This document shows positions 1 through 36,305 of a stretch of 36,305 nucleotides of DNA, in pieces. Under the pieces are notes generated by a model. The model worked only from the letters and a program-made list of their open reading frames with translations. It made no database searches and was not told where the DNA came from. Position 1 is the first letter of the stretch. Each line of letters starts with the position of its first letter. The stretch is taken from positions 1 through 36,305 of IMG/VR virus record IMGVR_UViG_3300042294_003760; one strand, 5' to 3'. The position numbers and the translations under genes are program-made. The DNA comes from a virus.

Positions 1-1659
1 GTATTCCGTTCTAAATCCGGTATTCAATTTTAGTTTATCAATTTCCTTTTCATACATCACATATGCATTTGCTAAATCAAAATCGGCAGTATATCTATCC
101 GTATTGTTTGTAATTTCATTTAATAAATCAGTTGATTCGTATCTGAATATTCTTGCTTTGAAGTTTCTCAATTTCTTCAAATAACCCACTCCTAAGCGAA
201 TATCTCCTATGGATTTGTTTAATCCCCCATTGAATGAGTTTTCATCCATCACACTCCAAAAACGATAGGTGTCTCTCCATGCTATTGAGTAAGGAGTTGA
301 TGTGTATAAAGATGATATGTAAGGTGTTACTCTATAATCAGGTTGGTCTCTTAACATAAGATTATATCCTATATTAAAATCCCATGTTTTAATCTTACCT
401 TCAAATTGTGTATTGAATACTAACTTTTGAATTGAGTTAGATGATTTACTATCTACATACTGAACATTATCATAGTTTTCACCAACTCTACTTAAAAATG
501 ATTTTTCGTTTTGGTAGTTAGCAAGTGTTTTCCAACTATAACGATTCTCACCTAAATAAACTATATTTAATAATCCATTTAATGATTGTATATTTGAATA
601 GTTCTGGTCTTTATATTTGTATGCTAATTCTGTTGATGATTGATAATCTATTCTTTCGGTTGTGTTAGCTGAAAATGTGTTTCTTGCAGTTGAACTGAAT
701 AAGATGTTCCATTTGTTTTTCGCAACACCAAATGATAAGTTACCATTTAAGTTTGGAATAGATGTTGATGTTTCGGTTTGAGGTGAACCTATTAGTTTAG
801 TGTATGCTCTTCTATCACCTATACCTGCTATTCGGTATCCATTTGTTGATGGAAATGATGTTGGGAATTGTATTGGGTCTACCAACCTAAAATCCTGTCC
901 TGTTGATAATGAACCCCAACTTCCTCCCAATGATATATTAAAGAAATCACCACTAACTTCTTTTGTTGTTATTTGGACTAATCCACCTGCAAAGTCGCCT
1001 GGTAGATTTGCCGATGCTCCTTTATTAATGATGATATTATCTATAAGTGATGCTGGGATAATATCAAATGAGAATGCTCTTCTATCGGGTTCGGTTGATG
1101 GTAGGATTGATTTGTTTAGTAGAGCCGAGTTGTATCTATCAGCTAAACCTCTAACTAAAACAAACTTATCATTTTGGATTGTTACACCACTAACTCTTTT
1201 AAGTGCATCTCCAACAGTTCTATCTGGTGTTTTCTTTATTGATTCGATTGATAAACCATCTGCTACAATGTAAGATGTTTTAAGTGTGTTGATAAGTGCA
1301 GTTGCAGTTTCTTTCTTTACTACTTGCCTTACCATAACTTCTTGTAATATCTTTGTATCTTCTTTTAACTGAATGTTAAAGTTAGTTGTAGTATCAATTG
1401 TAATATCTCTGATGTATTCTTTATATCCAACAAATGATGCTTTAATTGAATAATTACCAATAGGTACATTACTAAAGATATATCTTGAGTCTATATCAGA
1501 AGTTGTACCTATTTTTTTATTTGTGTTTTTATTTGTTAACCAAACTGTTACACCTATTAAATCTTCTTTTTGGGTTTTTGTGCTGCCGGTTAAATTTACT
1601 TGAGCAACTAAAGGGAAAACTAAAAAATAACTAATTAAAAAACTAAGTAACAACTTCAT
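1..1659 (-). CDS. TonB-dependent outer membrane receptor (C-terminus beyond window)
   Basis: The frame is open from an ATG at 1659 to the window edge, giving 553 codons without a stop, so only the N-terminal part is present. Seen: a signal peptide (MKLLLSFLIS, hydrophobic to about residue 19, ending LVAQ); a carboxypeptidase-regulatory-like domain at about 20-100 (GVTVWL, SNVPIGNYSIKASFVGYKE); and a plug domain at about 130-235 with DALKRVSGV, VRGLADRYN and NKGASANLPGDFAGGLVQI. Barrel-like sequence follows. Known: this architecture belongs to Bacteroidota TonB-dependent receptors that import siderophores, peptides or glycans across the outer membrane. A copy of the phage-like upstream motif sits 23 bases before the start, arguing that it belongs to the same replicon. 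It could be a host-derived gene, a receptor decoy or an assembly junction. The substrate cannot be read from the sequence. Confidence 0.88.
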   Translation of the reverse strand, partial: MKLLLSFLISYFLVFPLVAQVNLTGSTKTQKEDLIGVTVWLTNKNTNKKIGTTSDIDSRYIFSNVPIGNYSIKASFVGYKEYIRDITIDTTTNFNIQLKEDTKILQEVMVRQVVKKETATALINTLKTSYIVADGLSIESIKKTPDRTVGDALKRVSGVTIQNDKFVLVRGLADRYNSALLNKSILPSTEPDRRAFSFDIIPASLIDNIIINKGASANLPGDFAGGLVQITTKEVSGDFFNISLGGSWGSLSTGQDFRLVDPIQFPTSFPSTNGYRIAGIGDRRAYTKLIGSPQTETSTSIPNLNGNLSFGVAKNKWNILFSSTARNTFSANTTERIDYQSSTELAYKYKDQNYSNIQSLNGLLNIVYLGENRYSWKTLANYQNEKSFLSRVGENYDNVQYVDSKSSNSIQKLVFNTQFEGKIKTWDFNIGYNLMLRDQPDYRVTPYISSLYTSTPYSIAWRDTYRFWSVMDENSFNGGLNKSIGDIRLGVGYLKKLRNFKARIFRYESTDLLNEITNNTDRYTADFDLANAYVMYEKEIDKLKLNTGFRTEY

Positions 1660-1681
1660 CTATATTGGGTTTTAAATCCAT

Positions 1682-1700
1682 GTATAGATATAAAAGAAAA
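1682..1700 (-). promoter_or_regulatory. Candidate promoter upstream of the TonB receptor
   Basis: Minus strand reads TTTTCTTTTATATCTATAC, a looser match to the motif found before other gene starts (TTTCYTWATTANATTTA). It lies 23 bases before the ATG at 1659. Confidence 0.35.
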
Positions 1701-1733
1701 TATTACTAAACAACGTCTAATATTACTATTGTA

Positions 1734-2270
1734 TTACTCTACGAGTTTATAAATTTCGTCTAAACAGCGTCCTTGCTCATCGTAGTCTAATCCAAAACCA
1801 ATAATAAACTCATCATCGGTTAATTCCATTCCTACGTAATCAACAACCACATTAGTCTTGTAATTCTTGGGGCGTGTAAATAAAGAACATATTTTAACGC
1901 TGTTAACTTGCTTCTCATTAAGTAGATAGTCTTTTAATTCAACCATTGTTAAGCCTGTCTCAACAATGTCCTCAACTATAATTATATTACGTTTATAGAG
2001 ATCGCGGGATATTCCAAGAACTTGTTTTACAGTGCCTGTAGATTCAATACCTTCATATGATGACAATCTAACGAATTCTAATTCGGGGCTTAATGGATAT
2101 AATTGTTCAGCTAAATGTGCTCCAAATATACCTGCTCCCTTTAATACTATAACTAATACCGGATTGTAATTTTGGTCATGTATTATTTCCATTGCTAATG
2201 CCTTAATCATAGCATTTAGCTTTTGTTTAGGTATTAGTGGTTCGAAATGTTTATCTTTTATTTTTAGCAT
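1734..2270 (-). CDS. hpt: Hypoxanthine phosphoribosyltransferase
   Basis: This 178-aa protein has the usual length of a bacterial HPRT, which converts hypoxanthine or guanine plus PRPP to IMP or GMP. Seen: VLKGAGIFGAHLAEQL at 42-57; the acidic PRPP-binding motif IIIVEDIVETGLT at 96-108; and a C-terminal VDYVGMELTDDEFIIGFGLD segment typical of the base-binding hood. The start overlaps the preceding small ORF by 20 bases, suggesting translational coupling. Purine salvage fits a phage that boosts its nucleotide supply, with folE and a MazG-like gene at the other end of the window. A guanine-specific role is equally possible. Confidence 0.9.
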   Translation of the reverse strand: MLKIKDKHFEPLIPKQKLNAMIKALAMEIIHDQNYNPVLVIVLKGAGIFGAHLAEQLYPLSPELEFVRLSSYEGIESTGTVKQVLGISRDLYKRNIIIVEDIVETGLTMVELKDYLLNEKQVNSVKICSLFTRPKNYKTNVVVDYVGMELTDDEFIIGFGLDYDEQGRCLDEIYKLVE

Positions 2271-2427
2271 GTTCTCGTTTCAAATCTTCAGCAATTCGCT
2301 TAATAATTTCATCAGGCGTCATTACTAATAGAGTATTTAATTTATATTGTCCTCTATATTTGTCGTATGAAGTAAGTACTTCACGAATTAGGCTCTCCGT
2401 TATCGGAGTTTGAATATCGTTCTGCAT
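2251..2427 (-). CDS. Small orphan protein, 58 aa
   Basis: An ATG at 2427 opens a 58-codon frame (MQNDIQTPITESLIREVLTS..., ending KREHAKNKR) that fills the gap before HPRT. It overlaps the preceding gene by 47 bases and HPRT by 20 bases. The composition is amphipathic and charged, with a probable helix around TPDEIIKRIAEDLKRE. No family is recognised. Tight nesting between two genes and sensible codon use are the only support. Confidence 0.55.
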   Translation of the reverse strand: MQNDIQTPITESLIREVLTSYDKYRGQYKLNTLLVMTPDEIIKRIAEDLKREHAKNKR

Positions 2428-2596
2428 AACCTATTGTATGATGTATTGTTGTTATTTTATGTCCCATATTGTATGGGTTATAATTTAGTTCTAAAGTTAA
2501 TGTAGATAATGTATCATCCTCACATTGCTCATATAAATCAGCAATTGCTTTAATTAACATCTGGCGTTGTGCCGATTTTATACTTTTAGCTGTCAT
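2381..2596 (-). CDS. Hypothetical protein, 71 aa
   Basis: Not recognised. Begins MTAKSIKSAQRQMLIKAIADLYEQCEDD with a likely N-terminal helix, followed by a segment with LTLELNYNPYNMGHKITTIHHTIGYAERY. It starts one base after the stop of the acidic 79-aa gene upstream and is part of a run of small genes read as one unit. Confidence 0.6.
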   Translation of the reverse strand: MTAKSIKSAQRQMLIKAIADLYEQCEDDTLSTLTLELNYNPYNMGHKITTIHHTIGYAERYSNSDNGEPNS

Positions 2597-2597
2597 A

Positions 2598-2837
2598 TCA
2601 ATCCATTATATCACTAATATGATAATCATCATCTAGATCTTCAATATCACTATATTCAGGAAATTCGTCTTCATCAGCCCATAACACATTCCAAGTTTCA
2701 TCTGATAATTCATTTTCTGGATCGATGATTTCTTCTAATCCATAATATTCTAAATCCTCTTCATATGTTTCATTATAAGCAATATTATCAATGTCGATAT
2801 CAAGGGGAGTTTTTGGGTCACGTGGTTTAAATTCCAT
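2598..2837 (-). CDS. Highly acidic hypothetical protein, 79 aa
   Basis: Very rich in Asp and Glu along its whole length (EETYEEDLEYYG-like stretches, EYSDIEDLDDDYHISDIMD at the end) with few basic residues after the N-terminus. No family is recognised. Small acidic phage proteins sometimes mimic DNA or bind basic host proteins, but nothing here proves that. It lies 4 bases downstream of the preceding gene. Confidence 0.6.
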   Translation of the reverse strand: MEFKPRDPKTPLDIDIDNIAYNETYEEDLEYYGLEEIIDPENELSDETWNVLWADEDEFPEYSDIEDLDDDYHISDIMD

Positions 2838-2841
2838 AGTA

Positions 2842-3210
2842 TTATAAGTCTGAAATTACGTCTAAAATATCTCGTTTAATTTTTTTCTTTTTAAATTTAA
2901 TAGTCGGAACCAGTTTTTTTAATTCTAAAACTTTAGCACATAACTCATATTCTTCATTTTCTTCTAATGTAGGTAAACAACCATCTAAATTTTCAATGTA
3001 ATCTGAATCATCCATTGCTAATGATGTTACTACATTTAATCCTCCGATAGTAGGTGACATTACATTACAAGCAACTATATATTTTAACTGATGATTGCAA
3101 GCGAATTCGATCGCTTTAACCGTATATTTTGCTATATCAAGGCGGTATTCCATTCCTGGCATTCCCATCTTAGCATTACGAATTAAAAGCGGCTCGAATT
3201 CTTCTTCCAT
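2842..3210 (-). CDS. Hypothetical protein with UVR-like C-terminal helices, 122 aa
   Basis: Unrecognised overall. Near the C-terminus it has EENEEYELCAKVLELKKLV, which resembles the short paired-helix UVR motif and closely matches DYETCAEIVKLKNEL in the protein at 4508-4816. It ends with a basic tail (KFKKKKIKRDILDVISDL). The shared tail suggests that the two proteins bind the same partner or are distant paralogues. It lies within the small-gene operon. Confidence 0.6.
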   Translation of the reverse strand: MEEEFEPLLIRNAKMGMPGMEYRLDIAKYTVKAIEFACNHQLKYIVACNVMSPTIGGLNVVTSLAMDDSDYIENLDGCLPTLEENEEYELCAKVLELKKLVPTIKFKKKKIKRDILDVISDL

Positions 3211-3221
3211 AGTTATAAATA

Positions 3222-3431
3222 TTATGCCTCAATCACGGAAACAATATTTGATTTTGATGCTGATTTAACTTCAAAATCATTCTCTCCGCGTTCAGACAAA
3301 TATTCTGTAATACGTGCTTCAGCTTCTGTAACTGACATTGCGTCTACTAAATAAACTTCTGTTTGTTTTTTAATTTTACCTTTGTTGTCTTCAGTTTCGA
3401 AAACGGCTTTTACTGTGAAATATTGTGCCAT
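3222..3431 (-). CDS. DUF4494-like protein, 69 aa
   Basis: Pattern YFTVKAVFETEDNKGKIKKQTEVYLVDAMSVTEAEARITEYL matches my memory of DUF4494, a small alpha-beta family common in Bacteroidota and their phages. Function unknown. It is the first gene after a copy of the candidate promoter motif and probably heads the small-gene operon running down to HPRT. Confidence 0.65.
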   Translation of the reverse strand: MAQYFTVKAVFETEDNKGKIKKQTEVYLVDAMSVTEAEARITEYLSERGENDFEVKSASKSNIVSVIEA

Positions 3432-3453
3432 ATTTATTTTATTTTGTTTTAAT

Positions 3454-3472
3454 TTGAATTTAATAAGGAAAA
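3454..3472 (-). promoter_or_regulatory. Candidate promoter upstream of the DUF4494 gene
   Basis: Minus strand reads TTTTCCTTATTAAATTCAA, about 22 bases before the ATG at 3431, matching the repeated motif. Confidence 0.4.
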
Positions 3473-3475
3473 AAA

Positions 3476-4114
3476 TTATAGCCTAGCAATTAGACTATCT
3501 TCATCTGCTTCTTCGTCCCACAATCCTAAAGACTTCATATTTTCTATTTGTTTGTCATCTAACTGCCAATCAAATGATTTTTCTTTAGCTTCACGATTTG
3601 ATTCTATATCTTGTAACTGACCATCTGTAAATACATTTCCAACAAATAAGAAATAACAATTATAACATAATAATTGTAAATTTTCTAATCTGTAGTCTGC
3701 TTTATTTCCACTTCTAAAATTTAATAATAATGGAACCTTATAATCTAAAACTCGTCGTTCAGAAAAACCACATTTATCACAACATTCTTTTAAAAACCCT
3801 TCATTGATAGCCCTAACTTTAATTTTTTCAGGAGTAAAGCTTTGCCATCCATCACCCCCTTCAAGAATGAGTTTGACAGTAGGATCCTTCTTAGTTTGAG
3901 GTAAAAATTTAGGAATACCCTTACCCTTTTGATTATAATGTACCTCAAACAAAGTCGGAGAATTAGGATCGTTATCATCTACTCTGTAGATTTTAAAGTA
4001 TGGTTTAACATGTTGATAACTGCAACCTAAATAATTAGCAGCGGCTCGAATAGATTTTGTGTACTCCATCGCCCGCAATAAATCTTGCTTTGTAAGTGGT
4101 TTTGCTTTCGGCAT
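3476..4114 (-). CDS. HNH-like zinc-finger protein, possibly catalytically degenerate
   Basis: A 212-aa protein. The N-terminal ~35 residues look like a helix-turn-helix (SIRAAANYLGCSYQHVKPYF). A later zinc-binding HNH-like core has CCDKCGF, then LLLNFRSGNKADYRLENLQLLCYNCYF. The two CxxC pairs and the DYRLENL segment match the phage and homing HNH fold, but the first catalytic His expected near VLDYKVP is not evident. It may be a DNA-binding remnant of a nuclease or a variant enzyme. It sits between orphan genes with one base of spacing to the upstream neighbour. Confidence 0.65.
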   Translation of the reverse strand: MPKAKPLTKQDLLRAMEYTKSIRAAANYLGCSYQHVKPYFKIYRVDDNDPNSPTLFEVHYNQKGKGIPKFLPQTKKDPTVKLILEGGDGWQSFTPEKIKVRAINEGFLKECCDKCGFSERRVLDYKVPLLLNFRSGNKADYRLENLQLLCYNCYFLFVGNVFTDGQLQDIESNREAKEKSFDWQLDDKQIENMKSLGLWDEEADEDSLIARL

Positions 4115-4115
4115 A

Positions 4116-4511
4116 TTATAACAATTTCTTTACAACCCCCCATAATTGTTCAGGATCGGAAATTTCTAATTCATTTCCGTTTGCATCAACGTATGGAATT
4201 GATCCATCCATTTCAATACGATCATAACAATAGTGAATAATTAATTCGGCTGCTTGGGATCCAAATGATAAATAAATTAAATTATCAATGATTTGTAAAT
4301 ACATTTCATCGTAATCTGATAAATCGATTTTAAAATCTGAATGTACTAATGTAGAACGATTAATTACTAATTCAATTTGGGTAATAATGTTGATAAATAA
4401 TTCATGTTTGATATCTTCATTATTTTTTCTACGGCGTACTATTTTAGTGTTAGTACCAATAATATTATTAATTTGGTTTTGGATTCCTTCAATCTCTCTA
4501 TCTACACTCAT
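4116..4511 (-). CDS. Hypothetical protein, 131 aa
   Basis: Not recognised. The N-terminus is predicted helical (DREIEGIQNQINNIIG) with a basic patch (KIVRRRKNNEDIKHE). The middle is hydrophobic-helical (IITQIELVINRS, MYLQIIDNLIYLSFG) and the protein ends EQLWGVVKKLL. It overlaps the upstream gene by 4 bases (ATGA), indicating coupling. Confidence 0.6.
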   Translation of the reverse strand: MSVDREIEGIQNQINNIIGTNTKIVRRRKNNEDIKHELFINIITQIELVINRSTLVHSDFKIDLSDYDEMYLQIIDNLIYLSFGSQAAELIIHYCYDRIEMDGSIPYVDANGNELEISDPEQLWGVVKKLL

Positions 4512-4816
4512 AACTCATTTTTTAATTTAACAATTTCAGCACATGTCTCATAATCTTCAAACTTTTCATAGTATGAAATTGATTTATCAAGTGCTGATTT
4601 AAAATCTTGTTTATCTACTGTTAAATAATTTCCGGTTGAATTAATTTCTACTATTTTAGCGTGTTTTGCTTTACGCTTAATAGCTTCTCTAATCCCCCAC
4701 ACTGTTTGAGAATAAACAATATCTTGTACTATTTCATTTTCCCCGATTGCAGAGTAATCAGGTTCACCATCTCCATTTATATTAAACTGTAGGTTCGGTA
4801 TTATTCGCTTGCTCAT
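4508..4816 (-). CDS. Hypothetical protein with UVR-like tail, 102 aa
   Basis: Unrecognised except for the C-terminal segment SISYYEKFEDYETCAEIVKLKNEL, which resembles a UVR helix pair and matches the tail of the 2842-3210 protein. Its start lies inside the end of the upstream gene (35-base overlap), so the two are likely co-translated. Confidence 0.6.
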   Translation of the reverse strand: MSKRIIPNLQFNINGDGEPDYSAIGENEIVQDIVYSQTVWGIREAIKRKAKHAKIVEINSTGNYLTVDKQDFKSALDKSISYYEKFEDYETCAEIVKLKNEL

Positions 4817-5204
4817 CAGATTTAGGATTTAAAATGTTTTTAATAAATAATTTAAAACTTTCTAAACGTATTAGGAATCCTACAACATTCTGATATGGAA
4901 CATCTAAGTCAGTATCAACGGATAAGCCCATTTCTGCTAATCCTCTATTTAACTTAGTTTTTAATTTTTGGGTAATTTCTTCTTTTTTCGCTTCGTCTGT
5001 ACCTTGTGGTACAATGAATTGTAATTTGATACCTTTTTTAGTAGGGTTCTTATTTACATCTACTACCATTTTTAATCCACTATCTGGAGAATCAGGGGGT
5101 GTTGTGTCTACTGCAGGTTCTGTTGTTTCAGCTCCTGTATCAGTAGGTGTAATATCCTCTGCTTCTAGAATAGCTTTAATCTCGTCTTCTAAAAGGTGTG
5201 CCAT
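4782..5204 (-). CDS. Hypothetical protein with Pro/Thr-rich linker, 140 aa
   Basis: A short helical N-terminus (LLEDEIKAILEAED) is followed by a low-complexity Thr/Pro/Asp linker at about 18-45 (TTEPAVDTTPPDSPDSG). A folded C-terminal half of about 90 residues follows (KKGIKLQFIVPQG..., LIRLESFKLFIKNIL). No family is recognised. The TP/SP-rich linker is a conceivable target for the hydroxylation and glycosylation cassette, but this is speculative. A terminator and promoter-like motif precede the gene. Confidence 0.6.
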   Translation of the reverse strand: MAHLLEDEIKAILEAEDITPTDTGAETTEPAVDTTPPDSPDSGLKMVVDVNKNPTKKGIKLQFIVPQGTDEAKKEEITQKLKTKLNRGLAEMGLSVDTDLDVPYQNVVGFLIRLESFKLFIKNILNPKSDEQANNTEPTV

Positions 5205-5226
5205 TATATAAATTTATTTGTTTAAT

Positions 5227-5244
5227 ATAAATATAATAAAGAAA
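5227..5244 (-). promoter_or_regulatory. Candidate promoter downstream of a terminator
   Basis: Minus strand TTTCTTTATTATATTTAT, a strong match to the repeated motif, about 22 bases before the ATG at 5204. It abuts the hairpin terminator of the preceding gene. Confidence 0.42.
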
Positions 5245-5266
5245 GGTCCTAAAAACTAGGACCTTT
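5242..5266 (-). terminator. Intrinsic terminator after the Ala/Pro-rich membrane protein
   Basis: Perfect 10-bp inverted repeat AAAGGTCCTA / TAGGACCTTT around a 5-base loop (GTTTT on the minus strand), followed by CTTTATTATA. It lies 20 bases past the stop codon of the 5286-5624 gene. Confidence 0.75.
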
Positions 5267-5285
5267 AATTTACAAATAAGTATTA

Positions 5286-5624
5286 TTATTTAGCTTTTGG
5301 CTTGTAATAACGCTTTTTCTTTTTTGGTTTTGTTTCAACTGCTGGTGCTTCTGCAACTGGGGTTTCAGCTACTGGTAAAGCTTCAACTGGAGATGCTTTA
5401 AGTTCAGCTGCAGCTGCTTCTTGTGCTTTAGCTAAAGCATCTTGTTGAGCTTGGATGAATTCTTTCTCATTTGCTACTTCTGGAGTAGTAAAAGCAGATT
5501 CATTTGTGCTACTAACAGGAGTAACATCCTCTTGAGTAAGAGTAACAATGGCTTGCGTTTGCTTACGAGCAAAGTACCAGATGGCACCGGCAAGACCTAA
5601 CAACACTAAAATTGCAATTAACAT
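5286..5624 (-). CDS. Membrane-anchored Ala/Pro-rich protein with basic tail, 112 aa
   Basis: One N-terminal membrane segment (LIAILVLLGLAGAIWYFA) is followed by a helical Ala/Gln/Glu-rich region (QAQQDALAKAQEAAAAELKA), a repeat-like PVEALPVAETPVAEAP stretch and a Lys-rich end (KPKKKKRYYKPKAK). The topology suggests an inner-membrane anchor with an extended arm, as in TonB-like or spanin-like proteins, but no family is recognised. The AP/SP/TP dipeptides resemble plant arabinogalactan glycomodules, making this a candidate acceptor for the hydroxyproline cassette. That link is inference only. The gene ends at a clear terminator. Confidence 0.65.
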   Translation of the reverse strand: MLIAILVLLGLAGAIWYFARKQTQAIVTLTQEDVTPVSSTNESAFTTPEVANEKEFIQAQQDALAKAQEAAAAELKASPVEALPVAETPVAEAPAVETKPKKKKRYYKPKAK

Positions 5625-5649
5625 AATTGTTTGGGTTTTGGTTTAAAAT

Positions 5650-5886
5650 TTAATCTTCAAAAAAATAAATAATGTAAGCGTACATAACAGCTCCTAAAAA
5701 TAATAAAATAAATATTCCTAATGCTACTTCTGCAACTCCTGGTATTAATAAATATCTTTTATATTTTGATTTATACCATCCAGTATTATCCGCTTCTTCT
5801 ATTAATGAATGAGCAAGGTGGGCTAAAATAACGTGAGCTGTGAAAGCTATAAATATAAGAAAGGCAAGCATTAGATAGTAAAACAT
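5650..5886 (-). CDS. Small two-helix membrane protein, 78 aa
   Basis: Two hydrophobic segments are visible (FYYLMLAFLIFIAFTAHVILAHLA and GVAEVALGIFILLFLGAVMYAYIIYF), separated by a polar stretch with KSKYKRYL. No family is recognised. The start is two bases downstream of the stop of the 58-aa membrane ORF upstream, and the Ala/Pro-rich membrane protein follows, so three small membrane genes form one unit. A holin-like role is possible but unsupported. Confidence 0.65.
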   Translation of the reverse strand: MFYYLMLAFLIFIAFTAHVILAHLAHSLIEEADNTGWYKSKYKRYLLIPGVAEVALGIFILLFLGAVMYAYIIYFFED

Positions 5887-5887
5887 A

Positions 5888-6064
5888 TTATTCGTCTCTA
5901 TGTTGTTTAGTTGTGTTATGATAAATAAAAAATGTAAGTAATACCCATCCGAATTTAGATGAATCAGTCCAATTAACTAGAGCAACATCATAATTAATTA
6001 ATGTAAACACTCCTAATGAAAGTAAAACTGCTACAACTGCGTATTGTATTAATATTTTATTCAT
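5888..6064 (-). CDS. Small membrane protein, 58 aa
   Basis: An ATG at 6064 opens a 58-codon frame starting MNKILIQYAVVAVLLSLGVF and ending HRDE, with a second hydrophobic stretch (FGWVLLTFFIYH). A candidate promoter motif lies directly upstream and the stop is almost joined to the next gene. No family is recognised. The two-helix topology and clean placement support it as real. Confidence 0.65.
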   Translation of the reverse strand: MNKILIQYAVVAVLLSLGVFTLINYDVALVNWTDSSKFGWVLLTFFIYHNTTKQHRDE

Positions 6065-6067
6065 ATT

Positions 6068-6085
6068 GTAAATCTAATAAGGACA
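6068..6085 (-). promoter_or_regulatory. Candidate promoter for the small membrane-protein unit
   Basis: Minus strand TGTCCTTATTAGATTTAC, 3 bases before the ATG at 6064 by its right edge. It is closer to the start than the other copies, so a leaderless transcript or a downstream start would be needed. Confidence 0.35.
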
Positions 6086-6091
6086 TTTTAA

Positions 6092-6856
6092 TTAGACAAA
6101 TATTTTGTTAGTTTGAGGGTCTCGTTTCATATAATCACCCCATTTGTATTTAAACGCTTCATGACACATCTGTTCTTTATACATTGATTCTTTAATGCGT
6201 TCTTCTGATTTGGTACCTACTGAAACGAAATGATAGAATGAAACATTATATAAACGAACAGTACCTATTCCACTCATATTACATTTCATAAAGAATTCAC
6301 AATCCACAACCCATCCTCCGGGGTATGATTCATCCCATCCACCTATTCTCAAATAATCTTTTTTAGACATGAATATAGGTAAAGTAGATCCGTTTGCATC
6401 TTTAACCATTTTAGATGAGTTGATTTCAAATTGTCTGAATGCTTCTAAATCAAATGTTTTAGGATCGCGTCCTAAATCTTTAATTATAAATTGTGAAAAT
6501 ATACTTGGAATAGGTTCAATTTGATTAGGAGCAAATACAATGTTTTCAGAATATTGAGATTCTAATCTTGTATCCCACTCCATTGGAAATACATTATCAT
6601 CATTTACAATTAAAATTAAATCGTTAGACGCATTATAAACACCTAAATTTGTTGCTCGAGATAATCCTACGTTTTGTTTTAAATCAAGTACTGAAATATT
6701 ATCTTGATATTTGTACAATACTTCTTTATTTTCTTCATAGAATCCATCTACAACAACGATAATTTCGTTTCTATTTGTTTGACCTTCAATACAAGATTTT
6801 AAACATAAATCAAGTACTTCTGGTTCTCTGTAAGTTGGTATTATAACTGATATCAT
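6092..6856 (-). CDS. Family 2 glycosyltransferase
   Basis: GT-A fold transferase of about 254 aa. The N-terminal segment SVIIPTYREPEVLDLCLKSC and the ASNDLILIVNDDN stretch (DD of the metal and nucleotide site) are typical of GT2, followed by GGWDESYPGGWVVDCEFFMKC. I place the start at 6856 rather than the longer 6889, because this ATG overlaps the upstream stop as ATGA and starts directly at the beta strand MISVIIPTY. It is the last gene of the first sugar island. Donor and acceptor are unknown. Confidence 0.82.
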   Translation of the reverse strand: MISVIIPTYREPEVLDLCLKSCIEGQTNRNEIIVVVDGFYEENKEVLYKYQDNISVLDLKQNVGLSRATNLGVYNASNDLILIVNDDNVFPMEWDTRLESQYSENIVFAPNQIEPIPSIFSQFIIKDLGRDPKTFDLEAFRQFEINSSKMVKDANGSTLPIFMSKKDYLRIGGWDESYPGGWVVDCEFFMKCNMSGIGTVRLYNVSFYHFVSVGTKSEERIKESMYKEQMCHEAFKYKWGDYMKRDPQTNKIFV

Positions 6857-7536
6857 ATTTTTGACCAATCGATTAAAGGTGTTAACCAAGTTGTTTCGCC
6901 GTGAGTTGAATAACCTGGTATTGGGGTAACTAAGTAATGAGCTGAATTGTATAAGTGAACAAACATGTCGAAATCACGTGGATAACTGCCTTGAGTATAT
7001 TCACGCAATATATTTTCCGTCTTACGTAATGTCTTCACTTTAGACGCGAATGTCATCGTTGTTGAATTAGTTACTTTCCAATGTGATGATGTAGATAACA
7101 TAACACGAGTCATTTCACCTCCACCTTGTACGTATGGATTAGCACCATCAATGTATTTGTCTGGATGATCGTATAATGAAACGAAATCGGCTCCAATTTC
7201 ATTTAATCCTTCTTCAATAATTTTTTGTGAGCCTGGTTTGTGTAAGTAATCATTTTCACAGAAGTAAACTATCTCATTATCCTCGTAACCTAAAGCTTCA
7301 GTTAAAGCAATATTAAATGTACCAGCACCATGACCTACTGAAGCGTAGAAAATATTATCCCTAGATACATACTCTTGGATCATATTATCTGTTTTTTCAG
7401 ATACATTATCAGCAATAATAGACCAATCAGCATCTTTAAATACATTAACTGCATTCCATAAACAATTTCTATTATTTATGTATTTGGGTTTTATTTTACT
7501 GTAACCGGAATCTGATATTCTATAAATTATCTTCAT
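6853..7536 (-). CDS. Putative GT-A-type glycosyltransferase, 227 aa
   Basis: Begins MKIIYRISDSG. It contains ADWSIIADNVSEKT, then ALGYEDNEIVYFCENDYLHKPGS, where the END triad sits where GT-A enzymes place their DxD metal site. A later STSSHWKVTNSTTMTF segment could contact the acceptor. It is coupled to both neighbours (ATGA overlap downstream, 17-base overlap upstream). The family is not firmly recognised; the sugar-island context supports a transferase role. Confidence 0.6.
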   Translation of the reverse strand: MKIIYRISDSGYSKIKPKYINNRNCLWNAVNVFKDADWSIIADNVSEKTDNMIQEYVSRDNIFYASVGHGAGTFNIALTEALGYEDNEIVYFCENDYLHKPGSQKIIEEGLNEIGADFVSLYDHPDKYIDGANPYVQGGGEMTRVMLSTSSHWKVTNSTTMTFASKVKTLRKTENILREYTQGSYPRDFDMFVHLYNSAHYLVTPIPGYSTHGETTWLTPLIDWSKI

Positions 7537-8059
7537 AATTAAAAATTAAAGGCCATAATCGTTCAAAACTCCAAGGATTATTATCATCTGAAATATACAC
7601 ATCATAACATTTTCTCCACCAATTTAATGATTTATTAGTAATATACCTTTTAGGAATAATAAATTGAGCTCCTGCAGGAAATTTAAATAAATGTTCTGTA
7701 TAATTTAATCCTAAAGATTCTACATTATGTGACATTAATACTGAATCGGGATTATCATTAACAATCCAATCTGATAAGTTAATTATTTGGTTATCTAAAG
7801 GTGCATTGTTAATTTTATTAATTATATTTGAACAATGGGGAAATGGATCTCCTTGTACAAATGAAATATAATCAGGAAATTCATTATAAAATTCTATTAT
7901 ATATCTTAAATATGTTTCTCCTTCTCTTCCAATATTAGGAATTGATTTATATTCTTTATCTATATATTCTCCCTTGTTGTATATTAGATAGTCCCAATGA
8001 AGTTCATTAAGCCAGCTTATATCTTCATCAAATCTAGCTACTACTACTAAGTTATTCAT
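7520..8059 (-). CDS. DUF3431-like putative glycosyltransferase
   Basis: This 179-aa protein carries VVVARFDEDISWL, YNKGE, IPNIGREGETYLRYIIEFY, ISFVQGDPFPH and FPAGAQFIIPKRYI. This is the ordered set I associate with DUF3431, a family found next to glycan genes in fungi and bacteria and thought to be GT-A related. The biochemical role is unproven. It overlaps both neighbours by 8-17 bases, so it is translated within the first sugar island. Confidence 0.72.
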   Translation of the reverse strand: MNNLVVVARFDEDISWLNELHWDYLIYNKGEYIDKEYKSIPNIGREGETYLRYIIEFYNEFPDYISFVQGDPFPHCSNIINKINNAPLDNQIINLSDWIVNDNPDSVLMSHNVESLGLNYTEHLFKFPAGAQFIIPKRYITNKSLNWWRKCYDVYISDDNNPWSFERLWPLIFNYEDNL

Positions 8060-8801
8060 TTATTTTATAGTTTGTACTTTTAATCCATCGAACATTTTCA
8101 ATTCCAGTTTCGTATTCTTCAACATCTGCTGTTACGTTTCTATAACCTAAATGCTTATACTCATATGCTTTTAAAAATAAATGTCGCCCTTCAATAAAAT
8201 CTTTTTTATGTTCTTCAGGTTTGTTATCCATATTTCCATTATCCTCATGATATAGACATAAATAAGTACCTACTTCGTTTCTAATAGGAGAATAACCAGC
8301 CCAACGCAAACGTTCTCTTAAATCTTCATCTTCATTACCCCATCCTTTATATAATGGATTTAAACCATTAATTTTATCCCAATGTTCTTTTCTCATTACT
8401 ACTACACCACCATAAAAATTATTATCTATTTGGTTATGCCAGTTTTGATAACCTTGAGGGACATCATGGATATTTCTAAATTGTAATTCATTATCAACAA
8501 ATATACCTTTATTGGCTGGAAGAATTGGTTGGTCTTTTATTTCATAGGATACATCATCAGTTGGGTAATAATCAACTTGATGTAGTATAATAATATTTCC
8601 TTTAGCGTATTGGGCTCCTATATTTTGAGTATTAGATAAATTAAAATTATCATTGTCATTTTGTTCTGATACAATAATTTCATATTGTTTATCTTTAAAT
8701 ACTTCTTGTAGTCGAGGTAACATCAATTCTAAATGAGCTTCTCGATCTCGATAGGGAATAATAATAGAATAACTATCGTTTGAATCCTGGAATTCTGTCA
8801 T
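8052..8801 (-). CDS. GT7-like glycosyltransferase (beta-1,4-galactosyltransferase family)
   Basis: Seen: IIIPYRDREAHLELMLP at 13-29; SEQNDNDNFNLSNTQNIG at 45-62; QVDYYP at 75-80 in the place of the family's metal triad; and FYGGVVVMRKEHWDKINGL followed by GWGNEDEDLRERL at 129-165. The last element closely matches the WGWGGEDDD acceptor and donor loop of animal beta-4-galactosyltransferases. Known GT7 enzymes transfer Gal, GalNAc or Xyl from UDP donors. The phage copy lacks a membrane anchor and is soluble. The sugar and acceptor are unknown. Confidence 0.8.
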   Translation of the reverse strand: MTEFQDSNDSYSIIIPYRDREAHLELMLPRLQEVFKDKQYEIIVSEQNDNDNFNLSNTQNIGAQYAKGNIIILHQVDYYPTDDVSYEIKDQPILPANKGIFVDNELQFRNIHDVPQGYQNWHNQIDNNFYGGVVVMRKEHWDKINGLNPLYKGWGNEDEDLRERLRWAGYSPIRNEVGTYLCLYHEDNGNMDNKPEEHKKDFIEGRHLFLKAYEYKHLGYRNVTADVEEYETGIENVRWIKSTNYKINE

Positions 8802-9564
8802 ATTGATGTACTATTTTGTAATTTGGTATATTATTTAAATCAAATTTAACATGACCTGAATTTATAACATGAAGATGTACTGCGAATTCATCTTGGAGGT
8901 TAGTAAATTTGACTTTATCTTTATATCTGGTTTGGATCAAGTAATTAAATGAGGTTTGATCAGCTACTTTATGACTACCTTTAGACATTAAATAAATGTC
9001 AGAACATATCTCTTTTACTAATTGACTATTTCCTCCAAAAACTCCAACATTATATACTTGCTCATTTAATAAAGTCCATAAACCTATTGTTCCTAAATTA
9101 TAATGAATATGTTCTTGATTCCACGCTTCATTTTTATAAATTACTTCTTCACTAGTAACTGTTAATTTATCTTTATCTATATAATCGAAGGGATTACAAT
9201 TAAAATAAACATCTTTAACATCTGTAATTAATACTTTATCAAATTTATTTTTATTATCATTTAAAAAATACCAAATATGGTAAAAACGAATATTATGAAT
9301 CAAATCATATGATGTTTCTAAATTACATATACCTGTATTGTAATTAAAGAATTCTTTTTCATTACCCCAAAAATCAAATTTAGGAGTAATAACATTAATA
9401 TTATTATCTTTTAAATATTTTAATAAATCATTAGATCCATCATTATTTAAATTATAAAGTAATAATATTCGTGTACAATCATCCCACTCAGTAGATGTTT
9501 CTACCCAAGTACTAATATCTTGAGAAGTATAATTTCCACTGATTGCTCCTATTAATAAATTCAT
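8773..9564 (-). CDS. Putative GT-A-fold glycosyltransferase, 263 aa
   Basis: Starts MNLLIGAISGNYTSQDISTWV. FDKVLITDVKDVYFNCNPFDYI reads like a GT-A beta strand plus metal-binding D..D site. QVYNVGVFGGNSQLV and VADQTSFNYLI resemble the acceptor-side elements of nucleotide-diphospho-sugar transferases, and the protein ends with IVHQYDRIPGFKR. The exact CAZy family is not recognised. It overlaps the GT7 gene by 29 bases and touches the upstream methyltransferase-like gene. Confidence 0.62.
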   Translation of the reverse strand: MNLLIGAISGNYTSQDISTWVETSTEWDDCTRILLLYNLNNDGSNDLLKYLKDNNINVITPKFDFWGNEKEFFNYNTGICNLETSYDLIHNIRFYHIWYFLNDNKNKFDKVLITDVKDVYFNCNPFDYIDKDKLTVTSEEVIYKNEAWNQEHIHYNLGTIGLWTLLNEQVYNVGVFGGNSQLVKEICSDIYLMSKGSHKVADQTSFNYLIQTRYKDKVKFTNLQDEFAVHLHVINSGHVKFDLNNIPNYKIVHQYDRIPGFKR

Positions 9565-10193
9565 TATAGTTTTCTATATACTTTTTTATATGAATGTACA
9601 TTTTCTTCAATCAACACTTCAAAATTATTAGATAATAATTTATTGTGGATTTCATTATGTTCATAATAATCTGTATTATCATAAACTATAACACCCTTAA
9701 CTGAAAGATTTTTAATGAAAAAGTCAGTAGCAATATCAACTGATTTGACATCATGTTGTCCGTCAATATGAACTAAACAATATTTAGATACAATTGTTTT
9801 TGTTCCGCTATCATAAACAGGTACTCCATCAGCAAATCGTTTATAGAATTCTGAATCTTCTAAATTGTAAAATATGATGTTTACTCCACGAATATCAGCA
9901 TATTTGTATAAATTTGAAATAGCTTCATTTCTCATTGAATTGAAATAATCATATTGAGTAATTTTTCCATGTCCCCAATATTCAATATCTCCATAAGGAT
10001 CTACACATACGTGAGGTCTTTTATCATCATTTTCTAAAAACGCTTCAATAATTTCTAAAGTCCCACCCCCACGTCTAAGACCTATTTCAATACTTATACC
10101 CTCAACATCCTTAAGTTTGGGAATGTATTTAATTAAACTTTTATATGATTCTGAAGGTGCATCTCCAGGTAATAAATCTCTTACTTGCGTCAT
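9564..10193 (-). CDS. SAM-dependent methyltransferase-like protein
   Basis: A 209-aa class I methyltransferase-like protein. ISIEIGLRRGGGTLEIIEAFL is motif I, binding the SAM glycine loop. HVCVDPYGD ends with the acidic ribose-binding residue. CLVHIDGQHDVKSVDIATDFF and GVIVYDNTDYYEH resemble the Methyltransf_24 group, which often decorates sugars. The likely role is O-methylation of a glycan made by the island. The next gene starts at its first base, indicating one operon. Confidence 0.7.
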   Translation of the reverse strand: MTQVRDLLPGDAPSESYKSLIKYIPKLKDVEGISIEIGLRRGGGTLEIIEAFLENDDKRPHVCVDPYGDIEYWGHGKITQYDYFNSMRNEAISNLYKYADIRGVNIIFYNLEDSEFYKRFADGVPVYDSGTKTIVSKYCLVHIDGQHDVKSVDIATDFFIKNLSVKGVIVYDNTDYYEHNEIHNKLLSNNFEVLIEENVHSYKKVYRKL

Positions 10194-10802
10194 TTAAATT
10201 AATTTTTTGTTTATAAATAATATATCTTGTTGATGTGAACCATGGTTTCTTGCTTCGTCTAATATATCAACTTTTTCAAATCCAAAATTTTCCATATATT
10301 GAATTACTTCATCATATAGTGGAGCATTTTCATTATATTGAGTTAAAGATACTTCTAATAATATTCCTTTAGCTTTAGAACATATATTTTTACCTCCTGA
10401 CATAATGTCTAATTCTGAACCTTGAGTATCAATTTTAATTAAATCAAATTCAGAATCATCATCAAATAAGTCATCCAACATAATTCCTTTTTTTCTAATA
10501 ATATCTAATTGATCATCAGAATAAAAATGAGTTAATTCTTTATAAATTGAATTACCTGTAGATGCAGGATCGTTTTTTCTACTATAGAAATCATATTCAG
10601 AATTATCTTTAGCTAATAATCCAATATAATAATTATCTGTTATTTGTTTTAAATAATAAGCACATATTGAAGAGGCTTCAATAGAAAAAATAAAACTATC
10701 TGGGAAGTGTTTTTTAGCTTCTAAATGCCATTGTCCAACATTAGCGCCAATATCTAAAATACGATACGGAACAAAGTGGTCTACTATTTTATAAAGATTC
10801 AT
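10194..10802 (-). CDS. FkbM family methyltransferase
   Basis: Seen: ILDIGANVGQWHLEAKKHFPD (SAM motif I), IFSIEAS (ribose-binding acid), FDLIKIDTQGSELDIMSGG (the FkbM signature around IDTQGxE) and GILLEVSLTQYN. FkbM enzymes O-methylate sugars or small molecules. At 202 aa it is compact but complete. It sits beside another methyltransferase, so the glycan may carry two methyl marks. Confidence 0.86.
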   Translation of the reverse strand: MNLYKIVDHFVPYRILDIGANVGQWHLEAKKHFPDSFIFSIEASSICAYYLKQITDNYYIGLLAKDNSEYDFYSRKNDPASTGNSIYKELTHFYSDDQLDIIRKKGIMLDDLFDDDSEFDLIKIDTQGSELDIMSGGKNICSKAKGILLEVSLTQYNENAPLYDEVIQYMENFGFEKVDILDEARNHGSHQQDILFINKKLI

Positions 10803-11424
10803 AAAATGCGTTTTGTTTTTCTTGACGTTTAATATCTTTGCGATGCCATAAGAATATTTCTTCAGCTGGGATTAAGGAAAATGTTCCGTAACCATCTAAT
10901 TTTTCATGTACTTTATTTATCCATTTTATTTTACCATTATTTCTAAAAATACGGTGCTGATAATCAGGATAATTAACTAATTGTTCTCCATCACGTTCTG
11001 TTACTTGCCACCCCCACTTTTGAATATGTTCCTCAGTAAGTCCACTTACAGTATTACGTCGTCCAATATACATTGTGTCGGCTAAACCTCTATTTGATTG
11101 TAGTATTGGGTTTATATAATCCCAAAACCCATCTGAAGGTAACTCGTCAGCATCAATTTGAATAATCCATTCTCCAGTACAATATTCTAAAAATTTGTTT
11201 TTCCAATTAGCGAAATGCCCATCAAAATCAAACCACCTCCAAGTTTGCACATTTGGTAACTTATTAAATGAAAGTAAATATTCTAATACTTCCGGATCAC
11301 CGTTTTTTTCATCATATAAAAAAACAATTTCATCAATAAATTTTTTGTTTTCTAATAAGTTAGGGAGGAGTTGTTTTACCTCCTCTAACTCATTACAAAC
11401 AGTTACAGCATAACTAATTTTCAT
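10789..11424 (-). CDS. Family 2 glycosyltransferase
   Basis: A 211-aa GT-A protein. ISYAVTVCNELEEVKQLLPNLL begins the fold. EWIIQIDADELPSDGFWDYI contains the DAD metal site. YQHRIFRNNGKIKWINKVHEKLDGYG is the His-containing loop common in SunS- and WaaE-like GT2 enzymes. It overlaps the next gene by 14 bases. Donor and acceptor are unknown. Confidence 0.82.
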   Translation of the reverse strand: MKISYAVTVCNELEEVKQLLPNLLENKKFIDEIVFLYDEKNGDPEVLEYLLSFNKLPNVQTWRWFDFDGHFANWKNKFLEYCTGEWIIQIDADELPSDGFWDYINPILQSNRGLADTMYIGRRNTVSGLTEEHIQKWGWQVTERDGEQLVNYPDYQHRIFRNNGKIKWINKVHEKLDGYGTFSLIPAEEIFLWHRKDIKRQEKQNAFYESL

Positions 11425-11854
11425 CTCTTAAAAAGGTTGAATATAAATAAAGGGCAGCAGGAAACATTAATGGAGGAAATACAGTTGAATTAACCATATC
11501 TAATTTGTGAGTTTGACCTGGAATTGCTTTATCATTCTCAGTAATTGGAATGTATTGAGCTACTCTCCATCCCCAACTTTCAACATTTTTTCCATCAGGA
11601 AATAACATTGCTTGGTTTTGTTCATTTAAAACTGAAGGATACCAAACATAATTATCAGAATCAATCATTTTTAGATCTTTAAACAATTCAGGTTGTGAAT
11701 CATAAACTGATTTTTCTAAATCTGTTCCTTCAACCATCCCCTGATTAGTTTGATAGCCACAATGCTGACAAATACGAGTATCAACTCCAGCCATTTTAAC
11801 CAAAACTACACTATTTGGTTCATCACAAATAGGACAATTTTCAAATTCTAGCAT
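11414..11854 (-). CDS. Zinc-ribbon hypothetical protein, 146 aa
   Basis: The N-terminus carries two CxxC pairs (NCPICDEPN and ICQHCGYQTN) that would bind one zinc ion. The rest contains DNYVWYPSVLNEQNQAMLFPDG and GWRVAQYIPIT. No catalytic family is recognised. Lying between glycosyltransferases, it may be an accessory or a misplaced small regulator. It overlaps the upstream GT4 gene by one base. Confidence 0.6.
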   Translation of the reverse strand: MLEFENCPICDEPNSVVLVKMAGVDTRICQHCGYQTNQGMVEGTDLEKSVYDSQPELFKDLKMIDSDNYVWYPSVLNEQNQAMLFPDGKNVESWGWRVAQYIPITENDKAIPGQTHKLDMVNSTVFPPLMFPAALYLYSTFLRDEN

Positions 11855-13161
11855 TATTGTACTTTTTTAAGTGTTGGTAATTTTATTTTATCTAATTTAG
11901 GTAATTCTAAGGGGATAAATTTAGGTATTGGTTTAGTTCCATCTAAAATTGTACCTAATAATGTAACCATTGCATCAAATGAAAATTTAGATTTAGTAAT
12001 ATTAGCTTGCTTTTTAGCTCCATCTAAATACTTTTTATAATTTTCAAACATATCTTTTAAAGCAAATCCTGCTTGAGCATCATCTGGTTTAAACCAAGAT
12101 GAACCTTCATTTAACATGCCTTTGTTTTGTGCTGATGGATGAATTGGAGTTAATTCTCCACCTACTAATAAAGATAATTCAGAATTTAAGAAATCCACGT
12201 GACCTGACCATCCTGAAGCAATGATTGGTTTTTCTGATAATGTAAATTCAAGTAATGGGCGTCCGAATCCTTCACCTTTAGTAAATGATACCATTGCTTT
12301 TACTTTAGTATGATTGTATAAATCATTGACATCTTCGTCTTCTAGATCCCCATGTAATAGATAAATGTTTGGTAAACGACCTTTTACTGTTTTACGAATT
12401 TGTTCTATTTTCCGCAAAATTTCCTCTCTATCCATAATAGATGTTGTAGCCGAATTAGTTTTCATAATCAAAGCTGGAGGATTTGTTTTACCTTTAAATA
12501 CTTCTAAAAATGCTTTAACTAAATAACCAACATTCTTTCTATCTTCACCAAAATCACCTGATAACCAATGTCCGACAAATAAAAATGCAAAATCTTCTTT
12601 AATTGATGAAATAGACTTAGTTAGATCTGTAGGTGTTGGTGTTTGTTTAAAATATTTTGTTAAATCAGCACCTTCAAACAATACTTCAACTGGAGATTTA
12701 AGTTCAATCATACTAACTATTTGATTAGTTTTTTGATCGCGTCCTTCAAATCTAGAGTTTTCAAATACTGATTTAGCATGTTTTGAAGATACTAATACTG
12801 AGTTCATTCGATTACACCCTTCAATCCAAGATGGATCACAAACGGTTGTTTCAATACCTGCTGTAACACCTATATTAATGTGTTTTGCAATAGGTTGAAA
12901 CTCATTTGGGACAGTAATCTGAAACCAAGCATCAGGCTGATATGTAATTTGAGGAATGATACGATCTAATAAATCTTTTTCATCTTCAATATCTTCATTT
13001 AAAAACCCAAATGGAGTAGAACCCCAACGTTGAGATAATAATTTGATATCCCATTCATCCCCTTTTACTTTAATTAAAGCTTTAATAAAATCTCTTGAGC
13101 GTGCTCCATATCCTGAAAATGTATCTACAGGTGAGCTAACTATACATAACGGTTTATTCAT
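11854..13161 (-). CDS. Family 4-like glycosyltransferase (GT-B)
   Basis: A 435-aa protein. The N-terminal half has SPVDTFSGYGARSRDFIKAL and the receptor-domain helices. The C-terminal donor domain has FLFVGHWLSGDFGEDRKNVGYLVKAF, IYLLHGDLEDEDVNDLYN and KGEGFGRPLLEFTLSEKPIIAS, the GT4 EGFGRPxLE signature with the donor-binding acid. It pairs with the adjacent GT4 gene, with which it overlaps by 8 bases. Retaining transfer from an NDP-sugar is expected; the sugar is unknown. Confidence 0.82.
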   Translation of the reverse strand: MNKPLCIVSSPVDTFSGYGARSRDFIKALIKVKGDEWDIKLLSQRWGSTPFGFLNEDIEDEKDLLDRIIPQITYQPDAWFQITVPNEFQPIAKHINIGVTAGIETTVCDPSWIEGCNRMNSVLVSSKHAKSVFENSRFEGRDQKTNQIVSMIELKSPVEVLFEGADLTKYFKQTPTPTDLTKSISSIKEDFAFLFVGHWLSGDFGEDRKNVGYLVKAFLEVFKGKTNPPALIMKTNSATTSIMDREEILRKIEQIRKTVKGRLPNIYLLHGDLEDEDVNDLYNHTKVKAMVSFTKGEGFGRPLLEFTLSEKPIIASGWSGHVDFLNSELSLLVGGELTPIHPSAQNKGMLNEGSSWFKPDDAQAGFALKDMFENYKKYLDGAKKQANITKSKFSFDAMVTLLGTILDGTKPIPKFIPLELPKLDKIKLPTLKKVQ

Positions 13162-14596
13162 ATTGTGTAACAGGGTATTTTAAATGTTTTGGTTTATAAT
13201 CTTCAATTTTAATAAAATCAAATGTAGAACGTGGTGTCCATTTTTTAAATGTTTCTTCAATTCCATTAATAATATTTTCTCCCATTTTACGAGATGACAT
13301 CATTGATTCATCTGATGTTACCCATTCACGAGCTGCATCTCCTAATTTATTATATTCATTAGTATCTTCCATTTTTAAGGCGTATGCTGCTGATAATTGA
13401 TTAGCTACATCTCTAAAATCACATCTATCATCAAAAATATATGGAGTAGGAACTGAACCAACTAATGAAATATTACTTGGAAATACTGGGAATACCCATT
13501 TGCCATGTTTTTTATATTTGCCTAAATGATTAGAACCAAACTCTTCAGTAAATTTAATCCATTCACCATTTTCATCTTCAAAACGCATTTGATCTTGCAT
13601 ACCTCCAGTTACATTTGCTAAAATCGGAGTACCCGCCATCATTGATTCGGTAATTGATAATCCCCAACCTTCATTCGAGGATATTAAACAAGTAATATCA
13701 GCTAAATTGTAATATTTATTTAATATTTCAACTGGAATTTTTTGGTTTGAAATATAGATATTGTTTTGGCTAGCACCAAATATCATTTCAATTACTGCTG
13801 GTAAATCTGTTCCATTTTCATCAACAGGGTCAGTATGTAATATTAAAGCACATCTATCGGCTTGTTGTTTTGGTAATTGATCTACAAATGTTTTAAATGA
13901 TAAAACTAAATCTGATGTAGATTTTCTTCTAATATTGCGAGCATTATAGAATGCTACAAAATCTTTTTCATTTTTTCCGAATATACTTTCTTTAAATTGT
14001 TTAAAATCATCACTGCTTTTGTCTAATGGACAAATAACTTTTTCATTAATTCCGTGAGGAATATATTTGATGACTTTATTTTTAGCATCTTCACCTAAAA
14101 CAACACGATTAATATTTTCGGTTTGTTTAGAAATAGCAAATAAAGAATCACATGAATCATAGAATGATTTATTATAAAGTGGATAAGGCAAGTCATCCCA
14201 AATGTTTAAATAAACAATCGGCATTTGTTGTCTTAACTCACGTTCATGCTGAAATAACCATACCCAATATCTAGGATCTGTAAATATAAAAATAGCATCT
14301 GGTTTTTCAATTTCGGTAATTTGACGAACAAAATCAATTGTTCCATAACCATCTGTTGGATAAACAAAAATAGACGCATCTTCAATACCTGCATTTTTGT
14401 TAGTATCAGCTGATAGATCTAATCGTTGACCTTTTTCGGGGTGATTTAATGCACCTCCAATGTTCACCCAGTTAAAGTGATGTGCTGTTTGGATAACAAT
14501 TTCTCGAGCCATAGTTGCTATACCCGATGTAAATCTAATGTCATCACACATTAACAGGATTTTTTTCCTTTGATCTTTAGGAATGTAATTTTGCAT
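13154..14596 (-). CDS. Family 4-like glycosyltransferase (GT-B)
   Basis: A 480-aa GT-B protein with an N-terminal ILLMCDDIRFTSGIATMAREI Rossmann unit, ADAPS-like D-rich linkers, VAFYNARNIRRKSTSDLVLSF and LADITCLISSNEGWGLSITESMMAGTPIL, the GT4 EGWGLxxxE motif. The C-terminus is extended by about 50 residues that are Trp- and Lys-rich. It is the first gene of the sugar island after the ribbon-helix-helix-like gene and is probably co-transcribed with the other transferases. Confidence 0.83.
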   Translation of the reverse strand: MQNYIPKDQRKKILLMCDDIRFTSGIATMAREIVIQTAHHFNWVNIGGALNHPEKGQRLDLSADTNKNAGIEDASIFVYPTDGYGTIDFVRQITEIEKPDAIFIFTDPRYWVWLFQHERELRQQMPIVYLNIWDDLPYPLYNKSFYDSCDSLFAISKQTENINRVVLGEDAKNKVIKYIPHGINEKVICPLDKSSDDFKQFKESIFGKNEKDFVAFYNARNIRRKSTSDLVLSFKTFVDQLPKQQADRCALILHTDPVDENGTDLPAVIEMIFGASQNNIYISNQKIPVEILNKYYNLADITCLISSNEGWGLSITESMMAGTPILANVTGGMQDQMRFEDENGEWIKFTEEFGSNHLGKYKKHGKWVFPVFPSNISLVGSVPTPYIFDDRCDFRDVANQLSAAYALKMEDTNEYNKLGDAAREWVTSDESMMSSRKMGENIINGIEETFKKWTPRSTFDFIKIEDYKPKHLKYPVTQYE

Positions 14597-14615
14597 AACT
14601 TATTTTTAAATTGAT

Positions 14616-14816
14616 TTATAAACTACCGGACATTACTAGAACATTATACCCATGTAATTGATTTTTAAAATCATCATCATTTAGATATAAATGCATTGCT
14701 CTATTAAGTAATTTTTGTAAATTGAATTTATTTTTTATCGAAGCTACTTTAAATTCTTCGAATACGTCTCCGTGTACTTTTACACTTGTCAAGACTAATT
14801 GATTGTTTTTTCCCAT
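14616..14816 (-). CDS. Ribbon-helix-helix-like small DNA-binding protein, 66 aa
   Basis: The sequence LVLTSVKVHGDVFEEFKVASI then KNKFNLQKLLNRAMHLYLN fits the beta-strand plus two-helix layout of Arc/MetJ-type repressors. Its position at the head of the sugar island, after an AT-rich 39-base gap with alternating TA tracts, suggests a regulator of that island. The DNA target is unknown and the assignment rests on the pattern alone. Confidence 0.6.
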   Translation of the reverse strand: MGKNNQLVLTSVKVHGDVFEEFKVASIKNKFNLQKLLNRAMHLYLNDDDFKNQLHGYNVLVMSGSL

Positions 14817-14855
14817 ATTTGAAATATATTTTATATATATAAATATATGTACATA

Positions 14856-15809
14856 CTAGAAAAGCAAACCTTTATCGCAAAGTTCTTTATTGTCTTTAAA
14901 CGGACACCACTGACAAGATTCCTTAGATACATTTTTTACTAATTCACCTTTTTTAAAACTACCATCAGCATTAAACACATTACGAATAAATTCTGTAATA
15001 TGAGTTACAGCTTTATTGCGTTTACCCTTACCAGAAGCAGGTTCAACAATTTGAATACGTTTTTGAGGAAAATCAAGATTTTCGTACAATTTACGTTTAA
15101 CAACAAAAAATTCAACATCAATTTGTTCTGGGTTGATATTATATTGTTTAGCAAAATATTCTTTATATAGAATAATTTGTTGCATTTTTAATTCGTCTTT
15201 CTTTTCCTTATCTTTCCACCCATTTTTAGATGTTTTAATATCGAATATTTTGACTTTATTTGCGTTTTCATTATATAATACAAAGTCGATATATCCTTTT
15301 AAATAAACATTAGGATAGTCAGGATCGATAGGTTGTACTAAAGGCATTTCTATTCCAACTAAATACCATTTTCGAGTTGAAAAGTATTCTGATTTGTTTT
15401 TCTTAAAATAATCAATAATAGCTAATCCATCATCATAATATTCACGCATTTCAGATGCTGAGGAGAAATGAATACCATTATTTTCTTTAAGTGTTTTTTT
15501 ATATTCTTCCATAAATGTAGTTTGGAAGAAATCTTCAATATCAACACGATCAGCTGCTGCTCCGGATTCATCAAACATCATTTGAATATAATGTTGCATT
15601 GCAACGTGAACTGATGTTCCGAAAACTGCAGCCATTGAAGGTTGATAACTACGATACCCTTCTCTATATTCTAAACCCCAACGAAATGGACATTTAGCAT
15701 AGATAGAGAACTGAGAATATGAGATTGTTTTATCACTTTGATAATTTATTTCTCTTACCGCTTTGTTTTTTATTTCCTTTAGTAGGGCGGGTATCTGTGT
15801 TTTGGCCAT
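14856..15809 (-). CDS. RecB/Cas4-like PD-(D/E)xK exonuclease with Fe-S cysteines
   Basis: A 317-aa protein. YSQFSIYAKCPFRWGLEY near the N-terminus supplies the first cysteine. AAVFGTSVHVAMQHYI contains the GxxxH motif. VYLKGYIDFVLYN and VKIFDIKTSKNGW supply the catalytic D and DxK. The C-terminus has CQWCPFKDNKELC, giving three more cysteines, as in the 4Fe-4S cluster of Cas4 and AddB. The likely role is DNA end processing or recombination in phage replication. Its start lies 77 bases inside the upstream gp62-like gene, a long overlap. The next internal ATG would remove the conserved N-terminus. Confidence 0.82.
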   Translation of the reverse strand: MAKTQIPALLKEIKNKAVREINYQSDKTISYSQFSIYAKCPFRWGLEYREGYRSYQPSMAAVFGTSVHVAMQHYIQMMFDESGAAADRVDIEDFFQTTFMEEYKKTLKENNGIHFSSASEMREYYDDGLAIIDYFKKNKSEYFSTRKWYLVGIEMPLVQPIDPDYPNVYLKGYIDFVLYNENANKVKIFDIKTSKNGWKDKEKKDELKMQQIILYKEYFAKQYNINPEQIDVEFFVVKRKLYENLDFPQKRIQIVEPASGKGKRNKAVTHITEFIRNVFNADGSFKKGELVKNVSKESCQWCPFKDNKELCDKGLLF

Positions 15810-16182
15810 AACTGTTTAATATGTCTTGAAATTGATCGTTGCTTAATAAAGCAAGATAATCGTTTGCTTCTCTTTGAGATACTTGCAATAATAAAGATAA
15901 TTTAGAAACTTTATCCTTATCTATCTTTTCGGAAGCAGCTTTAGTATATTTAAAATACTTTTTAGATTTAGGTAATAATGATAAATAAATATTATATACT
16001 TGTTCTGCGTTTAAGTTAGGTATAGCTTGTACTTCATTAGCAAATACACAGTATTCAGAACTCATAGATAGGTACCTATGTAGCATATAAACGTTGATGC
16101 TTTTAATTTCAGCATCAGTTAATTTGCTATAAGGTACCTTATCGTATGATAAATAATTTAATATTTTAAAGAATTCATTCAT
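15733..16182 (-). CDS. Clamp-loader small subunit, gp62-like
   Basis: A 149-aa helical protein in the position T4 gives gene 62, next to a gp44-type ATPase. LLPKSKKYFKYTKAASEK and KLSLLLQVSQREANDYLALLSNDQFQDIL parallel the T4 gp62 segment around PRGKRYGKWAK and QVNTNDAINYKSIL. In T4, gp62 joins four gp44 subunits to load gp45. Length is below T4 gp62 (187 aa) and the N-terminal half is weakly similar, so confidence is moderate. The Lys-rich tail overlaps the nuclease start. Confidence 0.6.
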   Translation of the reverse strand: MNEFFKILNYLSYDKVPYSKLTDAEIKSINVYMLHRYLSMSSEYCVFANEVQAIPNLNAEQVYNIYLSLLPKSKKYFKYTKAASEKIDKDKVSKLSLLLQVSQREANDYLALLSNDQFQDILNSYGQNTDTRPTKGNKKQSGKRNKLSK

Positions 16183-16457
16183 TACTGAATTGTTGGTCTT
16201 GGAATTCTAGGTGAAACATCTTCAATTGATGGTGCACCCGCTGATGGTTGGGTTTTAGGCATAAACCTATCATTTACATGACCACACTTATCACAAGCAA
16301 ATACTGGGATTGGCATCATACCATCTTGAGCTGTTCCGGTGATAAAGCGTGAAATACTGCGTAATACTACTGCTTCATGGAATGTAGCGTTACCACACTC
16401 GTCGCATGTTATCTCGGTAGTATCTTCGAGATTGATGTTCATTTTTACTGGATCCAT
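16182..16457 (-). CDS. Zinc-ribbon protein, 91 aa
   Basis: Two CxxC knuckles are visible, ITCDECGNATF at about 17-27 and FACDKCGHVND at about 53-63, separated by a beta-rich middle. A Pro/Ser-rich tail follows. The gene sits between the two clamp-loader subunits with one-base overlaps on both sides, so it is co-expressed with them. It may bridge the replisome or RNA polymerase, but no family is recognised. Confidence 0.65.
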   Translation of the reverse strand: MDPVKMNINLEDTTEITCDECGNATFHEAVVLRSISRFITGTAQDGMMPIPVFACDKCGHVNDRFMPKTQPSAGAPSIEDVSPRIPRPTIQ

Positions 16458-17344
16458 TATTTAATTATGTTTATGATTGAGGCGATACACGCCATAAAAT
16501 TGATTTCTTTATCTACTACTGTTGCATGTTTAAATTGGTATTCAGCTAATGTCATTGTAATTAATCCATTATCTTTACCTAATTCATCATATAACGCTCT
16601 ATACATTGGTTCAAAGTCAGATATGTTATTATCTACTAAGTATTGTCTAACTGTTTTAAATGCATCTTTACCTTGAATTAATTTAACTACATCTGTTATA
16701 TCGAATTTAGTATTAATTTTAGTTAATTCTAATTCACCATTAATAGTATTTTGTTGAGTTACATTAATAATTTTACGAATGTCAGGATGGTATTCATTAA
16801 TAATTCTAGCTACATCTTTTAAATGATATGTAATGTTTTCTGCAGTTAAAATATCAGCGATGTGACTAGCAATTAATGGTTTGGATAGCGTTTCAATTTT
16901 AAATGCTTGGCATCTAGACTGTAATGGCTCAATAATACGCTCAACGTAATTACATGTTAGAATAAAACGTGTTTTAGCCGAGAATGTTTCGATTATGTTA
17001 CGTAATGATGCTTGTGCATTGATAGTTAAGTAATCAGACTCATCTAATATTACTACCTTTAATGGTTGAAATGTAGATGTAGAAGCAAATGATTTTACTT
17101 TATCACGAATTGTATCAATTCCATTTTCATCTGATGCATTAATATACATCATATCGCAATTAATATTTTGAGTGATTAATTTAGCTAATGTAGTTTTACC
17201 TGTACCTGCTTTACCGTATAATAATAAGTGTGGAATGTCGTTTTTGGTAATCCAACTACCGATTGTAGTTTTTAATTCGGTATTGCCGATGTATTGATCT
17301 AATGTTTGCGAGCGGTACTTTTCAGTCCAAAGAGTATGTTGCAT
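16457..17344 (-). CDS. Clamp-loader ATPase subunit, gp44/RFC-small type
   Basis: A 295-aa AAA+ protein. Seen: LWTEKYRSQTLDQYIGN (RFC box-like start), Walker A LLYGKAGTGKTTLA, Walker B KVVILDESDYL, sensor 1 RFILTCNY and the arginine-finger motif QSRCQAFKI (SRC). In T4 this subunit (gp44) opens the gp45 ring at primer ends using ATP. It lies downstream of a 49-aa coiled-coil gene and upstream of the zinc-ribbon and gp62-like genes, forming the clamp-loader unit. Confidence 0.92.
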   Translation of the reverse strand: MQHTLWTEKYRSQTLDQYIGNTELKTTIGSWITKNDIPHLLLYGKAGTGKTTLAKLITQNINCDMMYINASDENGIDTIRDKVKSFASTSTFQPLKVVILDESDYLTINAQASLRNIIETFSAKTRFILTCNYVERIIEPLQSRCQAFKIETLSKPLIASHIADILTAENITYHLKDVARIINEYHPDIRKIINVTQQNTINGELELTKINTKFDITDVVKLIQGKDAFKTVRQYLVDNNISDFEPMYRALYDELGKDNGLITMTLAEYQFKHATVVDKEINFMACIASIINIIK

Positions 17345-17346
17345 AA

Positions 17347-17496
17347 TTAATTACCTGGGATATTATATTTTTCTTGAATGTAATTAAGAGCTTTTAATTT
17401 GTCAATCGTATCTTCGAGTATAGCGATTTTTTCATTTAATAAAGCGATTTCCTCTTGGGCGCGTTCTAATTGTAATTTTACTGATTTTACTGTCAT
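17347..17496 (-). CDS. Short coiled-coil protein, 49 aa
   Basis: An ATG at 17496 opens a 49-codon frame. KLQLERAQEEIALLNEKIAI, with a heptad of Leu/Ile, predicts a two-stranded coiled coil over about residues 8-37, followed by a polar end (NYIQEKYNIPGN). The stop is two bases before the clamp-loader ATG and the start is 16 bases past the tRNA, so the gap is fully used. Unknown function. Confidence 0.62.
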   Translation of the reverse strand: MTVKSVKLQLERAQEEIALLNEKIAILEDTIDKLKALNYIQEKYNIPGN

Positions 17497-17511
17497 AACA
17501 TTTATTTTAAG

Positions 17512-17585
17512 TGGACCAGGTAGGAATCGAACCTACTACCTTTTGATTATGAGTCAACTGCTCTAACCGAGTGAGCTACAAGTCC
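17512..17585 (-). tRNA. tRNA with CAT anticodon (Met or lysidine-modified Ile)
   Basis: A 74-base cloverleaf. Acceptor GGACTTG/CTGGTCC, with a G-T pair and one T-T mismatch at position 6. D-stem GCTC/GAGC with loop containing GG. Anticodon loop CTCATAA, giving CAT. T-arm GTAGG-TTCGATT-CCTAC. Discriminator A, no encoded CCA. A G-A mismatch is present at 27-43. The CAT anticodon may read AUG, or AUA if modified to lysidine; the sequence cannot decide. Confidence 0.88.
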
Positions 17586-17587
17586 AA

Positions 17588-17725
17588 AATTAAAGAGCTT
17601 TACTTTTTATCGTCGGTACTCTTTGTGAAGGAGTTTCTCATGGGCGCTCCTAACCACCATTCAGGATATATGCATCATCTAATGGTTCTCATCAGTTCTC
17701 TGTGCATAGCATAGATGAGAGTCTG
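17588..17725 (-). ncRNA. Chain of four adjacent hairpins between tRNA-like genes
   Basis: In minus-strand order: TCTCATC/GATGAGA (17714-17720 with 17687-17693), then immediately ACCATT/AATGGT (17681-17686 with 17656-17661), then AGGAG/CTCCT (17647-17651 with 17629-17633), and last AAAGAG/CTCTTT (17619-17624 with 17592-17597). The stems follow each other with few unpaired bases and no long ORF, so the spacer is likely structured RNA. It could be processed spacer, an RNA cap or part of a larger ncRNA with the tRNA-like element. Confidence 0.45.
17592..17624 (-). terminator. Terminator-like hairpin before the tRNA
   Basis: Minus-strand stem AAAGAG-TAC with GTA-(AAG)-CTCTTT, a 9-bp helix with a 3-base bulge, followed by AATTTT. 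The T-tract is weak and reading continues into a tRNA, so it may be a processing signal instead. Confidence 0.35.
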
Positions 17726-17877
17726 CTGTAGTGGGTGGATTCGAACCACCATAGGGCAATTAGGTAAAGGACAATAGCGCTTGCAAGCTGGTGGTCTACC
17801 CCGATATCCTTACTTTATTTCGTTATCCCCGCCCTCGAGACAGGAGGTGCACGTCTGCCAGTTCCGCCACACTACAG
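17726..17877 (-). ncRNA. tRNA-Leu-like RNA with about 65 extra bases
   Basis: The ends pair perfectly (CTGTAGTG with CACTACAG). The 5' part continues TGGCGGAACTGGCAGACG, a Leu-type D-arm, and the 3' part has an intact T-arm (GGTGG-TTCGAAT-CCACC). A normal tRNA-Leu would be about 86 bases, but this spans about 152. The middle holds CCTC-CTGTCTC-GAGG as a possible anticodon hairpin (reading GTC, odd for a Leu body), then AGGGC/GCCCT and GTAAGGA/TCCTTTAC stems making a long arm. Possible readings are an intron-bearing, degenerate or repurposed tRNA, or a tRNA mimic. No group I core elements were recognised. Confidence 0.5.
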
Positions 17878-17882
17878 TTTAT

Positions 17883-18221
17883 TTACTTTAAATCTAACTC
17901 TAACTGGTTACTCCCAGTTGTTGGTTGTTGTGGTAATGTAGATGTATAATGCCAACTACCACTTTGTGAATTTACATAAGCAGTTGATGTTGATGGATTA
18001 TAGGTAATAGAACCATATTTAGGTGTAACTATAATAGTCCCACTACTACCTGATGATGTTGTCAATACTACACCACCATCAATAGGCGATCCATAATCAG
18101 GACAGTCTTTAATTTTACTCAACTCGGAGGCAATGATTCCCCATTGCCCCCGTGTTGGTCCCTCTTCATTAACTGCTTTAGCAAATCCTTTAAGCCAATA
18201 AATGAATTGTTCTTTATTCAT
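17883..18221 (-). CDS. Phage hypothetical protein, 112 aa
   Basis: I start at 18221 (MNKEQFIYWLKGFAKAV), because this ATG overlaps the GroEL stop by 8 bases, whereas the longer frame runs deep into groEL. The N-terminus EQFIYWLKGFAKAVNE then GPTRGQWGIIASELSKI resembles a short helical motif often seen in phage proteins (WLxGF...PTxxQWxxI). The rest is Ser/Thr/Gly-rich with SYNPSTSTAYVNSQSG-type sequence and ends LELDLK. Function unknown. Confidence 0.62.
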   Translation of the reverse strand: MNKEQFIYWLKGFAKAVNEEGPTRGQWGIIASELSKIKDCPDYGSPIDGGVVLTTSSGSSGTIIVTPKYGSITYNPSTSTAYVNSQSGSWHYTSTLPQQPTTGSNQLELDLK

Positions 18222-19848
18222 ACATTCCATTTCCAAAACCCGCCATAGGGTCATTATTTTTTTCTTTTTCAGGCTCTTCGTAAACAATAGCCTCTGTAAT
18301 AAGTATTGTACCTGCTACTGATACTGCATTTTCTAATGCTAATCGAGTTACTTTAGTAGGATCAATAATACCTTTTTCAACAAAATTAACTATTTCTTTT
18401 AATTTTAAATCATAACCGTCTGTTGATTCAGATTTGCTAACATTATTAACTAAATCCCAAGTATCAATTTCTTCATAACCAGCATTAATTAAAATCTTAG
18501 TAAATGGAGCTAAACATGCTTTACGAACAATCTGACGACCTAGTTCTAAATCTGTTGTTTCGTATTCAGTATCTAATTTTTTACGAGCATGTAATAAAGC
18601 AGCACCACCACCAGCAACAATACCTTCTTGCAAGGCAGCTTTAGTTGCATGTAAAGCATCATCAACACGGTCTTTCTTTTCTTTAACTTCTACATCAGTT
18701 GCAGCTCCAATATTGATAATAGCTACACCACCAGTTAATTTACCTAAACGCTCTTGTAACTTTTCAATTTCAAAATATGAATTAGCTTTATCGATTTGAG
18801 TTTTTAATTCTTCAATACGAGCTTCAATTTGTTCTTTCTCGCCTTTACCATCTACAATTGTAGTTGATTCTTTAGCTACAGTAACTAAACGAGCTTTACC
18901 TAACCATTCAGATTTAAATTTATCTAAACGCATTCCTTTTTCAGGCGATACTACTGTACCTCCAGTTATTACAGCAATATCTTCTAAGATATGTAAACGA
19001 CGATCACCAAAGTCAGGAGCTTTAACTGCTGCAACTTTAATAATACCTCTCATTTTGTTTACAACCAATGTTGATAATGCTTCTCCATCGATTTCTTCAG
19101 CAATAACTAATAATGGGCTTTGCGCTTGAGAACATCCTTCAAGTAATGGTAATAGATCTTTAATTGTAGTTAAAACTCCATTATAAATTAAAATTTGAGG
19201 ATCATTTAATGTAGCAGTCATTGTATCGTTATTAGTAACAAAATACAATGATTTATATCCTTTATCAAACTGAATACCTTCTACAATATCTAAATTGGTT
19301 TCTCCAATTTTACTTTCTTCAACAGTTACTACACCATCAGCACCTACTGCTTTCATTGCTTCGGAAATCAAAGCACCAATTTCTTCATCACCGTTTGCTG
19401 AAATTACAGCTACTTGATGAATCTGATCATCTGAGGTAATATCTTGAGAAATTTCTTTTAAATTAGAAATTAATTCTTTAGATGCTTTTTCAATACCACG
19501 TTTAACTTCTACTGCGTTCGATCCTGCTTTAATAGCATCAAAACCATACTCAACCATTGTTGAAGCAAGTAATGTAGTAGTTGTAGTACCATCACCAGCT
19601 AAATCAGCTGTTTTAATTGCTGCTTGTTTTAAGATTTGAGCTCCAACATTTTCGATTGGATCTTTTAATGAGATAGATTTTGCAACCGTAACACCGTCTT
19701 TTGTTGATGTTGGATTACCACCTTGATTTTCAATAATTACGTTACGACCATTGGGTCCTAATGTAGCTGTAACCGCATCTGATAATTTGATTACACCTTT
19801 TAATAAGCTGGATTTTGCTTCTTGATTAAATACAATTTGTTTATTCAT
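18214..19848 (-). CDS. groEL: GroEL-like chaperonin (60 kDa)
   Basis: A 544-aa chaperonin of normal length. ATLGPNGRNVII and KDGVTVAKSI begin the equatorial domain. The ATP site motif GDGTTTTTLLA is present, with AGGGAAL in the C-terminal equatorial part. The end reads MAGFGNGMYE instead of the Gly-Gly-Met repeat tail of host GroEL, a difference that changes the cavity floor. It overlaps groES by 8 bases, so both are made together. Phage chaperonins fold virion proteins too large or unusual for the host cage. Confidence 0.95.
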   Translation of the reverse strand: MNKQIVFNQEAKSSLLKGVIKLSDAVTATLGPNGRNVIIENQGGNPTSTKDGVTVAKSISLKDPIENVGAQILKQAAIKTADLAGDGTTTTTLLASTMVEYGFDAIKAGSNAVEVKRGIEKASKELISNLKEISQDITSDDQIHQVAVISANGDEEIGALISEAMKAVGADGVVTVEESKIGETNLDIVEGIQFDKGYKSLYFVTNNDTMTATLNDPQILIYNGVLTTIKDLLPLLEGCSQAQSPLLVIAEEIDGEALSTLVVNKMRGIIKVAAVKAPDFGDRRLHILEDIAVITGGTVVSPEKGMRLDKFKSEWLGKARLVTVAKESTTIVDGKGEKEQIEARIEELKTQIDKANSYFEIEKLQERLGKLTGGVAIINIGAATDVEVKEKKDRVDDALHATKAALQEGIVAGGGAALLHARKKLDTEYETTDLELGRQIVRKACLAPFTKILINAGYEEIDTWDLVNNVSKSESTDGYDLKLKEIVNFVEKGIIDPTKVTRLALENAVSVAGTILITEAIVYEEPEKEKNNDPMAGFGNGMYE

Positions 19849-20140
19849 TTTCTTCTGTTTCGATTAATGCTAAAATATTAGTTTCTGATGTTACGAGATA
19901 TTCTTCTCCGTCATAATCTACCCTAACTGGGCCTATTTTAGGTAAAATTATTTTATCTCCAATTTTAAATGTAGTACTAATAAACTGCCCCATATGATTA
20001 ACCTTTCCAGGACCAATATCAACAATGGTTCCAATATGTGGCATTTCTTTTCCCATATCTGGGATTACAATTGAACCGTACATTTTATCTCCGGTATCAT
20101 CTTTTTTTACTACGATGTTGTCAAATACTGCTTTGATCAT
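19841..20140 (-). CDS. groES: GroES-like co-chaperonin
   Basis: A 99-aa Cpn10. FDNIVVKKDDTGDKMYGSIVIPD includes the mobile loop that contacts GroEL. IGTIVDIGPGKV is the Cpn10 core glycine motif, and KIGDKIILPKIGPVRVDYDGEEYLV follows. T4 uses gp31 as its own GroES replacement; this protein is a closer match to bacterial GroES. Start and stop overlap the flanking genes (4 and 8 bases), forming a three-gene unit. Confidence 0.92.
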   Translation of the reverse strand: MIKAVFDNIVVKKDDTGDKMYGSIVIPDMGKEMPHIGTIVDIGPGKVNHMGQFISTTFKIGDKIILPKIGPVRVDYDGEEYLVTSETNILALIETEENE

Positions 20141-20433
20141 AATTCTAATAAGTCTTTTATTTTTGATTTAATTAATTTAAATTCGCTAACGTATTCACTT
20201 AGTGAAGTGGTATTACGTTTACTTGCCATTTGGTATTGGATAATTTTGTTTACTGCATTAGCTAAATCTGTAAAGCTTCCACAAAAATTATTTCCACTTT
20301 TTGATGAATCTATTACTACATAACTGTATTCATCTACATTAATTTCATAGGGAAACAATAAAGGATCCGCAATGATGGATTGGGATTTTGTCTGGCCTTT
20401 AACCCGACCAAATGATCTTTTTTCTTCTGACAT
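20137..20433 (-). CDS. Hypothetical protein, 98 aa
   Basis: Not recognised. The polar N-terminus (SEEKRSFGRVKGQTKSQS) is followed by YEINVDEYSYVVIDSSKSG and a helical end (LIKSKIKDLLEL). It starts the groES-groEL unit, 22 bases after a motif-like promoter, and overlaps groES by 4 bases. A chaperone cofactor role is possible from position only. Confidence 0.6.
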   Translation of the reverse strand: MSEEKRSFGRVKGQTKSQSIIADPLLFPYEINVDEYSYVVIDSSKSGNNFCGSFTDLANAVNKIIQYQMASKRNTTSLSEYVSEFKLIKSKIKDLLEL

Positions 20434-20454
20434 AACTTCTATTTTCGTTTATAC

Positions 20455-20473
20455 GTAAATTTAATTAAGAAAA
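20455..20473 (-). promoter_or_regulatory. Candidate promoter of the chaperonin unit
   Basis: Minus strand TTTTCTTAATTAAATTTAC, the best match to the repeated motif, about 21 bases before the ATG at 20433. It directly follows a terminator hairpin. Confidence 0.45.
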
Positions 20474-20494
20474 GGACGGGAACCACGTCCTTTT
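20470..20494 (-). terminator. Intrinsic terminator after hsp20
   Basis: Nine-bp inverted repeat AAAAGGACG / CGTCCTTTT with a 7-base loop (TGGTTCC on the minus strand), followed by CTTAATTAAA. It sits 3 bases past the Hsp20 stop codon. Confidence 0.72.
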
Positions 20495-20497
20495 AAT

Positions 20498-20974
20498 TTA
20501 TTTAAGTAATTTTTTATTGGATTTAGATACGATTTCTACCCGCTTAGATATTTTAGGTTCAGGTGTCTTTTTAGCAATTTCAACATTTAAGATACCTTCA
20601 TTAAATTCAGCTGTAACATTTTCCATATCGAATTTATTTCCAAAAGTGAATGAACGTTTAAATGATGAATGTTTTAGTTCCTTAATTAAGTAAGTACCAT
20701 TTTCATCATTTTTAACATGTGAATCACCTGAAATAGTCATAACATATTCATCAATATCGATTTTGATATCATCTTTAGTTAATCCAGCAATTTCTGCTAC
20801 GATTCTAACTTTATCATCGAACTCGATAACATTAACTTTAGGATATGATCCTTGAGTAAATGATAGTCCGGTTTCTTTTTGTAATTCTGGGAATTGTTTT
20901 TTTAATAAGTCGTCAAAGACTTTGTCGAATGTAGAAACAGAGTTGTTTCTCTCGTTTAAGAGTGTTAAATACAT
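20498..20974 (-). CDS. Hsp20-family small heat-shock protein
   Basis: A 158-aa protein. A short N-terminal arm (FDKVFDDLLKKQF) is followed by the alpha-crystallin domain from about 45 (YPKVNVIEFDDKVRIVAEIAGLTKDDIKIDID). The consensus end FNEGILNVEIAKK (the A-x-x-x-G-I-L pattern) is present. Small heat-shock proteins hold unfolding proteins; phages and cyanophages carry them, probably for virion assembly. It is flanked by a terminator and adjacent to the chaperonin unit, suggesting a shared folding module. Confidence 0.92.
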   Translation of the reverse strand: MYLTLLNERNNSVSTFDKVFDDLLKKQFPELQKETGLSFTQGSYPKVNVIEFDDKVRIVAEIAGLTKDDIKIDIDEYVMTISGDSHVKNDENGTYLIKELKHSSFKRSFTFGNKFDMENVTAEFNEGILNVEIAKKTPEPKISKRVEIVSKSNKKLLK

Positions 20975-21014
20975 GGTTTTTAAATTTTAAAGTTATTAAA
21001 TAATCAACTTTTAA

Positions 21015-21041
21015 CGTCATACTCCATTTGGACCTATGACG
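21015..21041 (-). terminator. Possible terminator between clamp and hsp20
   Basis: Perfect 7-bp repeat CGTCATA / TATGACG with an inner CCA-AA-TGG, giving a 27-base hairpin on the minus strand. The following TTAAAAGTTG is a poor T-tract, so it could also be an operator or an RNA leader structure before hsp20. Confidence 0.45.
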
Positions 21042-21062
21042 GGTTCCATAATATAAATATAT

Positions 21063-21779
21063 CTAAGTTAAAGAAGCCATAATAAAGTATTGAGAAGTTA
21101 TATCATCTTCAGTAAAATATAATGACATTAATCCTTCTCCATCTACCTTCATTTCAGCACTATCAAAGTTTTTATTAACTGATAATATTTCTTTTAATAC
21201 ATCTGATGGAAATAATAATGATGCAAATGGAAATCCTTCAGTTTTAGCTGGAATATTAAATTCTAGTTTATTAGCATATCCTGATGAGCCACCTAATATG
21301 ATTCGAGCAGTATCTGGTTGTGGTTCTAATGTAAATGTTTTGATGTCTGGTCCTAATGCTTTCTTGCAATCAATAAATCGAGTAACGAAATCGGGTTCTA
21401 TAGCATATGTTAACTGATAAGTTACATCGACTACATTTGGTGTTTTAGGGATTAATGATATATCTGATGCTGAAAACATCATTTTATATTGGTTATCCTC
21501 AATCAGTAATTTTTCTACAATACCGAATTTTTCCTGGTATTGAATATCCACATTTGTATCTAAAATGTTTAATAATTTTAATAATGGGGCAGTTTCGAAT
21601 ATACCAAATTCAGCATTAGGTAATTCAATTGGTAATGTAATTTTACCCACTACATCACGATTAGTAGTAGAGAATGGAATTACTAATACATTATTTTTAA
21701 TGTTGAACTTAACTGCTTCAGTTAGTCCATTTAGATAATATTTTTCAATACTATCCACTAATTTACGTTTATCGATCAT
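21063..21779 (-). CDS. Sliding clamp, gp45-like
   Basis: A 238-aa protein of T4 gp45 size (228). LPIELPNAEFGIFETAPLLKLLNIL, DISLIPKTPNVVDVTYQLTYAI and the C-terminal SLYFTEDDITSQYFIMASLT match the gp45 pattern. The clamp tethers the family B polymerase at 22461-25118 and is loaded by the gp44/gp62-like genes downstream. A candidate promoter precedes it and a hairpin follows. Confidence 0.85.
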   Translation of the reverse strand: MIDKRKLVDSIEKYYLNGLTEAVKFNIKNNVLVIPFSTTNRDVVGKITLPIELPNAEFGIFETAPLLKLLNILDTNVDIQYQEKFGIVEKLLIEDNQYKMMFSASDISLIPKTPNVVDVTYQLTYAIEPDFVTRFIDCKKALGPDIKTFTLEPQPDTARIILGGSSGYANKLEFNIPAKTEGFPFASLLFPSDVLKEILSVNKNFDSAEMKVDGEGLMSLYFTEDDITSQYFIMASLT

Positions 21780-21783
21780 AACC

Positions 21784-21800
21784 TTAATTTAATAAAGAAA
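21784..21800 (-). promoter_or_regulatory. Candidate promoter upstream of the sliding clamp
   Basis: Minus strand TTTCTTTATTAAATTAA, ending 4 bases before the ATG at 21779, closer than the other copies. It fits the repeated motif. Confidence 0.35.
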
Positions 21801-21801
21801 T

Positions 21802-22443
21802 TTAATTTAGCTTTAAAAGCATGCCAATTCCCATATAAGCATTTGGACGCATAGAACCTTCATGTACGTTTCCACCTACTTGTAATTGAAGTAAATTATC
21901 ATTTAAGTTTTTACGAACAATTGATAATCCAAATGACTGGAAGGGTTGTATAAAGTTTGTAGTCATATGTGGGCCCATATACCATTGTACTGTTTTTGGA
22001 CGATATACTTCTACAATTCGTTCCTTAACTTTTGGTTTTACATCAGCAATCCATCTCCTACTTACTAAACGATTATGAGAGATTGTATCTGTAATTATAA
22101 CACTACCAATACCATCTTCTAATGTTAGTACTTCCTTATGTGCGTTTTTTGGATAATATTGTTGCAAAATAGCAACTGTATCTAATGCTGTAGGAGCAGT
22201 TGGAACATTTACTAACTTATATTCAATTTGCTTTACAATCTGAGGTTTTGACTTTTTAATTTTTATTTGTGGAACATATTTAATTTGAGTAACTTCAATT
22301 TTTTGAGGTACAGGTAAAGGAATTACTTTAGATACAGTAGCAACGCCATTTTTATATGTTTTAACAATAATAAATTTCTGTTTTTGACCGAATGCTGACA
22401 CTCCCATCAACATTAGTAATAATATGTATAACTTTTTCATCAT
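21802..22443 (-). CDS. Secreted or envelope-associated hypothetical protein, 213 aa
   Basis: A signal peptide is clear (MMKKLYILLLMLMGVSAFGQ). A long Lys/Pro/Ile-rich extended region with repeats such as IKKSKPQIVKQIEYK and KPKVKERIVEVYRPKTV follows. The C-terminal part (WYMGPHMTTNFIQPFQSFG, AYMGIGMLLKLN) has the alternating pattern of an outer-membrane barrel end. Unknown family. A spanin-like or envelope role for a phage is possible. Two in-frame ATGs begin it, and I keep the first. It lies just after the polymerase gene. Confidence 0.68.
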   Translation of the reverse strand: MMKKLYILLLMLMGVSAFGQKQKFIIVKTYKNGVATVSKVIPLPVPQKIEVTQIKYVPQIKIKKSKPQIVKQIEYKLVNVPTAPTALDTVAILQQYYPKNAHKEVLTLEDGIGSVIITDTISHNRLVSRRWIADVKPKVKERIVEVYRPKTVQWYMGPHMTTNFIQPFQSFGLSIVRKNLNDNLLQLQVGGNVHEGSMRPNAYMGIGMLLKLN

Positions 22444-22460
22444 ATATAAATATATATTTT

Positions 22461-25118
22461 TTAATCAAAAGTGAAGAATTTGTTAAAATTAGCATTAAAG
22501 ATAGGCATCCCCCACCCAATATCAGAATATAGTCCTTCAATTTTATTTTTCATTACTGAATCAAATAGTAGTCCTCTATTAATGTACTTTTCAATAAATT
22601 CAATAATTTGTGGAGGATCATTATAGCCATTAAATCCGATACAATCAATTTTAAATGGATTATCTTTTAAATATGCAATTAGCATTTTATCACCAATTTG
22701 GAATTTAGAGTATTGTTTATCTAATCCTTTAAATTGTAGTAAGTCATTGTAGCGGATAGCGGCTTTAGTATTGATTGGACATTTTAATCGTAGTTTACTA
22801 AATATTTCACCGTTTCTAGGACGTGAATCAATATATGATCCTAATTGCTTTAATCCAGTTGGTTTTAGTAATTGACGCCAATCAATTGTATTTACTTTAG
22901 TTTTAAATTCAAGTATTTGTTTATCGATATCTTGTTTTTGTTTACCAAACATGATTTGGTTTAGAATCGACTCGCCAAATTCACGGAATAATGGTGGAAA
23001 GTTAGACTTCATCAAATCCAATCCTTTCATGTCTAGCTCTTCAACTGTAACACCTTCCTTATTTACAATATACATTGCGTAACGACGTTTACCTGAGAAA
23101 TAGCCCCGTTCGATTACTACCTCTTGTTTTAATTCAAAATAGTGAGGTCGATCATGTAGATTAAATAAATCAACAATTAGTGTATCTAAATGTTTATTTG
23201 CTAATGATTGTATTTCGGTTGCAAGCTCTAACGTAGCAGCAATACAAGCAGCTTTATCAGTTAAATCAACACCTTCAGCTCGTAATAAATCCTTAACATG
23301 AATAAATAATGAATCGGTATCTGAAGTTATAATATAATCTTTATTATTTGTACCTAATCGCTCATTCATTATTTTATTACAGAATATAATCGATTCTTGA
23401 GTTAATCGTTGTCCTGTTAATGTAATGGCTTTAGATATCATCTTATGTCCATCAGTATAGCGCCACGAGTTCAGAGCAAATACACCATACACGTCATTTA
23501 ACTTAATTTTATATGCATGTTGGCGTCGGTTATAGAACTCGCCCATAGCAGTATCACCTGCTTTGTATGCTTTTTTCATTAGGTTCTTATACTCAACACG
23601 TTTATTAAACCAGTCAGTTAAGATTTCACACACGACTGATTGTTTATTTTTATCGAATATAACACCGGGAGCCGATATAATTAAGTTATTATTTTTAACA
23701 AAATTATACATTATACCTGCTGTTGTTTGTGTTTCTTTTATTGTTTTATCTGGTAGTAATTTTTCAACAATAACTGGGGTGTTAGGATCCATACCCTTTA
23801 ATTCATCTAAGGACCACTGATTATCAGTTTTATGTTTATTTTGGATACGACCTACTAATGTTTCAATACCAATATTTAAAGAACGAATAATTGATGGATA
23901 TAGCGATGTAAAGTCTAAGTCAATTACCCACTCGTATAATCCTGGTTCAGGTTCTTTTAAATAACCACCTGCATATTCAGATAATTCAATAATTCTATCA
24001 TATTCTTTTTTAGCCTCTTCTTTTTTATCACTATTCTGATAGTTAAATTCAGCTTTTTTACGTGATAAACCAGCTAGTTGTTTATTTGATGTTGTAGGTT
24101 TATTAGGTGATGCAATATTTTTACGTTTTAAATAAGTTAAAATAGCACCATCATTTAAAGTGGTTGAAAAATATATAGTTTTATAAGTTGTATGGCATAA
24201 ATGACATACTGTAACTGTTAGATCAATAAATTTTAATTTTTCCTCTAATTTAACTAAAATTTCAACGTCACGAATATTATATTCGATAAATTTCTGTACG
24301 TCTTCCTTAAATAATTTATCTAATGAACCATAATACTCAATTTTACCTAACTTAACATACTTAGTTCCAATATTACCTAATGCGTATGATGGTTCTTGTT
24401 TAGTTACATATTTTTTAAATAGTAACATATAATCTAAATGATTAATTCCTCCTATTTGGATTGGACATTCATCACTTTCATCATCTATGTATATTTTTCC
24501 AATTGGAGATAAACGGGAAGCTGTTACTCCACCATCATCAAATACGTTAACGATCCTGTTGTATGTATAAGGTACATCAAAGAATTCGCTGTTCCACCCC
24601 GAGATTATTGTTGGATCTATTTCATTCCATTTATCTAGGAACGCGAGCAGCAAGATTTTTTCTGAAACACAAGAGATAATAAATGTATTATCTTTTTGAG
24701 AACTTTCAAGTAATTGATTTTCATCTAATATATAGCAATAATATTGTTTTGTGTTTACATCATATAAAGCAATTGATGTTATTTTAGTAGGAGCATTAGC
24801 TACTGTTTGAGGTGTTAATGCACCTGCAATCTCGCACTCAATATCAAAAAATACTGTATTGTGGTATGATGGTGTATCGTCTGATTCTGAGTATAAATCA
24901 ACTAATACTCGAGTATCTTTATCAACATCTTTTTCTAAACAATCATCTGAATATGTTTTAGTTGGTGATACTTTATCACCAAACAATGTTAAATATTGAC
25001 CTTGTGGATCTGGTTTGTAAAATGTTGGTTGGTATTTAAATTCTTTTTTCCAACCAAATATATCATCACGTAGATAATATAGTTTAGTTTTTCTATCGTA
25101 ATAAATTGCTTGATACAT
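22461..25118 (-). CDS. Family B replicative DNA polymerase, gp43-like
   Basis: An 885-aa protein with 3'-5' exonuclease and polymerase domains. Exo I has FFDIECE at 90-96 (D92, E94). Exo II has SGWNSEFFD at 173-181. Exo III has EYNIRD at 279-284. Polymerase motif A has DLDFTSLYPSI at 400-410. Motif B has KIKLNDVYG at 537-545. Motif C has SDTDS at 599-603. All catalytic residues appear intact. It is T4 gp43-like in size (898 aa) and lies upstream of the gp45-like clamp. A motif-like promoter precedes it. Confidence 0.96.
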   Translation of the reverse strand: MYQAIYYDRKTKLYYLRDDIFGWKKEFKYQPTFYKPDPQGQYLTLFGDKVSPTKTYSDDCLEKDVDKDTRVLVDLYSESDDTPSYHNTVFFDIECEIAGALTPQTVANAPTKITSIALYDVNTKQYYCYILDENQLLESSQKDNTFIISCVSEKILLLAFLDKWNEIDPTIISGWNSEFFDVPYTYNRIVNVFDDGGVTASRLSPIGKIYIDDESDECPIQIGGINHLDYMLLFKKYVTKQEPSYALGNIGTKYVKLGKIEYYGSLDKLFKEDVQKFIEYNIRDVEILVKLEEKLKFIDLTVTVCHLCHTTYKTIYFSTTLNDGAILTYLKRKNIASPNKPTTSNKQLAGLSRKKAEFNYQNSDKKEEAKKEYDRIIELSEYAGGYLKEPEPGLYEWVIDLDFTSLYPSIIRSLNIGIETLVGRIQNKHKTDNQWSLDELKGMDPNTPVIVEKLLPDKTIKETQTTAGIMYNFVKNNNLIISAPGVIFDKNKQSVVCEILTDWFNKRVEYKNLMKKAYKAGDTAMGEFYNRRQHAYKIKLNDVYGVFALNSWRYTDGHKMISKAITLTGQRLTQESIIFCNKIMNERLGTNNKDYIITSDTDSLFIHVKDLLRAEGVDLTDKAACIAATLELATEIQSLANKHLDTLIVDLFNLHDRPHYFELKQEVVIERGYFSGKRRYAMYIVNKEGVTVEELDMKGLDLMKSNFPPLFREFGESILNQIMFGKQKQDIDKQILEFKTKVNTIDWRQLLKPTGLKQLGSYIDSRPRNGEIFSKLRLKCPINTKAAIRYNDLLQFKGLDKQYSKFQIGDKMLIAYLKDNPFKIDCIGFNGYNDPPQIIEFIEKYINRGLLFDSVMKNKIEGLYSDIGWGMPIFNANFNKFFTFD

Positions 25119-25132
25119 ATAACTTTTTTATT

Positions 25133-25150
25133 GTAAATATAATTAAGAAA
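25133..25150 (-). promoter_or_regulatory. Candidate promoter of the polymerase gene
   Basis: Minus strand TTTCTTAATTATATTTAC, a strong match to the repeated motif, 14 bases before the ATG at 25118. Confidence 0.42.
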
Positions 25151-25160
25151 CTTTATACAG

Positions 25161-26240
25161 TTACAATAATAATTTAACTTGATGTAATGCAGATGCAATT
25201 ACCTGGTGCATATCATAATATTTGTAATCAGCTAATCGTCCTCCAAATATATGTTTTTCCTCTTGTAGCATTAATTTTTTATATAGATCATATTTTTTAT
25301 TATTTTTTTCATCATTTATAGGATAATAAGGCTCACCTGTAGTTGATGGATATTCACGAGTAATAATAGTATGATCTTGTTTTCCAAATTCAAAGTGTTT
25401 ATGCTCAACAATTCGAGTATATGGAATTTCTTCTTCATTATAATTTATAAGAGCATTCCCCTGATAATCAGGAATGTCAAGATATTCGCTTTCAAATCGT
25501 AATGAACGATAATCTAAATTTCCATAAGCATATCCATAAAACTTATCTATAGGTCCTGTGTATATTACTTTATGTGCTAAATTATCTAAATTTTCTTTAT
25601 CTTCTAAATAATCTATATTTAGTTTTACTTCAATACCTTTTAATAATTTTTCAAATATTTGAGTGTAACCACCAATAGGAATACCTTGATACTTATCATT
25701 AAAATAGTTATCATCATAAGTTAATCTAATAGGTAATCGTTTAATGATTGAAGATGGTAGTTCTTTAGGACTTCTTCCCCATTGTTTAGTAGTATATCCT
25801 TTAATAAAACGTTCGTATATTTTTTCTCCTACTTGAGATAAAATCCATTCTTCTAAATTTTTAGGTTTATCATTTGGTATCCTTTCTAAATCTAATATTA
25901 ACTCAGCTTGTTGAGGGGTAGTTACTCCATACACTTGATGCAAAGTCATTAAATTAATAGGAAACGAGTATATATTACTTTTATATTTAACTTTAGGCCG
26001 TAAAGTAAAATGATTAAATTCAGCAAATTGGTTTATATAATCCCATACTTGTTTATTACTAGTATGAAATATATGAGGACCATAAACATGAATGTTAATT
26101 CCACCTACATCAGCAGTATAACAATTTCCACCTATGTGGTCTCGTTTATCAATCACTAATACTTTTTTACCTGCATTAGTTAATTCTCTAGCACATATAG
26201 AACCGAATAATCCAGCTCCAATAATTAAATAATCGTACAT
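25161..26240 (-). CDS. glf: UDP-galactopyranose mutase
   Basis: A 359-aa flavoenzyme that converts UDP-galactopyranose to UDP-galactofuranose. Seen: FAD-binding DYLIIGAGLFGSICAREL, IDKRDHIGGNCYTAD, NIHVYGPHIFHTSNKQVWDYI, YTTKQWGRSPKELP, and a C-terminal FGGRLADYKYYDMHQVI. All these blocks are standard for Glf. The product donates Galf to glycans or proteins, so it feeds some transferase of the cassette. It ends just before the polymerase promoter and follows the epimerase gene. Confidence 0.95.
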   Translation of the reverse strand: MYDYLIIGAGLFGSICARELTNAGKKVLVIDKRDHIGGNCYTADVGGINIHVYGPHIFHTSNKQVWDYINQFAEFNHFTLRPKVKYKSNIYSFPINLMTLHQVYGVTTPQQAELILDLERIPNDKPKNLEEWILSQVGEKIYERFIKGYTTKQWGRSPKELPSSIIKRLPIRLTYDDNYFNDKYQGIPIGGYTQIFEKLLKGIEVKLNIDYLEDKENLDNLAHKVIYTGPIDKFYGYAYGNLDYRSLRFESEYLDIPDYQGNALINYNEEEIPYTRIVEHKHFEFGKQDHTIITREYPSTTGEPYYPINDEKNNKKYDLYKKLMLQEEKHIFGGRLADYKYYDMHQVIASALHQVKLLL

Positions 26241-26250
26241 AATCTATTTA

Positions 26251-26266
26251 AAATAAATTAAGAAAA
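26251..26266 (-). promoter_or_regulatory. Candidate promoter of glf
   Basis: Minus strand TTTTCTTAATTTATTT, about 10 bases before the ATG at 26240, overlapping the stop codon of the upstream epimerase gene. Confidence 0.35.
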
Positions 26267-27253
26267 CATTTGAGATTGAATCCATTTATACGTTTTTTCC
26301 AAACCAATATAAAGCGGTTGTGTAGGTTCCCAGCCTAATTTTTCTTTAATTAGTGTATTATCTGATGTTCTACCTCTAACACCTTGTGGGCCAGGAATAT
26401 TTTTAATTCCTGCTCGTTTACCTGCTAGTTTAATTACCATTCTAGTTAAACTATTCATTGAAATTATATAATCGGAACCAATATTAATAGGTTCAATATA
26501 ATTTGATTTCATTAAGCGGCGAACACCTTCAATTGCTTCATCAATATATAAAAATGAACGTGTTTGTAGACCATCACCCCACACTTCAATTTCTTCATCC
26601 ATTAATGAATCAGCTACTTTGCGGCATATTGCTGCTGGTGCTTTTTCTTTTCCCCCATAAAATGTACCTTCAGGTCCAAATACATTATGAAAACGAGCAA
26701 CACGAATATCTAATCCATAATTACGATTGTATGTTGCATATAATCGCTCTGAAAATAATTTTTCCCACCCATATTCTGAATCGGGATAAGCAGGATATAC
26801 TGAATTTTCTGTGCAAATTGGGTTTTCAGGATCTAATTGATTGTGCTCATTATAAACACAAGCAGATGAAGCATAAAATATTTTTTTAATTGATTTTTTA
26901 TGAGCTTCACGTACTACATTTAAATTAATTAACATAGAATTATGCACTACCTCCGCATCATTATCACCAGTATTAATATAACCAGCACCTCCCATATCTG
27001 CAGCTAGCTGATACACTTCATCAAATGAGTTCTCGTTATCCTGTTCTGATAATTGATGTGGGGCGTATAATACTTTAGATACTAATGATGGATTTCTTAA
27101 ATCTCCAATAATAAATTCATCAGCTTCTGATGAGGAAAATTCAGGTAATTTCAAATCAACTCCCCTTACCCAATATCCTTCAGATTTTAATCTTTTAACT
27201 AAATGGCTCCCTATAAAACCTCCTGCTCCTAATACTAGTGCTTTTTTATTCAT
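26258..27253 (-). CDS. GDP-mannose 3,5-epimerase-like enzyme
   Basis: A 331-aa extended SDR. The NAD loop GAGGFIGSHLVKRL is at 9-22. YASSACVYNE at 127-136 supplies the active-site Cys (C132). SEYGWEKLF at 159-167 has the Tyr-x3-Lys pair. GGKEKAPAAICRK at 200-212 supplies the second catalytic Lys. VWGDGLQTRSFLYIDE and IPGPQGVRGRTSDN are specific to plant and bacterial GDP-mannose 3,5-epimerases. The product would be GDP-L-galactose (some family members also make GDP-L-gulose). In this cassette it probably supplies an unusual donor. It overlaps the next gene by 8 bases. Confidence 0.85.
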   Translation of the reverse strand: MNKKALVLGAGGFIGSHLVKRLKSEGYWVRGVDLKLPEFSSSEADEFIIGDLRNPSLVSKVLYAPHQLSEQDNENSFDEVYQLAADMGGAGYINTGDNDAEVVHNSMLINLNVVREAHKKSIKKIFYASSACVYNEHNQLDPENPICTENSVYPAYPDSEYGWEKLFSERLYATYNRNYGLDIRVARFHNVFGPEGTFYGGKEKAPAAICRKVADSLMDEEIEVWGDGLQTRSFLYIDEAIEGVRRLMKSNYIEPINIGSDYIISMNSLTRMVIKLAGKRAGIKNIPGPQGVRGRTSDNTLIKEKLGWEPTQPLYIGLEKTYKWIQSQMFS

Positions 27254-27959
27254 AATTTGATATTATTTTATTATATGCGTTTTTATAAGATTCGTATAAA
27301 TTAGGATCTCCGTTTCCTGTGTTGTGAATTACAAATGGTTTTGAGTTAGTTGAAGGATTAGATATATTTTCTTCGATATCAATATTTTTTAAAACATCCC
27401 AATCTTTACTAGTTACCCAAAATACATCACAATTAGTATCTAATTGTACTTTTTTATTATCTTCAAAATTATTATAAACCCATACCCCAAGTAATCCTTG
27501 ATCTATATCAGTTGGGTAAAGTTTATAAATTTCAAACAATTCATCAACCATTATTTTTAAATCACCAGCATATCCCATAAAAGTTCCAGCATTAACATAT
27601 TTGTAGTCTGAATTTATAGTATCAAATTTATGTTGAAATTTTCCCCACTGGTATGTAAATAATTTCTCTGATGATATTAATATTTTTGTATTTTTTTGAT
27701 GAAATTGAGATAAAGTATATTCTACAGTATTGTTAAATAAAGTATCGTATCCATCCATTACTAATATAACTTCTTCAGGGTTAATATCTTTAAGATAATC
27801 TTGTAGTATATATAATCTGTTGGTAAAATTTGTAAAAGTATGTCCTATTCCAATTAATTCAACATCTACACCAAAATATTTAGCTGTATTTAATAAATAT
27901 TCTGCTTTAGTTTCAGCAGTTTTTAAATCTGATTCTATTCCCCAAACTAATATTTTCAT
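27246..27959 (-). CDS. PLOD/LH3-type glycosyltransferase domain protein
   Basis: A 237-aa protein with the pattern of the glycosyltransferase domain of procollagen lysyl hydroxylase 3. ILVMDGYDTLF at 65-75 matches the D..D donor site. TKILISSEKLF and YVNAGTFMGYAGDL at 121-134 follow. DIDQGLLGVW at 151-160 carries another acidic motif, and KPFVIHNTGNGDP at 207-219 resembles the conserved H..NG end. LH3 adds galactose and glucose to hydroxylysine of collagen. No hydroxylase domain is fused here. A hydroxy-amino-acid acceptor is an attractive inference, and the 2OG oxygenase in the cassette strengthens it. Confidence 0.75.
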   Translation of the reverse strand: MKILVWGIESDLKTAETKAEYLLNTAKYFGVDVELIGIGHTFTNFTNRLYILQDYLKDINPEEVILVMDGYDTLFNNTVEYTLSQFHQKNTKILISSEKLFTYQWGKFQHKFDTINSDYKYVNAGTFMGYAGDLKIMVDELFEIYKLYPTDIDQGLLGVWVYNNFEDNKKVQLDTNCDVFWVTSKDWDVLKNIDIEENISNPSTNSKPFVIHNTGNGDPNLYESYKNAYNKIISNYE

Positions 27960-27960
27960 T

Positions 27961-28731
27961 TTAATTTTTAAAAAGTTTATGGATCATTTTAAATCCTTCT
28001 ACATATTCTGCATTAAATCTATATGAAGAACGTTCATTTTGTTTTTGAATTCCATTTTTTATTGATTCTGGAGTTTTGTAATAAAATGGATGTATAAGAA
28101 AAGGTTGATTTTCCATATCTAAATCTAATCCTAATTCTTTAAATAATTTACCTATACAAATATCTTCAAAAACTTCAGTAGAACCTTTACTTATATTATC
28201 ACAGGTGAGTTCAAGATATCTATCCCCATGTGATACTACTTGCTCAACTAAATCTCTTGAAATATAATTATATGCACTAATAACAAACCATATATCTTTC
28301 ATCCCCGCAATAGCTCCAGTATATAATTTTTTACAAGGAAGCATTTTACTTTCTTCTATTATTTTATTAACATCTAAATAAGAAGTACAGTTAGTTCTAA
28401 ACAATACATCAAAATCAAAATGTTCTAATAAATACTTAAAAGCATAATATGTTTTTATACCTCTAGGATCTATATCATCTGTATAATCTAATAGATCAGC
28501 ACAATTTATATAAAGTTGATTTTCATCTTGAATATATTTATAAGGTTCATTATTAAAATCTATATTTAAGTCTAAATCACTTTTAATAGTTTGATATGCT
28601 CGACTCCCACAATATTTTATAGTTGGAATTTTTAAATCTATAAATTTACTTAAACAATAATCATTATGTAAGTTTGAAATTTCTTCATATCTTTTATCTA
28701 ATGTGTATTGACTTAATACTATTAATTTCAT
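27961..28731 (-). CDS. Putative glycosyltransferase, GT31-like fold
   Basis: A 256-aa protein. KTYYAFKYLLEHFDFDVLFRTNCTSYLD places an R.N.S.LD motif where GT31 beta-1,3-transferases carry the DxD site. YNYISRDLVEQVV and EVFEDICIGKLFKELGL match the later EDV.xG motif of that family. The assignment is by pattern only. The donor is unknown. It is closely packed with the PLOD-like gene (one base apart). Confidence 0.65.
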   Translation of the reverse strand: MKLIVLSQYTLDKRYEEISNLHNDYCLSKFIDLKIPTIKYCGSRAYQTIKSDLDLNIDFNNEPYKYIQDENQLYINCADLLDYTDDIDPRGIKTYYAFKYLLEHFDFDVLFRTNCTSYLDVNKIIEESKMLPCKKLYTGAIAGMKDIWFVISAYNYISRDLVEQVVSHGDRYLELTCDNISKGSTEVFEDICIGKLFKELGLDLDMENQPFLIHPFYYKTPESIKNGIQKQNERSSYRFNAEYVEGFKMIHKLFKN

Positions 28732-28735
28732 TATT

Positions 28736-29329
28736 TTATTTTTTAGTTATTTCTAAAATAATATCATCTCCTCTTCCTTTAATTTCTCTGAAGTCAAAAA
28801 AGCGAAAATCATGTAAATTACTATCTAACAATGAAACTAATTGTTCTCCAACTAGGGGAGATGGATCCTGACTAAGATAAAATATATCTTCTATTATTAA
28901 TTTCCCTCCAAATTTTAATTTAGGTAACCATTTTTTAATACATAATTCATGAGATTCAAAAGTATGAGGCCCATCATCTATAATATAATCAAAATAATTA
29001 TTTTCAAATTTATTTGTAACATCATTACAATAAGCATCTCCCCAAATCATTTCAGCTCCTGGAATATGTTTAAATTTTGATCTTCTTAGATTACCAAATA
29101 TACCACTATCGTCATCTATTCCGATTATGTTAGCATTTACAAACCAACTCTTCCATAACTTTAAAGAACTTCCTTCCCAAATTCCAATCTCTAAAAAATT
29201 TAAATCTTTAGATCTTTTATCTGAGAATTCTAAATCATAGTAATGTTCTATATATGAATGATTAGTTCCCTTATCACAATCCCAAATATTATTAGATTGT
29301 CCGTCTGTGTAAAAATCTTTAAATTTCAT
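28736..29329 (-). CDS. SAM-dependent methyltransferase
   Basis: A 197-aa class I methyltransferase. FLEIGIWEGSSLKLWKSWF is a SAM-binding motif I of the Methyltransf_24 and cephalosporin hydroxylase type. ANIIGIDDDSG supplies the ribose-binding acid. FDYIIDDGPHTFESHELC is motif IV-like. Such enzymes methylate sugars and phenolics. Its location between transferases suggests sugar methylation in this cassette. It overlaps the next gene by 11 bases. Confidence 0.75.
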   Translation of the reverse strand: MKFKDFYTDGQSNNIWDCDKGTNHSYIEHYYDLEFSDKRSKDLNFLEIGIWEGSSLKLWKSWFVNANIIGIDDDSGIFGNLRRSKFKHIPGAEMIWGDAYCNDVTNKFENNYFDYIIDDGPHTFESHELCIKKWLPKLKFGGKLIIEDIFYLSQDPSPLVGEQLVSLLDSNLHDFRFFDFREIKGRGDDIILEITKK

Positions 29330-30323
29330 TTTTCTTTAATTTTATTAATTCCCATTCATTTAAATCTGTAATTGTTATAGGATTTGGAATAACACCTTTA
29401 AATACATCAGGATGAGCTGCGGTATCTTTAAATGATACCCCAGAATATATTTCCCAATCTAATAAACTACGTTCTTTTCCACAACCATATACTCCTAATT
29501 CATTACCTGCTACTATTTTATTATATTTTTGAGAACTAATATGGGATTTTTGATCAATAACTTTTTGATCAAATGTATTCCAATGACGTTTTCTATGTGA
29601 AAAATTATATTTTAAATGCCAAATTACAAATTTATTCGGATTAAATATATCATATCCGTTAGTATAGCTTCTTAAAGTTAATGTAGGTTCTTCACCAGCA
29701 AAGTATAAATCAGAATCATAGGGTACATCTTTAACCCATTTTCCAACAGTAAATAACAAAGCAGCACTTATATGCCTAGCAGGAATTGGTTTTGAAATAT
29801 CCTCAGCTGGTAAAAATCCATACATAAAATGAATACCACCAGCACTATCTAATTTTTGTTTTTGAATAACACTATCACGGTAAATACCATCTATAAAATC
29901 TACAGGTTCCCATTCTAAATGAGGTAAAGCACCTTCTGCTGATAAATCATAATAATATGGGGGACCAACTGATATTACTGCTTTGTCTGTTGGTAACTCA
30001 TTGTACATATTAATTAATATTTCATCCCAATCTTGGGCAAATAATGTGTGAGAATCTATCTGAAAGTAGTATTCTTCATCATTAAAGAATTTTTGTTGAA
30101 TAATACTTCTAGCCCAACACACACTTCCTTCTACATCTTCCCAACATACTTTGTAAGATTGTACTTGAGGTATATCATCTAATGCAGTTATATCTTCTTC
30201 ATCATCATATTGCCAACAAATTCCAATTCTAACATTTTCAGGATGTTTAGCTTTAGATAAACAACTATTAACAGTTTTTATCAGTTCTTTATCTCTATAT
30301 GAGGCTATACTTACAAAAATCAT
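29319..30323 (-). CDS. GT60/Gnt1-like glycosyltransferase
   Basis: A 334-aa protein of the GlcNAc transferase family PF11397 (GT60). MIFVSIASYRDKELIKTVNSCL opens the fold. SVCWARSIIQQKFF and YYFQIDSHTLFAQDWDEIL at about 86-104 hold the DSH donor motif. YFAGEEPTLTLRSYTNGYDIFNPNKF and VIWHLKY follow. Known founding member: Dictyostelium Gnt1, which adds GlcNAc to hydroxyproline on Skp1. A bacteriophage copy next to a prolyl-hydroxylase-like gene is striking. Donor and acceptor are inferred. Confidence 0.85.
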   Translation of the reverse strand: MIFVSIASYRDKELIKTVNSCLSKAKHPENVRIGICWQYDDEEDITALDDIPQVQSYKVCWEDVEGSVCWARSIIQQKFFNDEEYYFQIDSHTLFAQDWDEILINMYNELPTDKAVISVGPPYYYDLSAEGALPHLEWEPVDFIDGIYRDSVIQKQKLDSAGGIHFMYGFLPAEDISKPIPARHISAALLFTVGKWVKDVPYDSDLYFAGEEPTLTLRSYTNGYDIFNPNKFVIWHLKYNFSHRKRHWNTFDQKVIDQKSHISSQKYNKIVAGNELGVYGCGKERSLLDWEIYSGVSFKDTAAHPDVFKGVIPNPITITDLNEWELIKLKKNEI

Positions 30324-31015
30324 AGACTGTAGTTATAATATTGAGGGCGCAAATTAGCACGTTTTAAATGTTCATTTTTAAAATCATAGAATTCTTTTCT
30401 AGGTCTTCCATGAAATCCAAAAGGTTCTATACCTTCTAAATCTATTTCATGTAGTTCATGAGAAAAATGTTTTGCTACTTCTAAAGGAGCAAACTTACAC
30501 CCATTACTTTCTAATAAGCTTCTATTATGGATACAATAAAAAGCATCTTCATGCCACGTATCAAAATCCATAGTTCGATTTCTAAAATCTAATTGTATAG
30601 GTAAATTAATAAGTTTTTTAGATCTTAAACAAAACCCACCATTTCCTACTCTAGTATTTCCTGTAAATCCCCACTGTGGCTCATCAGGCCAAGGAGCACC
30701 TATATAATCATATTCTAAGAATATATCAGTCCATTTGTGAGGATTAATAATAAAACCATCAGCTTGTACTAATAAAACAAAATCGGTATTAATATACTGA
30801 GGAAATTTATTTACCATGAAAAAACTATATTCATTTTGGCTTTTTATTTCTTCACATTCTATCCATTCGATTCCAGGCTCGTTTATTTCTTTATGTGTAA
30901 TGAATTTAGTTTCAGCAAATTTAAAATATTGAGATGAATAATTTAAAGCTCTTACGTGGTCATCTATATGAACACTACTTACTGTGCATAAAGTAACATT
31001 ATCAAGTTTTATCAT
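30320..31015 (-). CDS. DUF5672-type putative glycosyltransferase
   Basis: A 231-aa protein. FVLLVQADGFIINPHKWTDIF, DYIGAPWPDE, VGNGGFCLRSKKL, WHEDAFYCIHNRSLLE and EPFGFHGRPR are the ordered conserved blocks I associate with DUF5672, a GT-A-related family found with polysaccharide genes. It overlaps the GT60 gene by 4 bases, so the two are likely coupled. The reaction is not known. Confidence 0.72.
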   Translation of the reverse strand: MIKLDNVTLCTVSSVHIDDHVRALNYSSQYFKFAETKFITHKEINEPGIEWIECEEIKSQNEYSFFMVNKFPQYINTDFVLLVQADGFIINPHKWTDIFLEYDYIGAPWPDEPQWGFTGNTRVGNGGFCLRSKKLINLPIQLDFRNRTMDFDTWHEDAFYCIHNRSLLESNGCKFAPLEVAKHFSHELHEIDLEGIEPFGFHGRPRKEFYDFKNEHLKRANLRPQYYNYSL

Positions 31016-33763
31016 TTATATACGTCTAAATTTCCAATTAAAATATTCTTCTAACTGCTCAAGATTTCGTTCAAATTCTGAATTAAATAACATATTATTT
31101 ACAGATTCTATAGAATTATCATTTATCAAATATGAATTATTATGTTCTCGGTATGGTTTTTCATCTTCAGCTAAACGGAACTCATAATTATGCCATACTG
31201 TAGCTTCAGAAGGAACAAATAAATTCCACCCTTTTAAATAACTTAAAAAAGTTAAAAAATCTTCTTCTCCATTAAATATAATTTCATCAGGCATTGTTAC
31301 TTCATCTACCCATTGTTTTTGAGTAAATAAAAACCCAGCACCTGCCCATCTTGTTTCTTTTACTTCATAGTCTTGAAGGGAAGGTAAATTTTCAGCTCTT
31401 ACTCTATTATCTTTAAGATTATAATCATCTAAAAATTGTCTGATGCGAAGTGGAGTATTATATGGTAAATCTAAATACTTTTTTTCTGGATCGGGCATAT
31501 CAAAGTGATTAGGATATGTAGTAATTACAACTTTTGGTTGTTCAATACTATTATATTGATTAATTAAAATAGCATCCCAATTCTTTTTTACCCTTGAATG
31601 AGAATCAATTTGAAGGAAATATTCTTCACCTTGATATAATTCTTCTCGAATTTTATTCCTTGCCCATACTACCCCCTTAGCATTTTCTTTTAATGTAAAT
31701 TTAATTTTTAAATTTGGATAATTTAATTTTAATAATTCATCATATACTTCTTGAGTATCTTGTAGATGTAACCCAACAACTATTCGGGTTTCATCACATG
31801 CTTCAGAATATATACTTTTTAAAGTATCTGTAATTCTGCTATCACAATAGCTAGCAACAGATACAAATACTCTACCTTTATACCAATTCCAAGAATCTTT
31901 ATATTCACGAGCCCAATTAGCAATATAACTGTTGTCCATTGTAAATACTTCTTGTAATCCTGGGTTGTATTTTTCGGTGTTTATATAATAATTTTTATCT
32001 TCAATATCACCCATATATCCTCTTAAACGATAAATGTATGATGATAAAGTAGATAGTTTATTACCTATAAATTTAATTGACCGAGTACAGATTAATTGTT
32101 CAATTATTGGAATATAATTTACATCAAATTTATCATATATTTTAATTTTAGAACGAATATCATCATAAAAGAATAAACTATAATGTTTAGATAAAGGATC
32201 AAAAAACGATGGGTCATTTTGGTCAGTTGCAATGTATAGTTTAGAACCAAAAGGAATAATATCTTTAATATTATCTAAAATTTGTTCACACGTAATGAAT
32301 AAGTCTTTATATTGAAAATCATTTCGTCTGATATGAATTGAATAATATGATTTATCTTCTAAATAGTTAATAAACTGCCATGCTATATCAAATATTTCTG
32401 GTTTGTATTTTACATATTTAGCAATTAGTTTTTTAATTTCATCATCTAAGCAAGTATAAATTGCTTGATAACTACTACCTAATAAATTACTATCTAAAAA
32501 TATACATTCTTCATTAGTAAAATAATCTTCATCATTAATATAATTTCTACCTTTTAAAAACTTTGAGGGTGGAGGTATACGTTCAAAATTTATTACATTA
32601 GCTACAGCATCATAGTTTAATACTTTACTAATAGTTTTAATTTCATCCCAATTATTAGGTATGTTTTTTAAAGAACAAAATTCATCAAATGAAATTGATT
32701 TAATTCCTAGATTAGATGTATCAAAGAAGGTATCCATACTAGATTCACCTTTAAGTAAATACATACTATATTTAGGAGTTAATACTAAAGTTCTATTTGT
32801 TAGATATGCTAAACATACTGCTAACTCCATAGACATTCTAATATTATTAAAACCACCAGGCCAAGGTTTAAATATTAAATACCCTTTAGAACCATCATAA
32901 AATTTAAATATAGAATCAAAATTATATTTTAAATAATATAAATAGTCTGTACGTTGTTGATCTACATCTGTAAGTAGTAGATTATCTAGTTTATTTTTAG
33001 TTGTATTTAATAATATTTTTTGGTCTGGGGTGAATGTATAATCTTGTTTAAAGAATATTCTATCATTATTTTCATTTAATATTTCATTAGGATAATGAAT
33101 TAAATTACCAATAGTATCTCTATCATTAAATCTATTCCACTCAGTGCAAGTACCCCAATCTTCAATTAATTTGATATTAATGTTATTTTCCTTCAAAGCA
33201 TAATCCAGCCCCCACATTTCAGATTCCCATTTTCCAGTTTGCTTTCTTATTTGTTCGCAGAATTTAGTATAATCTTTGCTTATTTTCTTTAATGTAGAAA
33301 ATTTTAAAGCAAAAGGATACATTATACCTTCAGAACTACTATATTTTTTCCAATCAGGTAAATCTTGAAAATGAATAAATTTTTGACCTATTACTTGATT
33401 ATCTGCAATATCAACATCTATTGGTGTCTTAAACACCATGTCTGGGTCTAAAAATAATAATTTATCTTTATCTTTGAAGTAATTATTATCACATAACCAT
33501 TCAACTGCTTTATACTTGTTAGGAATACCTCCCCACCAATCATCGTTTTCAGTTTTCCATTTCCAAGCCCAATCAGGTTGATTAATAATAGTTACATCTG
33601 ATGGAAAATCAAAATCTGGATTTTCTCCAGCATGTAATTCATCAGATGATACTAATAATACTAATTTACCTTTTTGTTTTGATTTTTTGATTGACCAATA
33701 TAACAATTTTAACTGCCAAGCTTGATAGTCGCATTTGCTAGTACTTACAACTATATAATCCAT
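31016..33763 (-). CDS. Three-module glycosyltransferase: HPAT-like, O-FucT-like, GT60-like
   Basis: A 915-aa single frame. Module 1 (about 1-270): YQAWQLKLLYW, PNKYKAVEWL, LLFLDPDMVFKTP (DPD at 106-108) and MWGLDYALKEN, matching the layout of plant hydroxyproline O-arabinosyltransferases. Module 2 (about 293-590): YLIFKPWPGGFNNIRMSMEL and LTNRTLVL, YYSIHIRRNDF, LYIATDQ and KLSTLSSYIYRLRG, the protein O-fucosyltransferase signature set. Module 3 (about 630-890): VFVSVASYCD, VVWARNKIREEL, YFLQIDSHSRVKKNWD, FNGEEDFLTFLSYLKGWNLFVP, a second GT60 unit. It would add several sugars to one acceptor. The order beside the 2OG oxygenase suggests hydroxyproline as acceptor. Confidence 0.82.
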   Translation of the reverse strand: MDYIVVSTSKCDYQAWQLKLLYWSIKKSKQKGKLVLLVSSDELHAGENPDFDFPSDVTIINQPDWAWKWKTENDDWWGGIPNKYKAVEWLCDNNYFKDKDKLLFLDPDMVFKTPIDVDIADNQVIGQKFIHFQDLPDWKKYSSSEGIMYPFALKFSTLKKISKDYTKFCEQIRKQTGKWESEMWGLDYALKENNINIKLIEDWGTCTEWNRFNDRDTIGNLIHYPNEILNENNDRIFFKQDYTFTPDQKILLNTTKNKLDNLLLTDVDQQRTDYLYYLKYNFDSIFKFYDGSKGYLIFKPWPGGFNNIRMSMELAVCLAYLTNRTLVLTPKYSMYLLKGESSMDTFFDTSNLGIKSISFDEFCSLKNIPNNWDEIKTISKVLNYDAVANVINFERIPPPSKFLKGRNYINDEDYFTNEECIFLDSNLLGSSYQAIYTCLDDEIKKLIAKYVKYKPEIFDIAWQFINYLEDKSYYSIHIRRNDFQYKDLFITCEQILDNIKDIIPFGSKLYIATDQNDPSFFDPLSKHYSLFFYDDIRSKIKIYDKFDVNYIPIIEQLICTRSIKFIGNKLSTLSSYIYRLRGYMGDIEDKNYYINTEKYNPGLQEVFTMDNSYIANWAREYKDSWNWYKGRVFVSVASYCDSRITDTLKSIYSEACDETRIVVGLHLQDTQEVYDELLKLNYPNLKIKFTLKENAKGVVWARNKIREELYQGEEYFLQIDSHSRVKKNWDAILINQYNSIEQPKVVITTYPNHFDMPDPEKKYLDLPYNTPLRIRQFLDDYNLKDNRVRAENLPSLQDYEVKETRWAGAGFLFTQKQWVDEVTMPDEIIFNGEEDFLTFLSYLKGWNLFVPSEATVWHNYEFRLAEDEKPYREHNNSYLINDNSIESVNNMLFNSEFERNLEQLEEYFNWKFRRI

Positions 33764-35005
33764 TTATTGCCCTGTATAAGTATAATCTGATAATTTATAA
33801 TGTATAAACATATTTCTATAGAACTCACCATCAAATGGTTCTATTCTACCATGTTTACAAATTGCTGATTCATATAAAATCAAATCCCCAGGTTCAGCAT
33901 ATATTTTATGCCATTCACCATCATGATCTTGAAAATCTAATGCCCAATCTTTATCTACTTGTTTATCAACTACAATAATAGAAGAAACATGATGTGTTTG
34001 GGGTCTATCTGTATGATTTTCTAGTATAGCTCCTCTCATATAAGATCTAATACCATAAATACAAAAAGGTTCTATTGAACGTCCTTGGGCGAATTCTTGA
34101 TGAAGTGGTTTTAATTCTTCTAAAATAATTTCTTTAATTCTAAAACAATGATCCATGTTAAAAATTTCAACAGGTGCTTTTCCATCATTATCATGAATAA
34201 AATCAGTAATTCCATTCCAACTTTCTACTGTTTTAACTGATTGTAATAAATTGTATGCTTCTTTTACTAATCTCCATGTATTTTCTGGGACTTTTACTAC
34301 TTTAAACCCTAAAGGACTTAATTTTGGTAATTCACTTGGAGAATTAAAATTACGTTTTTTATTTTTATTATGATATTCTGTTGCTAATCTTTCGTCTTCG
34401 ATGGAATTATACATATTTTCTCTAAACCATTTAGTAATAATCATTTTCTTTCCTTTCACGACAGCTAAACCCGAATGATGACCGGCTGGGTTTTCACTTC
34501 CGGTTCCATTTGAATTTTTCCAAACAACAGCGGTTCCTTTTTGAGGTGCTATTCTTTGATTTATACGTGGAAAGTCAGTTTCACCTCCTTCTTCTACATC
34601 ATTTAAATAAATCATAAAAGTCCATGTTCGTTGCCCACTAGCTAAACAATGATTAGTATAACCATCCCCATCAAAATAATCATTATGGTAATTAAAATAT
34701 TGACCTTCCTGATAAATTTGACCTTGAGTAGGTTCTGAATACTCACTTGCAATTCCTAATTCCTCATACATTTTATTATTAATAGATTGGAATTTAGGAT
34801 CATTATCAGGAATTACTGATGTGTTACTTGTGCGTCCATTATCATATGTTGATTTTTTTAATCCAGATCCAGCTACAGTAGAACGAGTATTATTAATTTC
34901 AATATGATTACATAAATAATCACATTCATCATCATTTAAAAAATTAGGAATAGTAAATATTTCTAGTCCCTGATTATTTTCGATGTAATTTCTAATGTTT
35001 TGCAT
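33764..35005 (-). CDS. Tandem 2OG-Fe(II) oxygenase, prolyl-4-hydroxylase-like
   Basis: A 413-aa protein with two jelly-roll oxygenase modules. Module 1 (about 15-197) has FNYHNDYFDG with H107/D109, GHHSGLAVVKGKKMIITKWFRE with the distal His (H177) and a 2OG-binding Lys, and EGGETDFPRI, a prolyl-4-hydroxylase pattern. Module 2 (about 285-405) has ENHTDRPQTHHV with H331/D333, EPGDLILYESAICKHGR with H385 and an Arg (R397) for 2OG. Both facial triads look intact. Hydroxylation of Pro, Lys or another residue is expected. Immediately downstream is the 915-aa transferase. Confidence 0.85.
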   Translation of the reverse strand: MQNIRNYIENNQGLEIFTIPNFLNDDECDYLCNHIEINNTRSTVAGSGLKKSTYDNGRTSNTSVIPDNDPKFQSINNKMYEELGIASEYSEPTQGQIYQEGQYFNYHNDYFDGDGYTNHCLASGQRTWTFMIYLNDVEEGGETDFPRINQRIAPQKGTAVVWKNSNGTGSENPAGHHSGLAVVKGKKMIITKWFRENMYNSIEDERLATEYHNKNKKRNFNSPSELPKLSPLGFKVVKVPENTWRLVKEAYNLLQSVKTVESWNGITDFIHDNDGKAPVEIFNMDHCFRIKEIILEELKPLHQEFAQGRSIEPFCIYGIRSYMRGAILENHTDRPQTHHVSSIIVVDKQVDKDWALDFQDHDGEWHKIYAEPGDLILYESAICKHGRIEPFDGEFYRNMFIHYKLSDYTYTGQ

Positions 35006-35540
35006 TTTTTAATTCTTCTTCGGTAAAAAATTGTCTTAAATTAGGGGCAAAATATGATAATGATTTTTGTACTTTACGGTCTTCTGAGCGGTAAACTACA
35101 AATTTATTACCACGTTTTTCAAAATGACAGGGGCGTTGCGATGCAGCAGTTCTAAACTTAGCAGTTGCATCAGCTTCTTCCTCGGTAGCACATGATTTAG
35201 ATAAATTAGATTGTTGTACTTCGTTGTATGCAGCTAAAAATTTATCTTTTAAACCAAATGCCATAATACCTGCTGATAATACGTACATAATATCACAGAA
35301 AGCATCTAATACTTCAACAATATCTCCTTCATCAGCCGCATGTTTATATTCATCTAATTCTTCCTGAATAAAGTTATAAATAAAATCACGTTCCATTTTT
35401 TCAGGAATTGTAGGTATTTTATTATTCAATTTACCAAATAATTGGTTAAATTCCTCTACTTCGGATACGAAGTATAATCGATCTTTATCAACTTCTTGTT
35501 TGATAATTTGCTCTTTCCAATTTTCTAATTCTTGTTCCAT
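34992..35540 (-). CDS. MazG/PRA-PH-like NTP pyrophosphohydrolase
   Basis: A 182-aa mostly helical protein. FIQEELDEYKHAADEGDIVEVLDAFCDIMYVL carries the EExxE...ExxD metal motif of all-alpha NTP pyrophosphatases, and YNEVQQSNLSKS completes the active-site helix. Members hydrolyse dNTPs or alarmone-like nucleotides. A C-terminal ~60-residue extension (FEKRGNKFVVYRSEDRKV) is family-typical of phage forms. It overlaps the oxygenase gene by 14 bases and follows folE, forming a nucleotide module. Confidence 0.8.
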   Translation of the reverse strand: MEQELENWKEQIIKQEVDKDRLYFVSEVEEFNQLFGKLNNKIPTIPEKMERDFIYNFIQEELDEYKHAADEGDIVEVLDAFCDIMYVLSAGIMAFGLKDKFLAAYNEVQQSNLSKSCATEEEADATAKFRTAASQRPCHFEKRGNKFVVYRSEDRKVQKSLSYFAPNLRQFFTEEELKNAKH

Positions 35541-35546
35541 AACTTA

Positions 35547-36257
35547 TTAAATATATGCTTGTAGGTTAAATTTTAACATTTCTAATACTTCTTGTTTAGC
35601 TGTTTTAGCGTGATCAGCAAATACACCTGATACTTCTGATGTCATCATACTAGCACCCATATGCTTAACTCCACGGCATGATACACAATTGTGTGTTGCA
35701 TGCAACATTACCATAATACCTTCATTACCTTCAATTAATTTATCCATAGCATTATGAATAGCCATAGTTAATTGTTCTTGAATAGCACCTCTACGTGAGA
35801 AATGTTCAACTACACGATTTAATTTAGATAAACCGATTACTTTAGTTTGAGGACCAGGTACATATGCAATATGACATTTACCTAAAATTGTTTGATGGTG
35901 GTGAGAACACATTGATACTACTGGGATATCACGTTCTAATACAATACCTGTATAACCATCTGATGGGAATGCTGTAACATCACCTAATACTTCATAACGA
36001 CCTCTCCATAAATCATTAACGTATGCTTTAGCAACACGTTTTGGAGTGTTTGATGAATTTGGATCGTTTTTCCAATCAACACCTAATGCGTCTAAGAAAT
36101 TACCATATGCAACAGTTGCATTATCAATAATGGTTTGTTTTTCTTCTACGGTTAGAGAGCGCTCTTTACCTTCGGTTTCAATGATTTGTTGTAAATGGAG
36201 TGAGATACCATTTGCATTACCTGAATTGGTAATTTCTAAATTGCTAATTTCGCACAT
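35547..36257 (-). CDS. folE: GTP cyclohydrolase I
   Basis: A 236-aa protein, near the usual 220. VVSMCSHHHQTILGKCHIAYVPG at about 113-135 replaces the classic CEHH by CSHH but keeps the zinc Cys (C117) and His. HATHNCVSCRGVKH holds the other zinc Cys (C191) and the catalytic RG. VIGLSKLNRVVEHFSRR and the EQLT helix are standard. The enzyme makes dihydroneopterin triphosphate, the first step of folate and of 7-deazaguanine (queuosine-type) synthesis; other queuosine genes are absent here. The CEHH-to-CSHH change may alter activity. Confidence 0.92.
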   Translation of the reverse strand: MCEISNLEITNSGNANGISLHLQQIIETEGKERSLTVEEKQTIIDNATVAYGNFLDALGVDWKNDPNSSNTPKRVAKAYVNDLWRGRYEVLGDVTAFPSDGYTGIVLERDIPVVSMCSHHHQTILGKCHIAYVPGPQTKVIGLSKLNRVVEHFSRRGAIQEQLTMAIHNAMDKLIEGNEGIMVMLHATHNCVSCRGVKHMGASMMTSEVSGVFADHAKTAKQEVLEMLKFNLQAYI

Positions 36258-36279
36258 AACTTATTGTTTAAATTTATAA

Positions 36280-36300
36280 CTTGAATTTAATTAGGAAAGA
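36280..36300 (-). promoter_or_regulatory. Candidate promoter of folE
   Basis: Minus strand TCTTTCCTAATTAAATTCAA, about 22 bases before the ATG at 36257, matching the repeated motif. Confidence 0.4.
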
Positions 36301-36305
36301 CTTGA

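What the first reader, a model, noticed from the sequence alone, without database searches (positions are those of the whole stretch)
25161..35005. Possible phage-encoded protein hydroxylation and hydroxyproline glycosylation pathway
The cassette unites a tandem prolyl-hydroxylase-like oxygenase, two GT60 modules, an HPAT-like module, an O-FucT-like module, a PLOD/LH3-type transferase and donor-making enzymes. Established knowledge: GT60 Gnt1 modifies hydroxyproline of Skp1 in Dictyostelium after prolyl hydroxylation; HPATs modify hydroxyproline in plant extensins; LH3 modifies hydroxylysine. Inference: this phage hydroxylates and glycosylates a virion or host protein. I know of no such combined system in a tailed phage.
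Basis: partly seen in the sequence, partly recalled or inferred. Interest (0 to 1): 0.92.

Follow-up and report, generated by a model that had tools for sequence, protein, structure and literature searches.

The report
Phage hydroxyproline glycosylation cassette for tails
A bacterial virus carries the enzymes that plants and algae use to hydroxylate proline and hang sugars on it, and in its relatives these genes sit beside proline-rich tail proteins, so these phages probably build plant-like glycoproteins into their particles.

Summary
One minus-strand gene run (25161-35005) encodes a tandem 2OG-Fe(II) oxygenase whose first half matches prolyl 4-hydroxylases (P4H), an HPAT-like/O-FucT/GT60 fusion, a second GT60, DUF5672, methyltransferase, LH3-type transferase, GDP-mannose 3,5-epimerase and UDP-galactopyranose mutase. 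Added here: in 40 non-redundant uncultured-phage relatives with downstream DNA, the gene after the oxygenase is HPAT-family in 24, O-FucT without HPAT in 5, GT60 in 1. Proline-rich genes ((T/A/S/V)P repeats, as in plant hydroxyproline-rich glycoproteins) lie in 29 of 45 oxygenase neighbourhoods; some are crAss-like muzzle (tail) proteins. Muzzle loci with the oxygenase: 16 of 16 have a proline-rich gene; without it, 0 of 33. The nearest solved fold is an algal P4H bound to a Ser-Pro peptide. Best reading: these phages hydroxylate proline-rich virion proteins in the cytosol and glycosylate the hydroxyproline. Caveats: no proline-rich substrate in this phage's own incomplete DNA; the window's HPAT module is below Pfam's cut-off (homologues exceed it); on the muzzle tree only two independent gains; nothing chemical was measured.

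The parts
33764..35005 (-). Tandem 2OG-Fe(II) oxygenase, 413 aa: N-terminal prolyl-4-hydroxylase domain (about 1-200) and C-terminal second double-stranded beta-helix domain (about 225-410)
   Evidence: Pfam 2OG-FeII_Oxy_3 1.4e-17; PDB P4Hs E 1e-21 to 4e-18; model pLDDT 90, nearest fold 3gze, Z 26.9, rmsd 2.2, 194 aligned. H107, D109, H177, K187 and H331, D333, H385, R397 invariant in the 10 sequences; all but R397 also in the 16
31016..33763 (-). Fusion glycosyltransferase, 915 aa: HPAT-like module (about 1-270), O-FucT module (about 289-620), GT60 module (about 630-905)
   Evidence: O-FucT 2.5e-25, GT60 4.2e-36; HPAT 0.0027 in this copy, below cut-off; 2.2e-13 in the L011 homologue, 6e-9 in the L014/G008 homologue; a homologous gene directly follows the oxygenase gene in many relatives
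30320..31015 (-). DUF5672 protein, 231 aa, probable glycosyltransferase
   Evidence: PF18922 1.9e-23; 81% and 66% identical homologues in the L014 and L015 cassettes; transferase function is inference
29319..30323 (-). GT60-family glycosyltransferase, 334 aa
   Evidence: PF11397 2.8e-47; phrog_24687 3.6e-49
28736..29329 (-). Methyltransferase, 197 aa (sugar O-methylation is a guess)
   Evidence: Methyltransf_24 4e-8
27961..28731 (-). 256-aa protein without family, perhaps a GT-A-type transferase
   Evidence: no Pfam, PHROG or NCBIfam match; homologues in the cassettes of L015, L017 and G039/L167; Foldseek best E 0.05 on a pLDDT-53 model: inconclusive
27246..27959 (-). LH3/PLOD-type glycosyltransferase, 237 aa
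   Evidence: PF25342 3.8e-21; PDB chain R699 (9dyt) 2.5e-8 and LH3 (6wfv) 5.1e-8
26258..27253 (-). GDP-mannose 3,5-epimerase (GDP-L-galactose donor)
   Evidence: 2c59 E 9.8e-92; residues that I recall as catalytic are conserved in the alignment
25161..26240 (-). UDP-galactopyranose mutase (UDP-galactofuranose donor)
   Evidence: TIGR00031 399.9 bits, cut-off 303.75

Best explanation
The cassette is a phage-encoded pathway for hydroxyproline-linked protein glycosylation. Step 1 (inferred from homology): the tandem oxygenase hydroxylates prolines in (Thr/Ala/Ser/Val)-Pro repeats of phage proteins made in the host cytosol. Step 2 (inferred): the HPAT-type module puts the first sugar on the new hydroxyl; UDP-galactofuranose from the mutase is a plausible donor, because galactofuranose resembles L-arabinofuranose (recalled chemistry). 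Step 3 (inferred): the O-FucT-type module adds L-galactose from GDP-L-galactose made by the epimerase (L-galactose is 6-hydroxy-L-fucose, recalled), and GT60, DUF5672, the LH3-type transferase and the methyltransferase extend and cap the glycan. The usual target in this phage group is the proline-rich linker of virion proteins, including the tail muzzle of crAss-like relatives, giving an extended sugar-coated stalk. Shown here: the families, conserved catalytic residues, the conserved gene pair, and its co-occurrence with proline-rich genes in relatives. Not shown: the chemistry, and the substrate in the window's own phage.
For: Families. Oxygenase fold nearest to algal P4H with (Ser-Pro)5 peptide: 3gze Z 26.9, rmsd 2.2, 194 aligned. 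40 clusters have 500 b or more downstream: the next gene is HPAT-family in 24, O-FucT without HPAT in 5, GT60 alone in 1; 33 of 40 have some of these modules in the locus. Proline-rich ORF (14 or more Pro in 60 aa) in 29 of 45 clusters, within 3 kb in 24; with the representatives, 27 of 40. Gene directly upstream proline-rich in 17 of 44 against 25 of 411 other genes of the loci. All 67 such ORFs in the 80 loci are on the oxygenase strand; residue before Pro in them: T 30%, A 23%, P 13%, V 11%, S 11%. Matched control: 80 loci (best of 552) found with the non-proline-rich muzzle N-terminus: 76 have neither oxygenase nor proline-rich ORF, 0 of 667 genes. With 14 muzzle loci from the oxygenase set added: 16 of 16 with oxygenase, 0 of 33 without. 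Proline-rich proteins recognised as crAss muzzle: 9.5e-17, muzzle C-terminal domain 3.3e-16; two muzzle N-termini match phrog_14478, virion structural protein, at 3.5e-89 and 3.6e-105. Reverse direction: of 50 records with an APTT-repeat DNA motif, 5 have a PF13640 oxygenase, all 5 in frames of 414-441 aa that match the tandem. GME seen only with O-FucT: 6 of 21 against 0 of 24 clusters.
Against: No ORF in the window or its near-identical longer contigs reaches the proline-rich threshold (maximum 11 of 60); no collagen repeat either. G006, G007 and G009 have the gene pair but no proline-rich ORF in the DNA held. 7 of 40 clusters show none of HPAT, O-FucT or GT60; three of these (L197, L206, L207) show no transferase right after the oxygenase. 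The window's HPAT module is below Pfam's cut-off. On the muzzle tree the oxygenase changes state twice, so only two independent pairs (both concordant, sign test p 0.5); Fisher values ignore kinship. The cut-off of 14 Pro was fixed after the first examples had been seen. Two muzzle loci (L218, L267) have a proline-rich ORF and no oxygenase in view; both contigs end within 0.6 kb of the muzzle gene and were not counted as negatives. The LH3-type transferase points to hydroxylysine in its known relatives (recalled). No bench data.
Confidence: 0.7

Rival explanations
1. The oxygenase hydroxylates a host protein, such as elongation factor Tu, to control the host, and the glycosyltransferases serve another purpose.
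For: P4Hs whose PDB titles name EF-Tu as partner are close folds (5v7y Z 23.8, rmsd 2.1, 181 aligned; 4iw3 Z 18.1, rmsd 3.3, 181 aligned).
Against: The oxygenase gene is followed by HPAT, O-FucT or GT60 in 30 of 40 clusters and often lies beside proline-rich phage genes. The best fold is the (Ser-Pro) peptide enzyme.
Confidence: 0.1
2. The glycosyltransferases and donor enzymes remodel the host surface (lipopolysaccharide, capsule, S-layer glycan) to exclude other phages, and the oxygenase is incidental.
For: Phages often carry such genes (recalled); the window has a second cluster of GT2, GT4-like, GT7-type and FkbM genes (6092-14596).
Against: HPAT, GT60, O-FucT and LH3 families are known for protein acceptors (recalled). 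The nine cassette proteins have no strongly hydrophobic segment (highest 19-residue Kyte-Doolittle mean 1.17; a crude test). The oxygenase-transferase pair is kept while accessory genes vary, as between the window and L018.
Confidence: 0.1
3. The cassette hypermodifies DNA: the oxygenase hydroxylates a base and transferases glycosylate it.
For: 2OG oxygenases and glucosyltransferases act on DNA in other phages (recalled); FolE-like and, in L011, Que-like genes lie nearby (by eye).
Against: Sequence and fold matches of domain 1 are protein prolyl hydroxylases; the epimerase and the LH3-type transferase serve protein or polysaccharide acceptors in known relatives (recalled).
Confidence: 0.03
4. 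Hydroxylation and glycosylation are separate: the oxygenase hydroxylates proline in stalks for stiffness while the transferases act on Ser/Thr of the same repeats.
For: The repeats are rich in Thr and Ser; O-FucT enzymes use Ser/Thr, and plant relatives of HPAT that use Ser are known (recalled).
Against: Adjacency of HPAT-family genes to the oxygenase in 24 of 40 clusters is simplest if the transferase needs the hydroxylated product.
Confidence: 0.2

Closest known systems
Plant and green-algal hydroxyproline-rich glycoprotein pathway (P4H plus HPAT; extensins, arabinogalactan proteins), recalled
   Same: P4H with HPAT-family transferase; (A/T/S/V)P repeat proteins in relatives; nearest fold is an algal P4H with (Ser-Pro)5; GME as in plants.
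   Different: Phage genome; enzymes without evident signal or membrane segments; HPAT fused to O-FucT and GT60 or stand-alone; a second oxygenase domain; glycan and linkage unknown.
Dictyostelium Skp1 pathway (P4H then GT60 Gnt1), recalled
   Same: Oxygenase together with GT60, cytosolic.
   Different: Skp1 is modified at one proline of a globular protein; here repeats in virion proteins are the likely target.
Mimivirus collagen hydroxylation and glycosylation; chlorovirus P4H
   Same: A virus that encodes hydroxylase and glycosyltransferase for its own protein (mimivirus statement seen in a passage of PMC8968730); PDB chain R699 is the best match of the LH3-type transferase; PBCV-1 vCPH is a near fold, Z 21.9, rmsd 2.3, 162 aligned.
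   Different: Those viruses infect eukaryotes and the mimivirus substrate is collagen; no collagen-like repeat was found in the 80 oxygenase loci.
Synechococcus phage S-SCSM1 cluster (MK867354)
   Same: O-FucT flanked by 2OG oxygenases, one matching the second domain at 37%, with GME, GMD and GDP-fucose synthase.
   Different: No HPAT match in the record; no place covers more than 45% of the tandem oxygenase; no pathway function is stated in the annotation.

Membership tests
Prolyl 4-hydroxylase (2OG-Fe(II) oxygenase) | HxD...H iron triad and 2OG-binding Lys on a double-stranded beta-helix | tested here: met
   H107, D109, H177, K187 invariant in 10 and in 16 relatives; model pLDDT 90; 3gze Z 26.9, rmsd 2.2, 194 aligned. 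The roles of the residues are recalled
Prolyl 4-hydroxylase (2OG-Fe(II) oxygenase) | Hydroxylates peptidyl proline | not testable with these tools
   needs enzyme assay or mass spectrometry
HPAT (PF23452) | Score over Pfam's gathering cut-off | tested here: inconclusive
   Window copy 17.6 bits, cut-off 23.9; L011 homologue 50.7, L014/G008 homologue 36.1; 9 of 41 oxygenase records over cut-off (16 of 41 at E <= 0.001), 0 of 14 control genomes
GT60 (PF11397) | Score over cut-off | tested here: met
   162.3 and 125.6 bits, cut-off 21
O-FucT (PF10250) | Score over cut-off | tested here: met
   90.2 bits, cut-off 31.5
LH3/PLOD glycosyltransferase (PF25342) | Score over cut-off | tested here: met
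   75.9 bits, cut-off 27
GDP-mannose 3,5-epimerase | Close similarity to the plant enzyme with conserved catalytic Cys, Lys, Tyr | tested here: met
   E 9.8e-92 to 2c59 and alignment; catalytic positions recalled
UDP-galactopyranose mutase | NCBIfam equivalog TIGR00031 cut-off | tested here: met
   399.9 against 303.75 bits
Hydroxyproline-rich glycoprotein system | A proline-rich (A/S/T/V)P-repeat substrate encoded with the enzymes | tested here: inconclusive
   Seen in 29 of 45 relative clusters; none in the window or its longer near-identical contigs, which are fragments
Hydroxyproline-rich glycoprotein system | Hydroxyproline with O-linked glycan on the protein | not testable with these tools
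   needs mass spectrometry of virions
Collagen-type hydroxylation | Gly-X-Y repeat substrate in the DNA held | tested here: not met
   No PF01391 match in the window record; no run of 8 or more GXY triplets with 3 or more Pro in 80 oxygenase loci or 13 contigs; one in the 80 muzzle loci, L289

The most novel reading that the evidence does not exclude
A widespread group of uncultured tailed phages (crAss-like, sheath-bearing and 100-170 kb relatives) uses a complete plant/alga-style system: tail muzzle and stalk proteins carry arabinogalactan/extensin-like repeats whose prolines are hydroxylated and bear L-galactose- and galactofuranose-containing glycan brushes, made in the bacterial cytosol by enzymes encoded next to the substrate. 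It would be the first hydroxyproline-linked glycosylation that I know of in bacteria or their viruses.
Probability: 0.5. Interest if true: 0.95.

Novelty: new variant of a known kind. Interest (0 to 1): 0.88.

Why it matters
[quoted passage not shown] Here the gene has regular transferase partners and, in relatives, a visible candidate substrate on the virion, so the question becomes testable with one peptide assay and one virion mass spectrum. If true, hydroxyproline glycosylation is not confined to eukaryotes and their viruses, phage tails carry a new kind of glycoprotein that could affect adsorption and stability, and the cassettes are a source of compact cytosolic enzymes for making hydroxyproline-linked glycans in bacteria.

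Tried and rejected
Collagen-like substrate: rejected for the loci held. Host-genome origin of the tandem oxygenase: a genome-contig scan with the 10-sequence alignment gave 62 pattern matches and no relative; only two short patterns were used, so this is weak. Isolated phages: tblastn of the tandem found 121 of 50,697 records, none covering 80%; tblastn of the fusion found 5 records. Structure of the family-less 256-aa protein: pLDDT 53, no Foldseek match with E <= 0.001. The second oxygenase domain was not searched alone; the fold list covered mainly residues 1-211. GT60 protein against PDB sequences: nothing at E <= 1; fusion against PDB: one match at E 0.0017 to a designed protein over 43 residues, taken as chance. 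The 305-aa gene next to the oxygenase of G052 has no Pfam match, although by eye I had taken it for an HPAT.

My first nearness count of repeat loci used clipped stretches and found cassette genes in 2 of 80; it says little because the stretches are cut. My first HPAT model missed the stand-alone HPAT genes; Pfam found them, and I then built a second model, removing one wrongly included 220-aa sequence. L179, 'neither', holds an HPAT gene about 3 kb upstream of its oxygenase. The other three 'neither' clusters (L016, L192, L212) are cut at the oxygenase.

Literature: nine searches of the open full-text library. Among the papers listed I saw none on a phage P4H-HPAT or hydroxyproline-glycan system, but only 15 of 359 and 10 of 51 were listed, and four narrow searches returned 0. 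I saw listings with abstract starts, and passages only of PMC9611531, PMC8968730, PMC9301287 and PMC12774648. Subscription papers and preprints are not covered.
Full report
1. What is there. The window is a whole IMG/VR virus record of 36,305 b with no host named. Between a family B DNA polymerase gene (22461-25118) and a 182-aa ORF (34992-35540) lies a minus-strand run of nine genes (25161-35005) that overlap or are at most 17 bases apart. Families: tandem 2OG oxygenase; HPAT-like/O-FucT/GT60 fusion; DUF5672; GT60; methyltransferase; a 256-aa protein without family; LH3-type transferase; epimerase; UGM. I add that the epimerase is specifically a GDP-mannose 3,5-epimerase (2c59, E 9.8e-92), and that the LH3-type transferase is as near to PDB chain R699 (a mimivirus protein, recalled) as to human LH3. 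The HPAT label of this copy is weak by itself (17.6 bits, cut-off 23.9) but holds through homologues: 50.7 bits in L011, and 36.1 bits in the L014/G008 fusion, where HPAT, O-FucT and GT60 are all over cut-off in one protein.

2. The oxygenase. Ten sequences (relatives at 42-64% identity to the window's) keep H107, D109, H177, K187 in the first domain and H331, D333, H385, R397 in the second; in a wider set of 16 all but R397 stay invariant. The model has mean pLDDT 90.3 (pTM 0.55, so the arrangement of the two domains is unsure), and its first 200 residues match algal P4H with (Ser-Pro)5 peptide, 3gze, at Z 26.9, rmsd 2.2, 194 aligned, ahead of bacterial, human and chlorovirus P4Hs.

3. A conserved pair. 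The 80 collapse to 45 clusters at 90% identity. In 40 clusters with 500 b or more downstream, the next ORF is HPAT-family (fused, or a stand-alone gene of about 276 aa) in 24, O-FucT without HPAT in 5, GT60 alone in 1; 33 of 40 have at least one such module in the locus. The 7 others all have a proline-rich ORF in the locus; three of them (L188, L205, L211) were tested and have a PF04488 transferase next, L213 looks alike by eye, and L197, L206 and L207 show no transferase directly after the oxygenase. Stand-alone HPATs pass Pfam's cut-off in L215 (31.4 bits) and L171 (24.8 bits) and match the fused module by profile comparison (probability 93.7, E 2e-7 for a single comparison, made before one wrong sequence was removed). 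The surroundings differ: L011 and L015 lie near nucleotide-metabolism genes (by eye), L014 between a 2188-aa repetitive ORF and a tail sheath gene. L018, a near relative of the window phage (PolB 89%), has the oxygenase and an HPAT-O-FucT gene, but at this place no GT60 module and none of the window's other cassette genes. So the pair is the core and the other sugar genes vary.

4. Candidate substrates. The neighbours of L014 and L017 include ORFs full of APTTAPTT repeats. A DNA pattern for that repeat matched 89 stretches in viral contigs; 80 loci from 75 records were listed. I tested 50 of the 75 (32 of the 33 with two or more matches, 18 of the 42 with one): 5 have a PF13640 oxygenase, in frames of 414-441 aa, all five matching the tandem; 45 have none, many being fragments. 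Two of the five (L014's and L017's records) had been found earlier by the oxygenase alone. In the 64.8-kb record G052 the order is proline-rich 1381 aa, 305-aa gene, proline-rich 452 aa, oxygenase, O-FucT-GT60, GME, proline-rich 379 aa; the 1381-aa protein is a crAss muzzle protein (PF25731 9.5e-17), that is a tail component.

5. Counts. In the 45 oxygenase clusters 29 have a proline-rich ORF in the flanks held, 24 within 3 kb; with other representatives, 27 of 40, and 19 of 27 with 3 kb or more on both sides. The gene directly upstream is proline-rich in 17 of 44 cases against 25 of 411 other genes. All 67 proline-rich ORFs of the 80 loci are on the oxygenase strand, and the residue before proline is T, A, P, V or S in 88% of 2,870 cases from 60 distinct proteins, against a flat distribution in control genes. 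The threshold (14 Pro in 60) was chosen after seeing the first cases (13 was used).

6. Matched control. Muzzle loci were fetched with the N-terminal 600 residues, which are not proline-rich (best 80 of 552). Of 80, 76 have no proline-rich ORF and no oxygenase; the 4 others are L219 and L221 (both with oxygenase), L218 (contig ends after the muzzle; its N-terminus is identical to that of G052, which has the oxygenase) and L267 (contig ends about 0.5 kb after the muzzle). With 14 further muzzle loci from the oxygenase set, and counting as negative only loci with 3 kb or more downstream, 16 of 16 with oxygenase and 0 of 33 without have a proline-rich ORF (Fisher 3e-13); 43 of the 92 rows, L218 and L267 among them, could not be scored. 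On the tree the oxygenase changes state twice, so there are only two independent pairs, both concordant (sign test p 0.5). Records outside this muzzle set (L014, L017, L151, L167, G034) add further phage backgrounds, but I did not model them.

7. How it most likely works. The enzymes have no evident signal peptide or membrane segment by hydropathy, so they should act in the cytosol before assembly. The oxygenase makes hydroxyproline; the HPAT-type transferase sets the first sugar; the O-FucT-type module uses GDP-L-galactose from GME (GME occurs within the flanks of 6 of 21 clusters with O-FucT and 0 of 24 without); GT60 and others extend. UGM supplies galactofuranose. The sugar order and donors are inference. 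UGM and the LH3-type enzyme look accessory.

8. What speaks against. A proline-rich substrate is missing from the window and from the longer near-identical contigs, of which G001 runs about 10.9 kb beyond the window end: the richest ORFs there have 10 or 11 Pro in 60, such as a 100-aa protein with VKPAPTPAPKPKPK. A relative with a fusion of almost the same size, L151 (917 aa), has a 735-aa proline-rich ORF directly behind GME, which suggests that the substrate lies elsewhere in the window's genome, but this is not shown. G006, G007 and G009 also lack one in the DNA held. That the host belongs to the Bacteroidota is my inference from signal peptides and crAss-like kin; it was not tested.

9. 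Known or new. Viral hydroxylation and glycosylation of collagen is known in mimivirus (passage in PMC8968730). A metagenomic study says that the use of P4H by viruses remains cryptic (passage in PMC9301287), and the Phold paper notes many phage proteins like human EGLN3 (passage in PMC12774648). Among the papers that my searches listed I saw nothing on a phage P4H-HPAT system. Chemically it would be a version of the plant/algal hydroxyproline-glycoprotein pathway, hence 'new variant of a known kind', in a group of organisms where no such pathway is known to me.

Noticed in passing
window 1-1659 (-), cut by the window edge: Partial SusC/TonB-dependent-receptor-like protein (CarbopepD_reg_2 6.9e-13 and Plug 7.9e-9) in a phage contig; a phage-encoded outer-membrane receptor would be unusual.
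   Followed up: no
window 6092-14596 (-): Second glycosylation cluster: GT2, DUF3431, GT7-type (Glyco_transf_7N/7C), Methyltransf_24, FkbM methyltransferase, two GT4-like proteins.
   Followed up: partly
L001 5940-6536 (about 1 kb beyond the window end): A further single-domain 2OG-Fe(II) oxygenase (PF13640 1.6e-9) just upstream of the cassette; it matches the tandem's first domain weakly.
   Followed up: partly
L001 4409-5938: Secreted-looking 509-aa protein with long TAAS/SAS and SKSES/EAK repeats next to that oxygenase: a possible Ser/Thr-rich substrate in the window's own lineage.
   Followed up: no
window 21802-22443; L001 1455-2168, 2179-2598; L127 1403-3205: Several proteins with signal-peptide-like starts in one phage, one with a cohesin-like domain (PF00963 9e-7).
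   Followed up: no
L014 15131-16789, similar genes in L017, G039/L167 and (by eye) L151: Carbamoyltransferase (PF16861 1e-58) inside the cassettes: carbamoylated sugars may be part of the glycan.
   Followed up: partly
L005 (Synechococcus phage S-SCSM1) 14424-31089: Cyanophage cluster with several 2OG oxygenases, O-FucT, GMD, GDP-fucose synthase, GME and many transferases: maybe a related pathway in an isolated phage that could be tested.
   Followed up: partly
window 18214-19848 and 35547-36257; L011 5182-9066: Phage GroEL (phrog_5725), a FolE-like protein and, in L011, QueC/QueE/QueF-like genes (by eye), hinting at deazaguanine metabolism in these phages.
   Followed up: no
L134-L142 (record G034, 171.9 kb): The first and last ORFs of the contig carry the same proline-rich repeat and a repeated domain, so the contig may be circularly permuted; one ORF has a very long APVVTSAP repeat and another SPGPSPG repeats.
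   Followed up: no
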